NCBI GenBank assembly: GCA_005885555.1
Contig: VAWN01000041.1
Location: forward strand, 5,633 to 69,632
From: Actinomycetota bacterium
GTDB taxonomy: Bacteria; Actinomycetota; Actinomycetes; Mycobacteriales; Micromonosporaceae
Direction of reading: 5' to 3'
Length of the DNA stretch: 64,000 nucleotides
Shown here: positions 1 through 64,000 of the stretch, in pieces
How the letters are laid out: each line of letters opens with the position of its first letter
Position numbering within the stretch: position 1 is the stretch's first letter
The notes under the pieces: generated by a model
What the model saw: the letters and a program-made list of their open reading frames with translations, nothing else
What the model was told of the DNA's origin: nothing
Database searches by the model: none
Translations under genes and position numbers: made by a program

Positions 1-2
1 AA

Positions 3-284
3 TGGCTCGCTGCCGCCGAGAGCGTGGTCGCGCGGCGCGTCGAGGCCATCGTCAGCAACAAGAACCGCGGCGCCTACGCCCGCGCCGCTTCCCTGATCGT
101 CGCCTACGCCGAAGCCCAGACCATCACCGGTACCGGTACCGGTACCGGCAACGGGCACGACTACGTCGCCGGCATGCGCCAGCGATACCCCCGGCACACC
201 GCCTTCCGCGCCGAACTCGACCGTGCCACCCGTGCCTCGGCGCTGGCCGGCCAACCCGTAAGCCACGCCCGCCCACACCGTTAA
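3..284 (+). CDS. C-terminal fragment of a hypothetical protein (cut by window edge)
   Basis: The reading frame is open from the window edge to a TAA at 282-284, so only about 93 C-terminal residues are visible and no start codon can be given. The segment is predicted helical, with a basic stretch (VVARRVEAIVSNKNRGAYA) followed by an alanine-rich helix and a run RQRYPRHTAFRAELD. This resembles the helical-repeat tails of actinobacterial SWIM zinc-finger or similar hypothetical proteins, but that is a weak recollection and no catalytic residue is visible. A GGTACC triplet repeat near 130-148 encodes GTGTGTG inside it. It is convergent with the broken ERCC4-Lsr2 gene, whose remnant ends 35 bp further on. 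The frame reads cleanly to the stop, so the visible part is not obviously decayed. Confidence 0.5.
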   Translation, partial: WLAAAESVVARRVEAIVSNKNRGAYARAASLIVAYAEAQTITGTGTGTGNGHDYVAGMRQRYPRHTAFRAELDRATRASALAGQPVSHARPHR

Positions 285-318
285 GGCGGCCTTTCGCCGT
301 GGCGGCGTCGCGACCGGT

Positions 319-1279
319 TCAGGTGTGCGCGCGGTGATACGCCTGCCGGACCTCGACCGGAATGCGCCCACCACGGCTGACCTCCAACCCCGCGGTGTGC
401 GCCCAGGCCCGGATCTCCGCGGCGGTCGGCGCCGGCGGCGCGGCCGGCTCCGGCAGATCGGCCAGCCGACTCAACCCCGTGCGCGTCATCGGCGGCGTGC
501 GCCGCGGCGGCGGCGGCCAGGAAACCGGTACGTCCACTCCTCGGCCAGCGGCCGGGTGTCGGCGAACACGATCGGGATCGCCGGTCAGGTCACCTGCAAC
601 TCGGCCAGCGCGTCGGCCACCACCGCCGGGCGTACCCGATCCTGCTTGAACACCGCCGCGTACCGGTCCTCCACCACCACCGCCGCGTGCGGCAGCGCCG
701 CCAGGTCCGCCAGCGCGTACTTCAACCTCGCCCCGGTCACCGAGGAAACCAGGTCCACCAGGGACTTGCGTTCCACCGTGGCCACCAGCCGCCCATCCAC
801 CATCACCGCATAGTCACCGGCCGGCAACGGCCGTCGGGTCACCCGCACCCGCTGGTCGGCGAACCGGTACGGGTACTGCTCCCGGATGTCGACCAGCACC
901 TCCAACTCCGGGATACCGGCCGCGCGGGCGGTCGGGCGGCGTACCCCCGGCCGGGACTGCTTGACCGTGCGCGGTGACTGCCAGAACACCACCTCCCGCC
1001 TCCGGGCGGTGGTGAACACGAACTGCGAGCGGTGCCCGTTATCCGGTCCAGCACCAGGTTGATCGCCGCACCCCGGCGCACACACGACCGCACCGGTACC
1101 CGCTCCAACACCTCCACATCGCCCGGTAGGTCCTCGATCGGGTGGCATTACACCGCGTTGGTCCGCGGCCAGGTGCCGCCCGCCTTGAACGCCAGGCCCC
1201 GCTCCCCCAGCGGTACCCACAACAGGTAGGGCAGCCGCGAGTCCGGCTCGGGGTTATGGGCGATCACGAACTGTGCCAT
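319..1279 (-). pseudogene. Decayed ERCC4-nuclease / Lsr2-domain fusion gene
   Basis: Reading down the minus strand from ATG at 1279, the pieces form one ancestral protein in order. First comes an N-terminal segment (MAQFVIAHNPEPDSRLPYLL...). Then comes an ERCC4-type nuclease domain, with VERKSLVDLVSSVTGARLKY and VVVEDRYAAVFKQDRVRPAV. Last is a C-terminal Lsr2-like DNA-binding tail (EIRAWAHTAGLEVSRGGRIP, stop at 319). The frame is interrupted at least four times. A TAA stands where the flanking sequence suggests a Tyr codon (near 1150). There is a one-base shift near 1040. A TGA replaces an expected Trp just after AELQV (near 587). There is at least one more shift in the alanine-rich linker near 530. 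Intact actinobacterial homologues, as I recall them, fuse the same two domains. Lsr2 tails recognise AT-rich DNA and ERCC4 domains cut branched DNA. The nonsense changes plus shifts argue for true decay rather than sequencing error. Confidence 0.85.
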
Positions 1280-1966
1280 GACACTCCAGTCTGCCAGGCA
1301 CGCCTGGGACCTCCCCGGACTACTCGCCCGCAAGATTGTGCCCGCTTCGGACCGCCACCCCACTGGAAGCAACGGTCCCTGCTCGCCGCGGACGACGAAG
1401 AGGAACGCCGAGTCGACGAGCCCAGATCCGTTCTCGATCGGCTCGACCCGGCACCGAAGGTTCTGACCGTGGGCTACGCGTGCAGCGCCCGCCTCGGCCT
1501 GCTCGATGTCTCCTGGGGCGAGGCGGCGCTGGGTGATGATGGGCGAGCTGCACTGGTAGCACGACGAGCAGGTCCCCCCGAACGGACCCGTCGGCCGACG
1601 TTGACTGGACCCCGGTGCAGGTGACGGAGATCAAGCGTTCCGTCGACCAGGCGGTGAGCAGTCGCACCCGAAACGGGGAGGGAATCCAACTCACCTCATC
1701 CATAGGTGTGGAGGATCCCCTCCATAGCTGGCACCTGCGCAGCAGCCGCTGGCCTTATCCGGCGGCTCGCGGCGACGCTCCCCGGACGTATCGGCGAGGG
1801 GCGAGACCTTGCAGCGGGACATGCCCGCCGCGGCGTCGGTCACCGTCCGTCCGCTCATGCCGGCAGGAAACCTTCACAGCTCCGGCCGGGGTGTAAAGGA
1901 TCATCGACGCCACGACGTCGACACCGATGTCAGCGCCCGCGCCGGGGCTGTGGTGGACTGTGCGTC
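1280..1966. other. Gene-poor 0.7 kb stretch, no gene supported
   Basis: This region lies between the start of the broken ERCC4-Lsr2 gene and the GTG chosen for the next plus-strand gene. Open frames exist on both strands, but none shows a recognisable motif, a convincing ribosome-binding site or homologous-looking sequence. The plus-strand frame near 1340-1600 is the longest coherent one and could be a remnant. Given the pseudogene on one side, relic DNA is the simplest reading. I saw no tRNA, terminator or IS end in it. Confidence 0.45.
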
Positions 1967-3232
1967 GTGAGTCCGAAGAGTCGGGGTCGTCCCGCGGGTC
2001 GGGGCCGGCCGCAGCGCAAGCGTCATGGTCCGGTACGCGAGCTGCGCCTGTCCGATCGGGTGCTGCGCGACGCACCGACCATCGCCGGACAGGTCGACGT
2101 GCTCGAGGCCGAGCGGTGGGCCAGCGGGTGGCTCGGCACCGCCTGGGTACAGGCCGGAATGGGCGAGCGCGAGCCGGAGACGACGCTGTGCCTGGAGGTG
2201 GTCGACCGGGCCTGCACCCGCCCGTCCCCGTCCGGCTATGCCGCGGTCGCGGCACTGCGCCGGGTCGCCCCGGCGGGCGAAGAGGGCATGCTCGACGAGA
2301 CGCTGGCGATCCTGGCTGCGACCCAACCCGGCCCGTCCTGGCTCGGCGCGCCCGGTTTCACGCCGGTACGGGCCTTCCGCGCCACCGACGTGTGGGACAG
2401 CGAACGGGTCCTGTTCATCGAGTACGACACCACCGATCCGCACGCCACCACGCACACCCTGATGGCGCAGATCCTCGAACCCGGCGGCACCATGGTCACC
2501 CGGCTAGGCATCCTCCGCCCCGGCGCCGCCCAGCACTGGGACGACCTGCGCGAACCCGACGAGGTACCGATGCCGGTCGTCGAGCAGCCCGTCGAGGCGG
2601 TGCTCGCCGAGCTGGCCGCCGCAATGCGCCAGACGGATATGTACTGGCCCCGTCCCGACGACGAGGACTACGTCGAACTGCGCGCCCTGGCCTGGGCGCG
2701 GTGCCGCCGGTACCTGCCGGACTGGCCGGATGCCCCCGACCTGCCCGACGAGCAACGCCAGGAGCTGCTCGACGCGTTCCTCGCCGACCAGTATCCCGAC
2801 CGCGCCGCCGCCGCGGTTCGTGAGCTGGCCGACCTGTTCATCGACTATGGCGACGGCTACCTCACCCGAGGCGTCCTCGCCTGGAGCCCCGCCTGGGTCC
2901 AGCTGTTCCTGACCGACTGGCTACCCCGCAAGGCGTTCCTCGACGACGCCCAACGCGACGCGCTCGCCGAAACCCTGCGCCGGTGGCTGCGCTTCGCCCT
3001 GCACCGCCGCCACGTCGACCCCCAGTGGATCGAACCGGTCGTCGCCGCCGTCGACGAACACCTGCCCGAATACGAGGCGGCCATCGACGACGAAACGTCT
3101 TGGGGACCGGCCAAGCAGATCGCCGCCGAACTGGCCGCCCGCGGCGTCGACCTCACCGACAAGACCGCCGTCGACGCCGTCATCAGCGAGCTGAACGCCA
3201 CCCGCCTCGCCCAACGCCTCATCGACGGGTAA
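1967..3232 (+). CDS. Conserved actinobacterial hypothetical protein
   Basis: The frame is open further upstream, but protein-like sequence begins at GTG 1967 (SPKSRGRPAGRGRPQRKRHG), giving 421 residues. The first 20 residues are strongly basic, like a nucleic-acid-binding tail. The rest is acidic and helical, rich in W, D and L, for example PDWPDAPDLPDEQRQELLDAF and LFLTDWLPRKAFLDDAQRDA. No catalytic motif, membrane segment or signal peptide is visible. I believe similar proteins are annotated as hypothetical in streptomycetes and micromonosporas, but I cannot name a family. The gene is convergent with the AbiE pair, with only 6 bp between stops, so the two may share termination. Start choice is uncertain because no good ribosome-binding site is seen. 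Confidence 0.7.
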   Translation: MSPKSRGRPAGRGRPQRKRHGPVRELRLSDRVLRDAPTIAGQVDVLEAERWASGWLGTAWVQAGMGEREPETTLCLEVVDRACTRPSPSGYAAVAALRRVAPAGEEGMLDETLAILAATQPGPSWLGAPGFTPVRAFRATDVWDSERVLFIEYDTTDPHATTHTLMAQILEPGGTMVTRLGILRPGAAQHWDDLREPDEVPMPVVEQPVEAVLAELAAAMRQTDMYWPRPDDEDYVELRALAWARCRRYLPDWPDAPDLPDEQRQELLDAFLADQYPDRAAAAVRELADLFIDYGDGYLTRGVLAWSPAWVQLFLTDWLPRKAFLDDAQRDALAETLRRWLRFALHRRHVDPQWIEPVVAAVDEHLPEYEAAIDDETSWGPAKQIAAELAARGVDLTDKTAVDAVISELNATRLAQRLIDG

Positions 3233-3238
3233 CCGGCC

Positions 3239-4141
3239 CTACCGCCAACGCCCGTGGTCCGGATCCCAGCTACCGGCTACGGTTCCCTCCAGAAGCGGGT
3301 CAAGGTATGGCCGTACCTTCGCCAGCGCATCCGCCAGCCTGCGCGCGGTCGGTACGACAGCACGCCGAGCCTCGGCGGCGTAGCCCGGCTCCCACAACGC
3401 CACATCAGGAACGTCGAACCGCGCCGGCAGAGTGATCCGCCGTCGGGCCGCCTCCGAGGCGAGGGCGTCGCCCTGGGCTATGCCGGTCGTGCGCACGTGG
3501 GCAATCAAGCTGACCAGGTCGACCAGGTCCTTGAACCGGGTGGACGGTCTCTGCACGGACCCCTGGCGTTCGATGATCGCGCAGGTCTTGTCGGCGATGT
3601 GGTCGATCAGCGGGTACGCACGGTAGCCGGACTGGCCCAGGCCAGGGATCGCGATGGCGGTGAGGGCGGGTACGTGCTCGGGCGTGCCGGTCATCCGCAC
3701 ACCCTCACCGACGATGTCGATGTGGAACCGAGCCCAGGTCGTGGCGCCGAGGTCGGCGACGACGGGGATACGCAGTCCGGTTGCTGCGTCGGCGACCGGT
3801 CGTGCTGGGCCGGCCTCGAAGCGGAACCAGTCGCCCGCGTCAAGGGCGAGTGCCCTGCGCAGGTCATGCTCTGCCTCTTCCCGGTGCGTCGCGCGGTAGA
3901 TGTCGATGTCGACGGTATGCCGTACCGCGATCCGGCGCGCCAGCATCGCCGTCGCGCCCTTGAGGATCCACGCATCGTCCAGCAGGTACAGGCGAGTCAG
4001 CAGCCGATCGTAGGCGAATTGGCGCTGCAGATCCGGCAGCGGCCAGGATCCGTGCGGGGCGGCAATCGCCCGCAGCCGGTCGGTCAACGCACGGCGAAAG
4101 GCTGCCGGCGTCGCGTATGGCAGTCGCGGCGTGGAGGTCAC
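3239..4141 (-). CDS. abiEii: AbiEii-type nucleotidyltransferase toxin
   Basis: This 300-residue protein belongs to the AbiEii/AbiGii nucleotidyltransferase family, the toxin half of type IV toxin-antitoxin systems that abort phage infection. The polymerase-beta-like core is visible: KGATAM at 61-66 is the GS-like motif, the paired acids are D78 and D80 (TVDIDIY), and a third acid may be D142 (FHIDIV). The family signature DKTCAI...RFKDLVDL lies at 184-209. The start is GTG 4141; it overlaps the antitoxin stop by 4 bp (GTGA), a translational coupling typical of the pair. All core residues are present, so it could be active. Family members are reported or proposed to modify RNA acceptors such as tRNA with nucleotides; the target here is unknown. 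Confidence 0.88.
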   Translation of the reverse strand: MTSTPRLPYATPAAFRRALTDRLRAIAAPHGSWPLPDLQRQFAYDRLLTRLYLLDDAWILKGATAMLARRIAVRHTVDIDIYRATHREEAEHDLRRALALDAGDWFRFEAGPARPVADAATGLRIPVVADLGATTWARFHIDIVGEGVRMTGTPEHVPALTAIAIPGLGQSGYRAYPLIDHIADKTCAIIERQGSVQRPSTRFKDLVDLVSLIAHVRTTGIAQGDALASEAARRRITLPARFDVPDVALWEPGYAAEARRAVVPTARRLADALAKVRPYLDPLLEGTVAGSWDPDHGRWR

Positions 4142-4833
4142 GACGGGGTTCCCTGATGATCGTCGCGGGCCTGTTTCATCCAGGCGTGACGTTCGGGATC
4201 ATCGGTGAGATCCAGCAGCCACTCCAGCAGTGCCAGCCCATCGCCGTCGGCGAGCCCGAACCTGCCGGCGTACGGCGCGATTGCCCGCGCCACCGTCCCT
4301 GGATCGTCATGGACCCCCCGCAGCGCATCGGCGATCACCTGTGCCACGGCCCCGGGGTCCTCGCGGTCGGCGAGCAGGTCGGCTGCCGTACGCGCCGGCC
4401 GGGTGACCGGCATCCCCGCCAGCGTCGTCCACTCATCGCGGGCAAGATCCGCTCGGTGCAGGCGAACATCGGGACGCCGGGACTGCCGCCGGACCGGCAG
4501 GATGAAGTGGTGGACGTCGGCGGGCAGGTGACCGAGGCCGTACACGGCCGCCGCCGACCGGTGCGACACCACCCCCTGCGCTGCGGTGCGCTGCCAGACC
4601 GGGGTATCCGGGCTCAGTTGCAGCCAGGCAGCCCGCAGCGCGAGATGGTCAACCGGGGGTGTACCGCGCAGCCGGTACACTCCATGCGCCACCCGCTCGG
4701 TGGCGTTGTCCCTGGCCAGGCGGGCCAGAGTGGTCCACGCCATCCCTGTGGCCTCCGCTTGCCGACGGGTGAACAGGCCCCACTGGTCCTCGGCCACCTC
4801 GGCCAGGACTTCCAGGGTCACCCCACGTGGCAT
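4138..4833 (-). CDS. abiEi: AbiEi-type antitoxin / transcriptional repressor
   Basis: The protein is 231 residues from ATG 4833. An N-terminal winged-helix segment (WGLFTRRQAEATGMAWTTLA) is followed by a C-terminal AbiEi domain with VSHRSAAAVYGLGHLPADVH and the later TRPARTAADLLAD. AbiEi proteins bind inverted repeats in their own promoter and neutralise AbiEii. An alternative ATG at 4860 would add nine residues. I prefer 4833 because a TATACA element on the minus strand (about 4842-4847) lies just upstream of it, which suits a leaderless or very short-leader transcript. The gene precedes abiEii and overlaps it by 4 bp. A truncated IS remnant lies immediately upstream, so the pair may have arrived with, or survived, an insertion event. 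Confidence 0.85.
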   Translation of the reverse strand: MPRGVTLEVLAEVAEDQWGLFTRRQAEATGMAWTTLARLARDNATERVAHGVYRLRGTPPVDHLALRAAWLQLSPDTPVWQRTAAQGVVSHRSAAAVYGLGHLPADVHHFILPVRRQSRRPDVRLHRADLARDEWTTLAGMPVTRPARTAADLLADREDPGAVAQVIADALRGVHDDPGTVARAIAPYAGRFGLADGDGLALLEWLLDLTDDPERHAWMKQARDDHQGTPS

Positions 4834-4898
4834 GACTGCATTGTATAGCGTTTCCGCCATACTTTGCAGTCCACGATGGGTGGCCAGCCAAGCAACCA

Positions 4899-5618
4899 CT
4901 ACGACGTCACTCCCGCCCGCTTGTGGCCGTTGATGCGCCCGCCCGCTGGAAGATCGACGTAGCCCGCCGGCAGCACCACGCCCAGCTCGCCAGCCCGCCG
5001 CCGCAGCGCACCCGAGGTCGCGGCGTGCCGGATGTTGCGCAGCTGCCTTGCCGTCAACCGGTACCGCTCCCGGGCGACGGCATCGGTGACCGGCCCCACA
5101 GCAACCTCGCCGTCGGCACACATCCGAATCGCCTTGCGGCCCTGCTCGCAGGCCACATGCAGCTTGGTAGTCCAGCCGCCCCGCGACCGGCCCAACGCGT
5201 GATCGTCGGGCTCGTCACCGGCCACCCCACCCGGCGGTTCGACCTGTAGATCCGGCCGCTTGCGAGCACCGGCGGCGTGCTGATGGGCACGGGCGATGGT
5301 CGAGCCGACGCTCACATCCCAGGTGATCAGACCCACCGCATCGGCCCGGCCCTGCAACGCGGACAGAACCCGCGCCCAGGTGCCATCACGCTGCCAGCGC
5401 CGGTACAGCCCGTACACCGAGCGCCAGTGCCCGTAACAGTCCGGCACGTCCCGCCACAGCGCCCCGGTCCGTACCCGCCACCTGATCCCGTCGATCAACT
5501 GCCGCTTACTCCACTTCGGCGGCCGACCTGGCTTCTTCGGCTTGGGCAGCAACGGCTCCAACAGCGCCCACTGCCCGTCGGTCAGGTCGAACCGCCTCGT
5601 CACCGCTACGCTGGCCAC
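4899..5618 (-). pseudogene. Truncated IS5-family transposase joined to an unrelated C-terminal fragment
   Basis: From GTG 5618 (GGAG ribosome-binding site a few bases upstream) the frame encodes a typical IS5-family N-terminus: RRFDLTDGQWALLEPLLP, then GRPPKWSKRQLIDGIRWRVR and the first catalytic region WDVSVGSTIARAHQHAAGAR. After RGGWTTKLHVACEQGRKAI (about 5130) the similarity stops. The expected second Asp and final Glu of the DDE triad are missing, so the enzyme is dead. The last 75 or so residues (RLTARQLRNIRHAATSGALR, later ELGVVLPAGYVDLPAGG) look like the tail of another actinobacterial, possibly mobile-element, protein that is now in frame. The structure implies a deletion or recombination that joined the IS to a neighbouring gene. 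The fused tail might still be translated. Confidence 0.8.
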
Positions 5619-5730
5619 GAGGTCTCCGTGCAGAAGGTTGTCTTGGTCGACAAACCATCTACCGGAGACCTCACCCCATATCGAGCACGACACGCCCTCG
5701 GTCAGCTCAGCATGACTTCTGAAACACGGC
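5131..5730 (-). mobile_element. IS5-family insertion sequence remnant, one end intact-looking
   Basis: The remnant runs from the transposase breakpoint near 5130 to the outer end next to the DUF2075 stop codon. The right end carries a GTGTTTCAGAAGTC-type terminal sequence (minus strand, about 5713-5726), directly followed by CTAG at 5731-5734. The DUF2075 stop codon TAG is part of that CTAG. CTAG would be a plausible target or junction tetranucleotide, but the opposite IS end is lost and target duplication cannot be checked. Boundaries are approximate. Confidence 0.6.
5619..5672. repeat. 10-bp inverted repeat in the IS leader
   Basis: GAGGTCTCCG (5619-5628) and CGGAGACCTC (5663-5672) are perfect inverted copies separated by 34 bp. 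They lie just upstream of the transposase start on the minus strand, and the proximal arm includes the putative GGAG ribosome-binding site. A hairpin in the transcript would therefore hide the transposase start, as in other IS elements that block read-through expression. The role is inferred from position only. Confidence 0.55.
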
Positions 5731-7656
5731 CTAGGGCTCACGCCGCTCATACACGCCCGGTGCGATTCGTTCGTAGCGGGTTTCCAGGCCACGGACCGGG
5801 TGGACGAGTCCGGAAAGGTACGCCCGGGTTTCCGCGTCCGCGGAGTAGATCATCGTTCCACGCATTCCACGCGTCAGCAGCACCTTGTACGTGTTGCGGA
5901 TCAGCCGATCGGCCGCTGCGTCGCTCGTCGCCTTGCCCTTGAGCGCCGGATCCCGGGACTGGTCGCGCCGGGCGACCAGCTGGCCGTCCCGCGCGACGAG
6001 GTCGGGGCCGATGATCACGCCGGACCATTCGTACTCGAAGCCCTGGGCGGTGTAGACGCACCCGACCTGGCCGAAGCCGGCCGGGTCGGTCGCCCAGTAC
6101 GAGCTGCCCGGCGCCTCGCCGATGCTGCGGTCGCTCTTGACGTTCCAGGGCCGGCTCCAGGATCCGATCTGTACGTCGGGCACGAGTGACCCGTCCGCTC
6201 TCGGATCGCTCCAGGGCCAGCAGAACCCGGCCGAGAGCCGGGCCGTCTCACCGTCCGCCTGCCGGCCGGCGAGGAACGCCTCCATCTCCTCGGGTGAGCC
6301 GGCCAGCCGGAGGTCGACGAACCCGTCGCCCTGCCAGACCAAGGGCCCTTCGGAGCCGAGGCCGAGCAGGCGTACCACCCACTGCTCGTACTCCTTGCTG
6401 CCGCCGCACCGGAACTGCCCGTGCAACGACACGATGTCGACGGTCAGGCCCAGGCGGTTGGCGTGGTTCCTGATGACGTCGACGGTACCGGTTTCGCCCG
6501 GCCGTACGACCTGGTGCTCGTCGAGCAGGAACACCGGTACCCGGGCGGCCGAGATCAGCTCGTCGACCTGCGGCCGGCTGCGTTCCCGTACCTCCCGCCG
6601 GGTGTACCGGTTGGCCGACGTCTCCCGGATCCGGTGCGCCTCGTCGCAGACCAGCACCTCGATGCCGTTGCGCCGGGCATCGACGAAGTTGTTGAAGTAC
6701 TTGAACAGGTTCTGCGTCCTGGTCGAACCGCGACCCGCGTACCTGCGCAGGGTCTGGGTGAACGATCGGGAACCGGTGGCGTGCAGGACCGGGTACCCCT
6801 GGCGGGCCATCTCGCCGAGCATGGTCAGGGCGATCACGCTCTTGCCGCTGCCCGGTCCACCGGTCACCACGACGACGCTCTTGCCGTCCTCGTCGCGCGC
6901 GCGTTCCACGGCGTGCAACACCAGCTCGTACGCGACGCGTTGTTCGTCGAGCAGGGTGAAGTGCGCGCGCTGCCGCATGATGTCGGCGGCGTACGTGAGC
7001 AGGTGCTGGCTCGGGCGTACGGAACTGGCCAGGAACCGGTCCGCGGCAGCGGCACCCGGCTCGGGGGACAGGACGCCGCACAGGAAGTCCAGGAACTCGC
7101 CGCGGCGCTGGCTGGTGAACAGCCGGCTGTGCTCGGTGGCCGGCACCGCGAGCAGGTCGCGCACGCCGTCGTCGCTGGCGTTGTGCAGGTACGCCGCGCC
7201 GCGGATGAGGCCCGGCGCCTGCGCGGCGACCCCGAGAAAGTCGGCGAGATACTCGCAGTACCCGCTGACCTGGACGCCGGGGTGCAGCCGCGGCCCGGCG
7301 ACGTGCTCCACCGACACCAGCGTTGACAAGCCCTCGAACGACCAGGCCCGGGACCACTGCTTCAGCTCGACCACAACGTAGGAGTCCGCACCGGTACGGG
7401 GATGCCGTCCGGCGAGTACGACGTCGGCGCGCTTGCTGGTCAGCGGCAGCTTGTACTCGACGATCACCTCGACCCCGGCGAGCCCCGCGTCGGACAGGTC
7501 GTGAGCGAACCCGGCGAGGCTGCGCGACCAGGACACCCGCTCGCCGGGGCCGACGCCCGAGCCACTCATCCGGACGTGTTCGTCAACCCGGTCGACCAGG
7601 GTCCCATTCTCGGCCAGCCGTAACAGGCTGGCCGCCGAAACGCGGAACGCCGACAC
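5731..7656 (-). CDS. DUF2075 protein: PD-(D/E)xK nuclease-like domain plus superfamily 1-type ATPase/helicase
   Basis: This 641-residue protein starts at GTG 7656. Residues about 60-101 carry a restriction-endonuclease-like pattern: D78 in SKRADVVLAG and E97-L-K99 in YVVVELKQW. The ATPase core has Walker A GGPGSGKS (266-273), Walker B VLVCDEAH (334-341) and later helicase-like motifs such as LHGQFRCGGS and CVYTAQGFEYEW. DUF2075 ATPases are related to Schlafen-type and phage-defence helicases, and a nuclease-helicase fusion fits nucleic-acid degradation. Its stop codon coincides with the CTAG at the IS remnant, so the last residues may have changed on insertion. A MazG-like gene lies 95 bp upstream in the same direction; together they look like a functional pair. 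The defence role is inferred. Confidence 0.82.
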   Translation of the reverse strand: MSAFRVSAASLLRLAENGTLVDRVDEHVRMSGSGVGPGERVSWSRSLAGFAHDLSDAGLAGVEVIVEYKLPLTSKRADVVLAGRHPRTGADSYVVVELKQWSRAWSFEGLSTLVSVEHVAGPRLHPGVQVSGYCEYLADFLGVAAQAPGLIRGAAYLHNASDDGVRDLLAVPATEHSRLFTSQRRGEFLDFLCGVLSPEPGAAAADRFLASSVRPSQHLLTYAADIMRQRAHFTLLDEQRVAYELVLHAVERARDEDGKSVVVVTGGPGSGKSVIALTMLGEMARQGYPVLHATGSRSFTQTLRRYAGRGSTRTQNLFKYFNNFVDARRNGIEVLVCDEAHRIRETSANRYTRREVRERSRPQVDELISAARVPVFLLDEHQVVRPGETGTVDVIRNHANRLGLTVDIVSLHGQFRCGGSKEYEQWVVRLLGLGSEGPLVWQGDGFVDLRLAGSPEEMEAFLAGRQADGETARLSAGFCWPWSDPRADGSLVPDVQIGSWSRPWNVKSDRSIGEAPGSSYWATDPAGFGQVGCVYTAQGFEYEWSGVIIGPDLVARDGQLVARRDQSRDPALKGKATSDAAADRLIRNTYKVLLTRGMRGTMIYSADAETRAYLSGLVHPVRGLETRYERIAPGVYERREP

Positions 7657-7751
7657 CGCTGAATGCCCCCGGGCAGCACGAAAGGCTCGTGCGGATGGGG
7701 GGCGTATCCAGCATTTGGAAGCCCGTCGGACCGCTCTGTGACATGGGCACT

Positions 7752-8123
7752 CTAGCGCGGAGCCTTCGCCGCCGTACCACGAGCCCGATCCACCGGGTAC
7801 CGGCGAGCCGAGTCGCGCAGTTTCGCGGTAGCCGCTACCACGAGGTCGATGCCGAGCACGTCAGCGAGCCGCGTCAGGTAGATCATGACGTCGCCCAGTT
7901 CGGCCCGGACCCTGGCGCCGGCGTCCGGATCGGCCATCACCGCCGCCGATTCTGCCGGGGTCAGCCACTGGAGTTCGGCGAGGAGTTCCCCTACCTCGGC
8001 TGCCAATGCCATCGCGAGGTTCTTCGGGGTGTGGAACTGTTCCCAGTCGCGGTCAACGGCAAAGGCCCGCACCGCTTCGGTGAGCGCCGTCAACCCCGGG
8101 ACCGGTTCCGCAGCATGCTCCAT
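7752..8123 (-). CDS. MazG-like nucleotide pyrophosphohydrolase
   Basis: The 123-residue protein has the all-alpha NTP pyrophosphohydrolase signature. EVGELLAELQWL and, about 30 residues later, ELGDVMIYLTRLADVLGIDL supply the four acidic metal ligands (ExxE and ExxD). Such enzymes hydrolyse (d)NTPs to NMP and pyrophosphate, either as house-cleaning or, next to defence genes, to alter nucleotide pools. It is a single-domain form, much shorter than full MazG. It lies upstream of and co-directional with the DUF2075 gene (95 bp gap) and 51 bp downstream of an unknown gene, so one transcript from about 8.8 kb could cover all four. All catalytic acids are present. Confidence 0.85.
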   Translation of the reverse strand: MEHAAEPVPGLTALTEAVRAFAVDRDWEQFHTPKNLAMALAAEVGELLAELQWLTPAESAAVMADPDAGARVRAELGDVMIYLTRLADVLGIDLVVAATAKLRDSARRYPVDRARGTAAKAPR

Positions 8124-8174
8124 GACGGCAATTCAAGCATTTCCCGCGACGGCGACCCGTCGGTGCGCAGGTCG

Positions 8175-8681
8175 TCACCATCCCCACTCGGGCTGGCCGA
8201 TCACCGCGTGGCCGACCTGGGCGGCCAGCCACGAGGCACGCCGTTGCTCCTCCTCGCGGCCACCGACGTGGACGTACACCGTGTGGTCCGGGGCGGGATG
8301 CAGCTCGTCGATGTCGCGGCTGTTGAGGGTCAGCTGGACGTGTGCGTGCTTGCGCTGCTCGAGCAGGTCCAGTTGGGGCAGCGCCGGCCAGCCGGGCAGC
8401 CACCAGGTCACGGTCGCCCGGTCGGTACCGGCGAGTTCGATCCAGCGCAGCGGATCCGCGCCTGCGATGGGCTCGCGGGCCAGCGACACCTCGGCCACCA
8501 GCGGTGGCAGGTCCCGGAGCAGGTCGGCAAGGGGTACCTCGTCGGTGCGGGCGGTCGTCACCATCAGCCCGTCGCCGGACCACGGGCCGATGCCGTCGTA
8601 GCCCGGCAGCAGCGCGCGGACCTGCTCCGCCAGCGCGGCCGGTACCTCGACGTTGATCACTGCGAGCTGCGGCGCCGCCAC
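8175..8681 (-). CDS. Hypothetical protein, 168 residues
   Basis: Start is GTG 8681, placed directly after the TAG of the small upstream gene (TAGGTG), so the two are almost certainly translated from one message. The sequence is soluble-looking, with alternating strands and helices (INVEVPAALAEQVRALLPGY, then HAHVQLTLNSRDIDELH and TVYVHVGG), Pro- and Asp-rich, with no membrane segment, signal or known catalytic motif. I do not recognise the family. The gene sits between the MazG-like gene and the metallophosphoesterase region and may be part of the accessory islet. Confidence 0.65.
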   Translation of the reverse strand: MAAPQLAVINVEVPAALAEQVRALLPGYDGIGPWSGDGLMVTTARTDEVPLADLLRDLPPLVAEVSLAREPIAGADPLRWIELAGTDRATVTWWLPGWPALPQLDLLEQRKHAHVQLTLNSRDIDELHPAPDHTVYVHVGGREEEQRRASWLAAQVGHAVIGQPEWGW

Positions 8682-8834
8682 CTACCGGGCCAGCCCGGGA
8701 TGGCTGAGGGTGAGCGCGCGGAAGTCGACCTCGCCACCTGGTACCTCCGCGAGGCCGATCAGGCGCTGGGCGATCCGGTACGCCTCGTCGATCCGGTCGG
8801 TCCGGACGATCGGCCACGCCTGCGAGTTGCTCAT
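8682..8834 (-). CDS. Small hypothetical protein, 50 residues
   Basis: This short frame runs from ATG 8834 to TAG at 8682-8684. It encodes a compact, mixed-charge polypeptide beginning MSNSQAWPIVRTDRIDEAYR and ending LSHPGLAR. Coding is supported by high G/C third positions and by the exact abutment of its stop with the GTG start of the 168-residue protein. The amphipathic middle (IDEAYRIAQRLIGLAEV) is probably helical. It could be a partner or regulatory peptide of the downstream protein; no function is recognised. Confidence 0.5.
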   Translation of the reverse strand: MSNSQAWPIVRTDRIDEAYRIAQRLIGLAEVPGGEVDFRALTLSHPGLAR

Positions 8835-8912
8835 GGCGCCCGAGTATGCCGGTGGTCGATCGCCGGCCGCACGTGTAATGCTGGCAGCCCACCCCGATCG
8901 AGGAGGGCGCCG

Positions 8913-10097
8913 TTGTCAGCCACAGAAGCGGTGCGGACCCGGCCGGCCCGGCGGTCGCTGCGGTGGATGCGGTTCGCCGCAACGATCACCGGGATCCTGG
9001 TGCTGTTGTTCGGCCTGCCATGGTGGACGGTCGTCGGTGCCGACGCGCGGTGGCCGGTGGCGGTCGCGGTGACCGGTACCGTGCTGTTCGCTGGTGGGCT
9101 GCTGGCGTTTCCGGTACTCATGTATCTGGGGCATGGCCGGCGGCACCGCGACCGGGCGGCGGCGACCGGCGACACGATCCTCGGCGTGATCTGGGTGCTG
9201 TTCTCCTGGGCGTTGCTCGGCAACGTCGCGAAGCTCGTCCTCGCCCTCGCCGGGGTCGCCGATCCGGTGCGGTCGCGCATCGTCGCCGCGGCGGTGGCCG
9301 GGGTGTCGGCGGTACTGGTGGTGTGGGGGTACGTCGAGGCGATGCGGGTACCCCGGATCCGGCGCGTCGACATCGTGCTGCCCCGGCTGGATGCCGCGCT
9401 GGACGGCCTGCGGGTGGTTCTGCTGACCGACACCCACTACGGCCCGATCAACCGGGCCCGCTGGTCGGCCCGGATGGTGGCCGCGGTCAACGGGCTCGAC
9501 GCCGACATCGTCTGCCACACCGGTGACATCGCCGACGGCAGCGTGGCCGAGCGGCGGGCCCAGGCGGCACCGCTGGGCGAGATCAAGGCCCGGCTCGCGC
9601 GCACCTACGTGACCGGCAACCACGAGTACTTCGGCCAGGCCCAGGGCTGGCTGGACCATATGCGGGAACTCGGTTGGGCACCGCTGCACAACCGGCACAT
9701 CGTCGTCGAGCGCGACGGTGCCCGGCTGGTCGTCGCCGGCGTCGACGACGCGACGGCGGGCGGGTCCGGCGTCACCGGGCACAAGGCCGACCACGCGGCG
9801 GCACTGGCCGGGGCGCCCGGTGAGGTACCCGTCGTGCTGCTCGCCCACCAGCCCAAGCAGGTTCGCGACGCCGTCGCGCACGGGGTCGACCTGCAACTGT
9901 CCGGGCACACGCACGGCGGCCAGATCTGGCCGTTCCACTACCTGGTCCGGCTGGACCAGCCGGTCGTGCAGGGACTGTCCCGGCACGGCACCGGTACCCA
10001 GCTGTACACCAGCCGGGGCAGCGGGTTCTGGGGGCCGCCGCTGCGGATCTTCGCGCCGAGCGAGATCTCGGTGCTGACGCTGCGGGTGCCGGCATGA
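8913..10097 (+). CDS. Membrane-anchored metallophosphoesterase
   Basis: TTG 8913 is chosen because GAGGAGG (8900-8906) lies at the right distance upstream; this gives 394 residues. The N-terminal 150 residues contain about four hydrophobic segments (ITGILVLLFGLPWWTVVGA, VTGTVLFAGGLLAFPVLMYL and others). The cytoplasmic or exported catalytic domain follows, with every calcineurin-type motif: TDTHYG, GDIADG, GNHEYF, LLAHQP and SGHTHGGQ. These bind two metal ions and hydrolyse phosphoesters; the family resembles YkuE/YaeI-type enzymes whose substrates can be lipids such as UDP-diacylglucosamine. The stop overlaps the next gene by 4 bp (ATGA), suggesting a two-gene operon. The natural substrate is not known. 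Confidence 0.85.
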   Translation: MSATEAVRTRPARRSLRWMRFAATITGILVLLFGLPWWTVVGADARWPVAVAVTGTVLFAGGLLAFPVLMYLGHGRRHRDRAAATGDTILGVIWVLFSWALLGNVAKLVLALAGVADPVRSRIVAAAVAGVSAVLVVWGYVEAMRVPRIRRVDIVLPRLDAALDGLRVVLLTDTHYGPINRARWSARMVAAVNGLDADIVCHTGDIADGSVAERRAQAAPLGEIKARLARTYVTGNHEYFGQAQGWLDHMRELGWAPLHNRHIVVERDGARLVVAGVDDATAGGSGVTGHKADHAAALAGAPGEVPVVLLAHQPKQVRDAVAHGVDLQLSGHTHGGQIWPFHYLVRLDQPVVQGLSRHGTGTQLYTSRGSGFWGPPLRIFAPSEISVLTLRVPA

Positions 10098-10606
10098 ACC
10101 TGACCGGCGTGCTGACCGAGGCGTTCGACCGGTTGCCCGACCTCGTCCGGTCCGCGGTCGAGGGGCTGAGTCCGCAGCAGCTCACCTGGGCACCCGCCGA
10201 GGGCGCCAACCCGATCGGGTGGCTGGTCTGGCATCTGACCCGGGTACAGGATCACCATGTCGCGGAACTGCTGCGGCGCGAGCAGGTCTGGGTGTCCGGT
10301 GACTGGGCCGGCCGGTTCGGGCTCGCGACGGCCGATCCGGGCAACACCGGGTACGGCCACTCGCCGGCGCAGGTGCGCACGATCCGGCCGGACGGCGCCG
10401 AGGTGCTCGTCGGGTACTACGGGGCGGTCGCCGCGCGCACCCGGGAGCTTATCGGCGGGCTGACCGGGGAGGACCTCGACCGGGTCGTCGACAAGCGCTG
10501 GGATCCGCCGGTCACGCTCGGCGTGCGGCTGGTCAGCGTCCTCACCGACGACCTTGAGCACGCCGGCCAGGCGGCGTACGTCCGCGGCCTGCTGCCGGCC
10601 GGCTGA
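10094..10606 (+). CDS. DinB / DUF664-family protein
   Basis: This 170-residue protein has the DinB four-helix fold pattern seen in mycothiol-dependent transferases. The N-terminal helix FDRLPDLVRSAVEGLSPQQL is followed by PIGWLVWHLTRVQDHHVAEL, containing likely metal-binding His residues, and the C-terminal segment SVLTDDLEHAGQAAYVRGL holds the third His. In actinobacteria such proteins conjugate mycothiol or detoxify electrophiles; the substrate is unknown. It overlaps the metallophosphoesterase stop by 4 bp and is therefore translationally coupled to it. Confidence 0.8.
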   Translation: MNLTGVLTEAFDRLPDLVRSAVEGLSPQQLTWAPAEGANPIGWLVWHLTRVQDHHVAELLRREQVWVSGDWAGRFGLATADPGNTGYGHSPAQVRTIRPDGAEVLVGYYGAVAARTRELIGGLTGEDLDRVVDKRWDPPVTLGVRLVSVLTDDLEHAGQAAYVRGLLPAG

Positions 10607-10607
10607 G

Positions 10608-10847
10608 CTACTCGAACAGCGAGTCGTGCTGGCCGGGTTCGCGACGGTGGCGCTGCACCCGACGGTACTGGACAAAGATCATGTTCACGGCCGCCACCAG
10701 CGCGACGGCGGCGGCGACCCACCCGAGCGCGGGGAAGCCGGCCCAGAACAGCCCGACCGCCAGCGCGGCACAGCCGACGAAGCCGGCGCCGGCCAGGGCC
10801 AGGCGCAGGTTCAGCGCGCTGCGCGGCCGGTCCTGCGGTCCGGTCAC
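10608..10847 (-). CDS. Small two-helix membrane protein (DUF6343-like)
   Basis: The 79-residue protein has a basic N-terminus ([18 protein letters not shown]), two adjacent hydrophobic helices spanning roughly residues 16-58 and a basic, charged C-terminus ([16 protein letters not shown]). The RSALNLRL segment recalls the actinobacterial DUF6343 family, but this is recollection only. It overlaps the stop of the upstream iron-permease-like gene by 4 bp, so the two form an operon. No function is known. Confidence 0.65.
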
Positions 10848-11224
10848 GACCCCTCGCGCTTCTCCAGCCCGACCGCGGCACGCAGTTCCTCGTAGTCCTC
10901 ACGCAGCTCCGGCCGGTCCGCCGCCACCTTCTCCATGAGGTCGGCCAGGCCGTCGGCGATCGCGTTGAGCTTGTGCTGCAGCGCGGCATCGGACCGGGTC
11001 TGGGTGTTCTGCAGCAGCGCGACCAGCAGGAACGTGACGATCGTGGTCAGCGTGTTGATGATCAGCTGCCAGGTGTTGACATCGCGGATCAGGACGAACG
11101 AGGGCAGCCAGATCACCACGAGCAGCACGCAGAAGGCGAAGAACCACGCACCGGACACCACCCGGTCGGCGGCCGAGGCGAAGCGGTCGAACAGCGACAG
11201 GTTCCCGCTGACCTGGGAGGGCAT
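10844..11224 (-). CDS. Low-affinity iron permease family membrane protein
   Basis: From ATG 11224 the protein is 126 residues. It has two membrane helices ([20 protein letters not shown], then [20 protein letters not shown]). The segment [20 protein letters not shown] that follows is characteristic of the bacterial low-affinity iron permease (Fet4-like) family, and the end is an acidic helical tail. An upstream ATG at 11287 would add 21 residues rich in G, A and P; I prefer the shorter form because it matches the usual family length. Transport function has not been shown for the bacterial members I know of. It overlaps the downstream small membrane gene. Confidence 0.78.
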
Positions 11225-11371
11225 GTCGGACTCGCCTGCCGGCCCGGCGGAACCGGCCCGCGGCTGCACGGTACCCGGAGAAACCATGCCGGCACTGTTC
11301 CCGCCGCGCGACCTTGCCAAACGGCACGGTCCGGAGGCGTCGGCCGAGCAGTGCGGCGGGTAGCCTGCGGC

Positions 11372-12022
<651 letters not shown>

Positions 12023-12442
12023 CTAACCGATCGCGTCGAGGCGGGCGATGTTGGCGGCCTCGTCCTGGTCCGGCTCGGTCGGGTCGAGGAACGCCTCGAC
12101 GACCTCGACGGCGACGTCCGGGGCGAGCCGCTTGAGGCTGAGCGCCAGCACGTTGGCGTCGTTCCACCGGCGGGCGCCCTTGGCGATCCACGGTTCCCAG
12201 GCCAGCGCCGCCCGTACCCCGGGTACCTTGTTGGCGGCGATCGCCGTGCCGGTACCGGTCCAGCACAGCACCACGCCGTAGTCCGCTTCACCGGACACCA
12301 CCGCGCGGCCGACCGCCTCACCGATCTCCGGCCAGCTTTCCGACGCCGTGGCCGGGACGACCTCGTGGCCTTTGGCGTTCAGGTAACCGACGACCGCCCG
12401 GGTGGTCTCGTTCTCGTCGTCGGCGCCGTAGGCGATGCGCAT
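12023..12442 (-). CDS. RpiB/LacA/LacB-family sugar-phosphate isomerase paralogue
   Basis: The 139-residue protein has the RpiB fold: N-terminal MRIAYGADDENETTRAVVGY, the nucleotide-like loop VVLCWTGTGTAIAANKVPG and the late segment NDANVLALSLKRLA. The canonical RpiB segment GSDHAG is replaced by GADDEN, and the loop carries WTGTG instead of GGSGNG. It is therefore likely to act on another sugar phosphate than the true rpiB at 20041-20505. A catalytic Cys is possible at VVLCW. It is convergent with the phosphoribosyltransferase, and the GH97 gene begins divergently 74 bp upstream. Confidence 0.82.
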   Translation of the reverse strand: MRIAYGADDENETTRAVVGYLNAKGHEVVPATASESWPEIGEAVGRAVVSGEADYGVVLCWTGTGTAIAANKVPGVRAALAWEPWIAKGARRWNDANVLALSLKRLAPDVAVEVVEAFLDPTEPDQDEAANIARLDAIG

Positions 12443-12516
12443 GCCCCGAGCCTATCGAGTTCCGGCGCCCGGGAGTTCCGCTGGACAGGGACGCATCGTC
12501 CGGTGTCAATGGGCAC

Positions 12517-14373
12517 ATGAAGCGCGCCGTCATCTGCGTCGTCCTGCTGGCCGCGGCCCTGGTCGCCGTACCGCAACTGGCCGCCCGCGCGGCCACCGCG
12601 CGGCAGTGGCAGCTCGGCGGGCCGGGCGGTTCCGGTCCGGTGGCGACCGTCGCGCTGGACGGGAGCGGGAAGCTGTCGCTTGCGGTACGGCGCGGTACGA
12701 CGCAGGTGCTGCAGGCCTCGGCGGTCGGCATCCGGACCGCGGCCGCCGACCTGGGTACCGGGCTAGCCTTCTCCACACGGGCCGACGCGCACGTCACCGA
12801 GCAGTACCAGACGCTGGTCGGCCGGCGCCGCAGCCACACCACCGACGCCAACCAGACCACGCTGAGCTTCACCAAGGGATCCAGCCGGCTCGATCTCGTG
12901 GTGCGCGTCGCCGCCGACGGGGTGGCGTACCGGTACGTCGTGCGGCAGTCCGGCACCGTGACGGTGACCGGGGAGGCGAGCGAGTTCGCGGTACCCACGT
13001 CGGCGGCCGCGGTGCTGCTGCCCTACGCGGACGGGCGCAACGACTACGAGAACGTGCACGTCCACACGACCGTCGGCGCCGCGGCCGCGACCGAGTACGG
13101 GTACCCGTCGCTGTTCCACGTCGGCGACACCTGGCTGCTCATCACGGAGTCGGACCTGAACGGCAGCTACGGGGGTACCCGCCTGGCGTTCAACGGCACC
13201 AGCCACCGGTTCCGGGTCACCCTGCCCGACCCGCAGGAGACCAACCCGCGCACGCTCACCACACCGTGGCGCACGCTGGTGATCGGCGACCTGGCCACGG
13301 TGACCGGCAGCGACCTGGTCACCGACCTGGCCGCCCCGGCGAAGGTCGCCGACACGTCCTGGATCCGGCCGGGCCGGGCCGCCTGGTCGTGGTGGTCGGA
13401 CGGCTCGTCGACCGGAAGCCTTACGGCGCAGGAGAAGTACACCGACTTCGCCGCCCGGATGGGCTGGGACTATGTGCTCGTCGACGCGGGCTGGAGCGCG
13501 AGCTGGGTACCGACGTTGGTGAAGTACGCGCAGGGCAGGCACATCGGCGTGTGGATCTGGACGCGGCAGCCGGACATCGACACCCAGGCGAAGATCAGCG
13601 CCGCCTTCTCGCTGTGGAAGTCGTGGGGCGTGGTCGGGCTGAAGATCGACCACATCCGGTCCGAGCAGCAGGTGCGGATGAAGTGGTACGACCAGGTGCT
13701 GGCGACCAGCGCGCAGGACCGGCTCATGGTGGACTTCCACGGTTCGACGATCCCGCGCGGTACCGAACGCACCTGGCCGCAGGTGCTGACGATGGAAGGC
13801 GTCCGCGGCGCCGAGGCGATCCACAACAAGCCGGGCCGCAACCCGTTCCCCGCCACGCATTACACCGACCTGCCGTTCACCCGCAACCTCGCCGGGTCGA
13901 TGGACTACACGCCGGTCACCTTCGGCGCCAAGCGGACCAACACCGACGCCGCGGAACTGGCCCAGTCGGTGGTGTTCGAGTCCGGGCTGCAGAACTTCGC
14001 CGACAGCGTGGAGAGCTACGACGCGCATCCGGTGGCGGAGCGGTTCCTGCGGCAGGTACCGAACGTGTGGGACGAGACGAAGCTGCTCTCCGGTGACCCG
14101 GACAGCATCGTGGTGCTGGCGCGCCGGCACGGTACCGACTGGTTCGTCGGGGCGATCACCGCGGGACCCGGACGCACGATCGTGGCGCCGCTGGCTTTCC
14201 TCGGTACCGGTGACTGGCTCGCCGACGTCTACCGCGACGGACCCGGCGGCCTGACCGTGACGACGCAGCGGGTGACGAGCGCGACCACGTTGACCGTGAC
14301 CGAGCCGACCAACGGCGGCTTCACCGCCCGGTTGTGCCCCGCGACAGCGGGCGCGACCAGTTGCGGTACCTGA
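12517..14373 (+). CDS. Secreted glycoside hydrolase family 97 (alpha-galactosidase/alpha-glucosidase type)
   Basis: The 618-residue protein begins with a signal peptide (KRAVICVVLLAAALVAV, cleavage after ARA near 28). The N-terminal beta-sandwich of GH97 follows (roughly 30-280), then the TIM barrel, with SWIRPGRAAWSWWSDGSSTG and VDAGWSASW. In the retaining clade the nucleophile is an Asp; here GLKIDH places Asp at about 378, and the Glu of TMEGVRG at about 427 is the likely acid/base. The protein thus looks like a retaining alpha-galactosidase rather than an inverting SusB-type glucosidase. It ends in a C-terminal sandwich. Codon choice is remarkable: Val-Pro and Gly-Thr pairs are nearly always written GTA CC and GGT AC. 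A strong hairpin follows the stop. Confidence 0.88.
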   Translation: MKRAVICVVLLAAALVAVPQLAARAATARQWQLGGPGGSGPVATVALDGSGKLSLAVRRGTTQVLQASAVGIRTAAADLGTGLAFSTRADAHVTEQYQTLVGRRRSHTTDANQTTLSFTKGSSRLDLVVRVAADGVAYRYVVRQSGTVTVTGEASEFAVPTSAAAVLLPYADGRNDYENVHVHTTVGAAAATEYGYPSLFHVGDTWLLITESDLNGSYGGTRLAFNGTSHRFRVTLPDPQETNPRTLTTPWRTLVIGDLATVTGSDLVTDLAAPAKVADTSWIRPGRAAWSWWSDGSSTGSLTAQEKYTDFAARMGWDYVLVDAGWSASWVPTLVKYAQGRHIGVWIWTRQPDIDTQAKISAAFSLWKSWGVVGLKIDHIRSEQQVRMKWYDQVLATSAQDRLMVDFHGSTIPRGTERTWPQVLTMEGVRGAEAIHNKPGRNPFPATHYTDLPFTRNLAGSMDYTPVTFGAKRTNTDAAELAQSVVFESGLQNFADSVESYDAHPVAERFLRQVPNVWDETKLLSGDPDSIVVLARRHGTDWFVGAITAGPGRTIVAPLAFLGTGDWLADVYRDGPGGLTVTTQRVTSATTLTVTEPTNGGFTARLCPATAGATSCGT

Positions 14374-14392
14374 CCGCAACCGCACCGCAACC

Positions 14393-14438
14393 GGCCCGGG
14401 TCCGGGCAACCGAACGGCACCGCCGACGGACCCGGGCC
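14393..14438. terminator. Perfect 12-bp hairpin after the GH97 gene
   Basis: GGCCCGGGTCCG (14393-14404) pairs with CGGACCCGGGCC (14427-14438) around a 22-base loop, 20 bp after the GH97 stop and before the CHAP gene. There is no clear T tract on the plus strand, as is common for actinobacterial terminators. It should end or attenuate the GH97 transcript. Confidence 0.7.
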
Positions 14439-14502
14439 CGCTCTTGCCGGCCCGTTTCCTGGTACCCGTCACCGCAACTCCTCACCAACGGGCGGTCAGT
14501 TG

Positions 14503-15264
14503 ATGTCTTTCACGGGTCTCGTCAAGGCGCTGTTCCTTCCGGCCCTCGCGGGTGCCGCGCTCGCCGCACCGCTGCTGGGCGCCACGCCGGCGTCGGCCGC
14601 GACCTGCCAGGCCGACCCGTACAACGGGGTCTGCGTCGCCACCACGAGCTACACCGTGAATACCAAGGTCGCCGTGCAGCGCACGCCGAAGACCGGCAAC
14701 GTGAGCCGGTACGTCGCCGCCGGCTCGGCGGTCGCGGTGCTCTGCAAGGTCACCAACGGCGGTACCGCCGACGGCCTGACCAGCACGACCTGGGACGCGA
14801 TCGTGGGCGGCGGCTGGGTCTACAACGCCTACGTCAACGTCTCCCCCTACACCCGCGTGTGCGGCACCGCCGGCCCGGCCGTGACCTACAGCGCCACGGC
14901 GTACCCGTGGCAGGCGGTGGACACCTTCGTCAGCGACGGGCACGGGTACTACCAGGGCGAGTGCGTCTCGTTCGCCGCCTGGGCAGTGCGTACGGACGGC
15001 CGCGCGCACACCAAGTCCCCCGACTTCATGATGAACGACTACCAGTGGACCGGCGCGTACGTCGACGCCACCCCGCACGCCGGTGACGTCGCGCAGTGGG
15101 ACGCCGGCCGCAACGGCGCCGGCTCGTCCGGGCACGTCGCGTACGTGACCGCGGTCAACGCCGACGGTTCGGTGACGGTCAACGAGTTCAACTGGGGCAA
15201 CTTCCACCGCTTCAACGTCCGGACGTTCGCCCCGAACACGCCGAGCCGGTACCTCCACTTCTGA
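14503..15264 (+). CDS. Secreted CHAP-domain peptidoglycan amidase/endopeptidase
   Basis: From ATG 14503 (a TTG directly before it is an alternative) the protein is 253 residues. A signal peptide (VKALFLPALAGAALAAPLLG, ending near ASAAT) leads into an SH3-like segment of about 100 residues (SYTVNTKVAVQRTPKTGNVS...). The C-terminal CHAP domain has the catalytic Cys in YYQGECVSFAAWAVR, His in SGHVAYV and the polar partner in VNEFNWGNF. CHAP enzymes cleave peptidoglycan cross-bridges or the amide to the glycan. The gene lies between two hairpins, so it is probably transcribed alone. It likely serves wall remodelling together with the surface proteins on either side. Confidence 0.88.
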   Translation: MSFTGLVKALFLPALAGAALAAPLLGATPASAATCQADPYNGVCVATTSYTVNTKVAVQRTPKTGNVSRYVAAGSAVAVLCKVTNGGTADGLTSTTWDAIVGGGWVYNAYVNVSPYTRVCGTAGPAVTYSATAYPWQAVDTFVSDGHGYYQGECVSFAAWAVRTDGRAHTKSPDFMMNDYQWTGAYVDATPHAGDVAQWDAGRNGAGSSGHVAYVTAVNADGSVTVNEFNWGNFHRFNVRTFAPNTPSRYLHF

Positions 15265-15286
15265 TACCGCCACGTTCTTCGCGCTA

Positions 15287-15329
15287 CCTCGTTGATCCAG
15301 TGCCCGAGTTCGGCACTGGATCAACGAGG
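15287..15329. terminator. Perfect 18-bp inverted repeat between the CHAP and Gly-Ser genes
   Basis: CCTCGTTGATCCAGTGCC (15287-15304) is mirrored by 15312-15329 around a 7-base loop. The very stable stem starts 22 bp after the CHAP stop and ends 13 bp before the next ATG. It is most likely a terminator for the CHAP gene; its closeness to the downstream start also allows a role in the 5' leader of the next gene. Confidence 0.75.
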
Positions 15330-15342
15330 TTGTGACGTATAC

Positions 15343-16065
15343 ATGATCAAGATTGGCAGTGGCCGCGCGGCGCGGCGGGGCATGGTCGGCGTCGCGGTAC
15401 TCAGCGCACTGGCGGTGACGCCGGGCCTGGCGCACGCGGCCCGGCCGGCCCAGGAGGTGGCGGTCACCGTCGAGCCGGGTGGCGGGGACGGGCTCCTCGG
15501 GAGCGGGTTGGGGCTGCTGTCCGGCCCGACCGGTGGGTCCGGCTCCGGGTCCGGCGGCTACGGGTCCGGCTCGGGGTCCGGCGGCTACGGCTCGGGTTCA
15601 GGCTCCGGCGGGTACGGCTCCGGGTCCGGCAACTACGGGTCCGGCTCGGGGGGCTACGGGTCCGGCTCGGGCGGCTACGGGACGGGCTCGGGCAGCGGCT
15701 CGGGCTCCGGGTCCGGCGGGTCCGGCGGGTCGGGCTCCGGGAGTGGGGCAGGCTCAGGTTCCGGGTCGGGCTCAGGTTCCGGGTCGGGCTCAGGTTCCGG
15801 GTCGGGCTCAGGTTCCGGGTCGGGTTCCGGCTCGGGCTCGGGGGCGGGCAGCGGCGGCGGCGCCTCAGCCAGCGGTACCACGTCGTCGACCTCGGAAACC
15901 ACCGGCTCTGGGACCGGCGCCGGGAGCGGCGCCGGTGGATCGACCGGCGCGCTCGCCCGGACCGGGGCGCCCACCGCGGAGATCGCGCTCGCCGGCACGG
16001 TGCTGCTCTTCGCCGGCGCCGGTACCCTCGTCGCCACCGGACGGCGCCGGCGCGCGACGCGCTGA
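15343..16065 (+). CDS. Gly-Ser-repeat surface protein with LARTG sortase motif
   Basis: The 240-residue protein starts at ATG 15343. It has a signal peptide ending at AHAA (near residue 30) and a short mature N-terminus (RPAQEVAVTVEPGGGDGLLG). A roughly 120-residue low-complexity region follows, made first of SGSGGYGSGS-type and then of pure GSGSGS units, and then a Ser/Thr/Gly region. The C-terminal sorting signal is LARTGA, a hydrophobic helix (IALAGTVLLFAGAGTLVA) and a basic tail GRRRRATR. LAxTG is the signal recognised by class E sortases of high-GC actinobacteria, so the protein should be covalently wall-linked. The repeat likely forms a flexible spacer; there is no binding domain. The DNA repeats make length variation likely. 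Confidence 0.85.
   Translation: MIKIGSGRAARRGMVGVAVLSALAVTPGLAHAARPAQEVAVTVEPGGGDGLLGSGLGLLSGPTGGSGSGSGGYGSGSGSGGYGSGSGSGGYGSGSGNYGSGSGGYGSGSGGYGTGSGSGSGSGSGGSGGSGSGSGAGSGSGSGSGSGSGSGSGSGSGSGSGSGSGSGAGSGGGASASGTTSSTSETTGSGTGAGSGAGGSTGALARTGAPTAEIALAGTVLLFAGAGTLVATGRRRRATR
15751..15822 (+). repeat. Four perfect 18-bp tandem repeats inside the Gly-Ser gene
   Basis: The unit GGCTCAGGTTCCGGGTCG occurs four times head to tail (starts 15751, 15769, 15787, 15805), each encoding GSGSGS. The copies are identical at synonymous positions, unlike the flanking Gly-Ser codons, so they expanded recently. Slippage here would change spacer length without breaking the frame. Confidence 0.9.
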
Positions 16066-16069
16066 GGCG

Positions 16070-16654
16070 TTACCCGGCCCGGCGCAGGCGGCCCACCGCG
16101 ACCGCGAGCAGATCCAGCACCAGCAGCTGCGGGTGCCGCACCGCGCCGGCCGTCGGCGGTACCGCGGTCAGCAGTACCACGTCGGCGACATCGGCAAGGG
16201 GCGACGCGGCGAACGCGGTGAGCGCGACCGTCCGCGCCCCCCGGCTCGCGGCCTCGGCCACGATCTCGACGGTCTCCGGCGCGCGCCCGCTCTGTGAGAC
16301 GCCGAACGCCACGTCCCCGGCGCCCAGGGTCGCCGCGCTGGCCAGCCCGTCGTGCACGTCGCGCCAGTACCAGGCGGCAACCCCGATGCCGTGCAGGCAC
16401 GCCTGGATCTCGGCGGCCACGAGCGCGCTGTCACCGGTGCCGCAGATGTCCACCCGGCGGGCACCGGCAACCGCCTCGGCGGCGCTCGCCACGGCCCGCA
16501 GATCCAGCCGGGCGGCCGTCTGCTCCATGGCGCGGATGTCCGCCGCGACGAGGTGGTGCAGCACCGCCTGGAGCGGATGGCCGGATGGCGCTTCGACGAG
16601 GGTGGCCCGCGCGGTGTCCTGCCCCGCGACCAGCCCCAGCTCCACGTCGACCAC
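16070..16654 (-). CDS. SIS-domain protein (MurR/RpiR-like, lacking the HTH domain)
   Basis: The protein has a full sugar-isomerase (SIS) domain: VDICGTGDSALVAAEIQA, then GDVAFGVSQSGRAPETVEIV and ARTVALTAFAASPLADVADV. RpiR regulators carry about 80 extra N-terminal residues forming a helix-turn-helix. Here only about 30 residues precede SIS, and the sequence upstream is a terminator, so the HTH is absent. GTG 16654 is chosen because a TTGACA/AATTGT promoter ends 7 bp before it, which suits a leaderless message; the longer frame to 16714 would translate the hairpin. It may bind an amino-sugar or hexose phosphate. It could be a stand-alone SIS sensor or isomerase, or the remnant of a regulator. 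Confidence 0.75.
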   Translation of the reverse strand: MVDVELGLVAGQDTARATLVEAPSGHPLQAVLHHLVAADIRAMEQTAARLDLRAVASAAEAVAGARRVDICGTGDSALVAAEIQACLHGIGVAAWYWRDVHDGLASAATLGAGDVAFGVSQSGRAPETVEIVAEAASRGARTVALTAFAASPLADVADVVLLTAVPPTAGAVRHPQLLVLDLLAVAVGRLRRAG

Positions 16655-16661
16655 GACGATG

Positions 16662-16690
16662 ACAATTCTGACTGTCGCGAGCACTGTCAA
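16662..16690 (-). promoter_or_regulatory. Sigma-70-type promoter for the SIS gene
   Basis: On the minus strand TTGACA (16690-16685) and AATTGT (16667-16662) are separated by 17 bp. Seven bases later comes GTG 16654, so transcription would begin at or next to the start codon. Arms GACA and TGTC eight bases apart (16676-16661) overlap the -10 and could be an operator. Confidence 0.6.
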
Positions 16691-16708
16691 CCGGCCGAGA
16701 AGCCGGTT
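16689..16708. terminator. Hairpin between the kinase and SIS genes
   Basis: AACCGGC and GCCGGTT (16689-16695 / 16702-16708) form a 7-bp stem with a CGAGAA loop. A T run follows on the plus strand and an A run precedes it on the minus strand. It lies 18 bp after the kinase stop codon and directly before the SIS promoter, so it probably insulates the two minus-strand genes and could also stop plus-strand transcripts. Confidence 0.65.
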
Positions 16709-16726
16709 TTTCAAAGTGTTACCGGC

Positions 16727-18427
16727 TCAGCCGAACAGCCCGGACAGCCACGGCACCAGGCGGAGGTACGCGTACCCGACCGCGCAGAGGAAGACCGCGA
16801 CGCCGATGTGGGACAGCCGGGCGGTCCGCCGCTCCCGGCCCATCCAGCGCTCCAGCACGATCCGCCCCACCAGGCGCTCCAGCGCGAACAGCCCGCCGGC
16901 GACGCCGAGGATCAGCACGAAGCTGAACGCGTGCACCACCGGGCTGCGGCCCCAGTTGGCGATCGCCCACACGGCCCAGCAGAGGAACGCGACGATCGCC
17001 CCGAACCAGGTCCACCCGATGCCCCGCTTGAGCGTGCGGATCTGCTCGTTGAGCGGGGTACGGGGACGGCGCGGCGGCAGCGGGTGCGGCTCCGGTACCG
17101 ACGTCGGGTCCGGGCCGCCGGTCTGCTTCGGTACCACCGAGGCCCGGCCCCGCATGAGCGCGGCCGCACCCGGATCCGCGAGCTTCGCGGTCCCCGGCCC
17201 GCCAGCGGCGGCCCGCGTGGCGGCACCGTTCGGGGTGACCTTGGTGCGCGGCAGGGTCGGCGTCGCGACCTTCGTCGGCGTGGGTACCCCGGGCATCGGG
17301 TGCGACACGTACGCCGCGGTCGCCAGCAACGGTCCCGGTGAGCCGCCCCGGTCGCCGGAGAACGCGCCGCGCAGCTCCACCAGCTCGCGCTCCAGCCGCT
17401 CGATGCGCTTGAAGGCGTCGGTCTCGGTACCGGAGACGACCGAGGCCCGGCCCACCGCGCGGGCGGCGGCGGTCGACGGCGCGCTGTCCGGTTCGGACCA
17501 GTCGATCCCGTGCTCGGGGAACCCGGCGGCGCGCACCACCGCGGCCAGCCGGTCCACCCAGCCGGGCAGCTCGCGGGTGTCCGGCCGGTCCCCCGGCCGT
17601 TCGGCGAGCGCGGCGAGCAGCGTGCCCCGCACGCCCGGGTGGCTGGTCAGCATCGGGTGCGCGCCCGGCGGTACGCCGCCCTTGCTGCGCGGCAGCGCGC
17701 CGGTCACCAGGAAGTAGGCGACGGCGCCGAAGCCGTGCACGTCGTAGGCGGGGCCGACCTGGCCGGACAGCGCCTCGGGACCGCCCGACTCGGGGGTGTA
17801 GGCGATCTGGGTGATCTCCTCCGGCCGCCAGTACCGCGCCCCGGTGAAGTCGATCAGCCGGATCTCGCCGGTCGCCAGCACCATGATGTTGGACGGCTTG
17901 ACGTCCATGTGCAGGACCGGCGTCGCGGCGGCGTCGTCCGGGTAGTGCAGGGCGCGCAGGACGGCGGCGAGGGTACGCAGCGCGCCGACGCCGTTGAGGC
18001 GCGGTCCGCCGGCGGCGCCGGCCTGCTGCCGGTACTCGCGCAGGTTCACTCCGTGCAGGTAGTCGTAGACCTGGTAGGGCACCGCGTTGCCGGGCTGCGG
18101 AGCCTCGCCGGGCCGGTGCGGCGGCGGCCCGTAGAAGCCGTCCGCGCGCCGGCAGATGCCAGCCACCCCGCGGTTGTTCAGGTCCATCAGCGTGGCGTCG
18201 CCCTTGTCCCAGGAGCGCAGTTCGTCGACGAGCGGACGCTTCGGGTCGACCCGGAAGACCTTGACCGTCATCGGCGCGCTGGACACGCCGCCGCACAACC
18301 GGACCGCCCGGTACACCTCCGCCTGGCCGCCGGAGCCCAGGTGCGCCACGAGACGGTACCGCTGGTAGGTCTCCGGAAGTGGGCTCGCCGGCCCGCACAC
18401 CAGGTCCAGCAGCGCACCTTCAGCCAT
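16727..18427 (-). CDS. Membrane-anchored Ser/Thr protein kinase, atypical DFT motif
   Basis: The 566-residue protein starts at ATG 18427. The kinase domain spans about residues 20-310: glycine loop LGSGGQAEVY, Lys56 in MTVKVF, catalytic loop HMDVKPSN (Asp175, Lys177, Asn180) and a metal-binding Asp193 in the sequence DFT instead of DFG. A proline/threonine-rich linker (about 370-460) leads to a C-terminal membrane part with three hydrophobic segments (WFGAIVAFLCWAVWAIANWG, SFVLILGVAGGLFALERLVG, IGVAVFLCAVGYAYLRLVPW). There is no extracellular PASTA or sensor domain. The catalytic residues predict activity; the DFT change may alter activation. Targets are unknown. The divergent neighbour is an Eis-type acetyltransferase. 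Confidence 0.85.
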   Translation of the reverse strand: MAEGALLDLVCGPASPLPETYQRYRLVAHLGSGGQAEVYRAVRLCGGVSSAPMTVKVFRVDPKRPLVDELRSWDKGDATLMDLNNRGVAGICRRADGFYGPPPHRPGEAPQPGNAVPYQVYDYLHGVNLREYRQQAGAAGGPRLNGVGALRTLAAVLRALHYPDDAAATPVLHMDVKPSNIMVLATGEIRLIDFTGARYWRPEEITQIAYTPESGGPEALSGQVGPAYDVHGFGAVAYFLVTGALPRSKGGVPPGAHPMLTSHPGVRGTLLAALAERPGDRPDTRELPGWVDRLAAVVRAAGFPEHGIDWSEPDSAPSTAAARAVGRASVVSGTETDAFKRIERLERELVELRGAFSGDRGGSPGPLLATAAYVSHPMPGVPTPTKVATPTLPRTKVTPNGAATRAAAGGPGTAKLADPGAAALMRGRASVVPKQTGGPDPTSVPEPHPLPPRRPRTPLNEQIRTLKRGIGWTWFGAIVAFLCWAVWAIANWGRSPVVHAFSFVLILGVAGGLFALERLVGRIVLERWMGRERRTARLSHIGVAVFLCAVGYAYLRLVPWLSGLFG

Positions 18428-18513
18428 GTGTCGACGACCTCCCCTCGACCTCCGAGCGTAGCGACCGCCCCAAATGACTCGCGGTACCCGATCGGATGGG
18501 ATACACACGACTG

Positions 18514-19737
18514 ATGGCGGCTGACCAGTTCACCGTGCGGTCGGGCACCGCAGACGACTTCGACGATCTCTTCCTGGTGTTGCAGCGCGCCTTCAACGAC
18601 GACCCGGACGACGCGGAGCGCGACGACGAGCGCCAGGTCTACGAGCCGGACCGCAGCATCCTCGCGTACCGCGGCGACGCTCTCGCGGGTACCGCCGCCG
18701 CCTACACCCGCGAGCTGACCGTCCCGGGCGGTGTCGTGCCGGCCGCGCACGTGAGCATGGTCGGTGTCGATCCGACGTTCCGGCGGCAGGGCGTGCTGAC
18801 CCGGATGATGACCCATCAGCTCGCCGACATCCGCGGCCGGGGCGAGCCGGTCGCCCTGCTGTGGGCCAGCGAGGGACGGATCTACCAGCGGTACGGGTAC
18901 GGGCTGGCGGCGCGCAAGCTGGCCTTCGAGATCGAGCGCGAGGTGCGGCTGCGCGAGACGCCGCCGCCGGGCGGGTTGCGCGGCGGCACCCCGGCCGAGC
19001 TCGTCGCCGACCTGAGGGCCGTCTACGAGCGGGTCCGCGTCGACCGGGTCGGCTGGTCCAGCCGGCCCGGCATCTGGTGGGACCACCTGCTGGGCGACCT
19101 TCCCAAGCGGCGGCGCGGTGCGTCGATGCTGCGGGGCGTGGTGCACGACGGGCCGGACGGGCCGGACGGGTACGCGCTGTGGCGGGTACGCGGCGACTGG
19201 TCGTCGACCGGTCCGCGGGGCGAGGTCGTGGTCCGCGAGGTGGCGGCGGCCACCACCGGGGCGTACCGCGCACTCTGGCACCACCTGCTGACGGTCGACC
19301 TGACCCGGAGCACCTCGATGTGGATCGCGGCCATCGACGAGCCGCTGCTGTTCCTCGTCGACGAGCCGCGGCGGGTCGGTGCCCGGCTCGGCGACGGGCT
19401 CTGGCTGCGGGTGGTGGACGTACCGGCCGCGCTGACCGCCCGCCGGTACGCCGCCCCGGTCGACGTGGTGGTCGCCGTCGACGACCCGCAGCTGCCGGAC
19501 AACTCCGGCGCCTGGCACCTCGTCGGCGACCCGACCGGCGCCAAGTGCGTGCGCGCCGACCGTCCGGCCGAGCTGCGCTGCGAGGTGTCGGCGCTGGCGG
19601 CCGTATACCTCGGCGACGCGTCCCTGGCGACGCTGGCGGCCGCCGGACGGGTACGGGAGCTGGTTCCCGGTACCCTGGCGCCGGCGGCCACGGCGTTCGG
19701 CTGGCCCCGGCCGCCGTCGGCGGTCGAGATCTTCTAG
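18514..19737 (+). CDS. Eis-family GNAT N-acetyltransferase
   Basis: The 407-residue protein (from ATG 18514; ATG 18496 is possible) has the three-part Eis architecture. An N-terminal GNAT domain carries the acetyl-CoA loop VDPTFRRQGVLTRMM, a second GNAT-like region follows, and a C-terminal sterol-carrier-like domain ends exactly in VEIF. In Eis the terminal Phe carboxylate is the catalytic base, and the C-terminus here matches. Eis proteins acetylate several amines of aminoglycosides or lysines of proteins and polyamines. It lies divergent from the kinase with about 86 bp between, enough for both promoters. The natural substrate is unknown. Confidence 0.85.
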   Translation: MAADQFTVRSGTADDFDDLFLVLQRAFNDDPDDAERDDERQVYEPDRSILAYRGDALAGTAAAYTRELTVPGGVVPAAHVSMVGVDPTFRRQGVLTRMMTHQLADIRGRGEPVALLWASEGRIYQRYGYGLAARKLAFEIEREVRLRETPPPGGLRGGTPAELVADLRAVYERVRVDRVGWSSRPGIWWDHLLGDLPKRRRGASMLRGVVHDGPDGPDGYALWRVRGDWSSTGPRGEVVVREVAAATTGAYRALWHHLLTVDLTRSTSMWIAAIDEPLLFLVDEPRRVGARLGDGLWLRVVDVPAALTARRYAAPVDVVVAVDDPQLPDNSGAWHLVGDPTGAKCVRADRPAELRCEVSALAAVYLGDASLATLAAAGRVRELVPGTLAPAATAFGWPRPPSAVEIF

Positions 19738-19752
19738 TACCGGGAGGCCACC

Positions 19753-20052
19753 ATGGGGCAGCCGCACCGGCGCCGCCGCCGGATCCGGCCGGACAGCGAG
19801 GCACCCACCCCGGCCGACCTGGCCGCGCTGACCAGCACCGTGCACGACCCCGACGCCGAACCGGTGCTGGAGGACCGGGAGACCGAACGCGGGCTGCGCG
19901 GCCTGGTCGGCGGCGGCTCCTCCCAGGTCGGTGTCGGCGCGGCGATGCGGGCCCGGGACGCCACCCGCCCGACCGACGAGCACCTCGCCGCGGCCGACGA
20001 GAACCTGATCATCATCCGGCGCGGCTGGACCCCGCCGCCGTCAACCCGTTGA
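19753..20052 (+). CDS. Small conserved hypothetical protein
   Basis: The 99-residue protein starts at ATG 19753 after a GGGAGG ribosome-binding site. It has a very basic N-terminus (GQPHRRRRRIRPD), an acidic middle (VHDPDAEPVLEDRETERGLR), then a glycine-rich turn and ends IIRRGWTPPPSTR. No membrane segment or known domain is visible; it looks partly disordered. It starts 15 bp after the Eis stop, so the two are probably co-transcribed. Its 3' end overlaps the convergent rpiB by 12 bp. Confidence 0.65.
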   Translation: MGQPHRRRRRIRPDSEAPTPADLAALTSTVHDPDAEPVLEDRETERGLRGLVGGGSSQVGVGAAMRARDATRPTDEHLAAADENLIIIRRGWTPPPSTR

Positions 20053-20505
20053 CCGCTCGCGGTCGCGCTCGTACTCGGCGATCTGCGCGATCCGCCGGGC
20101 GTGCCGCGGATCCTGCGAGAACGGCGTCTCCAGGAACGCCTCGACCAGTGCGGTCGCCTCGTCGAGGGAGTGCTGCCGAGCACCGACCGCGACCACGTTC
20201 GCGTCGTTGTGCTGGCGGGCCAGGCGCGCGGTCTCCGGGTTCCAGGCGAGCGCGGCGCGCACCCCGTCGACCTTGTTGGCGGCGATCTGCTCGCCGTTGC
20301 CGGAGCCGCCGATCACCACGCCCAGGCCGCCCGGGTCGCTGACCGCGTGCTCGCCGGTCGCCAGGCAGTATGCCGGATAGTCGTCGTCGGGGTCGTACTC
20401 GGGCGGCCCGACGTCGATCACCTCGTACCCCTTGGCCGCCAGCTGCTTGAGCAGATGAGCCTTGAGTTCGAACCCGGCGTGGTCGGAACCGAGGTAGACG
20501 CGCAT
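20041..20505 (-). CDS. rpiB: Ribose-5-phosphate isomerase B
   Basis: The 154-residue protein carries the canonical RpiB signatures: GSDHAGFELK at residues 6-15, the loop GVVIGGSGNGEQIAANKVDG and RQHNDANVVAVGARQHSLDE. It interconverts ribose-5-phosphate and ribulose-5-phosphate in the pentose phosphate pathway. The loop has Ser/Gly where E. coli RpiB has its catalytic Cys, as in the mycobacterial enzyme type, where a Glu is the base. It follows the DUF1015 gene by 3 bp, so they share a transcript. A divergent paralogue at 12023-12442 lacks the GSDHAG motif. Confidence 0.92.
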   Translation of the reverse strand: MRVYLGSDHAGFELKAHLLKQLAAKGYEVIDVGPPEYDPDDDYPAYCLATGEHAVSDPGGLGVVIGGSGNGEQIAANKVDGVRAALAWNPETARLARQHNDANVVAVGARQHSLDEATALVEAFLETPFSQDPRHARRIAQIAEYERDRERSTG

Positions 20506-20508
20506 GAG

Positions 20509-21702
20509 CTAATCCTGCGCGCTCAACTGGGCGAGAACCAGTCCGGCGCGCGCCTTCGGCGTGAACCACGTGCTCTTGCGGGGCAGCTTCTGCCGGGCCA
20601 GGTTCACCGCGACGAAATCGTCGACCGTGACCGGCGCGACGAGTACCGCCAGCTCCGCCCGGCCGGCGTCGACCTCGCCGGTCAGCCACCGGGTCGGGTA
20701 GTCGCCGCCGACGTAGGTGATCCGCTTGTCGCCCGGGTCGAGGCCGAGCAGGTCGCGGAACAGTACCCGCTCCACCAGCGCGTGATCGAGGTTGTCGACA
20801 TCGGGCGCGGCCTCGTCACGCGGGAGCGTGGCGGCGAACAGGCGGCCGTCGAGGTACAGGTGGATCGTGCCGCGTGCCGGCGGTACCCCCGGGGTTGCGG
20901 GTGTGGCGCGCAGCCGCTCGACCAGCTCGCGCGGCGGCACGGTCAGCTCGCTGACCAGCCGGTTGTACGGCTGGATCCGGACCGACGCGGGGGTGGTGAC
21001 CACCGCGAGGAAGCGGTCCAGGCCGGCGGTCTGCGCGGCCAGGCTGCGGTGGTTGCCGTCCGCGACGACCAGCTCCCCCGCGCCGGCCAGCGCGAGCAGC
21101 GCGGCCTGGCGCTCGCCGGCCGGCAGCGGCCAGACCTCGTGGATGCGCCCGGCCTGGTCGGTGTCGGTCACCGCCGGCGCCCCGGCCGCCGCGACCGCCT
21201 CCTCCAGCGCGGCCTGCAGGCCGTCGGCCGTCTGCAGCAGGAGTACCGGCGACAGCAGGTGCCCCGTCGCCTGCGCCAGCGCGACGCGTTCGCGCACCTT
21301 GTCGAGGAACACGTCCTCGTTGCGGATGACCAGGCCCGGCTCGTCGGCGCTGGTGGAGATCTGGTCGGTGTCGACCATCGTCCACAGCCCGTAGGCGGTG
21401 CTGTCACCGGCCCTTATCCGGTACAGCGCGACGATCCCGTCGTGCCGCGCGTAGCGGCCCTCCGCCTTGGCGCGCGCCAGCCGGTCCACCGCGGCGGGCA
21501 GCGCGTCGGCGAACGAGAGGCCGAGGCTGTCCGGGGCCCGGTGCGGCATCTCCACCGCGAGCGCGCTGGCCGGGTTCGCGGCGATGATCGCGGTTATCTC
21601 GGCGTCGTCGGCGAACTCGTCGTAGTTCTGCGCGCCGGTTGTCCGGGCGGGCGGGCCTCCGGTGGACAGCCAGGCCGTGGCGATGGGGTGCGCGATCGTC
21701 AT
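20509..21702 (-). CDS. DUF1015 family protein
   Basis: The 397-residue protein starts at ATG 21702. It is typical of the DUF1015 family: NYDEFADDAEI near the N-terminus, YRIRAGDSTAYGLWTMVDTD, GELVVADGNHRSLAAQTAGL and the basic C-terminal KLPRKSTWFTPKARAGL. The GDGHHR-like segment (here ADGNHR) is the most conserved part. The family often accompanies serine biosynthesis or hydroxyacid dehydrogenase genes, but its biochemical role is not established, and here it precedes rpiB by 3 bp. It is soluble with no signal peptide. Length matches the family norm. Confidence 0.85.
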   Translation of the reverse strand: MTIAHPIATAWLSTGGPPARTTGAQNYDEFADDAEITAIIAANPASALAVEMPHRAPDSLGLSFADALPAAVDRLARAKAEGRYARHDGIVALYRIRAGDSTAYGLWTMVDTDQISTSADEPGLVIRNEDVFLDKVRERVALAQATGHLLSPVLLLQTADGLQAALEEAVAAAGAPAVTDTDQAGRIHEVWPLPAGERQAALLALAGAGELVVADGNHRSLAAQTAGLDRFLAVVTTPASVRIQPYNRLVSELTVPPRELVERLRATPATPGVPPARGTIHLYLDGRLFAATLPRDEAAPDVDNLDHALVERVLFRDLLGLDPGDKRITYVGGDYPTRWLTGEVDAGRAELAVLVAPVTVDDFVAVNLARQKLPRKSTWFTPKARAGLVLAQLSAQD

Positions 21703-21728
21703 GGCGCAGACGGTACCGGGGGCGCCCG

Positions 21729-22004
21729 TCAGATCCGGTGCCGGGCGCGCCGGGCGCGGGGCGCGGCCGGGGCGAGGAACATCGGCATGCGGTCGCCGTA
21801 GCCGGTCGGCTTCGGTTCCTCGGCCTGCTTCGGTTCCTCGGCCTGCTTCGGTGGACCGGCCAGCGCCTGCGTGGACACGACAACCGGATCGGCGAGCAGG
21901 GCGATCACGTCGTCGGGCAGGTCGGGCAGCAGCTTCTTCCAGCCGCATTCGGCCACCGACCAGCGGGCCGCACCCTGGCTCGCGGCAACGTCCGAGTCGA
22001 TCAT
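21729..22004 (-). CDS. Small hypothetical protein with EEPKQA repeats
   Basis: ATG 22004 is chosen because GAGGAGG lies six bases upstream, giving 91 residues. The N-terminal half is compact (GAARWSVAECGWKKLLPDLP and VIALLADPVVVSTQAL). It then has two copies of AEEPKQ-type sequence, a product of an 18-bp direct repeat, and a basic, proline-rich end. There is no known domain or membrane segment. It lies 26 bp upstream of DUF1015 and may be in the same transcript. Confidence 0.55.
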   Translation of the reverse strand: MIDSDVAASQGAARWSVAECGWKKLLPDLPDDVIALLADPVVVSTQALAGPPKQAEEPKQAEEPKPTGYGDRMPMFLAPAAPRARRARHRI

Positions 22005-22070
22005 CGCATCCTCCTCGCGCGGGGCTCCGTTGAAGAGGAACGACACGACCTCGTACGGGTGACGCAGGTC

Positions 22071-22619
22071 TCAGATAACCCAGGCGCCGGGTTCGAGCAC
22101 GACCGGGTACGGCGCGGTCGCCTGCCACGCCACCCCGGGCCGCACCCAGGCGACGTGCGCGTATACGCCGTCGACCAGCTCGTACGCGTGCAGGTGCGGG
22201 CCTTCCGGATGCCGCTCGACCCGCCAGTACGAGGGGATGCCGGCCTCGGCGTAGACCTCCGGCTTGATCCGTCGATCGTCCCGGCGGCTACCCCGCGACT
22301 CGATCTCCACGGCCAACGCAACATCGGCGGGCTTGCGCCAGGTCACCTTCCGGTCGAAGCCCGGCCGCAGCACGACGACGTCCGGGATGACATTCCCGGC
22401 GGGAAGCCGGACACCCGATTCGTAGGCGACTCGCCAGTCGGCCGGTGCGGCGGCCCGCAATACGACACATAGTTCCAGGCCGATGCTGTTGTGCTCGTAG
22501 CCCGGTGGTGGGGTCACGTGGAGGCTCCCGTCGATCAACTCGTACCGGATGCCGTCATCGGGCAACCGGTCCAGATCTGCCTCGACCCATCCCTCGTGCT
22601 CCGGGACCTCCAATGGCAT
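22071..22619 (-). CDS. Uma2-family (DUF820) restriction-endonuclease-fold protein
   Basis: The 182-residue protein has the Uma2 pattern: RYELIDGSLHVTPPPGYEHN, then NVIPDVVVLRPG, ADVALAVEIESRGSRRDDRR and KPEVYAEAGIPSYWRVE. The Asp of IPDVVV, the Glu of VEIES and the later Lys form a PD-(D/E)xK-type site. Uma2 proteins are abundant in cyanobacteria and actinobacteria; their substrate is unknown and few are characterised. It stands alone between the hypothetical 91-residue gene and the reductase gene. It contains no obvious disruption. Confidence 0.85.
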   Translation of the reverse strand: MPLEVPEHEGWVEADLDRLPDDGIRYELIDGSLHVTPPPGYEHNSIGLELCVVLRAAAPADWRVAYESGVRLPAGNVIPDVVVLRPGFDRKVTWRKPADVALAVEIESRGSRRDDRRIKPEVYAEAGIPSYWRVERHPEGPHLHAYELVDGVYAHVAWVRPGVAWQATAPYPVVLEPGAWVI

Positions 22620-22672
22620 CGCCACTCGCAATCCCCTCCCCAGGCCGGATTGAATGGTCCGCCTCAGCGTAG

Positions 22673-23296
22673 TCACTCGAACGAGGGGCGGACGTCCCGC
22701 GTGCGCTTGATCTCGTAGAACCCGGGGGTACCGGCGACCAGCAGCACGCCGTCCCAGAGCCGGCCCGCCGCCTCGCCCTTCGGCGCCGGGGTCACCACCG
22801 GACCGAAGAACGCGATCGTCGCGCCGTCCGGTCCCGGTGCGTGGATGACCGGGGTACCGACGTCCAGCCCGACCGGTGCCATCCCGGCATCGTGACTGGC
22901 CCGCAACGCCTCGTCGTACTCGGTCGAGTCGGCCGCCTCGGCCAGCGCCGGATCCAGGCCGAGCCCGGCCAGCACCTCGACCAGCGTGTCGTTGTCCAGC
23001 TCCCGCTTCTGCAGGTGTGCCCGGGTACCCAGCGCCGTGTACAGGTCGCGCAGCACCTCGTTGCCGTACTTCTGCTCGGCCGCGATCGCCACCCGGACCG
23101 GCCCCCACCCCTTGGCCAGCCCTTCCTTGTACCGCTCCGGCAGGTTCTCCCGCCCCTCGTTGAGCACCGACAGGCTCATCACGCGGAACCGGATCCGGAC
23201 CGGCCGGACCTTCTCGACCTCCAGCAGCCACCGCGAGGTGATCCACGCCCACGGGCACCTCGGATCGAACCACATCTCTACCGTCGCGCTTTGCAT
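22673..23296 (-). CDS. Mycothiol-dependent nitroreductase (Rv2466c-like, DsbA fold)
   Basis: The 207-residue protein has the DsbA-like thioredoxin fold: WFDPRCPWAWITSRWLLEVE places the active-site Cys at residue 14 in a CPWA motif. This is followed by RIRFRVMSLSVLNEGRENLP and, near the end, cis-Pro TPVIHAP. Rv2466c of M. tuberculosis uses mycothiol to reduce disulfides and activates nitro compounds; this family is widespread in actinobacteria. A single Cys suggests a monothiol mechanism. It is transcribed away from pepN, with about 180 bp between them. Confidence 0.88.
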   Translation of the reverse strand: MQSATVEMWFDPRCPWAWITSRWLLEVEKVRPVRIRFRVMSLSVLNEGRENLPERYKEGLAKGWGPVRVAIAAEQKYGNEVLRDLYTALGTRAHLQKRELDNDTLVEVLAGLGLDPALAEAADSTEYDEALRASHDAGMAPVGLDVGTPVIHAPGPDGATIAFFGPVVTPAPKGEAAGRLWDGVLLVAGTPGFYEIKRTRDVRPSFE

Positions 23297-23478
23297 GTCA
23301 GCTCCCGGAGCGGTCGAAAGTCCTTACCGAATCGTGCCCCGGTGTCCGGGTACCCGCGACTGCACCCCACGGTGAACTGGGCCACTACATGACGCCGAGG
23401 TTCGCGTGCGAAACTCGGCGAACCGGGTACAGCCGATGGGGCCGGTGCCCGTGACCTGCGGATGGAGACGACGCGAAC

Positions 23479-26043
23479 GTGAGTGGAGTACGCAACCTCA
23501 GCCAGGGGGAGGCTGTCGAGCGGGCGCGACTGCTCGACGTGCGCGGGTACGACATCGCGCTCGACCTGACCGACGGCACCGGCGGGCCGGGCGACGGTAC
23601 CTTCCGCTCCACCACGACGGTCACCTTCGGCACCGCCGAACCGGGTGCCGGCACGTTCATCGAGGTGGCCGCCGAGCGGATCCGCTCGGCGACGCTCAAC
23701 GGGGCGCCGGTCGACCCGGCCGGCTGGACCGCCGAGCGCGGCCTGGCGCTGACCGGTCTGGCCGCCGACAACGTGCTCGTGGTCGACGCCGACTTCGCCT
23801 ACTCCACGAGCGGGCAGGGCCTGCACCGGACGGTCGACCCGGTGGACAAGGAGGTCTACCTCTACAGCCAGTTCGAGACGGCCGACGCGCAGAAGGTGTT
23901 CGCCTGCTTCGACCAGCCGGACCTCAAGTCGCAGTTCACCTGGCACGTCACGGTACCCGGGCACTGGCGGGTGATCTCCTCGGCGGTGCTGGACCGGACC
24001 GCGCCGGTCGACCCGCACGACGACACCGGCGCCGGCGCCAAGACCGTCCACTTCGCCGAGTCGGCGCGGATGAGCACCTACGTGACGGCCATGTGCGCCG
24101 GACCCTACGTGGAGGTGCGTGACCACCACGACGGCATCGACCTCGGCGTCTACTGCCGCATCTCGATGCGCCAGCACCTCGACCCCGACGACATCTTCCT
24201 CATCACCAAACAGGGGTTCGACTTCTTCCACCAGCAGTTCGGCATCCGGTACCCGCTGCCTAAATACGACCAGGTGTTCGTACCGGAGTTCAACGCCGGT
24301 GCGATGGAGAACTTCGGCTGCGTGGTGCACGGCGAGCAGTACTACATCTTCCGGTCGCCGGTGACCGACTACGAGTACGAGAACCGGGCCAACACGATCC
24401 TGCACGAGATGGCCCACATGTGGTTCGGCGACCTGGTCACCATGCGCTGGTGGGACGACCTGTGGCTGAACGAGTCGTTCGCCGAGTGGGCCTCGCACTG
24501 GTGCAGTGCCGAGGCCACCCGGTTCAGCGACTCGTGGACGACCTTCCTGTCGATCCGCAAGAACTGGGGGTACCGGCAGGACCAGCTCTCCTCGACGCAC
24601 CCGGTCTACTGCGCGATCCCCGACGTGGCGGCCGTCGAGGTGAACTTCGACGGCATCACCTACGCCAAGGGCGCCAGCGTGATCAAGCAGCTGGTCGCAT
24701 ACGTCGGCATCGACGCGTTCGTCACCGGACTGCGCGAGTACTTCACCAAGCACGCCTGGGGCAACGCCACCTTCGACGACCTGCTCTCGGCGCTGGAGTC
24801 CGCGTCCGGGCAGGAGTTGCGCGAGTTCTCCCGGCAGTGGCTGGAGACCGCGCAGGTCAACACGCTGCGTCCGATCATCGAGCGGGCACCGGACGGCACC
24901 TACGCCTCGGTACGGGTACGCCAGGAAGCGCCGACCGGGTACCCGACCCTGCGCACCCAGCACATCGGCATCGGGCTGTACGAGCTGGTCGGCAGCGCCC
25001 TGGTCCGGCGCGACCTGGTCGAGGTCACCATCTCCGGCGAGGAGACCGCGATCGACCAGCTGCGCGGCCGGCCGGCCGCCGACGTGCTGCTGCTCAACGA
25101 CGAGGACCTGAGCTACACCAAGCTGCGCCTCGACGACCGCTCGATGGAGATGGTGGTCAACCACATATCCGGCCTGGACAGCTCGCTGGCCCGGGCGCTG
25201 TGCTGGGGTGCCGCGTGGGACATGGTGCGCGACGCCGAACTGCCCGCCCGCGACTACACGGCGCTGGTCTGCAACGGCCTGCCGGCCGAGCACGACATGA
25301 GCCTGGTGACCGCGAGCCTGGCGCAGGCGCAGGGCGCGCTGACCTACTACGCGGATCCGACGTGGGCACCGGTCGGCTGGGCACTGCTCGCGGCCACCGC
25401 ACGGCGCGCGCTGACCGACGCGCCTGCGGGCAGCGGGTTCCAGCTGGCCTGGGCACGCCTGTACACATCAGCCGCGCGCTCCGAAACCGAATTGGCCCTG
25501 CTGCGCGACTGGCTGGACGGCGACCCGCCGGACGGGCTGGTCATCGCGGCCGAGCTGCGCTGGCGACTGGTCCAGGCGCTGGCCGCCGGCGGGCACCTCA
25601 GCGAGCGGGAGATCCAGGCGGAGCTGGACGCGGACCGCACCGCGAGCGGCGAGCGGCAGGCCGTCACGGCGACCGCGCTGGTCGCCACGCCAGCGGCCAA
25701 GGAGGCGGCGTGGCGGCAGCTGACCGGCCCGGAGGCGCTGCCGAACTGGTTGCAGCGGGCGCTGCTGATCGGGTTCCACCACCCGGCGCAGCTCGCCCTC
25801 ACCCGGCCGTACGTGCACCGGTTCTTCGAGGTGATCGACCAGATCTGGGCGACCCGGGACAGCGAACCGGCGCAGGAGTTCGTCGAGCTGGCCTACCCGT
25901 CGCAGCACGTGTCGCAGGAGACCGTCGCGGCCACCGACGCGTGGCTGGCCGGAACGCACCGGGGACCGCTGCGCCGGCTGGTCGCGGAGGGCCGCGACGG
26001 CATCATCCGGGCACTGCGCGCCCGCGCCACCGACGCTGGATAG
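23479..26043 (+). CDS. pepN: Aminopeptidase N (M1 family)
   Basis: The 854-residue enzyme has the full M1 set: GAMENFG (about residues 273-279) for substrate N-terminus binding, zinc motif HEMAHMWFGD from about 308 and the second zinc ligand in NESFAEW near 331. A long helical ERAP1-like C-terminal domain follows. It removes N-terminal residues from peptides in the cytoplasm; there is no signal peptide. GTG 23479 gives the usual actinobacterial PepN length of about 850. The convergent DUF5130 gene lies 13 bp downstream. A second, secreted M1 enzyme is at 31812-33290. Confidence 0.95.
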   Translation: MSGVRNLSQGEAVERARLLDVRGYDIALDLTDGTGGPGDGTFRSTTTVTFGTAEPGAGTFIEVAAERIRSATLNGAPVDPAGWTAERGLALTGLAADNVLVVDADFAYSTSGQGLHRTVDPVDKEVYLYSQFETADAQKVFACFDQPDLKSQFTWHVTVPGHWRVISSAVLDRTAPVDPHDDTGAGAKTVHFAESARMSTYVTAMCAGPYVEVRDHHDGIDLGVYCRISMRQHLDPDDIFLITKQGFDFFHQQFGIRYPLPKYDQVFVPEFNAGAMENFGCVVHGEQYYIFRSPVTDYEYENRANTILHEMAHMWFGDLVTMRWWDDLWLNESFAEWASHWCSAEATRFSDSWTTFLSIRKNWGYRQDQLSSTHPVYCAIPDVAAVEVNFDGITYAKGASVIKQLVAYVGIDAFVTGLREYFTKHAWGNATFDDLLSALESASGQELREFSRQWLETAQVNTLRPIIERAPDGTYASVRVRQEAPTGYPTLRTQHIGIGLYELVGSALVRRDLVEVTISGEETAIDQLRGRPAADVLLLNDEDLSYTKLRLDDRSMEMVVNHISGLDSSLARALCWGAAWDMVRDAELPARDYTALVCNGLPAEHDMSLVTASLAQAQGALTYYADPTWAPVGWALLAATARRALTDAPAGSGFQLAWARLYTSAARSETELALLRDWLDGDPPDGLVIAAELRWRLVQALAAGGHLSEREIQAELDADRTASGERQAVTATALVATPAAKEAAWRQLTGPEALPNWLQRALLIGFHHPAQLALTRPYVHRFFEVIDQIWATRDSEPAQEFVELAYPSQHVSQETVAATDAWLAGTHRGPLRRLVAEGRDGIIRALRARATDAG

Positions 26044-26056
26044 GTAGGTGCGCCGG

Positions 26057-26461
26057 CTAGCTCTTGCCGGCGTACTCGGCGAGCTGAGCCAGCCCGGCCA
26101 CGATGCCGCCGGCCAGGTCGCCACCGGAGAACGCGGCCGCCATCGAGAGCGCGGCGAGCTTCGCCGACCGGTCCGGGATCCGCCGGCGGGCCAACGCGCC
26201 GGTGACGATCTCCAGCAGTCGCTGGTTCGGCGAGACGGCGACGAGTACCGAGCCGGCCGGCGCGGCCAGCTGGCTGTGCAGCTTCTCGGCGGACTCGCGG
26301 CTCGGCTCATCGAGGTCGCCGACGTAGACGCTGAAGGTCAGCCCGGTGGACCGGTCGGCCAGCCGCAGCGCCTCGTCCATCCGCAGCAGTTGCGGCGTGG
26401 TGAACGGGCCGTCGAGCACGTCGGGGCGCCCGCTGCGCGTCGGGTTCTCACCAACGGTCAC
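26057..26461 (-). CDS. DUF5130 family protein (TPM-like)
   Basis: The 134-residue protein resembles the actinobacterial DUF5130 family, whose core is TPM-like: RMDEALRLADRSTGLTFSVY, then LAAPAGSVLVAVSPNQRLLE and VTGALARRRIPDRSAKLAAL. It ends in a short hydrophobic stretch (GDLAGGIVAGLAQLAEYAGK). The family is of unknown function and is usually linked to cell-envelope or respiratory loci. It overlaps the upstream small membrane gene by 14 bp, so the two are translated together, and it is convergent with pepN. Confidence 0.78.
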   Translation of the reverse strand: MTVGENPTRSGRPDVLDGPFTTPQLLRMDEALRLADRSTGLTFSVYVGDLDEPSRESAEKLHSQLAAPAGSVLVAVSPNQRLLEIVTGALARRRIPDRSAKLAALSMAAAFSGGDLAGGIVAGLAQLAEYAGKS

Positions 26462-26765
26462 TTGCGCCTCCCGTAGAGCCGTGGTCGATGGCAGGCGCGT
26501 CGGCCGCCTGCGCGAGTAGCGGTCCCGGTGGCAGCGCCGCGGCGGGTTCCCGGGCGTCGAGCGCCGCCGGGTTGCCGCGGCCCGCGCCGGTGTCGTCGGT
26601 GCCGGCGAGGAACCAGACGGGGGCGAAGGTGAACGGCCGGCCGGGCCGGTACCGCTTGCTGACCCGGCGCGCCGCGGTCCCGTACACCGCGCCGTAGACG
26701 GTGAGCACGACGAGCAGGGGGATCCCGACGAAGACCAGCGCGGTCTGTGTGATGGACAAGCTCAA
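26448..26765 (-). CDS. Single-pass membrane protein, hypothetical
   Basis: The 105-residue protein starts at TTG 26765. It has one N-terminal membrane helix (ITQTALVFVGIPLLVVLTVY). A short cytoplasmic segment, YRPGRPFTFAPVWFLAG, recalls a conserved actinobacterial family found next to DUF5130, and a disordered Pro/Ala-rich tail ends the protein. A second TTG two codons later is an alternative start. The function is unknown. Confidence 0.65.
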   Translation of the reverse strand: MSLSITQTALVFVGIPLLVVLTVYGAVYGTAARRVSKRYRPGRPFTFAPVWFLAGTDDTGAGRGNPAALDAREPAAALPPGPLLAQAADAPAIDHGSTGGASDRW

Positions 26766-26850
26766 CGCCCCCAGGCGTCCGGAGAACCTACGACGGGATC
26801 AACCGTAGCGGAGGCGGACGGAGGCCACACTGGGGGGTACGGGGATCGGC

Positions 26851-27378
26851 CTACGCGGCGGACGGCAGGTCGAGCCAGTCGGCCCAGCGCGGGTCCGGCG
26901 TGCGGTGCCCGAGCACCCGCCACGCCGTGCCCTTGGGCGCGACCGGGTTGACATGCAAACGCCAGCCGAGCTCGGCTGGCGTACGGTCGCCCTTGGTGTG
27001 GTTGCACCGGGCGCAGGCGGCTACCACGTTCTCCCACGCGTGCCGGCCGCCACGGCTGCGTGGGAGTACGTGGTCTATGGTCTCCGCCGCAGCCTTGCAG
27101 TACGCACAGCGGCCGCCGTCGCGGGCGAAGATCGCCCGGCGGGACAGGCCGACGTGGGTGCGGTAGGGCACCCGGACATACCGGCTGAGCCGAATCACCA
27201 GCGGCACCGGCAGCGCCTGGCGGGCGCTGTGCAGGATGCCGTCGCCGTCGGCCACGCACACGGCCTTACTGGACAGGATGAGAATGGCGGCACGTCGCAC
27301 CGACACGACACACAGCGGCTCGTACGTCTGGTTGAGCACCAAAGCGGTAGAGCTGGCTGTGGGTCGTATGTCAGGCAT
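26851..27378 (-). CDS. HNH endonuclease
   Basis: The 175-residue protein has an actinobacterial HNH domain. The N-terminal strand motif ALVLNQTYEPLCVVSVRRAA is followed by CAYC, then TIDHVLPRSRGG with the catalytic His, then ENVVAACARCNHTKGDRTP. The CxxC...CxxC cysteines bind structural zinc. This family is universally present in actinobacteria, standing alone rather than in restriction systems, and its role is unknown (perhaps DNA repair). It is divergent from mscS, with about 170 bp between the start codons. Confidence 0.88.
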   Translation of the reverse strand: MPDIRPTASSTALVLNQTYEPLCVVSVRRAAILILSSKAVCVADGDGILHSARQALPVPLVIRLSRYVRVPYRTHVGLSRRAIFARDGGRCAYCKAAAETIDHVLPRSRGGRHAWENVVAACARCNHTKGDRTPAELGWRLHVNPVAPKGTAWRVLGHRTPDPRWADWLDLPSAA

Positions 27379-27551
27379 CGGGCTCACCCTCTTGCGACAG
27401 CCGTGGAACGTCCGTGCGCCAATCGTCCCCGATAGATTGCCTGATTGCACGTACAAATGACGCCCCACGCGGTGAAGGTTGGATGACGCCGTGGGAGGAT
27501 GTCCGGTTCGGCACGATCCGGTGCGCGACGAGGAACGAAGCGGGAGACGTA

Positions 27552-28574
27552 GTGGCCATTCCGATGCAGGTACCGAGCCCGTCGCCGTCGGCGACACCGG
27601 ACTGCACGCACACCAGCCAGTTCTGCCAGTGGATCTTCCAGCAGACCGGCCAGGGCTGGCTCGCCTCGGGTAGCTACTGGTTCCTCGTCAAGCCGCTGCA
27701 GATCCTGCTGATCGTGGTGCTCGCGGTGATTTCCCGGTACCTGCTGCACCGGGTGATCGGGAAGCTGGTGCACAGCACGTCGGCCAGTTCGGTACCGACG
27801 ATCCTCAAGCCGCTCAAGGAGCGGCTGCCGGAGTCGGCCGCGTTCTTCCCGGAGCGGCGCCGGCAGCGGGCCGAGGCGATCGGCTCGGTGCTGCGCAGCT
27901 TCGCCACCGTCGCCGTGTACTCGATCGCGGTGCTGCTCATCCTGGGCCAGCTCGGCGTCGACCTCGGCCCGCTGCTCGCCAGCGCCGGCATCGTCGGAGT
28001 GGCCCTGGGCTTCGGCGCGCAGACCCTGGTCAAGGACCTCATCGCCGGGCTGTTCATGCTGCTGGAGGACCAGTACGGGGTCGGCGACGTGGTGGACGTC
28101 GGGGAGGCGAGCGGCACCGTCGAGGCGGTCGGGCTGCGGGTCACCACGATCCGCGACAACCGTGGGGTGCTCTGGTACATCCGCAACGGGGAGATCATCA
28201 AGGTCGGCAACAAGAGCCAGGGCTGGGCGATGGTCGTCGTGGACGTGCCGATCGGCTTCGCGTCGGTGGACCGGGCGGTCGAGGTACTCCGGGCGGCCGC
28301 GGCCGGGTTGGCCGCGGCCCCGCAGTATGCCGACGACCTGATCGACCCACCGGACGTCCTGGGTGTGGAACAGATCACCGTCGACGGCGCGATCGTGCGG
28401 ACCACCGTCAAGACGGTCTCCGACGCGCAGTGGCGGATCGGCCGGGAGCTGCGCCGCGCGCTCACCGAGGCGTTGGGCGAGGCGGGCATCACCGCGCAAC
28501 TGCCGAACAGCCGGGCGTACCTGCGGCCGGCCGAACCGTCGCCGGCCGACCCCGGCCAGGCCGGTCCGACCTGA
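27552..28574 (+). CDS. Mechanosensitive ion channel of the MscS family
   Basis: GTG 27552 is preferred over ATG 27483 because GGGAG precedes it by five bases; it gives 340 residues. An extracytoplasmic start (TPDCTHTSQFCQWIFQQ) leads into the first helix (LQILLIVVLAVISRYLL), a second (FATVAVYSIAVLLILGQLGV) and the pore helix GIVGVALGFGAQTLVKDLIA. The beta domain then has LLEDQYGVGDVVDVGEASGT and RNGEIIKVGN, and the end is the MscS C-terminal alpha/beta domain. It opens on membrane tension to release solutes during hypo-osmotic shock. Two Cys in the periplasmic start could form a disulfide. The gene stands alone. Confidence 0.88.
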   Translation: MAIPMQVPSPSPSATPDCTHTSQFCQWIFQQTGQGWLASGSYWFLVKPLQILLIVVLAVISRYLLHRVIGKLVHSTSASSVPTILKPLKERLPESAAFFPERRRQRAEAIGSVLRSFATVAVYSIAVLLILGQLGVDLGPLLASAGIVGVALGFGAQTLVKDLIAGLFMLLEDQYGVGDVVDVGEASGTVEAVGLRVTTIRDNRGVLWYIRNGEIIKVGNKSQGWAMVVVDVPIGFASVDRAVEVLRAAAAGLAAAPQYADDLIDPPDVLGVEQITVDGAIVRTTVKTVSDAQWRIGRELRRALTEALGEAGITAQLPNSRAYLRPAEPSPADPGQAGPT

Positions 28575-28738
28575 GGTGCCGTGCGTCGCCGGGCAGTTGG
28601 TCGTATATCGTCCGTTCGTTCATGTCAGTGACCGGCAGGTCAACCGTTCGCCCTAGCCAGCGGTCGGACGATCGGGCAGAATGCCATCAGACCAGGAAGT
28701 AACTTACGCCGCCGAAGTGACCATGGAGGAACTCGCCG

Positions 28739-30133
28739 GTGTCCCGCGCCCCGCGCCACGAGAGCCGACCGGCCACCCTCGGTGAGGTCTTCGCAAGCAG
28801 CGAGTACCGGGCACTCTATGCTGCGAGCGCGCTCTCCTGGGTCGGCGACTTCATGGCCAAGGCCGCGGTCACCGCGCTGGTGTACCGGCAGTCGCACTCG
28901 GTCACCGCGTCGGCGGCCGCGTTCGCGATCAGCTTTCTGCCCTGGGTCGTCGGAGGTCCGGTACTGGCGGCGCTCGCCGAGCGGTACCCGCACCGGGCCG
29001 TGATGATCAGCTGCGACCTGGTCCGCGCGGGACTCATCGCGCTCGTCGCCATACCGCACATGCCGATCTGGGCGATGCTGGTCGTGCTGTTCCTGGCGGC
29101 GCTGTTCAACCCGCCCTTCGAGGCGTCCCGGTCGGCTCTGCTGCCGCGGATCCTGGACGGCGACCGGTATGTGGTGGGCCTGGCGACCCAGCAGAGCACC
29201 GGCCAGGCCGCGCAGGTCGTCGGATACCTGTCCGGCGCGGCGCTGGCCGCGATCCAGCCACGCCTGGCGCTGCTGATCGACGCCGGGACGTTCCTGTTCT
29301 CCGCCTGCCTTGTCGCCCTCTGGGTCCGCGCCCGGCCGGCCCTGTTGGACCAGGCGCAACGCACGCACCTGTTGAAGGAGACGGCCCAGGGATTCCGGGT
29401 CGTTTTCGGTACCCCGGTTCTGCGCGCCATCGCGATCACCGTGCTCGTCGCGCACCTGTTCAGCGCGCCGCCCGAAGGGTTGGCCGCGGCCTGGGCGACC
29501 ACCCGCGACCCGGCGCACCACGGGCTCGCCCAGGGCCTGATCATGATGGGCGTCCCGTTCGGGTACTTCATCGGCGGGCTGCTCATCAACCGGTTCGTCC
29601 CGCCGGACACCCGGCGCAAGCTGATCCGGCCGTTCGCCGTGCTGATCCCGGTGACCCTGGCACCGGCGCTGCTGAACCCGCCGACCATGGTCGTGGCCAC
29701 GATGGCGGTGCTGTGCGGAGCCTGCGTGGCCGGCCTGGTACCGGCCAGCAACGGCCTGTTCGTGCAGGCGCTCCCCCGCCAGTACCGGGCCCGCGCGTTC
29801 GGAGTGATGCAGAGCGGCCTGCAGATCACCCAGGCCGGTGCCATCATGGTCACCGGCCTCCTGGCCAACCACCATTCCCTGCCGCGCGTGATCGGTTGGT
29901 GGAGCGTCGCGGGCATCGCGCTCGTACTGGTCGTCTCGCTGCGCTGGCCGGCGCCCACGGAGTTCGCGACCGCGATCGAGCGCACCCAGCGGGCCAACGC
30001 GGCGGCCGAGGCGGCCGAGCGGGCGGTCGGGTTACCGCCACCGGCAACGGATGCCGCGCGCCCGGTCAACGGCCGGCACCGGCGCACCGCGGACACCACC
30101 CGACCTCGCGTGCCTGGCACGATGGAAGGGTGA
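28739..30133 (+). CDS. MFS transporter (exporter-like)
   Basis: The 464-residue protein starts at GTG 28739 (GGAGGA at about eight bases upstream). It has about twelve hydrophobic segments and the MFS inter-helix loop [19 protein letters not shown] between helices 2 and 3. A second half follows, with [19 protein letters not shown] and [17 protein letters not shown], and a charged cytoplasmic tail of about 60 residues ([20 protein letters not shown]). This topology resembles the enterobactin-exporter/macrolide-efflux group; the substrate is unknown. Its stop overlaps the GTG of the truncated haemoglobin gene by 4 bp. A GTAACTTAC palindrome at 28699-28707, just upstream, could be an operator. 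Confidence 0.85.
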
Positions 30134-30516
30134 CCGAACCGGAGAACTTCTACGAGGCGGTCGGCGGCGAGCCGACCTTCCGCAAGCTCGTCGACGAGTT
30201 CTACGCCGGGGTGGCCACCGATCCGGTACTGCGGCCGCTGTACCCGGACGCCGATCTCGCCCCAGCCGCCGAGCGGCTGCGGATGTTCCTCGTCCAGTAC
30301 TGGGGCGGCCCGACCACGTACTCCCAGCAGCGCGGGCACCCGAGGCTGCGGATGCGCCACGCGCCGTTCACGATCGGGCCGCGCCAGCGCGACGCCTGGC
30401 TGCAGCACATGCGGCACGCGGTCGACAGCCTCGACCTCGCGCCCGACCACGAGCAGGCGCTCTGGACCTACCTCGAACGGGCCGCGTTCTTCATGGTCAA
30501 TACGCTTTCCGAATAG
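30130..30516 (+). CDS. glbO: Truncated haemoglobin, group II (GlbO type)
   Basis: The 128-residue protein starts at GTG 30130. It shows the group II truncated globin pattern: [20 protein letters not shown], then [40 protein letters not shown] with the proximal (F8) His, and the conserved Trp of the G helix in RDAWLQHM. GlbO proteins bind O2 and NO and are thought to protect respiration. It overlaps the MFS stop by 4 bp and is therefore translationally coupled to it; in other actinobacteria glbO also sits near pepN. The sequence reads intact. Confidence 0.9.
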
Positions 30517-30569
30517 CCGGTGGGTCGTTGGACCCGGTGTCACCCGCCGAGTCCGAGGAGTCCCACCGG

Positions 30570-31793
30570 ATGCACCGCAAGCTGATCGTCGCCGCCGCGC
30601 TCGCCGCCGTCGCCGTTGCCGGCGCGGTACCGGCGGTCGCCGACACCGCCCAGGCCCGGGTGGTCTCGGACAACCCGGTCGACTTCACGCCGCAGGTGCA
30701 GGACGGCACGGTGTACGCGCTGGCGCTGGTCGGCCAGACGGTCGTGGTGGGCGGCAGCTTCAGCACGGTGACCGATGCCGCGCAGCGCACCGGGTACCAC
30801 CGGCATGCGCTGTTCGCCTACGACCTGACCACCGGCGCGGTCACCGACTTCGCGCCGCAGCTGACCGGCACGGTGCTGGCGCTGGCGGCCGGGCCGGGCA
30901 ACACGGTCTATGCCGGCGGGACGTTCGGGGTCGCCCAGCTCGACGTCGGTACCGGACAGCGGGTGGCCACCTTCACCGCATCGGTCAACGACGGAAGCGT
31001 CCGGGCCCTGCGGTACTCCGGTGGCCTGCTGTACCTCGGCGGCTCGTTCCGCCGGCTGGACGGGCAGCTGCGCCCCGGTCTCGCCCGGGTCGACGGTACG
31101 ACCGGCGCGCTGGACGCCGCGTTCGACCTGCACCTGGTCACGCCGGACTTCCCGACCCCGAAGATCGAGGCGCTGGCGGTGAACCCGACCGGTACCCGGC
31201 TGGTGGCGATCGGGGTCATCGAGTACGCGAACGCGCTGTGGCGGCCGCAGCTGCTCATGGTCGACACGACGGGTACCGGCGCGGTCGCCGACTGGTACAC
31301 CGACGCCTACGACAACAACTGCTACGACGCGTTCGCCACGTACCTGCGCGACGTCGACTTCTCCCCCGCCGGCGACTACTTCGTCGTGGTCACCACCGGC
31401 CGGCTCACCGGACCGAACCAGATGTGCGACACCGCGGCGCGGTTCGAGGCCGGCGGTACCGGGATGCACCACCCGACCTGGGTCAACCACACCGGCGGCA
31501 ACTCGCTGTACTCGGTCGACGCGACCGGCAGCGCGGTCTACGTCGGCGGCCACGAGCTGTGGCTGGACAACCCGGAGGGGCGCAAGACCGCCGGCCCGGG
31601 CGCCGTGTACCGGCCGGGCATCGGCGCGATCGACCCGGTCACCGGCCGGGCGCTGGCGTGGAACCCGACCCGCACCCGCGGCGTCGGCGTGCAGGCGTTC
31701 CTGTCCACCCCGGCCGGCCTGATCGTCGGATCGGACACGACCCAGCTCGGCCACGAGTACCACGCGCGGCTCGGGATGTTTCCACCTGCGTGA
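30570..31793 (+). CDS. Secreted beta-propeller protein (delta-60 / PQQ-like repeats)
   Basis: The 407-residue protein starts at ATG 30570 after GAGGAG. A signal peptide (HRKLIVAAALAAVAVAGAVP, cleaved near ADTAQA) precedes repeated units of about 45 residues of the type VYALALVGQTVVVGGSFSTV, VLALAAGPGNTVYAGGTFG and VRALRYSGGLLYLGGSFRRL, as in delta-60 repeat propellers. There is no catalytic motif. Such proteins are extracellular binding or scaffold domains. It is in the same direction as glbO upstream (53 bp gap) and the lipoprotein peptidase (18 bp downstream), so it could be co-transcribed with the latter. Confidence 0.8.
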   Translation: MHRKLIVAAALAAVAVAGAVPAVADTAQARVVSDNPVDFTPQVQDGTVYALALVGQTVVVGGSFSTVTDAAQRTGYHRHALFAYDLTTGAVTDFAPQLTGTVLALAAGPGNTVYAGGTFGVAQLDVGTGQRVATFTASVNDGSVRALRYSGGLLYLGGSFRRLDGQLRPGLARVDGTTGALDAAFDLHLVTPDFPTPKIEALAVNPTGTRLVAIGVIEYANALWRPQLLMVDTTGTGAVADWYTDAYDNNCYDAFATYLRDVDFSPAGDYFVVVTTGRLTGPNQMCDTAARFEAGGTGMHHPTWVNHTGGNSLYSVDATGSAVYVGGHELWLDNPEGRKTAGPGAVYRPGIGAIDPVTGRALAWNPTRTRGVGVQAFLSTPAGLIVGSDTTQLGHEYHARLGMFPPA

Positions 31794-31811
31794 CCGCCGT
31801 ACCCTCGACGG

Positions 31812-33290
31812 GTGTCCACGCGGCGGATGACCGCACTCCTGTTGATCATCGCGGTGCTCGCCGGCTGCACGTACCACGCCGGAGCCCGTCCCGCGTCCTC
31901 GGCGCCGCCCAGCCCGCCGCCGGTCGGCGCCGACCTGCGCAGCGGCCGGTCCGATCCGGTGGCCGACCCGCTGTACCCCGGCCGCGGGAACGCCGATCTC
32001 GACGTGCTGCACTACGACCTGGTGCTCGGCTGGGTACCCGGCACGAAGCTGCTCACCGGTGCGGCGACGCTGACGGTGCGCGCGGTCCGTCCGGTGACCG
32101 CGCTGACGCTGGACTTCGGGCACTGGTACACGGTCGACGCGGCTAGCGTGAACGGCACGACGGGTACCGCGACGCTCAGCCCCGCGGACAAGATCACGGT
32201 ACCCGCGACGCTGGCCGCGGACGCGACCGCCACGCTCGTCGTGCGGTACCACGGCCAGCCGCACGAGATCCGGATGCCGTCCAGCCGGCCGGATGCGACC
32301 GAAGGGCTCGGGCTGCGCGCCGAGCGCAACGGCGAGGCGTGGACGATGCAGGAGCCGTACGGCGCGTTCACCTGGTACCCGGTCAACGACATCCCGTCCG
32401 ACAAGGCCCGCTACGACCTGCACGTGACGGTACCGGCCGGCTGGAGCGCGGTCGCCGGCGGCGAGTTCGCCGGCCAGGCGCACGGGCCGGCCGGCGACAC
32501 GTTCACCTGGCACGGCAGCTACCCGCAGGCCAGCTACCTGACCACGCTCGCGATCGGGCACTACGCGCGGATCGACGAGACCGGCCCGCACGGCGTACCG
32601 GTGACGATCTGGACCCGGTCGGGTACCGACGACGAGATCGTCGAGCCGCTGCGCCAGATCCCGCAGATGCTCGGCTGGCTGGAGAGCCGCTTCGGCCGGT
32701 ACCCCTTCCAGAGCGCCGGGGTGGTGAGCGTGGCGTCGACCTCGGCGATGGAGACCCAGGAGATGGTCACGCTCGGCGGCCTGATCGCGCAGGGCGCCGC
32801 CAACCGGGCGGCGTACCTGCAGGAGGTGATCCTGCATGAGCTGTCGCACCAGTGGTTCGGCGACGCGGCGACCCCGACGGACTGGCGCGCGCTGTGGCTC
32901 AACGAGGGCTTCGCGACCTGGATCCAGTTCCAGTGGGAGATCGAGCACAACCGGCTCACCCGCAAGGACTGGATGGCCTCGGCGCTCAAGCAGGACGGCG
33001 ACCTGCGCCGCCGGTCCGGCCCGCCGGGCGCGCCGCATGCCGACGCCTTCGCCGAGCCCAACGTGTACACCTCGGCGGCGCTGCTGCTGCAGGCGATCTA
33101 CGACCGGATCGGGGACACCGCGTTCCTCGAACTGCTGCGCGACTGGGCCCAGCAGCACCGCGACGCGAACGTGGACCGCGCGCAGTTCACCGCGTTCGTC
33201 AACCAGCACACCGGCCAGGACCTGACCACGCTGATCAACGCCTGGCTCGACTCGCCGACGACCCCGCCGGCGAGCCTCGGCGGAAAGTGA
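31812..33290 (+). CDS. Lipoprotein M1-family metallopeptidase
   Basis: The 492-residue protein starts at GTG 31812. A lipobox (LLLIIAVLAGC, Cys near residue 19) marks it as a lipoprotein. The N-terminal M1 domain follows, then SAMETQEMV, which stands for GAMEN with Glu kept, the zinc motif HELSHQWFGD at about 341-350 and NEGFATW with the last zinc ligand. It lacks the long C-terminal domain of PepN, as is usual for the short, secreted M1 form. It probably trims peptides outside the membrane. It follows the propeller gene by 18 bp. The active-site residues all appear intact. Confidence 0.9.
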   Translation: MSTRRMTALLLIIAVLAGCTYHAGARPASSAPPSPPPVGADLRSGRSDPVADPLYPGRGNADLDVLHYDLVLGWVPGTKLLTGAATLTVRAVRPVTALTLDFGHWYTVDAASVNGTTGTATLSPADKITVPATLAADATATLVVRYHGQPHEIRMPSSRPDATEGLGLRAERNGEAWTMQEPYGAFTWYPVNDIPSDKARYDLHVTVPAGWSAVAGGEFAGQAHGPAGDTFTWHGSYPQASYLTTLAIGHYARIDETGPHGVPVTIWTRSGTDDEIVEPLRQIPQMLGWLESRFGRYPFQSAGVVSVASTSAMETQEMVTLGGLIAQGAANRAAYLQEVILHELSHQWFGDAATPTDWRALWLNEGFATWIQFQWEIEHNRLTRKDWMASALKQDGDLRRRSGPPGAPHADAFAEPNVYTSAALLLQAIYDRIGDTAFLELLRDWAQQHRDANVDRAQFTAFVNQHTGQDLTTLINAWLDSPTTPPASLGGK

Positions 33291-33317
33291 TGGGCGGTCC
33301 CCGCGGAAGCTGAGCCG

Positions 33318-33857
33318 CTAGAGGAGTCCGCCCTCGTCGTGGATCCAGTCCACAAATGCCACCGCGACCGCGGCCGCACAGTCGATCAACTCGACGAGCA
33401 ACGCGTCGTGCGCGCCGGAGATCAGTGGCACCTGCATCTCGGCGTAGATCGGCAGCTGGCCGCGCTCGGTCGGGTCACCGATGTAGGCCTTGCAGAACCG
33501 GCGCGAGTGGTTCCATTCGTTGACCACGCGGTAGGCCCGGTCGGCCCAGTCCGGCGGTACCGTCCCGTGTGGTCTGGCGCGGATCACCAGGATCTCGTCA
33601 TCCGGCCCTTCCAGGGTGAACAGGACAGCGTGCCGCTCCCACATGGCGAGCAGGCTGCCGTCACCGTCAGTGAGGTAGCGGATCTCCAGCCGGTCCAGCG
33701 CGGCCGCCAACCGCGTCATCTCGACCGGCGCGACCACCGCCTCGGCCGGCTCCGGTGAACGGGGCGCGGGCACGTCCACCCGTACGTCGACGTCCCCGTG
33801 AGCCGCGACCGGCTCCCCGTCACCGGTCTGACCTCCCCGCTTCGGCCACCACGGCAT
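33318..33857 (-). CDS. YbjN-domain protein (type III secretion chaperone-like fold)
   Basis: The 179-residue protein starts at ATG 33857. After about 45 Pro/Asp/Val-rich residues it shows the YbjN pattern. TRLAAALDRLEIRYLTDGDG is followed by MWERHAVLFTLEGPDDEILV, then ADRAYRVVNEWNHSRRFCKA and PIYAEMQVPLISGAHDALLV. The YbjN family has a chaperone-like fold and is linked to stress tolerance; the exact role is unknown. It is convergent with the M1 lipoprotein gene (27 bp between stops) and lies downstream of the hypothetical/thioesterase/EttA group. Confidence 0.8.
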   Translation of the reverse strand: MPWWPKRGGQTGDGEPVAAHGDVDVRVDVPAPRSPEPAEAVVAPVEMTRLAAALDRLEIRYLTDGDGSLLAMWERHAVLFTLEGPDDEILVIRARPHGTVPPDWADRAYRVVNEWNHSRRFCKAYIGDPTERGQLPIYAEMQVPLISGAHDALLVELIDCAAAVAVAFVDWIHDEGGLL

Positions 33858-34012
33858 TCCCGTACTCCTCGCTTCGCAGAGTATCCCCACGCCGACCGTG
33901 CGTGGACCCAAGAGCTCACGCTATCCGGACGTACGTACCTCGGCGTGTCCGAATGCTACGCACCAAACCGTTGGGCCACTAGACCCTCAACCGTTCGGAT
34001 ACATGAGACAGC

Positions 34013-34645
34013 CTATTTGGCCATATGAATGGTCAGGCTTGGTGTGGTTTGTAGCCATACAGAGCCGTGTTCTGCCGCTAACCCAACCCACTTGCCTCCT
34101 ATACGAACAGTAATTTGACCATGTCCATCGGTACTCATAAATCCCATCCGGAGTACCGCTTGAATCATAGATTGACGGACCGGAATCTCCTCATCCCCGG
34201 TCGAAATGACGATGGCAACGTGATCGAGCAATGCGTCGCGTAACATCCGATCACCTACCCGGCCGCGACCCGCCCGCACCGCCTCGGCGGCCGCCGCGCC
34301 GAGTCGCTGGACGGTCGCCGCCGGGAGCGTTTCCACGGCCGTGCCGGCGCCCGGCGGCAGCGGCCAGCGCCAGTCCGGGTCCCGGGCGGGCGGCAATGAC
34401 CCGTCACCGTCGGTGAGTACGCGCAACAGCTCAGCCGCGCCGACCGTCCGGTCTGTCACGCCGGAACCCGGCACCGTGCGGACCACCAGCACCCCCCACG
34501 GCAACCGGCCCCACAGCGCCACCGTGCCGCCGCCGGCGTCGCGCAGCCGAACCACCGCGGCAGGGTCAAGCCTGGTGAGCCGGCCGAGGAAGGGCGCGGC
34601 GGCCGCCGCGCTCAGGCCGCCGGCGGCCGCGCTCAGGCCGCCCAT
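34013..34645 (-). CDS. Hypothetical protein with a low-GC 3' end
   Basis: From ATG 34645, overlapping the thioesterase stop by 13 bp, the protein is 210 residues. The first 150 are Ala/Gly/Arg-rich and use normal high-GC codons (AAAAPFLGRLTRLDPAAVVR); the last 60 (IQAVLRMGFMSTDGHGQITV to the stop) use many A/T-ending codons. By hand count, 34021-34200 is near 51% GC against roughly 70% or more around it. The N-terminus contains an imperfect repeat (GGLSAAAGGLSAAAAA). No domain is recognised. The composition step suggests recombination with foreign DNA at the 3' end, or a gene fusion. Confidence 0.6.
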   Translation of the reverse strand: MGGLSAAAGGLSAAAAAPFLGRLTRLDPAAVVRLRDAGGGTVALWGRLPWGVLVVRTVPGSGVTDRTVGAAELLRVLTDGDGSLPPARDPDWRWPLPPGAGTAVETLPAATVQRLGAAAAEAVRAGRGRVGDRMLRDALLDHVAIVISTGDEEIPVRQSMIQAVLRMGFMSTDGHGQITVRIGGKWVGLAAEHGSVWLQTTPSLTIHMAK

Positions 34646-35032
34646 GGCAGCAGGAACTCCCGCTCCGCGTCGCTCATCCGGCGCGGGCGGCCGGTGGCGA
34701 GATCGAAGGGTACGCACACCGAGCGCGCCCGGCTCGCCACCGCGTCCCGATCGAACAGCTCGTACCCGATGACGAAGCGCGACGGTCGCAGCTCGGCCAC
34801 CCACAGCTCGATCCTCACCGGGTCGGCGTAGTCGACCGGGCGCAGGTAGTCGACCTCGTGCCGGGAGATCACCACGCCCTGCTCGAACGAGGTGATCCCG
34901 TGCTCCCGCGCGCCGACGAACATCAGCGCCACCCGGGCCTCCTCGTACAGCGTGAGGAAACGGGCGTTGTTGACGTGGCCGTACACGTCCATGTCCGACC
35001 AGCGGACCGGACAGTGATAGATGAAACGGCTG

Positions 35033-35040
<8 letters not shown>
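34633..35040 (-). CDS. Acyl-CoA thioesterase (hotdog fold, 4HBT)
   Basis: The 135-residue protein has the hotdog thioesterase signature VRWSDMDVYGHVNNARFLTL, with the catalytic Asp of SDMD, followed by EQGVVISRHEVDYLRPVDYA and RIELWVAELRPSRFVIGYEL. It hydrolyses acyl-CoA thioesters in the cytoplasm. Start GTG 35040 overlaps the EttA stop region by 8 bp (GTGACTAG), as in many actinobacteria where this gene follows ettA. Its own stop overlaps the next hypothetical gene by 13 bp, so the three genes are translated in series. Confidence 0.88.
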
Positions 35041-36709
<1,669 letters not shown>

Positions 36710-36760
36710 GGTGCGGCCTACCTCCGGGTCATGGGGATTGGGTTGCGAACCCACCAATCC

Positions 36761-37720
36761 TTACACGCTGGGCTGTGACCCGGGCACCAGCGGGGTACGG
36801 GTACCGGTGGCGAGGTTGATCCGGAAGATCCAGGACGCGCCGCGATACCGGCCGGTGAGCAGGGCGGTGCCGGTACCGGCGTAGACCAGCTCGCGGTCCA
36901 GCGGTGCGCCCACGGTACGGGCGCCGGCACCGGAGGGGTCGGCCTCGACGACGTGCACCGTCCCGCCGTCCTGGTCGGCGGTCCAGCTCAGCCGCTGCCC
37001 GTCCGGCCGCCAGGCGGGTACCACGGCGAAGCCGGAGAGCACCTGACCGCCGCCGCCGTACACGGCGACCGCCTGCTCCGCCCCGGTCGCGACGACGCCG
37101 ACGGACAGGCAGTCGTCGACGACCGCCAGGCACTGCCCGCCGCGGAACGCGATCCGGGTACCGTCCGGCGACCAGGCCACCGAGCCGTCGGCGCGCAGCC
37201 GGGCGGCGAGGTCGCCAGACCGGTCGGGCCGGGCGGCGAGGTCGCCGGACCGGGCGGGCCGGGCGGCGCCGGGCTTCGGCGCTCCGGTGCCCCGGCAGGA
37301 CGCGGGGAACAGCGGCTGAGCGGTACCGCCGGTCGTGGGTACCTCGAAGACGCCGGAAAGGCCCGTACAGCCGGGCGCCTCGAAGGCGAGCCACCGGCCG
37401 TCCGGGGACCAGGCGGCGCCGCTGGTCGGGTAGCCGGTGAGCGCGGTCCGGCCGGTACCGTCGGAGTTGATCACCCAGAGCCGCCCGGAGTGCCCGTAGG
37501 CGATCCGCCGGCCGTCCGGCGACCAGCGCGGCCGGGCGTCGTCGGCGTCCTGGGTCAGCCGGGTCGAGACGGTACCGGACAGCAGGTAGATGGAGCCGGC
37601 CCGGACGTAGGCGATCGGGTGCGGTGCCGCGGCCTGCGCCGGGGTACCGATCATGAGCGCAGCAGTGCCCACCGCGGCCGTGCCCGCCGCGAGCGCCATC
37701 CCGATGTACTTACCAACCAT
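36761..37720 (-). CDS. Secreted PD40/WD40-like beta-propeller protein
   Basis: The 319-residue protein begins with a signal peptide (GKYIGMALAAGTAAVGTAAL, cleavage near AQAAA). It contains several PD40 blades: DDARPRWSPDGRRIAYGHSG, GAAWSPDGRWLAF, VAWSPDGTRIAFRGG and VPAWRPDGQRLSWTAD. TolB-type propellers bind proteins or ligands; this one has no enzymatic domain. A direct repeat of about 29 bp at about 37197-37254 duplicates SGDLAARPDR inside one loop. It lies 51 bp upstream of ettA and may share its transcript. Confidence 0.8.
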   Translation of the reverse strand: MVGKYIGMALAAGTAAVGTAALMIGTPAQAAAPHPIAYVRAGSIYLLSGTVSTRLTQDADDARPRWSPDGRRIAYGHSGRLWVINSDGTGRTALTGYPTSGAAWSPDGRWLAFEAPGCTGLSGVFEVPTTGGTAQPLFPASCRGTGAPKPGAARPARSGDLAARPDRSGDLAARLRADGSVAWSPDGTRIAFRGGQCLAVVDDCLSVGVVATGAEQAVAVYGGGGQVLSGFAVVPAWRPDGQRLSWTADQDGGTVHVVEADPSGAGARTVGAPLDRELVYAGTGTALLTGRYRGASWIFRINLATGTRTPLVPGSQPSV

Positions 37721-37776
37721 GACCCCGACATCGTCGCAACCGGTTGGCACCTGAGTGCTTTCCGAAACGCACCCGG

Positions 37777-38361
37777 TTACTGCGCGTACTCGGTCTGGTC
37801 CGGCTTCGGGGTCTGGTAGTTGCGGAACTTGATCACCAGCTGCGTCGCCGTCACGTGGTACTCGGTGACCCGCCCGCTCTGGTCGGTGTTGGTGGCGACG
37901 TACCCGTTGCCGCCCTCCCGCGCGACATCGGTGAGGAACAGCGCGTTGGTGCCCTCGACCAGGTCCTCTCCGGGCTGGCCGCGGTGACCCTGGTAGTACA
38001 GGGTGCCGTTGCCGTCCTTGCAGACCCACACCTCGGACTGCGCGGTGCGCAGGTACAGCACCTGGGTCAGCGGGCCGGCGTTGGCCTGCGCGACGCTGTG
38101 CTCCGGGCACTGCTTCTTGCCGTTCTGGCCGCCGCCGGTGCCGGCGCCGTTGCCGCCACCGGTGCCGTTGCCCTGGCCGGTGCCGCTGTCCTGGCCGGTC
38201 CGGCCACCCTGGTCGCTCTGCGTCGCGGCGGTGTTGTGCTGGTGTTTGGCGAGGGTACCGAGGCTGAACCCGACCCCACCGCCGAGTACCGCCAGGAAGA
38301 TCACGGCGAGCAGCAGCGGGCCGGCGGTCGGACCGCCCCGCCGGATGGAACCGTCAGCCAT
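37777..38361 (-). CDS. Single-pass membrane protein with Gly/Asn-rich linker
   Basis: The 194-residue protein starts at ATG 38361. One membrane helix (GPLLLAVIFLAVLGGGVGFS, about residues 15-35) leads into a low-complexity linker of about 45 residues (GQDSGTGQGNGTGGGNGAGT). The external domain has two Cys (QCPEHSV and VWVCKDGNGTLYYQGHRG) that could pair. No known family is recognised. It is transcribed away from otsA, whose start lies 97 bp from this ATG. Confidence 0.65.
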   Translation of the reverse strand: MADGSIRRGGPTAGPLLLAVIFLAVLGGGVGFSLGTLAKHQHNTAATQSDQGGRTGQDSGTGQGNGTGGGNGAGTGGGQNGKKQCPEHSVAQANAGPLTQVLYLRTAQSEVWVCKDGNGTLYYQGHRGQPGEDLVEGTNALFLTDVAREGGNGYVATNTDQSGRVTEYHVTATQLVIKFRNYQTPKPDQTEYAQ

Positions 38362-38458
38362 GGCTCGCAGGATGTCACCGCCGCGCAAGTGCTGGCGAGC
38401 CGGTCGCCGGAAACCGGCGCAAAGTCAGCCGTTCAGGCGGGTCAAGTAGGCTGATGCG

Positions 38459-39880
38459 GTGGCCCGCAGTTCCTTCGTCGTGGTCGCGAACCGGCTGCCC
38501 GTCGACGAGGTGACCATCGGTGAGCGGCGCACCTGGCGACGCAGTCCGGGCGGTCTGGTGACCGCGCTGCACCCGGTACTCGCCGCGCAGCACGGCACCT
38601 GGGTCGGCTGGTCCGGTAGCCCGGCGGAACCCGGCCAGCCGGCGCCCGAGCCGTTCGAGCTGGACGGGATGGCGCTGCACCCGGTCGCGCTGACCGCGCA
38701 CGACGTGGAGCGGTACTACGAGGGCTTCTCCAACTCCAGCCTGTGGCCGCTGTACCACGACGCGATCGAGACGCCGGTCTACAAGCGCAGCTGGTGGGAG
38801 TCGTACCGGCGGGTCAACCAGCGGTTCGCCGAGGCGGCCGCCGAGGAGGCCGGCGAGGAGGCCACCGTCTGGGTGCAGGACTACCAGCTGCAACTGGTGC
38901 CGGCGATGCTCCGCGCGATCCGCCCGGACCTGCGCATCGGCTTCTTCCTGCACATCCCGTTCCCGCCGGTCGAATTGTTCATGCAGCTGCCGCGCCGGGC
39001 GGAGATCCTGCGCGGGCTGCTCGGCGCCGACCTGGTCGGCTTCCAGCGCCCGCTGGCCGCGCAGAACTTCCTCCGGCTGACCCGGCACCTGCTGGGCCTG
39101 CGGCCGCGCGGCGCCGGAGTGGACCAGGACGGCCGGATCGTGCACGCCGCCGCGTTCCCGATCTCGATCGACGTCGCCGAGATCGAGGCGCTCGCGTCCA
39201 GCCCGCTGGTCCGCGCCCGGGCCGAACAGATCCGGGCCGAACTCGGCGACCCCAAGACGGTGATCCTCGGCGTCGACCGGCTGGATTACACCAAGGGCAT
39301 CGAGCAGCGGCTCAAGGCGTTCCGGGAGCTGCTGTCGGAAGACCGACTGACGGTACCCGAGGTGGTCATGGTGCAGGTGGCCACGCCGAGCCGGGAACGC
39401 GTCGAGCACTACCAGTCACTGCGTGTGAAGGTGGAACGCGAGGTTGGCCGGATCAACGGCGATCACGGGCGTGTCGGTGTGCCCGCCGTGCACTATCTTC
39501 ATCAGTCGTACAGTCGCAGTGAGCTTGTCGCGCTCTACTGCGCGGCTGACGTCATGATGGTGACTCCCCTGCGAGACGGCATGAATCTGGTGGCCAAGGA
39601 GTACGTGGCGGCCCGGGTCGACCTGGGCGGTGCCCTCGTTCTCTCGGAGTTCGCCGGTGCCGCGGGTGAGCTTAGACAGGCGTTCCTCTGCAACCCACAC
39701 GATCTGCAGGGTGTGAAGGATGCCCTGATGCGCGCGGTACAGGCGGACCAGACCGAGGTCTCCCGGCGGATGCGGGCGATGCGCCGACATCTGCGCGCGC
39801 ACGACGTCCGGCACTGGGCGTCCTCGTTCCTTTCCGCGCTTGGCGTACCTTCGGCTGCTCTGCCCGCTTCGGAGGAATAG
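38459..39880 (+). CDS. otsA: Trehalose-6-phosphate synthase
   Basis: The 473-residue GT20 enzyme starts at GTG 38459. It shows the N-terminal sugar-binding segment [35 protein letters not shown], the glucose-6-phosphate loop [33 protein letters not shown] and the C-terminal [20 protein letters not shown]. It joins UDP- or ADP-glucose with glucose-6-phosphate. The phosphatase gene starts at the very next base, so the two form one operon. All catalytic motifs are intact. Confidence 0.95.
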
Positions 39881-42420
39881 GTGTTTCACGCAATCGACCC
39901 CGCCCTGCGGTCCGCGGTGGGGCTGATCGCCCGGGTCCCGCAACTGCTGATCGCCTGCGACTACGACGGCACCCTCGCGCCGATCGTGGAGGACCCGTCG
40001 GCGGCCCAGCCGCTACCCGAGGCCGTCGCCGCGGTACGGGCGCTGGCCGCGCTGCCGCAGACCACGGTGGCCGTGGTGTCCGGCCGGGCACTGCGCGACC
40101 TGGCGACGCTGTCCCGGCTGCCCAGCGAGGTACACCTGGTGGGCAGCCACGGGTCGGAGTTCGACATCGGGTTCGTCCAGCGGCTGGCTCCCGAACTGGT
40201 CGACCTGCGCACCCGGATCCAGAAGGCGATCGAGGAGATCGTCGCGAACAAGCCGGGGGTGCGGCTGGAGCCCAAGCCGGCGAGCATCGCGGTACACACC
40301 CGGACGGCGGCGCCGGCGGACGCCGACGCGGTCCGGGAGGCGATCTTCGAGGGGCCGGCGAGCTGGGCCGGGGTGCACGTCACGCAGGGCAAAGAGGTCG
40401 TCGAGCTGCTGGTCCTGCAGACCCACAAGGGTACCGCCGTCGATGCGCTACGGATGCAGCTCAGCGCCAGTGCGGTGCTGTTCGTCGGCGACGACGTGAC
40501 CGACGAGAACGCGTTCGCCCACCTGCACGGGCCGGACATCGGCATCAAGATCGGGCCGGGCGAGACGAAGGCCGGGTACCGGGTGGCCGAGCCGCTGGAT
40601 GCCGTCCGGGTGCTCGCCACCCTGCTGGAGACGCGGCGGAACTGGCTGTACGGCGAGCGGGCGGTACCCATCGAGCGGCACTCGATGCTGTCCAACCGCC
40701 GCACCATCGCGCTGCTCGCTCCGGATGCCAAGGTCACCTGGCTGTGCCATCCGAGCCCGGACTCCGCCGCGATCTTCGCCGACCTTGTCGGTGGCAGCCC
40801 GGCCGGGCACTTCTCGGTGCGGCCGGCGGTACGCGACGGGATGCCGCTCGGGCAGCGGTACCGGCCGGGCACGCTCACCGTGGAGACCCGCTGGTCCGGG
40901 CTGACCGTCACCGACTGGCTGGACAGCAGCGTGGCGCGCGGCGAGCAGGCCAATGCACCGGCGTCCACCTCGCTGGTACGGCGGCTGACCGGCACCGTCC
41001 GGGCCCGCGTCGAGTTCGCGCCCCGGCCGGAGTACGGGCAGGTGGCGATCCGGCTCCAGCCGCTGGGCGACGGGCTGCTCGTACTCGGCTCCAACGAGCC
41101 GATGGCGCTGCACGCGCCCGGCGTGGAATGGGACGTCTACAACGACGGCGGGCACGACTCGGCGCGCGCCGAGATCGACCTGGCCGCCCTGGGCGGGGAG
41201 TGCACGCTCGAACTTCGATGCGGTACCCACAACCTGGGCGCGTGGCACGAGCCGGTGGCGGCCCGCCAGGCCGGGGTCGAGCGGGAATGGCGGGACTGGG
41301 CCGCGGCCCTGAAGCTGCCCACGGTCGCCCGCGACCACGTGCTGCGCAGCGCCCTGACGCTGCGCGGCCTGTGCCACGAGCCGACCGGCTCGATCCTCGC
41401 GGCGGCGACCAGCTCGCTGCCGGAGGAGATCGGCGGCGTGCGCAACTGGGACTACCGGTACTGCTGGCTGCGCGACGCGGCGATGTCCGCCCGCGTCCTG
41501 GTCGATCTCGGCTCGCTGGCCGAGTCGGAGGCGTACCTCGGCTGGGTGGACCGGTGCGTCGAGCGCACCGGCGGGCACCCGGAGCGGCTGCACCCGCTGT
41601 ACACGGTGGACGGGTACGACCTGGGCGCCGAGGCGGTCATCGACACGCTGCCCGGGTACGCCGGGTCGCGGCCGGTGCGCATCGGCAACGCCGCCAACCG
41701 CCAGCTGCAGCTCGACGTGTTCGGGCCGATCGCCGACCTGATCGCGGGCGTGGCCGAGGTGCGCGGCTCGGTGCGCGACCAGGAGTGGCGGGTCATCGAG
41801 GCGATGGGCGCCGCCGCGACCACGGGCTGTGGGAAGCCCGGCTGCCGCCGCGGCACCACGTGTACTCCAAGGTGATGTGCTGGCTGACCGTGGACCGGGC
41901 GGTGCAGCTGGTCCGCCAGCACGGGCAGGGCGAGCGCCCGGAGTGGCTGGAGCTGCGCGACCAGATCGGCGCCAACGTGCTCGAACACGGCTGGCACGAG
42001 GAGGCGGGCGCGTACACGGTCGCCTACGGGTACCCGGAGATGGACGCGTCGTCGCTGTGGATCGGGCTGTCCGGGCTGCTGGCCGACGACGATCCGCGGT
42101 TCCTGGCGACGGTGCTGGCGATCGAGGCGGAGCTGCGCAGCGGGCCGATCGTGTACCGGTACAAGTGGGACGACGGGCTGCCCGGTGTCGAGGGCGGCTT
42201 CCACGTCTGCTCCGCGTGGATGATCGAGGCGTACCTGCGCACCGGCCGGCGCGCCGACGCCGAGGAGCTGTTCGACCAGATGCTCGACTGCGCCGGACCG
42301 ACCGGCCTGCTGCCCGAACAGTACGACCCGCAGGCCGAGCGGGGGCTGGGCAACCATCCGCAGGCGTACAGCCACCTGGGGTTGATCCGCTGCGCGCTGC
42401 TGCTGGACGGCGGCGCGTAG
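39881..42420 (+). pseudogene. otsB: Trehalose-6-phosphate phosphatase fused to GH15 trehalase, frameshifted
   Basis: The first frame (39881-41875) has the HAD phosphatase OtsB domain: LLIACDYDGTLAPIVEDPSA with nucleophile and acid Asp, and VGDDVTDENAFAHLHG. It runs on into a GH15 domain, with GGVRNWDYRYCWLRDAAMSA. It breaks near 41806-41817, where VIEAMG changes to a nonsense tail. The GH15 sequence continues one frame over from about 41818 (LWEARLPPRHHVYSKVMCWL) to 42420, including LLPEQYDP with the catalytic Glu. The whole length is one base short of a multiple of three. A single-base deletion in a GC-rich run (GGCGCCGCCGCG) fits, as does programmed -1 slippage or a sequencing error. OtsB/GH15 fusions are, as I recall, normal in related actinomycetes. 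The OtsB part should still be made. Confidence 0.9.
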
Positions 42421-42440
42421 CCGGGCCACCGGTCGCCTTC

Positions 42441-42490
42441 CGATCTTGGACGCCTGGGCCCCCTGCGGGGGGTGCAAGCGTCCAAGATCG
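42441..42490. terminator. Bidirectional hairpin between otsB and cobA
   Basis: CGATCTTGGACGC (42441-42453) and its perfect complement (42478-42490) flank a 24-base loop, which itself has a C/G run able to pair. It lies 21 bp after the plus-strand trehalose operon stop and just downstream of the minus-strand cobA. It should therefore stop transcripts from both sides. Confidence 0.8.
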
Positions 42491-42494
42491 CGGC

Positions 42495-42545
42495 CCAGTC
42501 GCGCCTCGCGGCCAGTCGCGCCTCGCGGCCAGTCGCGCCTCGCGG
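42495..42545 (+). repeat. Three perfect 17-bp tandem repeats
   Basis: CCAGTCGCGCCTCGCGG occurs three times without a gap (starts 42495, 42512, 42529), with a partial degenerate copy upstream. It sits between the terminator hairpin and the cobA stop codon at 42547. It is non-coding in the trehalose operon and may be a slippage product. The copy number may vary between strains. Confidence 0.85.
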
Positions 42546-42546
42546 C

Positions 42547-43782
42547 TCAGTCGCCGGCCCGGCGGGCCTCGCGGGCCTTGAGCGCGTCGAGCGCGTCGAC
42601 GACCCCGCCGATCACGATGATCGCGGGCGGGTGGATGCGCTCGATCGCGACCAGGTCGGCGATGTCCGCAAGCGGCGCGCGGACCACCCGCTGCCCCTTC
42701 GTCGTACCGTCCTGCACCACCGCGACCGGCGTGTCCGGCGGCCGGCCGTGCTCGATCAGCACGTCGACGATCGCCGGCAGGTGGGTCAGGCCCATGAGAA
42801 CGCAGAGGGTACCCCGCAGCCCGGCCAGCTTCGGCCACTCCGCCAGCGAGCGCGGATCGTCCGGCGCGACGTGCCCGGACACCACCACGAACTCGTGCGC
42901 GACACCGCGGTGGGTGACCGGGATGCCGGCCGCCGCCGGTACCGCCGTCGCGGAGCTCACCCCGGGTACCACGGTGACGGGTACCCCGGCGGCGGTGCAG
43001 GCGAGCACCTCCTCGCCGCCGCGACCGAAGACGTACGGGTCGCCGCCCTTGAGCCGGACCACGAACCGGCCCTGCCGCGCGCGGCTGACCAGGATCCGGT
43101 TGATCTCCTCCTGCGCCTTGGCCGGTCCGTAGGGGATCTTCGAGGCGTCCACCAGTTCGACGTCGGGCCGCAGCTCGTCGAGCAGCAGTCCGGGTACCAG
43201 GCGGTCGGCCACGACGACGTCGGCGAGCGCGAGCAGCCGGCGGCCGCGCACGGTGATCAGCTCCGGATCGCCCGGCCCGGCGCCGACCAGCGCCACCCCG
43301 GCACCCGGATGCGACGGCCCCGCGTCGAGGGAACCGTCGGCGAGCCGGTCCCGGATGCCGTCCCGGACCGCCATCGCCCGGCGCGGGTCGCCGCCGCCGA
43401 GCACCGCGACCGTGACCGCGCCGTGCCGGGTCACCGCCGGGGTCCAGGCCGTGGCCGCGGCACGGTCGTCGGCTCGCACGCAGAACACCTTCCGCTCGGC
43501 GGCCGCCGCGCTCACCGCGGCGGCCGCCATCCGGTCGTCCAGCGCCGCCTGTACCAGCCAGGCACCGTCCACATCGGACGGTTCGAAGCGGCGGGCCACC
43601 CAGGTCACCCGGCCGGCGTCGGCGAGCGCGCGCAACGCCGGGGTGAGCGACGGGGACACGATCAGCACCTCGGCGCCGGCGTCGAGCAGGGCCGGTACCC
43701 GGCGGGTGGCGACGGTACCCCCGCCGACCACGAGCACCTTCCGCCCAGCCAGCCGCAGACCGACCGGATACAGCGAACTCAC
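42547..43782 (-). CDS. cobA: Uroporphyrinogen-III methyltransferase with precorrin-2 dehydrogenase domain
   Basis: The 411-residue protein is a CysG-like fusion. The N-terminal NAD-binding precorrin-2 dehydrogenase/ferrochelatase domain carries VLVVGGGTVATRRVPALL. The C-terminal SUMT domain has VALVGAGPGDPELITVRGRR, ADRLVPGLLLDELR, LKGGDPYVFGRGGEEVLA and VVPGVSSATAVPA. It makes precorrin-2 and probably sirohydrochlorin for siroheme and B12. Start is GTG 43782; cobT lies upstream in the same direction with a 103-bp gap. Homologues in actinobacteria are named cobA or cysG. Confidence 0.92.
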   Translation of the reverse strand: MSSLYPVGLRLAGRKVLVVGGGTVATRRVPALLDAGAEVLIVSPSLTPALRALADAGRVTWVARRFEPSDVDGAWLVQAALDDRMAAAAVSAAAAERKVFCVRADDRAAATAWTPAVTRHGAVTVAVLGGGDPRRAMAVRDGIRDRLADGSLDAGPSHPGAGVALVGAGPGDPELITVRGRRLLALADVVVADRLVPGLLLDELRPDVELVDASKIPYGPAKAQEEINRILVSRARQGRFVVRLKGGDPYVFGRGGEEVLACTAAGVPVTVVPGVSSATAVPAAAGIPVTHRGVAHEFVVVSGHVAPDDPRSLAEWPKLAGLRGTLCVLMGLTHLPAIVDVLIEHGRPPDTPVAVVQDGTTKGQRVVRAPLADIADLVAIERIHPPAIIVIGGVVDALDALKAREARRAGD

Positions 43783-43885
43783 TGAGTCTCCCGGGCCGCT
43801 TCGCGAGGCGCTCCGGTGCGCCGTCTTCCCTCGTCGCTTCGCTCCTCAGTCCAGACAGCGCCGCGCCCCGCTCCGCTGAGAACCC

Positions 43886-44935
43886 TCACTTCTCCGACAC
43901 TCCGGCGGAGTCGAAGGTGGCGACCTCGTGCAGTACCCGCACCGCGCTGGCCACGATCGGCAGCGCGAGCACCGCGCCGGTACCCTCGCCCAGCCGCAGG
44001 CCGAGGTCCACCAGCGGGGTCAGGCCCAGGTGCGCGAGCGCGACGGAGGCGCCCGGCTCGGCGGAACGGTGCCCCGCGATCATCGCGCCCACGGCGTCGG
44101 GCGCGAACGCGGCGGCCGCCAGGGCACCGGACACGGCGATGACACCGTCGACGACGACCGGTACCCGACGGGCGGCCGCACCGAGGATGAACCCGGCGAT
44201 GGCGGCGTGCTCCCCGCCACCGACCGTGGCCAGTACCCCGAGCGGGTCGCCCCGGTCCGGCCGGTGCCGCTCCAGCGCCGCGGCCACCACCGAGGTCTTG
44301 TGCGCCAGCATGGCGTCGTCGATGCCGGTACCCCGCCCGGTGACCCGGTCGGCCGGGGCACCGGTGAAGGCGGCGATCAGCGCCGCGGCCGGCGTCGTGT
44401 TGGCGATGCCCATGTCCCCGGTGACCAGGATCCCGGCTCCCGCGTCGAGCAGCGCGTTCGCGGTGACGATGCCGGCCTCGACCGCCGCGGCCGCCTCGTC
44501 GCGGGTCAGCGCCGGGCCGGTGGTGATGTCGCCGGTACCGGGCCGGACCTTCGCGACCACCAGCCCGTCCGCCGGTGCCAGGGCGGCCGCGACCGCCACG
44601 TCGACCACGGTCACCGCGGCACGGGCCTCGCGGGCGAACGCGTTGACGACCGCACCGCCGGCGAGGAAGTTCGCCACCATCTGCGCGGTGACCTCTTGCG
44701 GCCACGGGGTCACCCGCTGGGCGTGCACCCCGTGGTCGCCGGCGAACACCGCCACCGCCGGCCGCTCCGGGATCGGCGGCGGGCAGGTACCGGCGAGTCC
44801 GGCGAGCCGGATCGACAGGCCCTCCAGCTCACCCAGCGAGCCGGCCGGCTTGGTCAGCCGCGCGTGCAGCTCCCGGGCCGCGGTCATCGCCGCCTCGTCG
44901 AGCGGACGGATGGCGGCGACTGTCTGGTCAATCAA
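43886..44935 (-). CDS. cobT: Nicotinate-nucleotide--dimethylbenzimidazole phosphoribosyltransferase
   Basis: The 349-residue enzyme shows the CobT core: LTKPAGSLGELEGLSIRLAG, AVAVFAGDHGVHAQRVTPWP, ITTGPALTRDEAAAAVEAGI, VTGDMGIANTTPAAALIAAF and VVVDGVIAVSGALAAAAF. The catalytic Glu is expected in the C-terminal segment LRLGEGTGAVLALPIV. It makes alpha-ribazole phosphate for the lower ligand of B12. Its start overlaps cobC by 8 bp, so the two are translated together. Confidence 0.94.
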   Translation of the reverse strand: MIDQTVAAIRPLDEAAMTAARELHARLTKPAGSLGELEGLSIRLAGLAGTCPPPIPERPAVAVFAGDHGVHAQRVTPWPQEVTAQMVANFLAGGAVVNAFAREARAAVTVVDVAVAAALAPADGLVVAKVRPGTGDITTGPALTRDEAAAAVEAGIVTANALLDAGAGILVTGDMGIANTTPAAALIAAFTGAPADRVTGRGTGIDDAMLAHKTSVVAAALERHRPDRGDPLGVLATVGGGEHAAIAGFILGAAARRVPVVVDGVIAVSGALAAAAFAPDAVGAMIAGHRSAEPGASVALAHLGLTPLVDLGLRLGEGTGAVLALPIVASAVRVLHEVATFDSAGVSEK

Positions 44936-45947
44936 CGATGGCCTCCCAGGCCTTCAGTAGGGAATCGCTGGTGGCAGTGTCCCGTACCGCGATCCGCAGC
45001 CAGTCGGGGCCCAGCCCCGGAAACGTGTCGCCGCGGCGCAGGGCGAAGCCGGCCGCGCGCAGCCGCTGTCGCAGCCGGGCGCCGTCGGGTACGTGGACCA
45101 GGACGAAGTTGCTGGCCGGGCGGCCGGCGACGGTCACTGCGGGCAGCGCGGCGAGGCCCGCGACGAGGTGGTCGCGGCGCGCGGTCAGCTCGCGGGCGAT
45201 CCGTTCCTCCGCCGCGACCGCGCGGTCGCTTGCGCACGCGACCGCGGCGGCCAGCGCCGGGGTGGACACCGGCCACAGCGGTTGTACCGCCGCCAGCCGC
45301 GCCACGACATCGGCCGGCCCGAGGAGGTACCCGATGCGCAGGCCGGCCAGTCCCCACGTCTTGGTGAGGCTGCGCAGCACGACCAGCCCGGGCAGGTCGC
45401 GCCGGGCGGCGAGGGAGTCCGGCTCCCCCGGTACCGTGTCGGCGAACGCCTCGTCGACGACCAGCAGCCGGCCGGCGCGGGCCAGGGCGGCCACGGTGTC
45501 CGCCGGGTGCGCGACCGACGTCGGGTTGGTCGGGTTGCCGATGACGACGAGGTCGGCTGCTTCCGGTACCACCTCGGGGTCGAGGGTGAACGGCGGCGGC
45601 AGCAGCGCGCGGTCGACCCGGTGTCCCGCGGCGGCCAGCGCCGCCTCCGGCTCGGTGAACTGCGGGTGCACGACCACCGGCCGGCGTACCCCGAGCCGCG
45701 CCTGGGCCAGCAGCGTGAACGCCTGCGCCGCACCGGCGGTGAGCAGCACCTCGTCGGCGGGCCGGCGGTGCCGCGCGGCAAGCGCCGCGCGCGCCGGGGC
45801 GGGATCCGGGTAGGCCGCGAGATCCTGCAGCGCCGCGGCGATCGGGCCGGCGAGCCAGTCGGGCAGCGGGTCGGTGCGGACGTTGACCGCGAGGTCGACC
45901 AGGCCCGGGGCGAGTTCGGCGTCGCCGTGGAACCCGAGTTCGTGCAT
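44928..45947 (-). CDS. cobC: CobC-type PLP enzyme (threonine-phosphate decarboxylase-like; Rv2231c family)
   Basis: The 339-residue fold-type I PLP protein has VDLAVNVRTDPLPDWLAGPI, VLLTAGAAQAFTLLAQARLG, VIGNPTNPTSVAHPA, VVDEAFADTVPGEPDSL and the PLP-Lys region VLRSLTKTWGLAGLRIGYLL. The gene context with cobT suggests it makes the aminopropanol phosphate arm of B12 from threonine phosphate. In mycobacteria the same family is called CobC. It is divergent from the PBP gene, with about 70 bp between. No cobalamin riboswitch fits in that gap. Confidence 0.9.
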   Translation of the reverse strand: MHELGFHGDAELAPGLVDLAVNVRTDPLPDWLAGPIAAALQDLAAYPDPAPARAALAARHRRPADEVLLTAGAAQAFTLLAQARLGVRRPVVVHPQFTEPEAALAAAGHRVDRALLPPPFTLDPEVVPEAADLVVIGNPTNPTSVAHPADTVAALARAGRLLVVDEAFADTVPGEPDSLAARRDLPGLVVLRSLTKTWGLAGLRIGYLLGPADVVARLAAVQPLWPVSTPALAAAVACASDRAVAAEERIARELTARRDHLVAGLAALPAVTVAGRPASNFVLVHVPDGARLRQRLRAAGFALRRGDTFPGLGPDWLRIAVRDTATSDSLLKAWEAIVD

Positions 45948-46018
45948 GCCCGCGATGATGCCATCTGAATTCCCCGGCTTCGCCGCTACATCGTCCTGAT
46001 TTGTCCTACCTTGGGAGT

Positions 46019-48202
46019 GTGACGAAGCGCATGATGACGGCGGTTGCGCAGGTCGCTCCCCTGGTCCGCACCGGGCTGCTGGGCGGGATCGCCGTCGCCG
46101 TGCTGCTGTACCCGGTCGCCTCGCTGGCCGGGCTCGCCGTGAAATCCGGCGCCGAAGCCGTCGACTCGCTGCCCCGGCAGCTGCTGATCGCGCCGTCGCC
46201 GCAGACCACCTACGTCTATGCAGCCGACGGGAAGACGCTGCTGACGACGTTCTACGAGGAGGACCGCAAGTACATCCCGATCAGCCAGATGTCGCCGCTG
46301 GTGCGCAACGCGATCGTCGCGGCCGAGGACTCGCGCTTCTTCGAGCACCACGGCGTCGACCTCAAGGGGACGGTCCGGGCGTTCGTCGCCAACCAGCAGG
46401 CCGGCGGGGTGTCGCAGGGCGCCTCGACGCTGACCATGCAGTACGTGCGCAACGTGCTGCGCGACGCCGCGGACAACCCGCAGGACGCGGTCGACGCCAC
46501 CGCCCAGGACAGCGCGCGCAAGCTGCGCGAGATGCGGCTGGCCATCGCGCTGGAGAAGCGGATGAGCAAGACCCAGATCCTGGAGGGGTACCTCAACGTC
46601 GCGTACTTCGGGCACCGCGCCTACGGCATCTTCGCCGCATCCAACGTGTACTTCTCCAAGCCGCCGGACCAGCTCACGCTGGACGAGGCGGCGATGGTCG
46701 CCGGCCTCGTACAGGCGCCGTCGGACTACGACCCGGCCGGCCCGGACCGGTCGGCCGCGCTGGACCGGCGCAACTACGTCATCGACCGGATGGCCGCACT
46801 CGGCGACATCTCGCCAGCGCAGGCGGCCGCCGCCAAGGCGGCACCGGTCGCGCTGCACCTGAGCGAACTGCCCAACGACTGCGTGTCGGTACCCGCGGCG
46901 CACAACGACTGGGGCTTCTTCTGCGACATCTTCCGGCAGTGGTGGATGCGGCAGCCGGCGTTCGGTACCAGTCCCGCGGCGCGCTGGGACAACCTGCGGC
47001 GCGGCGGGTACACGGTGGTCACCTCGCTGGACCCGGACGTCCAGGCCAGCGCGATGAGGCACGCGACCGACAACGAGCGGATCGGCAACAGGTTCGCGCT
47101 CGGCGCGGTGTTCGTCGAACCCGGTACCGGACGGGTCAGGGCGGCCGCGGTCAACCGGGTGTACTCGCTGGACCAGTCGCACAACCCCGGCAACACCGAC
47201 CCGGCCAAGCGGGCCGCGGGCATCCCCGGCAACTACCCGAACACGGTGAACATGCTGCTCGGCGGCGGACCGTCGATCGGGTACCAGGCCGGGTCGACGT
47301 TCAAGCTGTTCACCATGCTCACCGCGCTGGAGCAGGGGTACGGGCTGAACACGTCGTTCTACGCGCCGAGGCGGTACACGTCGCGGTACTACACCGGGCC
47401 GCGGGACCCGCAGGCGTGCGCCGGAGGGCACTGGTGCCCACGCAACGCCAGCCGCGGCATGACCGGTACCCAGACCATGTGGTCCGGCTTCGGCAAGTCC
47501 GTCAACACGTACTGGGTGCAGGTGGAGCAGAAGGTCGGCGCGCAGAACGCGGTCGCGATGGCGCAACGGCTCGGGCTGACCTGGCACACCGACATCGACC
47601 GGCTGCAGGCCTCGCCGGCCAAGGCCCGCACCTGGGGCGCCTTCACGCTCGGCGTCGCGGACACCACCCCGCTGGAGATGGCCGACGCGTACGCGACGAT
47701 CGCGGCGGACGGGCGGTACTGCGAGCCGCTGCCGGTGCGGTCGATCACCCGGTCGGACGGTCAACCGGTACTCGGGCCGAACGGGCAACCGGTCGCCGCG
47801 CCGCGGTGCAGCCAGGTGGTCAGCCGGGACGTCGCCCGGGCGGCGGTGGACGCGGCGCGCTGCCCCACCGGGTACGGGGCGGCCGGCGGTGGCTGCGGCA
47901 GCTGGTCGACGGCACCCAGCGCGTACCCGACCGTCGGGCGGCCGTTCGCCGGCAAGACGGGTACCACCGACGACGCGCGGTCGGTGTGGTTCATCGGGTT
48001 CACCCCGCAGCTGGCCGGGTGCGCCTTCGTGGCCGATCCGGACAACCCGCTGGATCTGGCCGGCGAGTCGCAGTACCGCAAGCCGATCGCCACGATCTCG
48101 CTGACCATGCGGGACGCGATGCGCGGGCTGCCGGTGCTGGGGTTCACCCCGCCGCCGGCGGGCATGCTGGGCCGGCCCCGGCACGGCCGCGCGCACGACT
48201 GA
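46019..48202 (+). CDS. Bifunctional class A penicillin-binding protein
   Basis: From GTG 46019 (ATG 46031 is possible) the protein has about 727 residues. A short cytoplasmic tail and one membrane helix (LLGGIAVAVLLYPVASLAGL) precede the glycosyltransferase domain with AAEDSRFFEHHGVDLKG, ASTLTMQYVRN and EGYLNVAYFG. The transpeptidase domain follows, with the active-site Ser in GSTFKL (about 425), SVN in GKSVNTYW and KTGTT (about 645). It polymerises and cross-links peptidoglycan. A TACCTT -10-like element seven bases before GTG 46019 supports a leaderless start there. The C-terminus is short (no PASTA). It is divergent from the cob genes. Confidence 0.93.
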   Translation: MTKRMMTAVAQVAPLVRTGLLGGIAVAVLLYPVASLAGLAVKSGAEAVDSLPRQLLIAPSPQTTYVYAADGKTLLTTFYEEDRKYIPISQMSPLVRNAIVAAEDSRFFEHHGVDLKGTVRAFVANQQAGGVSQGASTLTMQYVRNVLRDAADNPQDAVDATAQDSARKLREMRLAIALEKRMSKTQILEGYLNVAYFGHRAYGIFAASNVYFSKPPDQLTLDEAAMVAGLVQAPSDYDPAGPDRSAALDRRNYVIDRMAALGDISPAQAAAAKAAPVALHLSELPNDCVSVPAAHNDWGFFCDIFRQWWMRQPAFGTSPAARWDNLRRGGYTVVTSLDPDVQASAMRHATDNERIGNRFALGAVFVEPGTGRVRAAAVNRVYSLDQSHNPGNTDPAKRAAGIPGNYPNTVNMLLGGGPSIGYQAGSTFKLFTMLTALEQGYGLNTSFYAPRRYTSRYYTGPRDPQACAGGHWCPRNASRGMTGTQTMWSGFGKSVNTYWVQVEQKVGAQNAVAMAQRLGLTWHTDIDRLQASPAKARTWGAFTLGVADTTPLEMADAYATIAADGRYCEPLPVRSITRSDGQPVLGPNGQPVAAPRCSQVVSRDVARAAVDAARCPTGYGAAGGGCGSWSTAPSAYPTVGRPFAGKTGTTDDARSVWFIGFTPQLAGCAFVADPDNPLDLAGESQYRKPIATISLTMRDAMRGLPVLGFTPPPAGMLGRPRHGRAHD

Positions 48203-48206
48203 CCTC

Positions 48207-48782
48207 CTACCCCCGCAGGTCGCCGGCGACCAGTGACCACATCTGCAGGTCGACCCGACCCCCGTGCACGTACCCGGCGTTGCGCTGCAGCCCCTCGTAG
48301 ACGAACCCGGCCTTCTCGGCGACCCGGCGGGAGGCGGTGTTGCCCGGCGCGATGCGCAGCTCGATCCGCTCGAAGCCGTGTTCCAGCAGCAGCGCGATCG
48401 CGATCGCGTCGACCGCCTCCGATGCCACGCCGAACCCGCGGGCACCCGGCGCGACCAGGTAGGACACCTCGGTGGCGCGGGCCGTCCAGTCGGTGCGCGA
48501 GGTCCACAGCACGGCGACCAGCCGACCGTCTTCCCGGCGCAGTGCCACGTAGTGGTCGCCGTCGCCGATCTCGCGCTGCCGGCCGGCCACGTCGGTGCAC
48601 CAGGTGCGGCCGTCGATCGTCGAGTCGTCGGGCAGCGGCAGCCAGCGGCGGGTCAGCCGGTCGGCGAGGATCGCCTCGACCTCGGGTGCGTCGGCGGCCG
48701 CCAGCGGCCGGATGTCCAGCCGCGGCGTGGCGACGGTGAGCGCGGGGAACCGGGGAGCCGCGCGCGCCTCGGTGTCGATCAA
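48207..48782 (-). CDS. GNAT-family N-acetyltransferase (RimJ/RimL type)
   Basis: The 191-residue protein starts at TTG 48782, which overlaps the cobB stop by 4 bp (TTGA). It has the RimJ/L pattern: PALTVATPRLDIRPLAAADA at the start, VSYLVAPGARGFGVASEAVD with the acetyl-CoA loop, and FERIELRIAPGNTASRRVAE KAGF as motif B. The likely acceptor is an N-terminal amine or a small molecule. Coupling to cobB is by overlap only and does not prove a shared pathway. It is convergent with the PBP gene (4 bp between stops). Confidence 0.85.
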   Translation of the reverse strand: MIDTEARAAPRFPALTVATPRLDIRPLAAADAPEVEAILADRLTRRWLPLPDDSTIDGRTWCTDVAGRQREIGDGDHYVALRREDGRLVAVLWTSRTDWTARATEVSYLVAPGARGFGVASEAVDAIAIALLLEHGFERIELRIAPGNTASRRVAEKAGFVYEGLQRNAGYVHGGRVDLQMWSLVAGDLRG

Positions 48783-50152
48783 GACGCCAGCCTCAACGTA
48801 TCGTGCTCGCCGGCCGCGGCGGACACGATCCGGCCCGCGATCTCCGGCCGTGCCGCCCAGTGCAGGCACAGGTAGGAGGCGTGCACTCCGCCCATCACGA
48901 ACCCTTCCGGTTGCCCGTCCGGCCACGACCAGGCCGGATGCTCTCCGGAGCGGGGGGTGACCTGGCCGCGGTGCTGCTTGTGCCCGACCAGCCCGGTACC
49001 CATCGGAGCGAGCGGTGAAACGGAACGGGCGGTCGCCTCGCGGTAACCCACGACGAGGTACTCGCCGGTGCGCCCGGTCGCGCCGAGGATCCCGCACATC
49101 GGCCGGCCGTCGAACTCCCGGGCCAGCCAGGCAACTCCGGCCCCCTCGACGATCACCGGCCGGCCCGCCGCTGCCAGTGATCGCACGGAGATGGCGAGCG
49201 CGGTGTTGGCGGACAGCTCGTCGAGGTAGGTCTCCGGCAGCCCGCCGCCGACGATCAGGGCGGTCGCGTCCTCGGGCAGCGACCCGTCGCGCAGCGGATC
49301 GACGGGTACCACCTCCGCGCCGGCCGCGGAGAGCAGCTCGCCGGTCTCGGCGTACCCGTAGGAGCACTGCGCCCCACCGGCCACCGCGACCACCGGACGC
49401 GGCCCGTGCCACGTGGTCTGCGGTGGCGTCCACACCTCGGTCACCAGGGCCGGTGCCGACCGGGCCAGGGCGAGCAGCCGGTCCAGGTCGACCGCGCCGG
49501 CCAGCACCTCGCCGAGCCGCCGTACCGCCCGGGTCGCGGTGACGCTGCGGTGCACCACCGGAAGCACGCCCTCAGCACGGCCGGGCAGCCCGCTGTGCGG
49601 CAGCTCGCGCTGGCGCAGCGCACCGAGAACCGGTACCCCGACGTCGTCGAGCGCCTCGCGCAGCAGGTCTTCGTGCCGGTCGGAGGCGACCCGGTTGAGG
49701 ATGACGCCGCCGAGCCAGAGCAGTTCGTCGTAGGCCCGGAACCCGTGTGCCAGCGCGGCGACCGACTGCCCCATCGCGGCGGCGTCGACGACGAGGACGA
49801 CCGGGGCGCGCAGCAGCCCGGCGATCTGCGCGGTGGACTCGGCGTCGGTGCGACCGGCCAGCCCGTCGTAGAGCCCCATGGTGCCCTCGACCACGGCGAT
49901 GTCCGCACCGGTGCAGCCGTGCGCGAACAGCGGCGCGACCATCGGGGAGCCGACCAGCCGCGGGTCGAGGTTGCGGCCGGGGCGCCCGGCGGCCAGGCCC
50001 AGGTATGCCGCGTCCACGTAGTCGGGCCCGATCTTGAACCCGGTCGGGTGCAGCCCGCGCGCCCGCAGGGCCGCCAGCAGACCGACGGCGACGGCCGTCT
50101 TGCCGTGGCCGGACGATGGTGCGGCGATCACCACGCGGGGAACGGCGGTCAT
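48779..50152 (-). CDS. cobB: Cobyrinate a,c-diamide synthase homologue, glutaminase Cys replaced by Gly
   Basis: The 457-residue protein starts at ATG 50152. The N-terminal P-loop synthetase domain is intact: VVIAAPSSGHGKTAVAVGLL, FKIGPDYVDAAYLGLA and VVEGTMGLYDGL. The C-terminal glutamine amidotransferase domain has GGGLPETYLDELSANTALAI and the His of GVHASYLCLHW (424 and 431). The nucleophile segment, AECAG in active homologues, reads VEGAG here (335-339), with GGG coding Gly337 at the Cys position. Without Cys it cannot hydrolyse glutamine in the usual way. It may use free ammonia, obtain it from another subunit, or be inactive. It is divergent from SURF1 (93 bp). Confidence 0.9.
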   Translation of the reverse strand: MTAVPRVVIAAPSSGHGKTAVAVGLLAALRARGLHPTGFKIGPDYVDAAYLGLAAGRPGRNLDPRLVGSPMVAPLFAHGCTGADIAVVEGTMGLYDGLAGRTDAESTAQIAGLLRAPVVLVVDAAAMGQSVAALAHGFRAYDELLWLGGVILNRVASDRHEDLLREALDDVGVPVLGALRQRELPHSGLPGRAEGVLPVVHRSVTATRAVRRLGEVLAGAVDLDRLLALARSAPALVTEVWTPPQTTWHGPRPVVAVAGGAQCSYGYAETGELLSAAGAEVVPVDPLRDGSLPEDATALIVGGGLPETYLDELSANTALAISVRSLAAAGRPVIVEGAGVAWLAREFDGRPMCGILGATGRTGEYLVVGYREATARSVSPLAPMGTGLVGHKQHRGQVTPRSGEHPAWSWPDGQPEGFVMGGVHASYLCLHWAARPEIAGRIVSAAAGEHDTLRLAS

Positions 50153-50245
50153 GGATGGCTCCTGCGGTCTGCGGTGCACGTCTCGGCCAGGCGCGACGAT
50201 ACCCAAGCCGGGCCACCCCGCCCGGTCACGGTAGCGTGGACCAGC

Positions 50246-51031
50246 GTGTACCGGTTCCTGCTGACCACCCGCTGGCTCGGCTTCGCCGCGCTGATGCTGG
50301 CGCTCGCGGCGGCCATGGTCGGGCTGGGGTTCTGGCAGCTGTCCCGGTATCACGAGCGCAGCTCCGTCAACGCGCGGATCGACGCGGCGCTGCGCGCCGA
50401 ACCCGTGCCGGTCGGCCAGGTGCTGCCGGTCGGGGTAGCCCCCACGGCCGGCGCCGCGTGGACCCGGGTGCGGGCCACCGGGCGCTTCGACGCCGCCCAC
50501 CAGGTGCTCGCCCGGGACCGCAGCTCCGACAGCGGCGTCGGCTTCGAGGTGCTCACCCCGCTGGTGCTCGCGGACGGCTCCGCGGTGCTCGTGGACCGCG
50601 GCTGGCTGCCGGCCGGGCCGGGCGGTGCCGGGTCGGTGCCGGCGGTACCCGCTGCGCCCGACGGACAGCAGACGGTCATCGGCCGGGTGCACCTGCCGGA
50701 GAGCCGGCCGGACCAGCCGCTGACGTCGGGCGGGCAGGTGCAGGTGCGCCGGATCGCGCCGCTGCGCCTGGCCGGCGCGCTGCCGTACCCGGTGGCCGGC
50801 GGATATGTCCTGCTCGACGAGCCGCGCGACCTGCCCTTCGGCACGATCCCCGCCGATCACGAGAACTCCGCGCTCAACGCCGGGTATGTCGTGCAGTGGT
50901 GGGCCTTCGCGCTGCTGACCCTGATCGGCTTCGGTTGGGCCGCCCGCCGGGAGGCGCACGGTGCCGACCGGTTCGACCTCGCGGAGCTGTACACCGACCA
51001 TCCGGACGCTCCCGTATCGCCCGCCATCTGA
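50246..51031 (+). CDS. SURF1-family cytochrome oxidase assembly protein
   Basis: The 261-residue protein starts at GTG 50246. Two membrane helices flank an external domain: the N-terminal FAALMLALAAAMVGLGFWQL, with the SURF1 signature GFWQLSRYHER, and the C-terminal YVVQWWAFALLTLIGFGWAA. Within are VRATGRFDAAHQVLARDRSS and VLVDRGWLPAG, typical of the family. SURF1 helps insert haem a into the aa3 oxidase. It is in the same direction as the next membrane gene (12 bp gap), so probably in one operon. Confidence 0.9.
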   Translation: MYRFLLTTRWLGFAALMLALAAAMVGLGFWQLSRYHERSSVNARIDAALRAEPVPVGQVLPVGVAPTAGAAWTRVRATGRFDAAHQVLARDRSSDSGVGFEVLTPLVLADGSAVLVDRGWLPAGPGGAGSVPAVPAAPDGQQTVIGRVHLPESRPDQPLTSGGQVQVRRIAPLRLAGALPYPVAGGYVLLDEPRDLPFGTIPADHENSALNAGYVVQWWAFALLTLIGFGWAARREAHGADRFDLAELYTDHPDAPVSPAI

Positions 51032-51043
51032 TGTAATCGGCGC

Positions 51044-51535
51044 ATGGTGGACCCCGAGACCCCGTTGCCGTACGGCGACCCGTGGCAGGAGTCGTCGCTG
51101 CCGGTGCCGAGCTCGGTGCCGCCACCCGTTTCCCCGTACGGAATCACCTCGCCGTATCCGGCCACCACGCCGTACCCGGCGGCCGAGCCGGTGATCGCGC
51201 AGATCGGCGAGATCCAGGTGACCTCGTCGACCGTGCGTACCCCGGCCGGCCAGTTTCCGCTGCGCGGCTCGCAGTGGACGGTGACCGACCAGTGGACCGC
51301 CGTACAGAAGATCCCCGCCTGGGCGATCGTCCTGGCGATCGTGCTCATCCCGTGCACCGGTTTCCTGAGCCTGCTCTTCCTGCTCGCCAAGGAGAACGTG
51401 TACCAGGGCGTGGTCCTCGTGCAGGTATACAACGGCGCGTTTCAATACGTCTCCCGGGTGCCGGTGAACAACCAGAACTATGTGCAGCACGTCTACGCGC
51501 AGGTGAACTACGTGCGCTCGCTGGCTGCCATGTGA
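51044..51535 (+). CDS. Hypothetical membrane protein, Pro/Ser-rich N-terminus
   Basis: The 163-residue protein starts at ATG 51044. The first 55 residues are Pro/Ser/Tyr-rich and probably disordered (VPSSVPPPVSPYGITSPYPA). A middle strand region is followed by one membrane helix (IPAWAIVLAIVLIPCTGFLS) and a short C-terminal domain with QVYNGAFQYVSRVPVNNQNY. I recognise no family. It follows SURF1 by 12 bp and overlaps the convergent ligase gene by 28 bp. Confidence 0.65.
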   Translation: MVDPETPLPYGDPWQESSLPVPSSVPPPVSPYGITSPYPATTPYPAAEPVIAQIGEIQVTSSTVRTPAGQFPLRGSQWTVTDQWTAVQKIPAWAIVLAIVLIPCTGFLSLLFLLAKENVYQGVVLVQVYNGAFQYVSRVPVNNQNYVQHVYAQVNYVRSLAAM

Positions 51536-53034
51536 ATCCGACGCACGTCGTCGATCGTGTCCGCCTCGGCGGCTGACTTGTCCTCCCGGTAGCGCAGCAC
51601 CCGGGCGAAGCGCAGCGCCACCCCGCCCGGGTAGCGCGGACTGGTCTGCACGCCGTCGAACGCGATCTCGACGACCAGCTCCGGCCGCACCCGGACGACC
51701 CAGTCGCCGCGCTCGGTGGCCAGCTCCAGGAACCGCTCGGTCTGCCAGCGCAGCAGCTCGTCGGTCAGTCCCTTGAACGTCTTGCCGAGCATGACGAAGC
51801 CGCCCGTCGCCGGGTCGCGGGCACCCAGGTGCAGGTTGGACAGCCAGCCCCGGCGCCGGCCGTGTCCCCACTCCGCGGCGAGCACCACCAGGTCGAGGGT
51901 GTGCCGCGGCTTCACCTTCACCCAGGCCGAGCCGCGCCGCCCCACGTCGTATGGCGCCCGGGCCGCCTTCACCACGACACCCTCGTGGCCCGCGACGAGC
52001 GCCGCCTCGAAGGCGACGGTCGCCTCGTCGGCCGTGGCCGCCGTGGTGCGCGCGACGAGCAGCTCCGGCGGCATCGCCCGGCCCAGCGCCGCCCAGCGCT
52101 CGACGCCCGGCTCGTCGAGCAGATCGGCGCCGTCCAGATGCAGCAGATCGAAGAAGTACGGCATGAGCCGCACGCTGGCCACCCCGCGCTGGGCCGCGCG
52201 CGAGGACGTTTCCTGGAACGGCCGCGCCCGGCCGGTCGCGTCCAGCGCGATGGCCTCCCCGTCGAGGACGAGCTGCCCGGCGGGCAGGTCACGGACGGCG
52301 GCCACCACCTCCGGTACCCGTGCGGTGATGTCGTCGAGGCTGCGGGTGAACACCGCGATGTCGGCGCCGGACCGGTGCACCTGGATGCGGATGCCGTCGA
52401 GCTTCACGTCGACCGCGGCCGGCGCGCCGGTGGCGGTCAGCGCTTCGTCCACTGTGGACGCCGACTGGGCGAGCATCGGCGCGAGCGGCCGGCCGACCTG
52501 CAACCGGAACCCGGCCAGACCCGCCGCGCCTTCGGTCAGCGCGGTGCGCGTGACGCTCTTCAGGTCACCGCAGAGCAGGAGGGCACGGCGCACGTCGGCA
52601 ACCGGTACCTCCGCTGCTTTGGCAACGGCGTCCACCAGCAGGCCGGCCTGCGCGCCCTGGCGCAGCTCCCCCGACAGCAGGCCGAGCAGCAGCCGATGCT
52701 CCTCGGCGGTGGCCGCCGCGAACAGTGCCCGCACGAGCTCGCGGCGGCGGGCCTGCGATCCGGGGCCGGACTGCGCGCCGATCTCCGCGAGCGCCGCGTC
52801 GACCGCGGCGACGGTCAGCGTCGGCTCCGCGGCCGGCGGCGGCGTCTCGCGGACCGTCGCCCAACCGACCCCGATCTGCCGCTGGCGCAGCTCGCCGGAC
52901 AGGTAGGCGGCGCCGGCCTCCATCTCGTCCGGCGCGAGCGCGCGCAGCGCGCCGGCCAGCAGCTCGATCTTCCCCCGGCGCGCCGAGATGGCCGCGACGG
53001 CGGCGGAGGTGGCGGCGAGGTCGACGAACCGCAT
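51508..53034 (-). CDS. ATP-dependent DNA ligase (LigB type)
   Basis: The 508-residue enzyme starts at ATG 53034. It has an N-terminal DNA-binding domain of about 190 residues, then the adenylation domain with nucleophile Lys211 in AAVDVKLDGIRIQVHR, the segments QLVLDGEAIAL and LMPYFFDLLHLDGADLLDEP, then GHEGVVVKAARAPYDVGRRG and WVKVKPRHTLDLVVLAAEWG. A C-terminal OB fold ends it. It seals nicks with ATP; the replicative NAD ligase is elsewhere. In mycobacteria the similar LigB is non-essential. It lies 40 bp downstream of a small unknown gene. Confidence 0.93.
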   Translation of the reverse strand: MRFVDLAATSAAVAAISARRGKIELLAGALRALAPDEMEAGAAYLSGELRQRQIGVGWATVRETPPPAAEPTLTVAAVDAALAEIGAQSGPGSQARRRELVRALFAAATAEEHRLLLGLLSGELRQGAQAGLLVDAVAKAAEVPVADVRRALLLCGDLKSVTRTALTEGAAGLAGFRLQVGRPLAPMLAQSASTVDEALTATGAPAAVDVKLDGIRIQVHRSGADIAVFTRSLDDITARVPEVVAAVRDLPAGQLVLDGEAIALDATGRARPFQETSSRAAQRGVASVRLMPYFFDLLHLDGADLLDEPGVERWAALGRAMPPELLVARTTAATADEATVAFEAALVAGHEGVVVKAARAPYDVGRRGSAWVKVKPRHTLDLVVLAAEWGHGRRRGWLSNLHLGARDPATGGFVMLGKTFKGLTDELLRWQTERFLELATERGDWVVRVRPELVVEIAFDGVQTSPRYPGGVALRFARVLRYREDKSAAEADTIDDVRRIHMAASERT

Positions 53035-53074
53035 GGCCCGATCCTCGCAGCCACCTCCGACAGTTTCCCCCTCC

Positions 53075-53281
53075 TCAGCCGGCAACGGGCTCGGCCACCC
53101 GGAAACCGCGGGCGCGTACCGCCTCCGCCAGCCGGGCCAGATGCCCGTCGACCTCGCACAGCGCGGCGGACAGCTCGTCCAGATGGGTGCGCAGGGTCGC
53201 GTCGGGCCAGTCGGCGAGGTCGACCTCGCCGAGCGCACGGATCGCCGCTTCCAGGCGACCGATCGCTTCGTTCGTACTCAT
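53075..53281 (-). CDS. Small hypothetical helical protein, 68 residues
   Basis: The protein is predicted to be almost entirely helical with heptad-like spacing (AIGRLEAAIRALGEVDLADW, then LRTHLDELSAALCEVDGHLA), suggesting a coiled-coil pair. It starts at ATG 53281 and lies 40 bp upstream of the ligase gene in the same direction. It has no recognised domain. Coding is supported by codon bias and position. It might be a partner of the ligase. Confidence 0.55.
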   Translation of the reverse strand: MSTNEAIGRLEAAIRALGEVDLADWPDATLRTHLDELSAALCEVDGHLARLAEAVRARGFRVAEPVAG

Positions 53282-53525
53282 GTTCGAAGAGGGTAGGGGT
53301 GTCCGATCAGCCTCGCAAGCACGCGATGGCGTGTTGCGCGCCTGGCAGGATCGGCTTGATGGAACGCCGGCGGTATCTGAGCTGTCTGGTGTCGGTGTAC
53401 GGGGTCAATATGCACAGCGGCGTACGTTGTTGTCCGGTCGCGGAGGGAGGTATGCGGTTCGAGATCTTGCTCATGGCGGTGCGGGGGCGGCGGGACGGCG
53501 ACAGCGCAGAGGGGTTGCGGGCGGT
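53282..53525. other. Intergenic region, possible 64-residue plus-strand ORF
   Basis: This 244-bp gap lies between the ligase-side small gene and the ABC permease stop. It contains an ATG at 53452 preceded by a strong GGAGGGAGG ribosome-binding site. The frame encodes a basic peptide (MRFEILLMAVRGRRDGDSAE) but then runs antisense into the permease gene to 53643, with no recognised domain. It is therefore weakly supported. No terminator with a clear stem was found. Confidence 0.25.
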
Positions 53526-54566
53526 TCAGGCTGCCCGGCGGCGGACCAGCCAGATGGTCACGGCGATGAGCAGGACTGACAGCGCGAGCAGCCAGCCGCC
53601 CTCGATCCATTGGAAGGGCCAGAACCGGCTGCCGGGCTGGTAGTTGGTCCATAGCGTGTAGCCGTGTTGGGTGAGGCACTGCGCGGGCGACCCCGGGCCG
53701 CTAATTCCAGGGCCGCGGCCAGTTCCCCCGTGGCACAACTGCATGACGGCGTCGACGAGTTGGGAGCCCCGGGCGGGGAACGCGAACTTGCCGTCCTTGG
53801 CGTACCACTGGCTCACAGCCCACGCGGAACCGGGCAGGTCGGGTTTGTTGGTGACCAGCGGTGTCGTGTAGTACTGGCGCAGGAACAGCCCGGCCGCGAA
53901 GGCGAGCCCGGCGTAGCCGGCCAGGGTGGCGGCGATCGCGGGGACGACGCGGCGGATGAGCATGCCGGCCAGGGCGCCGATCGCGAATGCGGCCAGCGTC
54001 CAGGCGGCGAACGCGACCCCGCGAAGGTCGAACACCATGGGCGTGAACGGGATCGTGTAGCCCACGGCGAACAGCGGCTGGAAGTACCAGGAGAACAGCA
54101 GGCTGAACGCCCCGGCGGCGGCCGTCACCACGGCCGCGAGCAGCACCAGCTTGGCCAGTGCCCAGCGCCACCGGCCGAAGCCCTGGGTCCAGGCGTACCG
54201 GAAGGTGCCGGTCTCCATCTCCCGGCCCAACACCGGCGCCCCGATGAAGGCCCCGATCAACGCGGGCACCGCCTGCAGCAGGATCGCGGCTATCACCCCC
54301 TTGATGCCGTAGGAGCCAGTGAACAGGGCGCCGGCGTCCTGGCAGGCGGTCGAGTCTGCCGGGTGGCAGGCGATCAGGGCGGCGTAGGCGTGGTGCATCT
54401 GCAGGCCGGACAGCTCCAGGTAGACGGCGAACGCGCCGAGCAGCGCGGCCACGCCGGCCAGCGCGATGCGGTGCTGCCGCCAGGTGACCCAGGCCATGCG
54501 CCGCCACGGCACCGGCCGTGGGCTCACGTCCCGCTCCGCGCGGGCGGGCACGGTCAGTGCGGTCAT
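53526..54566 (-). CDS. ABC transporter permease
   Basis: The 346-residue membrane protein has about six hydrophobic segments: IALAGVAALLGAFAVYLELS near the N-terminus, VIAAILLQAVPALIGAFIGA, LAKLVLLAAVVTAAAGAFSL, FAAWTLAAFAIGALAGMLIR, AGYAGLAFAAGLFL and the last LLALSVLLIAVTIWLVRRR. The pattern GREMETGTFRYAWTQGFGR is typical of ABC-2-type permeases of the YtrB/YtrC class. Between helices 1 and 2 and before the last helix lie sizeable external loops with Cys pairs. It overlaps the ATPase gene by 4 bp. The substrate is unknown. Confidence 0.82.
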   Translation of the reverse strand: MTALTVPARAERDVSPRPVPWRRMAWVTWRQHRIALAGVAALLGAFAVYLELSGLQMHHAYAALIACHPADSTACQDAGALFTGSYGIKGVIAAILLQAVPALIGAFIGAPVLGREMETGTFRYAWTQGFGRWRWALAKLVLLAAVVTAAAGAFSLLFSWYFQPLFAVGYTIPFTPMVFDLRGVAFAAWTLAAFAIGALAGMLIRRVVPAIAATLAGYAGLAFAAGLFLRQYYTTPLVTNKPDLPGSAWAVSQWYAKDGKFAFPARGSQLVDAVMQLCHGGTGRGPGISGPGSPAQCLTQHGYTLWTNYQPGSRFWPFQWIEGGWLLALSVLLIAVTIWLVRRRAA

Positions 54567-55471
54567 CTGGCCACCTCCGTCATCGTGGCGCCCCGGCCGC
54601 GGGCCGGGCCGGGCAGCGCCGCCGCGCCGGGCTCGCGCAGGTACGCCAGGACGAGTTCCTCCAATCCCACCGGGTGCGCCTCCCAGCCGTCTGGGACCGG
54701 ATTCTGCGCACCGGCGCGGACCAGCAGGTGGGCCTGGGCCTCACCGCGCCGCACGTGCACTACGGGCCGGTCGGCGTACCGGTCGGCCTCGCCGGCCGGC
54801 CCGGACAGCATGCGGTGGGCGGCGAGCAGGTCCTCGACCTGCCCGGCGACCTGCACCCGGCCTTTCGACAGCAGGATCAGGTAGTCGGCCACCCGTTCCA
54901 GTTCGGCCAGCACGTGCGAGGACAGCAGCACCGACACGCCGTCGGCGGCCGCCGCCAGTACCGTGGCCATGAAGTCGTGCCGGGCGATCGGGTCGAGCAT
55001 CGCCACCGGCTCGTCCAGCACCAGCAACCGCGGCCGGCGGGCCAGCGCCAAGGTCAGCGCGAGCTGCGCCTGCTGCCCGCCGGACATCCTGCCCGCCTTC
55101 TGCTTCAGCGGGATACCCAGCTCGGCCAGCCGGTCCTGCGCGTAGGCCCGGTCGAAGCGGTGGTTGAGGTTGCCGGTCACGTGCAGCATGTCGCCGGCCG
55201 ACAGGTTCTTGTAGACCGGCGCGTCCTGCGCGACGAACGCGATGCCATCCAGCGCCGCCGGCGACCCGGCAGGCACGCCACCCAACACGGTGACCGCACC
55301 GGCGGACGGTTCCGCCAGGCCCACCGCCAGGTTCAACAGCGTGGTCTTGCCCGCGCCGTTCGGGCCGACCAACGCGGTCACGTGCCCGGCCGGGATCGCC
55401 AGCGCGCACTCACGCAGCGCCCAGGTGCGCCCGTACCGCTTGCCCAGGCCACTGGTCTCGACGACGTTCAT
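54563..55471 (-). CDS. ABC transporter ATP-binding protein
   Basis: The 302-residue ATPase has Walker A VGPNGAGKTTLL, signature region AGRMSGGQQAQLALTLAL, Walker B RLLVLDEPVAMLDP and the switch His in LLSSHVLAELERV. A C-terminal extension of about 80 residues (RPVVHVRRGEAQAHLLVRAG) resembles those of bacitracin- or antimicrobial-related ABC exporters. It energises the adjacent permease. It overlaps both neighbours by 4 bp, so the three-gene operon (GntR, ATPase, permease) is translated as a unit. Confidence 0.9.
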   Translation of the reverse strand: MNVVETSGLGKRYGRTWALRECALAIPAGHVTALVGPNGAGKTTLLNLAVGLAEPSAGAVTVLGGVPAGSPAALDGIAFVAQDAPVYKNLSAGDMLHVTGNLNHRFDRAYAQDRLAELGIPLKQKAGRMSGGQQAQLALTLALARRPRLLVLDEPVAMLDPIARHDFMATVLAAAADGVSVLLSSHVLAELERVADYLILLSKGRVQVAGQVEDLLAAHRMLSGPAGEADRYADRPVVHVRRGEAQAHLLVRAGAQNPVPDGWEAHPVGLEELVLAYLREPGAAALPGPARGRGATMTEVAR

Positions 55472-56013
55472 GCGACGCCCTCCGTCTCGCCGCTCGCCGG
55501 GCTGCCGCGGGTACGTGACCCGCGGCGGCGCTCATAGAAATCCCGCAGCGCGCTGCTGAACAGCGCCACCATCCCGTCCCGGTCCAGCCCGGCCCCATCC
55601 GCGGCGGCAAGCCAGCCCGACAGGGAGCGGCGCAGCCCGGTCAGCTCCGGCAGCGCGACCTGGCTCAGCGTGGCCTGGATGAACGTGCCCTGGCCGGGCC
55701 GGCCAGCCGTCAGGCCCTTGGTCTCCAGCTCCTTGTACGCCTTCAGCACCGTGTTCGGGTTGATCGCCAGCGACGCCACCACATCCCGGACCTTCGGCAG
55801 CTGGTCGCCGGGTTTGAGGTAGCCCAGCCGCAGCGCGTGCTCCACCTGCTGCACAAGCTGCAGGTAGGTCGGCACCCCCGAGCCGGGGTCGAGCCGGAAC
55901 TCGATCGCCGACCCGGCCGCCACACGCCCGGATGGGGCAACCTTCCCATCCCCACCGCCAGGCCCGGACCCCACGCCGGTTCCACCCGCGCCGGTCCCCT
56001 TATCTATAGACAC
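55468..56013 (-). CDS. GntR-family (YtrA-like) transcriptional regulator
   Basis: The 181-residue protein starts at GTG 56013. A Gly-rich N-terminal extension of about 35 residues precedes the winged HTH: EFRLDPGSGVPTYLQLVQQV, HALRLGYLKPGDQLPKVRDV and ASLAINPNTVLKAYKELETK, ending in GLTAGRPGQGTFIQ. Short YtrA-type GntR proteins lack a big effector domain and repress the ABC operon in which they stand. The promoter is leaderless and a TCTATAGA palindrome (56003-56010) sits at the start of the message, a plausible autoregulatory operator. Release by cell-wall antibiotics is known for relatives. Confidence 0.88.
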   Translation of the reverse strand: MSIDKGTGAGGTGVGSGPGGGDGKVAPSGRVAAGSAIEFRLDPGSGVPTYLQLVQQVEHALRLGYLKPGDQLPKVRDVVASLAINPNTVLKAYKELETKGLTAGRPGQGTFIQATLSQVALPELTGLRRSLSGWLAAADGAGLDRDGMVALFSSALRDFYERRRGSRTRGSPASGETEGVA

Positions 56014-56019
56014 AGGACA

Positions 56020-56047
56020 AGATTACAGCGTCGTCGGCCCTGGTCAA
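56020..56047 (-). promoter_or_regulatory. Promoter of the GntR-ABC operon
   Basis: On the minus strand TTGACC (56047-56042) and TAATCT (56025-56020) are separated by 16 bp, close to the sigma-70/HrdB consensus. Six bases later is GTG 56013, so the message should start at or very near the codon. This matches a leaderless operon. Confidence 0.7.
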
Positions 56048-56271
56048 GCCTCCGCGACAAGCGGTACGCGTATCGGACCAGGCAAGCCTCGCGGGTGCGA
56101 CGCGCCGCACCGGTGTGACAGAAACTTCCACCATCCGCACAGGTGACAACTACCGCGCCAAGCCCGGGACAGATACGGCCCTCCACCGTCGCCCGCGTAC
56201 CAGCCTGCCGGCCACCTCCGGTGCCAACTAACGGTCGTGTTCGCAGATGGGGTGACGGCGCGTCTACCGGC

Positions 56272-57630
56272 TCACCGGGCGGCGGGCCGCACCGTCGCGG
56301 CGACGTTGGCGAACAGCAGTGCCTCGGCGAGGCAGGCGCGCGCGAACTCGCCCAGGTGCAGGCTCTCGTCCGGGCCGTGCGCCCGCGCGTCCGGATCCTC
56401 GACACCGGTGACGAGGACCGCGGCCGACGGGAACAGGTCCTGGAAGGTGGCGATGAACGGGATCGAGCCACCGACCCCCATGTCGACCGGCTCGACGCCG
56501 TCCCACGCGGCCCGGAAAGCGGCCCGTGCGGCGTCGTAGGCCGGCCCGACCGCGTCGATCTGGCAGGGCGGCCCGAGCTGCTCCAGGCTAACCTCGACGG
56601 TGGCGCCCCACTGCCGGTGCGCCTCCAGGTAGGCCTTGACGGTCTCGAACGCCTTCGACGCGTCGTCGCCGGGCGCGAGCCGCAGGCTGACCTTCGCGCG
56701 GGCGGTGGGTACCAGAGCGTTGGGCGCCTCGTTGGTGCGCGGCGCGTCGATGCCCAGTACCGCGATCGCGGGCCGGGTCCAGAGCCGGTCGACGAGCCGC
56801 CCGGTGCCGATCAGCTCGGTGTCCGGCAGCATGCCCGCCTCGGCGCGGAAGCGGTCCAGCGGGTACTCCAACGGTGCGGCCTCGGTGGCGACCAGGCCGG
56901 GTACCGCGACATCACCGGCCGCGTCGTGCAGCGTGGCGAGCAGCCGGCAGAGGACGGTCAGCGCATCGGGTACCGCGCCGCCGTACCCCCCGCTGTGCAC
57001 CGCATGGTCGAGCACCTGGACGTCGACGAAGAAGTTCACGATGCCGCGCAGTGAGGTGGTCAGCGCCGGTACCCCGACGTCCCAGTTGCCGGAGTCGGCG
57101 ATCACGATGACGTCGGCGGCCAACTCGTCGCGGTGTTCGAGGATCAGGCCCTCCAGCGACTCGGAGCCGAACTCCTCCTCGCCCTCCACGAAGACCACGA
57201 CGCCGACCGGCAGCTGGTCGCCGTATGCCCGCAGCGCGGCGACATGGGCCAGCACACCGGCCTTGTCGTCGGCGCATCCGCGGCCGAAGAGCCGGCCGTC
57301 GATGATGGTCGGTTCGAACGGCGGCGTGTGCCAGCGGCGCTCGTCACCGATCGGCTGGACGTCGTGATGCGCGTACAGCAGGACCGTCGGCGCACCCGGC
57401 GGCGCCGGCCTACGCGCGATGACCGCCGGCTGGCCGCCCTTGCGGACGATCTTCACGTCCGGCAGACCGGCACCGCGGAGCAACTCGGCGACCGCCTCGG
57501 CGGACCGGTCGACCTGCGTGTGGTCGAAGCCCTCGAAGGCGATTCCGGGAATGCGGGCGAGGCGGATGAGGTCCTGGGTGACGCCGGGCATTACTTGGGC
57601 GACTGCGGCACGCAGATCATCCTCGGTCAT
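56272..57630 (-). CDS. M20-family dipeptidase
   Basis: The 452-residue metallopeptidase has the M20 metal sites: LLYAHHDVQPIGDERRWHTP with His and Asp, GRGCADDKAGVLAHVAALRA with the bridging Asp, and FVEGEEEFGSESLEGLI with the Glu pair. A dimerisation domain lies between about 190 and 310, and the last metal His is in DARAHGPDESLHLGEFAR. It hydrolyses dipeptides (Cys-Gly or beta-Ala-His type substrates in relatives) in the cytoplasm; no signal peptide is visible. It stands alone with about 200 bp on each side. Length is typical. Confidence 0.92.
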   Translation of the reverse strand: MTEDDLRAAVAQVMPGVTQDLIRLARIPGIAFEGFDHTQVDRSAEAVAELLRGAGLPDVKIVRKGGQPAVIARRPAPPGAPTVLLYAHHDVQPIGDERRWHTPPFEPTIIDGRLFGRGCADDKAGVLAHVAALRAYGDQLPVGVVVFVEGEEEFGSESLEGLILEHRDELAADVIVIADSGNWDVGVPALTTSLRGIVNFFVDVQVLDHAVHSGGYGGAVPDALTVLCRLLATLHDAAGDVAVPGLVATEAAPLEYPLDRFRAEAGMLPDTELIGTGRLVDRLWTRPAIAVLGIDAPRTNEAPNALVPTARAKVSLRLAPGDDASKAFETVKAYLEAHRQWGATVEVSLEQLGPPCQIDAVGPAYDAARAAFRAAWDGVEPVDMGVGGSIPFIATFQDLFPSAAVLVTGVEDPDARAHGPDESLHLGEFARACLAEALLFANVAATVRPAAR

Positions 57631-57775
57631 CCCGTGATCCTAGCTCGGGACAGTGTCCGGTTTGCGCCCCGAAGAGGTTCGGCGGCCGCGCGCGACGAGC
57701 GCCGCGGGTCGGGCGCGGCCCGGACGGACGGCGGCCGGGTCGGGCGAAGCCCGGGGCCGCACCACCCGCGCTCCA

Positions 57776-57815
57776 GGACGAGGGCTGCCGCACCGCCGCG
57801 CGGCAGCCCCGTCCT
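57776..57815. terminator. Hairpin after the M48 gene
   Basis: Arms around GGGCTGCCGC and GCGGCAGCCC (57776-57815, with one mismatched base near the stem base) form a stable stem-loop. It lies just downstream of the M48 stop codon on the minus strand, before the M20 start region. It likely ends the cobD-to-M48 transcript. Confidence 0.65.
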
Positions 57816-57826
57816 TCCGTCCCCGT

Positions 57827-58915
57827 CTAGCGGTCGCTGTCGCTCGGCGGCCGGTCGGTCGGTTCCTGGGATCCGTTGCCGGGCGGGCGGCCGCCGCTGG
57901 CCCACCAGTCGCGCACGCGTCCGGCACCGGCGCCCATCCACTCCCCGACGCTGCCCGCGCCCTCGCCGAACCGGCGCAGCAGGCCCATCAGGGGATCCTC
58001 CGAGCGGGCGAAGGTGCGCCGGTACTCCTCGGCCGCCTCCTTGGCGTCCGCGCTCACCGAGGCATCGCTGTCGTGCTCGCGGCGCGGATAGTCGCCACCG
58101 AGGATCCGCGCGTAGTGCCCGTCGTCGATCCACCGGCGCAGGTCGGCGGCGCGCGCCACCGGCAGCGGATGGGTCAGCCCGAACAGCATCCGCAGCTTGA
58201 TGAGGCTGTCGCGCAGATCGCCGCCCCGGTCGTACTCGGCCGCCTGCTCAAGGAACGCGGCCGTGTCGATTTCCCGCAGATCGTTGCCGCCGGCCAGCTT
58301 CATGTGCGCGCGCAGCGCGGCGGCCGGATCCTGCCCGGCCAGCAGACCGGCCCGGTCGGCGGACAGTTCCGCCTTGCGCCACCACTCGAACAGCCCGAAC
58401 ATGACCATCCGGATCGCGAACAAGCCGAACGGCAGGGCAGTGGCCAGGCTGGCCAGGATCGCCATCATCGTCCGGTACACCGCGTGGCCGCTGAGCAGGT
58501 GGCCCAGCTCGTGTCCGAGGAGGTAACGCAGCTCGTCGTCGTCGAACAGCTCGACCGCCCGGCTGGTGACCACGATGAACGGCCGGGACATGCCGACGCA
58601 GCTCGCGTTCAGGTCCGGCGAGAACACGATGTACAGCTCGGGCAGCTCCGCGATGTCCAGGCTCGCCGCCGCCTCGGCGAACAGGCGGTGCACCCGCGGA
58701 TGCTGGCGGTGGTCGACGCGGATCGCCCGGCCGAGGTACTCCAGACGCCACGCCCGTTCGTTCCACAGGCCCGAGATCGCCTTGAGCAGATCGTCGAAGC
58801 CCTTCAACTCACGCAGTGCGGTCAGCGCACCGCGGTCGGCCGGGTGCTCCCAGGCCCGCGAACTGATCCCGGTCAGGACCACTCGCCGTCGTGCCGGTAC
58901 CGCCGTCTCGTCCAT
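57827..58915 (-). CDS. M48-family metallopeptidase
   Basis: The 362-residue protein carries the zinc motif HELGHLLSGHAVYRT at about 135-149 and the third ligand Glu in RKAELSADRAGLLAG. Upstream are ELPELYIVFSPDLNASCVGM and PFIVVTSRAVELFDDDELRY, typical of soluble M48 proteases. Around the zinc site is one hydrophobic segment (MMAILASLATALPFGLFAIR), so membrane association is likely. The C-terminus is disordered (GNGSQEPTDRPPSDSDR). It probably degrades misfolded membrane or cytoplasmic proteins. It follows the P-loop kinase-like gene by 14 bp. Confidence 0.85.
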   Translation of the reverse strand: MDETAVPARRRVVLTGISSRAWEHPADRGALTALRELKGFDDLLKAISGLWNERAWRLEYLGRAIRVDHRQHPRVHRLFAEAAASLDIAELPELYIVFSPDLNASCVGMSRPFIVVTSRAVELFDDDELRYLLGHELGHLLSGHAVYRTMMAILASLATALPFGLFAIRMVMFGLFEWWRKAELSADRAGLLAGQDPAAALRAHMKLAGGNDLREIDTAAFLEQAAEYDRGGDLRDSLIKLRMLFGLTHPLPVARAADLRRWIDDGHYARILGGDYPRREHDSDASVSADAKEAAEEYRRTFARSEDPLMGLLRRFGEGAGSVGEWMGAGAGRVRDWWASGGRPPGNGSQEPTDRPPSDSDR

Positions 58916-58929
58916 TCTCGCCCCCGAAC

Positions 58930-59535
58930 TCAGGTCAGCCGCACGTACTCGCTCTCCGGATCGTGCCCCACCCGCGCCACCCCGTCCACCAGCCGGTCGA
59001 CCCGACCGGCGGTGCCGGAGCGCGCGAAGTACCCGTCCTCCGCGGCCATCCAGTGCCGCAGCGGCTCCTCGATCTCCGGGCCGTCCCTGGCCAACGCACG
59101 CTTCAACCGCAGGTCACGGTCTGCCGCGAGCAGGACCGCGAGGGACACCCGGGGGTACCCTTCGGCACGCGCGCTCGAACATCCCTCCACAATCAACACG
59201 TCCGGTACCGGGACGTGCATGGTCGCGCCGAAGCACCCGCGTATCCAGTCGTAGACCGGGTACCGGCCGGGTTCGCCGCGCGCCAGCGGCTCCAGTACCC
59301 CGTGCTCCAGCCGCGGCCAGAAGGTGAACTGGTCCGCCCACCCGTCCAGCAGGTTGTCCAGGCGTACCGTCTCCACCCGCCACCCGCCCCGCTCCAGCGC
59401 GACCGCCAGCCGCCAGGCGAACGTCGTCTTACCGGAGCCGGACGGCCCGTCGACGGCCACCAGCCGTACCCCACCCAGCCGCGCCGGCCGGCGCGCGATC
59501 TCGGCGGCGAGGTCGGCGAAGCGCTCGACGGTCAT
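58930..59535 (-). CDS. P-loop uridine kinase-like protein
   Basis: The 201-residue protein has Walker [21 protein letters not shown] and an acceptor segment [19 protein letters not shown], then [20 protein letters not shown] (Walker B region) and a lid [16 protein letters not shown]. It fits the uridine kinase/phosphoribulokinase superfamily of short single-domain forms. The phosphate acceptor is unknown. It overlaps cobQ by 4 bp and could act on a small molecule linked with B12, but the neighbour is not proof. Confidence 0.8.
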
Positions 59536-61085
59536 CCGGCCGCCCCGGACGGCGGGCCGGGCGCCTCAGGCGGCAGCACCGGCGCGCCGGGGGGCAGGAA
59601 CGGCAGCCCGGCCGGCGGGCCGGTTTCGATGAGCCGGGTCAGCGCTTCGGTGTCGAGGTGCTCCGCGACCAGGTCGCCCAGCAGGTCGAGCAGGTCCTCG
59701 CGCCGTTGCGCGAAGCAGGTGTCCGGCGCCACCTCGAAACCGTCACGCCCGGCCAGCCGCGCGGCTTCGGTGAGGAAGGCGCGCCGGTAGCTGTCGGACT
59801 CGAAGGTGCCGTGCCAGTGGGTACCGAAGACGTTGCCGTACCGGGCACCCTCGCCCGGCTCGATTAGCGGGTCGGCCTTGTTCGACGCCACGTACCCGTG
59901 GTGGATCTCGTACCCGCTGACCTCGCGTCCCCACGCCCACCCGGACGATCGTGCCAGGGTCTTGTCCGGGGCGAACCGGAACTCGACCGGTAGCAGGCCC
60001 AGCCCGTCGACCCGGCCGCGCCGGCTCTCCACCTCGTCGTCGATGCTGGTGCCGAGCATCTGGAAGCCACCACAGATGCCGATCAGCGGCTTGCCCGCCG
60101 CGGCGTGCTCGACGACGGCACGGTCCAACCCGTTGCGGCGCAGCCATTCCAGATCGTCCACAGTGGACTTGCTGCCCGGAAGCACGACGAGATCGGCCTC
60201 GGCGACCTCGGCGGCGGACGTGGTGAGGCGTACCGCGACTCCCGGTTCGGCGGCCAGCGCCTCGATGTCGGTCGCGTTGGAGATGCGCGGCAGCCGGATC
60301 ACCGCGACGCGCAGCCAGCGGGTACCCACGGCCGGGCCGGGCCGGCCGACGAGCCGGCCGTCCACATAGGACAGCGAGTCCTCGGTGTCCAGCCAGAGCT
60401 CGGGACGCCACGGCAGTACCCCGTAGGTGGGCCGGCCGGTGAGCCGGTGCAGGCTGTCGAGGCCGGGCTGGAGGAGGGCGCGCGAACCGCGGAACTTGTT
60501 CACCACGAACCCGGCCACCAGCGCCTGGTCCTCGGCGGCGAGCAGGGCCACGCTGCCGAGGAAGGACGCGAAGACGCCGCCCCGGTCGATGTCGCCGACC
60601 ACCACGACGGGAAGCCCGGCGTGGCGGGCGAGTCCGAGGTTGACGAAGTCGCCGTCGCGCAGGTTGATCTCGGCCGGACTACCCGCGCCCTCGCACACCA
60701 CGACGTCGAACTCGCGGCGCAGCTCGGCCAGCGTCGCGAAGGCGGACTCGGCCAGCGTCTGCCGTACCCGTGCGTAGTCGCCCGCACCGACGCTGCCGAT
60801 CGCGCGGCCGCGCAGGACAACCTGGCTGGTGTGGTCGCTGCCCGGCTTGAGCAGCACCGGGTTGAACCGCACACTCGGTTCCAGGCCGCAGGCCGCCGCC
60901 TGCAGCGCCTGGGCGCGACCGATCTCGCCGCCGTCCAGCGCCACGGCCGAGTTGTTGGACATGTTCTGCGACTTGAACGGCGCGACCCGGACCCCCTGCC
61001 GGCGCAGCCACCGGCAGATCCCGGCGGCGAGCATGCTCTTGCCGGCGTCGGAACCGGTACCCGCGACGAGCAGCCCGCCGATCAT
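59532..61085 (-). CDS. cobQ: Cobyric acid synthase
   Basis: The 517-residue enzyme starts at ATG 61085. Synthetase domain: [40 protein letters not shown] and [20 protein letters not shown]. Glutamine amidotransferase domain: the nucleophile is in [17 protein letters not shown] and the His in [15 protein letters not shown], so unlike CobB both are intact. It amidates four carboxylates of adenosylcobyrinic a,c-diamide. The C-terminus has a proline-rich extension ([16 protein letters not shown]) absent from most homologues. It overlaps cobD upstream and the kinase-like gene downstream by 4 bp each. Confidence 0.95.
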
Positions 61086-62092
61086 CGCGCCAGCCTCGCC
61101 CACAGGAGCCGGCGGGCCGGCCGGGCGAGGATGTGCCCGGCGGTCAGCACGAGGGCTCCGGCGCCGATCGCCGCCGAGATGCGGGCGGCCGCCCGGATGT
61201 CGTCGGGCTTCGCCGTGCGACCGTCGCCCAGGGTCGGCCGCTGCTCGACGCGTTGTCCGTAGACGTTGCGCCCACCGAGCCGGATCCCCAGCGCGCCGGC
61301 CATCGCCGCCTCGCACCGACCGGCGTTCGGACTGGGATGCCGGCCGCCGTCGCGCAGCCAGGTCCGCAGGGCACCGCGCCAACTCCCACCGACCACCCGC
61401 GCCGCCACGACGGTCAGCGCGGCGGTCAGCCGGGCCGGTGCCAGGTTGGCGACGTCGTCGAGCCGGGCGGCTGCGGTGCCGAACCGGCGGTACCGCGCGG
61501 AGCGGTGCCCCACCATCGCGTCGAGCGTGTTCACCGCCCGGTACCCGACGAGTCCGGGAACGCCGGCCAGCGCGCCCCAGACGAGCGGAGCCACCTCGGC
61601 GTCGGAGCTGTTCTCGGCAACGGACTCGACCGTCGCGCGGGCCAGCTCCGATTCGTCCAATGTGGACGGATCGCGGCCGCACAGGTGCGGCAGGCGGCGC
61701 CGGGCGGCGGGCAGGTCGCCGTCGGCGAGCGAATCGGCGACCAGTCCCGCCTCGCGGCGCAGCGTCGTGCCGCCCAGTACCGCCCAGGTGGTGACGGCCA
61801 TGAGGCCGGCCCGCAACCATGGGCGGCGCCGGGTGGCGAGGGTCGCGGCGACGGCCAGGGTCACCGGCGCGCCGACGGCGACCGCGACGTACCCGGCGCC
61901 CGCGGCCCGGTTCGGCGCGTACAGCCGCCGCTCGACCACGCCGGCCAGCCGGCCGAAGCCGGCGACCGGATGCAGCCGGCGCGGATCACCCAGGGCCGCG
62001 TCGAGCAGTGCACCGGCGACGAGACCACCCGCCTCGGCGGCCGCCAGGGTGATCGCCTTCCGGCGCTGGCGCGGATCTCCGCTGACCGCCAT
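61082..62092 (-). CDS. cobD: Adenosylcobinamide-phosphate synthase (CobD/CbiB)
   Basis: The 336-residue membrane protein has the CbiB signatures [20 protein letters not shown] near the N-terminus, [40 protein letters not shown] and [20 protein letters not shown]. Hydrophobic segments include [20 protein letters not shown] and [16 protein letters not shown]. It attaches aminopropanol or its phosphate to cobyric acid. Start ATG 62092 is the first conserved Met. It overlaps cobQ by 4 bp; no riboswitch precedes it (only 55 bp to the next gene). Confidence 0.94.
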
Positions 62093-62147
62093 CCGTGACC
62101 CTCGCAATCTCCTCGACCGCACCGGTGCGTCGCCGTACTGCCGAAGC

Positions 62148-62546
62148 CTAACCATCCGGCTCGGCTTCCCGGCGCAGCTGGTGGATCCGTTGGTGGGACA
62201 GTTGCAGCAGGACCCCCAGGTCGCGCTGGGACAGGTCGGTGGCCAGCGTCAGCGCCTGCGCGGTGAGCTCCCTCGCCTGCTCCTCGGCCAGCTGCGCGGC
62301 CCGCCGGCTCGCCCGTACCCCACCGACGAGCCGGTCGAGCACGGGGTCACCGGTGCGGAACTGGTAGTCCACCCAACCCGGGCCGAGCATCTCCCGGATC
62401 CGCCGGTCCAGCGCGTGCAGCGTGCGGGCCCGCCGCTGGGCGCGCAGATCCGGGATGTCCGCGCGCCAGACGGCGCCCACCCGGGTGACGAGTACCCGAG
62501 GGCTGGCCCGCTCCGCCGCACCCGGGCTAGACACCGGCCGGGGCAA
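62148..62546 (-). CDS. Small protein with C-terminal helix-turn-helix-like end
   Basis: The 132-residue protein has an N-terminal strand-rich part (RVLVTRVGAVWRADIPDLRA) resembling HicB-like folds. A helical middle (RTLHALDRRIREMLGPGWVD) precedes a C-terminal segment TDLSQRDLGVLLQLSHQRIH that looks like a helix-turn-helix. It may be a regulator or a HicB-type antitoxin without a toxin. The start overlaps the ssb stop by about 20 bp. A downstream start is possible. Confidence 0.6.
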   Translation of the reverse strand: MPRPVSSPGAAERASPRVLVTRVGAVWRADIPDLRAQRRARTLHALDRRIREMLGPGWVDYQFRTGDPVLDRLVGGVRASRRAAQLAEEQARELTAQALTLATDLSQRDLGVLLQLSHQRIHQLRREAEPDG

Positions 62547-63099
62547 GCGGTTCCTCGTCGGCCGGGCGGGGCGCGATCGGCGAGGTGTCGTAGACCGCCG
62601 AGTCGAACTCGTCGAACAGCTCGCGGTCCGGCGGCAGGTCCTCGGGGCGGCCCGGGTCGTCGACCGGCTCGGTCAGCTCGCCGCCGGCCGCCACCGCACC
62701 GGCCGGGTCATTGATCATGTCGGTCGAGCCGACCGCCTTGCGCCGGGCGAACTTGTCGACCCCCTTGGCGAGGTCGTGCCCGATCGAGATGGCGTCCAGC
62801 TCGTAGGAGGTGCGCCGGGTGCCCTGGTCGTCGGTCCAGTCGCGGCTGTAGAGCCGGCCGTGCACGACGACGGGATCGCCGAGCTGGACCGACACCGAGA
62901 CGTTCTCGCCCAGGCGCCGCCAGCACACCACCCGTACCCGCAGCGAGGCGCCGTCGACCCACACGCCGCGCTCCTTGTCGAAGCGGCGAGACGTCGAGGC
63001 CACCTTGAACGTCACCACGAATGTGCCGGTAATGGTGGTACGACGCCATTCCGGCGCGGTCAGCACGTTGCCGACCACGGTGACCGGTGTGTCGAACAT
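62527..63099 (-). CDS. ssb: Single-stranded DNA-binding protein
   Basis: The 190-residue protein starts at ATG 63099 after GGAGAG. The OB fold is visible: TPVTVVGNVLTAPEWRRTTI, FVVTFKVASTSRRFDKERGV and LRVRVVCWRRLGENVSVSVQ, followed by VVVHGRLYSRDWTDDQGTRR. The tail is acidic and Pro-rich, but the classical DDDIPF-like end is missing (PADEEPLAPAGV). This is typical of a second actinobacterial SSB used in competence, sporulation or recombination rather than the main replicative one. DnaA-box-like sites lie upstream. Confidence 0.9.
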   Translation of the reverse strand: MFDTPVTVVGNVLTAPEWRRTTITGTFVVTFKVASTSRRFDKERGVWVDGASLRVRVVCWRRLGENVSVSVQLGDPVVVHGRLYSRDWTDDQGTRRTSYELDAISIGHDLAKGVDKFARRKAVGSTDMINDPAGAVAAGGELTEPVDDPGRPEDLPPDRELFDEFDSAVYDTSPIAPRPADEEPLAPAGV

Positions 63100-63194
63100 C
63101 AGCTCTCCCTCAGCTCCGGACCCGGCCGGTGCCGGGACTCGATCCGCATACGGTGGCGGTCCGCGCCGCGCCGCGCGACCACACGACCCGGATC

Positions 63195-63222
63195 TGTGGA
63201 TGACGAGGGCGCCTGTGGACAA
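63195..63222. promoter_or_regulatory. Two DnaA-box-like sites upstream of ssb
   Basis: TGTGGACAA (63214-63222) is the exact complement of the actinobacterial DnaA box TTGTCCACA, and TGTGGATGA (63195-63203) is a weaker match 19 bp away in the same orientation. They lie between the divergent ssb and hydrolase genes, where DnaA could regulate either. Nothing suggests an origin here. Confidence 0.5.
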
Positions 63223-63272
63223 CTAAACGATCATGCCGAAGATGTGTTATGGAATCAGGTACCGTCCAGGTC

Positions 63273-64000
63273 GTGGAGACGGATTTTCTCGGCAGCACCT
63301 ACCTTCGCCGTACCCTCGACCTCGGCTCGGACGACGAGGGCCCGGTGGTCGCGACGCTCATCAGCCACCCACCGGCCCGGCCGACCGGTCGTGCCGTGCT
63401 CTACATCCACGGTTACGTCGACTACTTCTTCCAGTCCCACATCGCCGAGTTCTTCCTCGACCGCGGGTTCCACTTCTACGCGCTCGACCTGCGCAAGCAC
63501 GGGCGCAGCATCCTGCCGCACCAGACGCCGAACTTCGTGCGCGACGTCCGCGAGTACTTCCCCGAACTGGACGAGGCGGTGCGGGTCATCCGCGAGGAGG
63601 ACGGCCACCGGCATCTGCTCATCGACGCGCACTCGACCGGCGGGCTGATCGCCGCACTGTGGGCGCACCAGCACCGGGACCGGGAACTGGTCGACGCGCT
63701 GTTCCTCAACAGCCCGTTCTTCGAGTTCAACGTGCCGTGGTGGACGAAGCAGACGGTGGGCGCGCTCAGCGCGGTGGTGTCACGGTTCCGGCCATATGCG
63801 GCGGTACCCCGTGGGCTGCATCCCGTGTACGGCCACAGCATCCACGCCGACCACCACGGCGAGTGGGACTTCGACCTGGCGTGGAAACCGATCGGCGCAC
63901 ACCGAACTGCAGGCGGGGCTGGACATCCCGGTACCGGTACTCGTCGCGTGCTCGACCGCCACCTACCGGAAAGCGACCTGGAGCGAGGCGGCGATGACGG
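63273..64000 (+). CDS. Alpha/beta hydrolase (lysophospholipase-like), frame broken near 63.89 kb, runs off the window
   Basis: The protein starts at GTG 63273 or ATG 63249. The hydrolase core is clear: AVLYIHGYVDYFFQSHIAEF with the oxyanion region, FYALDLRKHGRSILPHQTPN and the nucleophile elbow LLIDAHSTGGLIAALWAHQH (Ser in HSTGG). After DFDLAWKPI (about 63893) the conserved strand LDIPVPVLVACSTATYRKAT appears one frame over. About a dozen residues that I would expect between them in homologues are absent. A deletion with frame change is likely, or a local sequence error. The gene is incomplete at the edge and its catalytic Asp/His region is out of view. Confidence 0.8.
   Translation, partial: METDFLGSTYLRRTLDLGSDDEGPVVATLISHPPARPTGRAVLYIHGYVDYFFQSHIAEFFLDRGFHFYALDLRKHGRSILPHQTPNFVRDVREYFPELDEAVRVIREEDGHRHLLIDAHSTGGLIAALWAHQHRDRELVDALFLNSPFFEFNVPWWTKQTVGALSAVVSRFRPYAAVPRGLHPVYGHSIHADHHGEWDFDLAWKPIGAHRTAGGAGHPGTGTRRVLDRHLPESDLERGGDD

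Follow-up and report, generated by a model that had tools for sequence, protein, structure and literature searches.

A nuclease-helicase and a small MazG-like pyrophosphohydrolase are encoded side by side in a stretch of 64,000 nucleotides from a bacterium of the Actinomycetota (contig VAWN01000041.1), called the window below. The two genes are a conserved, often tightly spaced pair. Apparently this is a real and widespread two-gene module that has so far gone undescribed, and it is fairly likely that it acts against phages or other incoming DNA.

An earlier, sequence-only reading had placed the MazG-like gene 95 bp upstream of the nuclease-helicase, next to an AbiE pair and an IS scar. Both open reading frames were found there on the minus strand, and a check of their coordinates gives the order MazG-like upstream, nuclease-helicase downstream. 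The neighbours were identified as well. The features are:

7752..8123, minus: MazG-like pyrophosphohydrolase, DCTPP1-type by homology, 123 aa (PF12643 and dCTP pyrophosphatase relatives)
7657..7751, minus: intergenic stretch between the two genes, 95 bp
5731..7656, minus: nuclease-helicase fusion (predicted PD-(D/E)xK plus SLFN-g3 SF1 helicase), 641 aa, GTG start
6952..7656, minus: N-terminal domain modelled as PD-(D/E)xK, residues 1-235, with E67, D78, E97xK99 and Q129xxxY133
5836..6882, minus: predicted SLFN-g3 helicase core, residues 259-607, with Walker A at 267-273 and Walker B at 337-342
3239-4141: AbiEii, by profile matches
4138-4848: AbiEi, by profile matches
4899-5792: open reading frame holding a remnant of an IS5-family transposase, which aligns to model positions 2-144 of 258

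A search of 5200-8800 turned up no terminator-like or sigma-70-like pattern; its promoter part covered the sigma-70-like type. A 95-bp gap free of terminator-like sites is consistent with a single transcript for both genes. In relatives, the same-strand genes are closely spaced or overlapping. An Rfam search of window positions 1-16000 gave no match.

The two proteins

The larger protein matches PF09848 over residues 259-607 and all model positions (1-354 of 354), with 275.8 bits against a cut-off of 24 (E=7.7e-82). This family, formerly DUF2075, is now named ‘Schlafen group 3 helicase’. The original label of DUF2075 pointed to the same Pfam family, and is refined here to a Schlafen-group-3 helicase domain. 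The Walker A motif GPGSGKS starts at residue 267 and the Walker B motif CDEAHR at residue 337. A model of the whole protein (pLDDT 83) aligns with SF1 helicases, including UvrD, SLFN11 and SLFN14, at VIA Z scores of 18-20. By sequence and model, the helicase part is of the SF1 type, has its Walker motifs intact and comes from the family of the human SLFN11 helicase end.

In front of this core, a PD-(D/E)xK-like site had been proposed at D78, E97 and K99. The residues stand at these positions. Together with E67 and Q129 they are invariant in 80 and in 87 aligned sequences (the 87 include that of the window), selected as matches to almost the full length of the profile. The N-terminal domain modelled alone has a pLDDT of 94. 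In VIA it comes closest to Can2/Card1-type nucleases, to EndoMS/NucS and to restriction enzymes, and 10 chains reach a Z of 8 or more. The top rows are Can2 (Z 9.5, rmsd 3.4, 133 residues aligned), EndoMS (Z 7.6) and BstEII (Z 6.9), which from their titles we take to be members of the PD-(D/E)xK superfamily. Foldseek on the domain alone gave nothing under E 1e-3, the best match being 2vld, a NucS/EndoMS-type repair endonuclease (E 2.6e-3), and a PDB sequence search with the whole protein gave no meaningful match, so it is only the VIA structural alignment that made the fold clear. As had been supposed, the domain is confidently modelled as a restriction-endonuclease fold of the PD-(D/E)xK type, with a complete active site.

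The smaller protein had been called MazG-like. It belongs to PF12643 (32.2 bits, cut-off 27, E=1.3e-7), which supports the label, and scores below the cut-off for classical MazG (PF03819, 19.5 bits, cut-off 22). The nearest solved relatives are dCTP pyrophosphatase 1 (DCTPP1) and RS21-C6, which align without a gap over 115 residues (E 4.3e-22 for 6sqw) and share the metal-site residues. In an alignment of 65 rows, where the window’s own copy stands twice, E43, E46 and D78 are kept in all 65 and E75 and K101 in 64. These five are presumably metal-binding or catalytic residues. Homology and the conserved acidic residues narrow the label to the DCTPP1 type, and the enzyme probably destroys a DNA building block. 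Substrates of DCTPP1-type enzymes are dCTP and its modified forms. In animals DCTPP1 is a free-standing cellular enzyme, whereas the window’s gene lies beside a nuclease-helicase. No PADLOC (2023) model matched the 123-aa protein at E 0.1.

Pairing and genomic surroundings

In 37 of the best 80 loci of a genome scan, a MazG gene lies within 300 bp of the nuclease-helicase. Only one further MazG copy was found elsewhere in the 1.25 Mb of flanks. The paired loci occur in archaea and in bacteria of many phyla. Where MazG is upstream on the same strand, the spacing is at most 30 bp in 28 of 42 rows, with nine overlaps; these rows stand for 40 loci, two of which are counted twice because the MazG match is split in two pieces. 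Such spacings, and 4-bp overlaps, recur on the same strand in distant phyla. Chance adjacency is ruled out by the 37 copies against one, and by the short same-strand spacing. The adjacency in other genomes that the sequence-only reading hinged on is thus conserved.

The two proteins also vary together. Their distances correlate over 54 pairs (r=0.55), and none of 2000 permutations is as high. On a quick tree made without a mixture model, with second helicase copies scored as ‘none’, the label of MazG partner or none changes at least 16 times, versus about 28.5 times in shuffles.

A universal partnership is ruled out. No MazG is present in the flank examined of 42 of the 80 loci (three of these have less than 500 bp of flank on one side), and in one more it lies 4.9 kb off. 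An adjacent MazG is thus missing in roughly half of the close helicase relatives; the partner is optional, and the nuclease-helicase can work alone or with another one. Partners also get exchanged, given that at one locus the MazG is 77% identical to that of locus L009, and the helicase 35%. In three relatives a GIY-YIG domain, over the Pfam cut-off, replaces the PD-(D/E)xK nuclease while MazG is retained. A MazG-helicase fusion protein was not found among the open reading frames of the 142 loci with either profile. An additional helicase-family frame lies nearby in 11 of the 80 loci; in L055 and L099 these are possibly pieces of one split gene.

Closer to home, 34 of 150 Micromonosporaceae genomes have any match at E 1e-3, a count that takes in fragments and weak P-loop matches, with the 8 best candidates per genome scored. 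There are 45 MazG matches in these 150 genomes. Positions compared by hand put a helicase gene or remnant no more than 250 bp away from 15 of them. For the other 30 no helicase match is that close, and for two of these one lies within 1.5 kb.

Enrichment near defence genes, which the sequence-only reading had proposed as a check, is real but moderate. At E 1e-15, 20 pair regions (139 genes) have 167 PADLOC matches, versus 38 in 20 control regions (133 genes) taken in the same genomes, with four of the controls lying on a different contig; these figures count models and not genes. Long proteins were dropped beforehand, 1 of 140 on the pair side and 7 of 140 on the control side. Kinase-like (PD-T4-6) and methyltransferase models inflate the pair-side count, and 19 of the 25 control models listed are Cas models, which means that there are CRISPR genes among the controls. 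The simple gene caller missed MazG in some regions, so a MazG-bearing frame may sit in the neighbour set. Around the 37 named pair loci, the 131 nearest genes gave 69 PADLOC models, in a set without matched control from which genes over 900 aa were excluded. Eight of the 80 loci hold a relative of a PLD-DUF3427 helicase (PADLOC mREase_IV), and five hold MutT, which also counts towards a defence setting.

Some single contexts are striking. One viral contig carries the pair between lysis genes (endolysin) and an integrase, and on a Priestia plasmid it is accompanied by genes of the ABC-three-component, restriction and type I RM-like kinds. A helicase match is present in 37 plasmid records, six of which were examined, with an incomplete gene table: an annotated MazG is directly adjacent in two (Priestia, Halalkalicoccus), about 6 kb off in one (Hymenobacter), and by that incomplete table not nearby in three. 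Phage records matching the helicase are rare (4 of 50,697), and a scan of viral contigs with a single protein found one relative.

Proposed function and alternatives

From all this we infer an immune function, in which nucleotide hydrolysis and nucleic-acid degradation would act jointly. The helicase would load onto foreign DNA that is single-stranded or being replicated. Its movement, driven by ATP, would bring the nuclease domain to that DNA, which would then be cut. The MazG-like partner would lower dCTP or remove base-modified dCTP. The loss of dCTP might starve phage replication and repair, or protected cytosines might be removed.

It is rather unlikely that the pair instead serves DNA repair and pool cleaning and has no immune role. 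The nuclease-helicase would then act on DNA with damage or mismatches, and modified or damaged dCTP would be cleared by the pyrophosphatase. The repair endonuclease 2vld, as best Foldseek match, fits such a role. So does the recurrence of MutT-type NUDIX enzymes nearby (5 of 80 loci, with the PDC-S07 model in 4 of 131 neighbour genes). MutT-type enzymes clean oxidised nucleotides. However, the patchy distribution over the family genomes (34 of 150), the location on plasmids and a viral contig and the decay of the gene all suit an accessory defence gene better than a housekeeping one. In addition, at locus L111 the MutT and the related helicase are PADLOC defence candidates themselves.

A guarded toxin is unlikely. 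Here the nuclease-helicase would be an autotoxic abortive-infection effector. The pyrophosphatase would hold it in check or give protection from it, for instance by holding down the level of a nucleotide signal. In toxin operons the antidote is often the first gene. Of the 15 Micromonosporaceae genomes with both genes side by side, four have a truncated, frameshifted or internally deleted nuclease-helicase and a MazG frame that is open over the match. Four cases are few, however, and MazG may be useful by itself. There is also a possible reverse case, G095, where some 3 kb separate a long helicase frame from a partial MazG match (model positions 55-110). An obligatory antidote would not allow the 42 of 80 loci where the nuclease-helicase has no adjacent MazG.

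That there is no functional link, and both genes simply collect in the same variable islands, is very unlikely: MazG copies and helicases are each also found alone, but neither the single stray MazG copy against 37 adjacent ones nor the tight same-strand spacing in distant phyla fits this.

Related systems and meaning

The sequence-only reading knew of no named system with this pair. PADLOC has only a related phage defence candidate, PDC-S41, in which an SLFN-g3 helicase likewise comes after an N-terminal region. Against this 657-position model the window’s nuclease-helicase scores 55.4 bits in two stretches, the best at residues 534-605, with no cut-off shown for the model. Locus L111 scores 230 bits with PF09848 and 818 bits with PDC-S41. 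In the PDC-S41 branch, a NUDIX enzyme lies beside the helicase in three of the nine loci examined, six of the nine having 1.5 kb of flank only. This is analogous to the pairing of MazG with the nuclease-helicase, but the partner is a NUDIX enzyme there and of the MazG/DCTPP1 type in the window.

Human SLFN11, an antiviral protein, and the group III Schlafens similarly have an N-terminal nuclease and a C-terminal helicase. The window’s helicase part aligns with SLFN11 (7zel_A) over 279 residues (VIA Z 19.4, rmsd 3.7), and single-stranded DNA is described as interacting with the helicase domains of SLFN11 (PMC11615386). The N-terminal nuclease of SLFN11 is a Schlafen tRNase core, however, where the window’s protein has a predicted PD-(D/E)xK domain. 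Pfam gave no match to a Schlafen core (AlbA_2-like) in the nuclease-helicase at E 0.1, and its sequence has no SWAVDL motif. With these two absent and the N terminus modelling as PD-(D/E)xK, a Schlafen protein proper is ruled out. To our knowledge, SLFN11 has no MazG partner.

In Hachiman HamAB, too, a nuclease is described as working with a DNA-sensing helicase (PMC12278908). HamA (8vxy) is among the structural matches of the nuclease domain, at a weak score (VIA Z 5.1). In Hachiman, by contrast, nuclease and helicase are separate proteins, without a pyrophosphatase, and its PADLOC models did not match the window’s proteins at E 0.1.

DefensePredictor lists the MazG pyrophosphohydrolase as a predicted defence domain, much as is proposed here for the window’s enzyme, but the passages on it name no nuclease-helicase or DUF2075 partner (PMC13092281). 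No description of a DUF2075 and MazG pair was found in the literature, where an earlier mention might exist in a 2015 study that deals with nucleotide-centric systems or in a 2020 paper about uncharacterized immune components. The former reportedly predicted several such domains, as cited in DefensePredictor. Searches for DUF2075 alone, judged by title or start of abstract, and for MazG with Schlafen gave nothing relevant.

Tentatively, the pair may belong to an unnamed, widespread class of prokaryotic immunity that would team a relative of the SLFN11 helicase, equipped with a nuclease, with its own nucleotide-pool hydrolase, the swappable nucleases and hydrolases being variants of one principle. 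The hydrolase would be a DCTPP1 relative (with PD-(D/E)xK or GIY-YIG) or, in the PDC-S41 branch, a NUDIX/MutT enzyme. The principle would be to cut replicating foreign DNA while removing its nucleotides or modified nucleotides.

Both genes are of a size that permits direct cloning and testing. Should the pair prove to be an immune system, it would couple the destruction of foreign DNA to control of the deoxynucleotide pool within one bacterial and archaeal gene pair. Given that DCTPP1-type enzymes act on modified dCTP, it could bear on how hosts deal with modified-cytosine phages. Homologues of the human SLFN11 helicase domain and of DCTPP1 would then be united in one ancient prokaryotic module.

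The two genes and their proteins

The small MazG-like gene and the large nuclease-helicase gene are separated by 95 bp, with the helicase gene downstream.

Features of the pair and its surroundings in the window
8123-7752, minus strand: MazG-like ORF, 123 aa (Pfam PF12643, 32.2 bits against a cut-off of 27)
7656-5731, minus strand: nuclease-helicase ORF, 641 aa, GTG start (PF09848, 275.8 bits, whole profile covered)
further downstream of the nuclease-helicase gene: IS5-family transposase remnant and AbiEi/AbiEii pair

The current Pfam name of PF09848 is 'Schlafen group 3, DNA/RNA helicase domain'. Its earlier name was DUF2075, a label that plasmid annotations still carry. A search for a terminator-like site between the two genes found none. 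In the window's own genome the large protein and PF12643 each have a single match. An ORF near the pair's variable stretch (585-1220, minus strand) encodes a nuclease domain of ERCC4/XPF type (PF02732, E 2.4e-14); its match to a Hef-like NCBIfam model scores far under the cut-off.

The sequence-only reading had placed a PD-(D/E)xK-like site at D78, E97 and K99 of the large protein. Nuclease-helicases were aligned in sets of 19 and then 87 sequences, including the window's, selected for near-full-length matches. In both alignments E67, D78, G83, E97, K99, P126 and Q129 are invariant. The same holds in the larger set for Walker A (G266, G269, G271, K272) and Walker B (D338, E339), while Y133 is conserved there at 90% or more. 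RecB-type PD-(D/E)xK nucleases show this same pattern of E, D, ExK and QxxxY.

AlphaFold2 models the full protein at a mean pLDDT of 83, and residues 1-235, with 80 aligned sequences, at 94. The structural matches of the full-length model are SF1 helicases, among them UvrD (Z 20.3), human SLFN11 (7zel_A; Z 19.4, rmsd 3.7, 279 aligned) and SLFN14 (9uie_B; Z 18.7, rmsd 3.8, 283 aligned). For the N-terminal model, Foldseek gave weak matches only, headed by a NucS/EndoMS-type repair endonuclease (E 2.6e-3). Re-aligning these candidates by structure gives ten chains with Z of at least 8, and Can2 (Z 9.5, rmsd 3.4, 133 aligned) and similar entries lead. Below Z 8, where a single structural match carries little weight, come EndoMS (7.6), Card1 (7.3) and BstEII (6.9), then BsoBI, SduA, NucC and Bax1, and HamA (5.1). 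We take all of these, Can2 included, to be PD-(D/E)xK enzymes. Because the structural matches combine with an invariant active site, the proposed nuclease site is supported.

Compared with solved structures by sequence, the small protein is closest to dCTP pyrophosphatase 1 and RS21-C6 (E 4e-22), aligned without gaps over query residues 6-120. Of 65 aligned MazG rows, which hold the window's copy twice, all have E43, E46 and D78, while E75 and K101 are each kept in 64. Judged by sequence, this should be an active MazG-type pyrophosphatase, and its relatives suggest a preference for dCTP or modified dCTP.

Conservation of the pairing

Scanning one genome per species with a nuclease-helicase profile gave 588 pattern matches, at least 118 of them confirmed as relatives. 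The best 80 were analysed with flanks of up to 10 kb per side, using a MazG profile built from the scanned loci themselves. In 37 of these 80, MazG lies within 300 bp of the nuclease-helicase: 28 times upstream on the same strand, 6 times downstream and 3 times on the opposite strand. One locus has MazG 4.9 kb away and 42 have none in the flank; beyond the 37 and that one, no further MazG copy was found in the 1.25 Mb of flank. The 37 pairs are found in Actinomycetota, Bacillota, Bacteroidota, Pseudomonadota, Spirochaetota, Verrucomicrobiota, Elusimicrobiota and candidate bacterial phyla; the archaeal members are Woesearchaeota.

When the neighbours up to 5 kb away are clustered as a separate analysis, MazG is by far the commonest recurrent one (30 loci), followed by a further helicase-family ORF (11 loci), with every other cluster at 6 or fewer. 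Spacing is often tight. Upstream same-strand pairs from this and other scans make 42 rows (40 loci); in 28 of these the MazG stop is at most 30 bp from the likeliest helicase start, and in 9 of the 42 the frames overlap, 8 times by 4 bp. Pairwise distances in one protein track those in the other (r 0.55, 54 pairs; none of 2000 permutations as high), partly because the hosts share ancestry.

Named relatives such as Micromonospora point to Micromonosporaceae as the window's family. Of 150 genomes of this family, 34 match the helicase at E 1e-3, counting fragments and weak P-loop matches, and 42 have MazG at E 1e-8 (45 matches). By hand comparison, a helicase gene or remnant is no more than 250 bp away from 15 of the 45, and within 1.5 kb of 2 more. 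One genome (G095) has a long helicase frame some 3 kb from a partial MazG match. No MazG remnants were seen within 1.5 kb of intact MazG-less helicases. At 4 of the 15 adjacent loci (L195-L198) the nuclease-helicase is truncated, frameshifted or internally deleted and the MazG match is open. These decayed helicases hint, no more than that, at the nuclease-helicase being the costlier gene to keep.

Defence surroundings and exchangeable parts

On a 34 kb viral contig the pair (L032:39-9246) has tail and endolysin genes on one side and an integrase beside dus on the other, a typical position for prophage cargo. A Priestia plasmid has ABC-three-component, restriction endonuclease, MutT and N-6 methylase/S-subunit genes around the pair. 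Family helicases lie near a restriction endonuclease and a DNA methyltransferase on a Hymenobacter plasmid, and, without MazG, near cas3 on a Streptomyces plasmid. Eight of the best 80 loci hold relatives of the PLD-DUF3427 helicase of locus L089, which is PADLOC's mREase_IV. A Clostridia locus (L090:1007-8050) strings together a DCTPP1-type MazG, a PLD-SF2-DUF3427 helicase, MutT, a second small protein and the nuclease-helicase; this second small protein looks pyrophosphohydrolase-like by eye and has no Pfam match.

Counting overlapping models, PADLOC gives 167 in 139 genes of 20 pair regions versus 38 in 133 genes of 20 control regions from the same genomes (E 1e-15). The overlap of models weighs against this contrast as evidence of a defence setting. 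So do two further observations: of eight window proteins scanned with PADLOC, only the AbiE pair matches strongly, and in actinobacterial neighbourhoods ordinary metabolism genes are mixed in.

Only the SLFN-type helicase stays the same across variants of the pair; the nuclease and the hydrolase differ. In three relatives (L135, L137, L140), each with MazG directly upstream, the N-terminal domain is GIY-YIG and scores above the Pfam cut-off. PADLOC's PDC-S41 is a related, separate helicase branch, where NUDIX/MutT directly adjoins in 3 of 9 loci examined (L100:4633-7178, L111:6800-9330, L194:1402-3773); the L111 MutT is PDC-S07. These three loci likewise pair a hydrolase with an SLFN-g3 helicase, but the NUDIX fold is unrelated to that of MazG.

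At L023:1043-3321 MazG lies on the downstream side of the helicase. It is 77% identical to that of L009, whose nuclease-helicase is a close relative of the window's, while the two nuclease-helicases are merely 35% identical, which suggests that partners were exchanged in place. In six Streptomyces and Lentzea loci without MazG (L038, L045, L049, L050, L057, L062) another nuclease-helicase, diverged from the first, lies close by.

Proposed function

With the predicted fold, active-site residues, pairing and spacing of the two genes established, the best supported reading is a nuclease-helicase acting on foreign nucleic acid beside an enzyme that removes dCTP or its modified forms; substrate, trigger and immune outcome are what we infer. 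The target would most likely be DNA that is single-stranded or being replicated. Two analogies point that way: SLFN11, where the helicase domains interact with ssDNA (PMC11615386), and Hachiman (PMC12278908). A rival is a module for repair and for cleaning the nucleotide pool. A toxin held in check by the pyrophosphatase fits less well, as intact helicases frequently have no neighbouring MazG.

This MazG is without a model in PADLOC (2023), and what that database offers for the helicase is no more than a distant candidate. In the part of DefensePredictor (PMC13092281) available, MazG is among the predicted defence domains and a partner of this kind is unnamed. The literature covered, which leaves out most subscription papers and preprints, has no recognisable description of the pair. 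We file nuclease-helicase defence as a known kind, and its conserved nucleotide-hydrolase partner as the new element.
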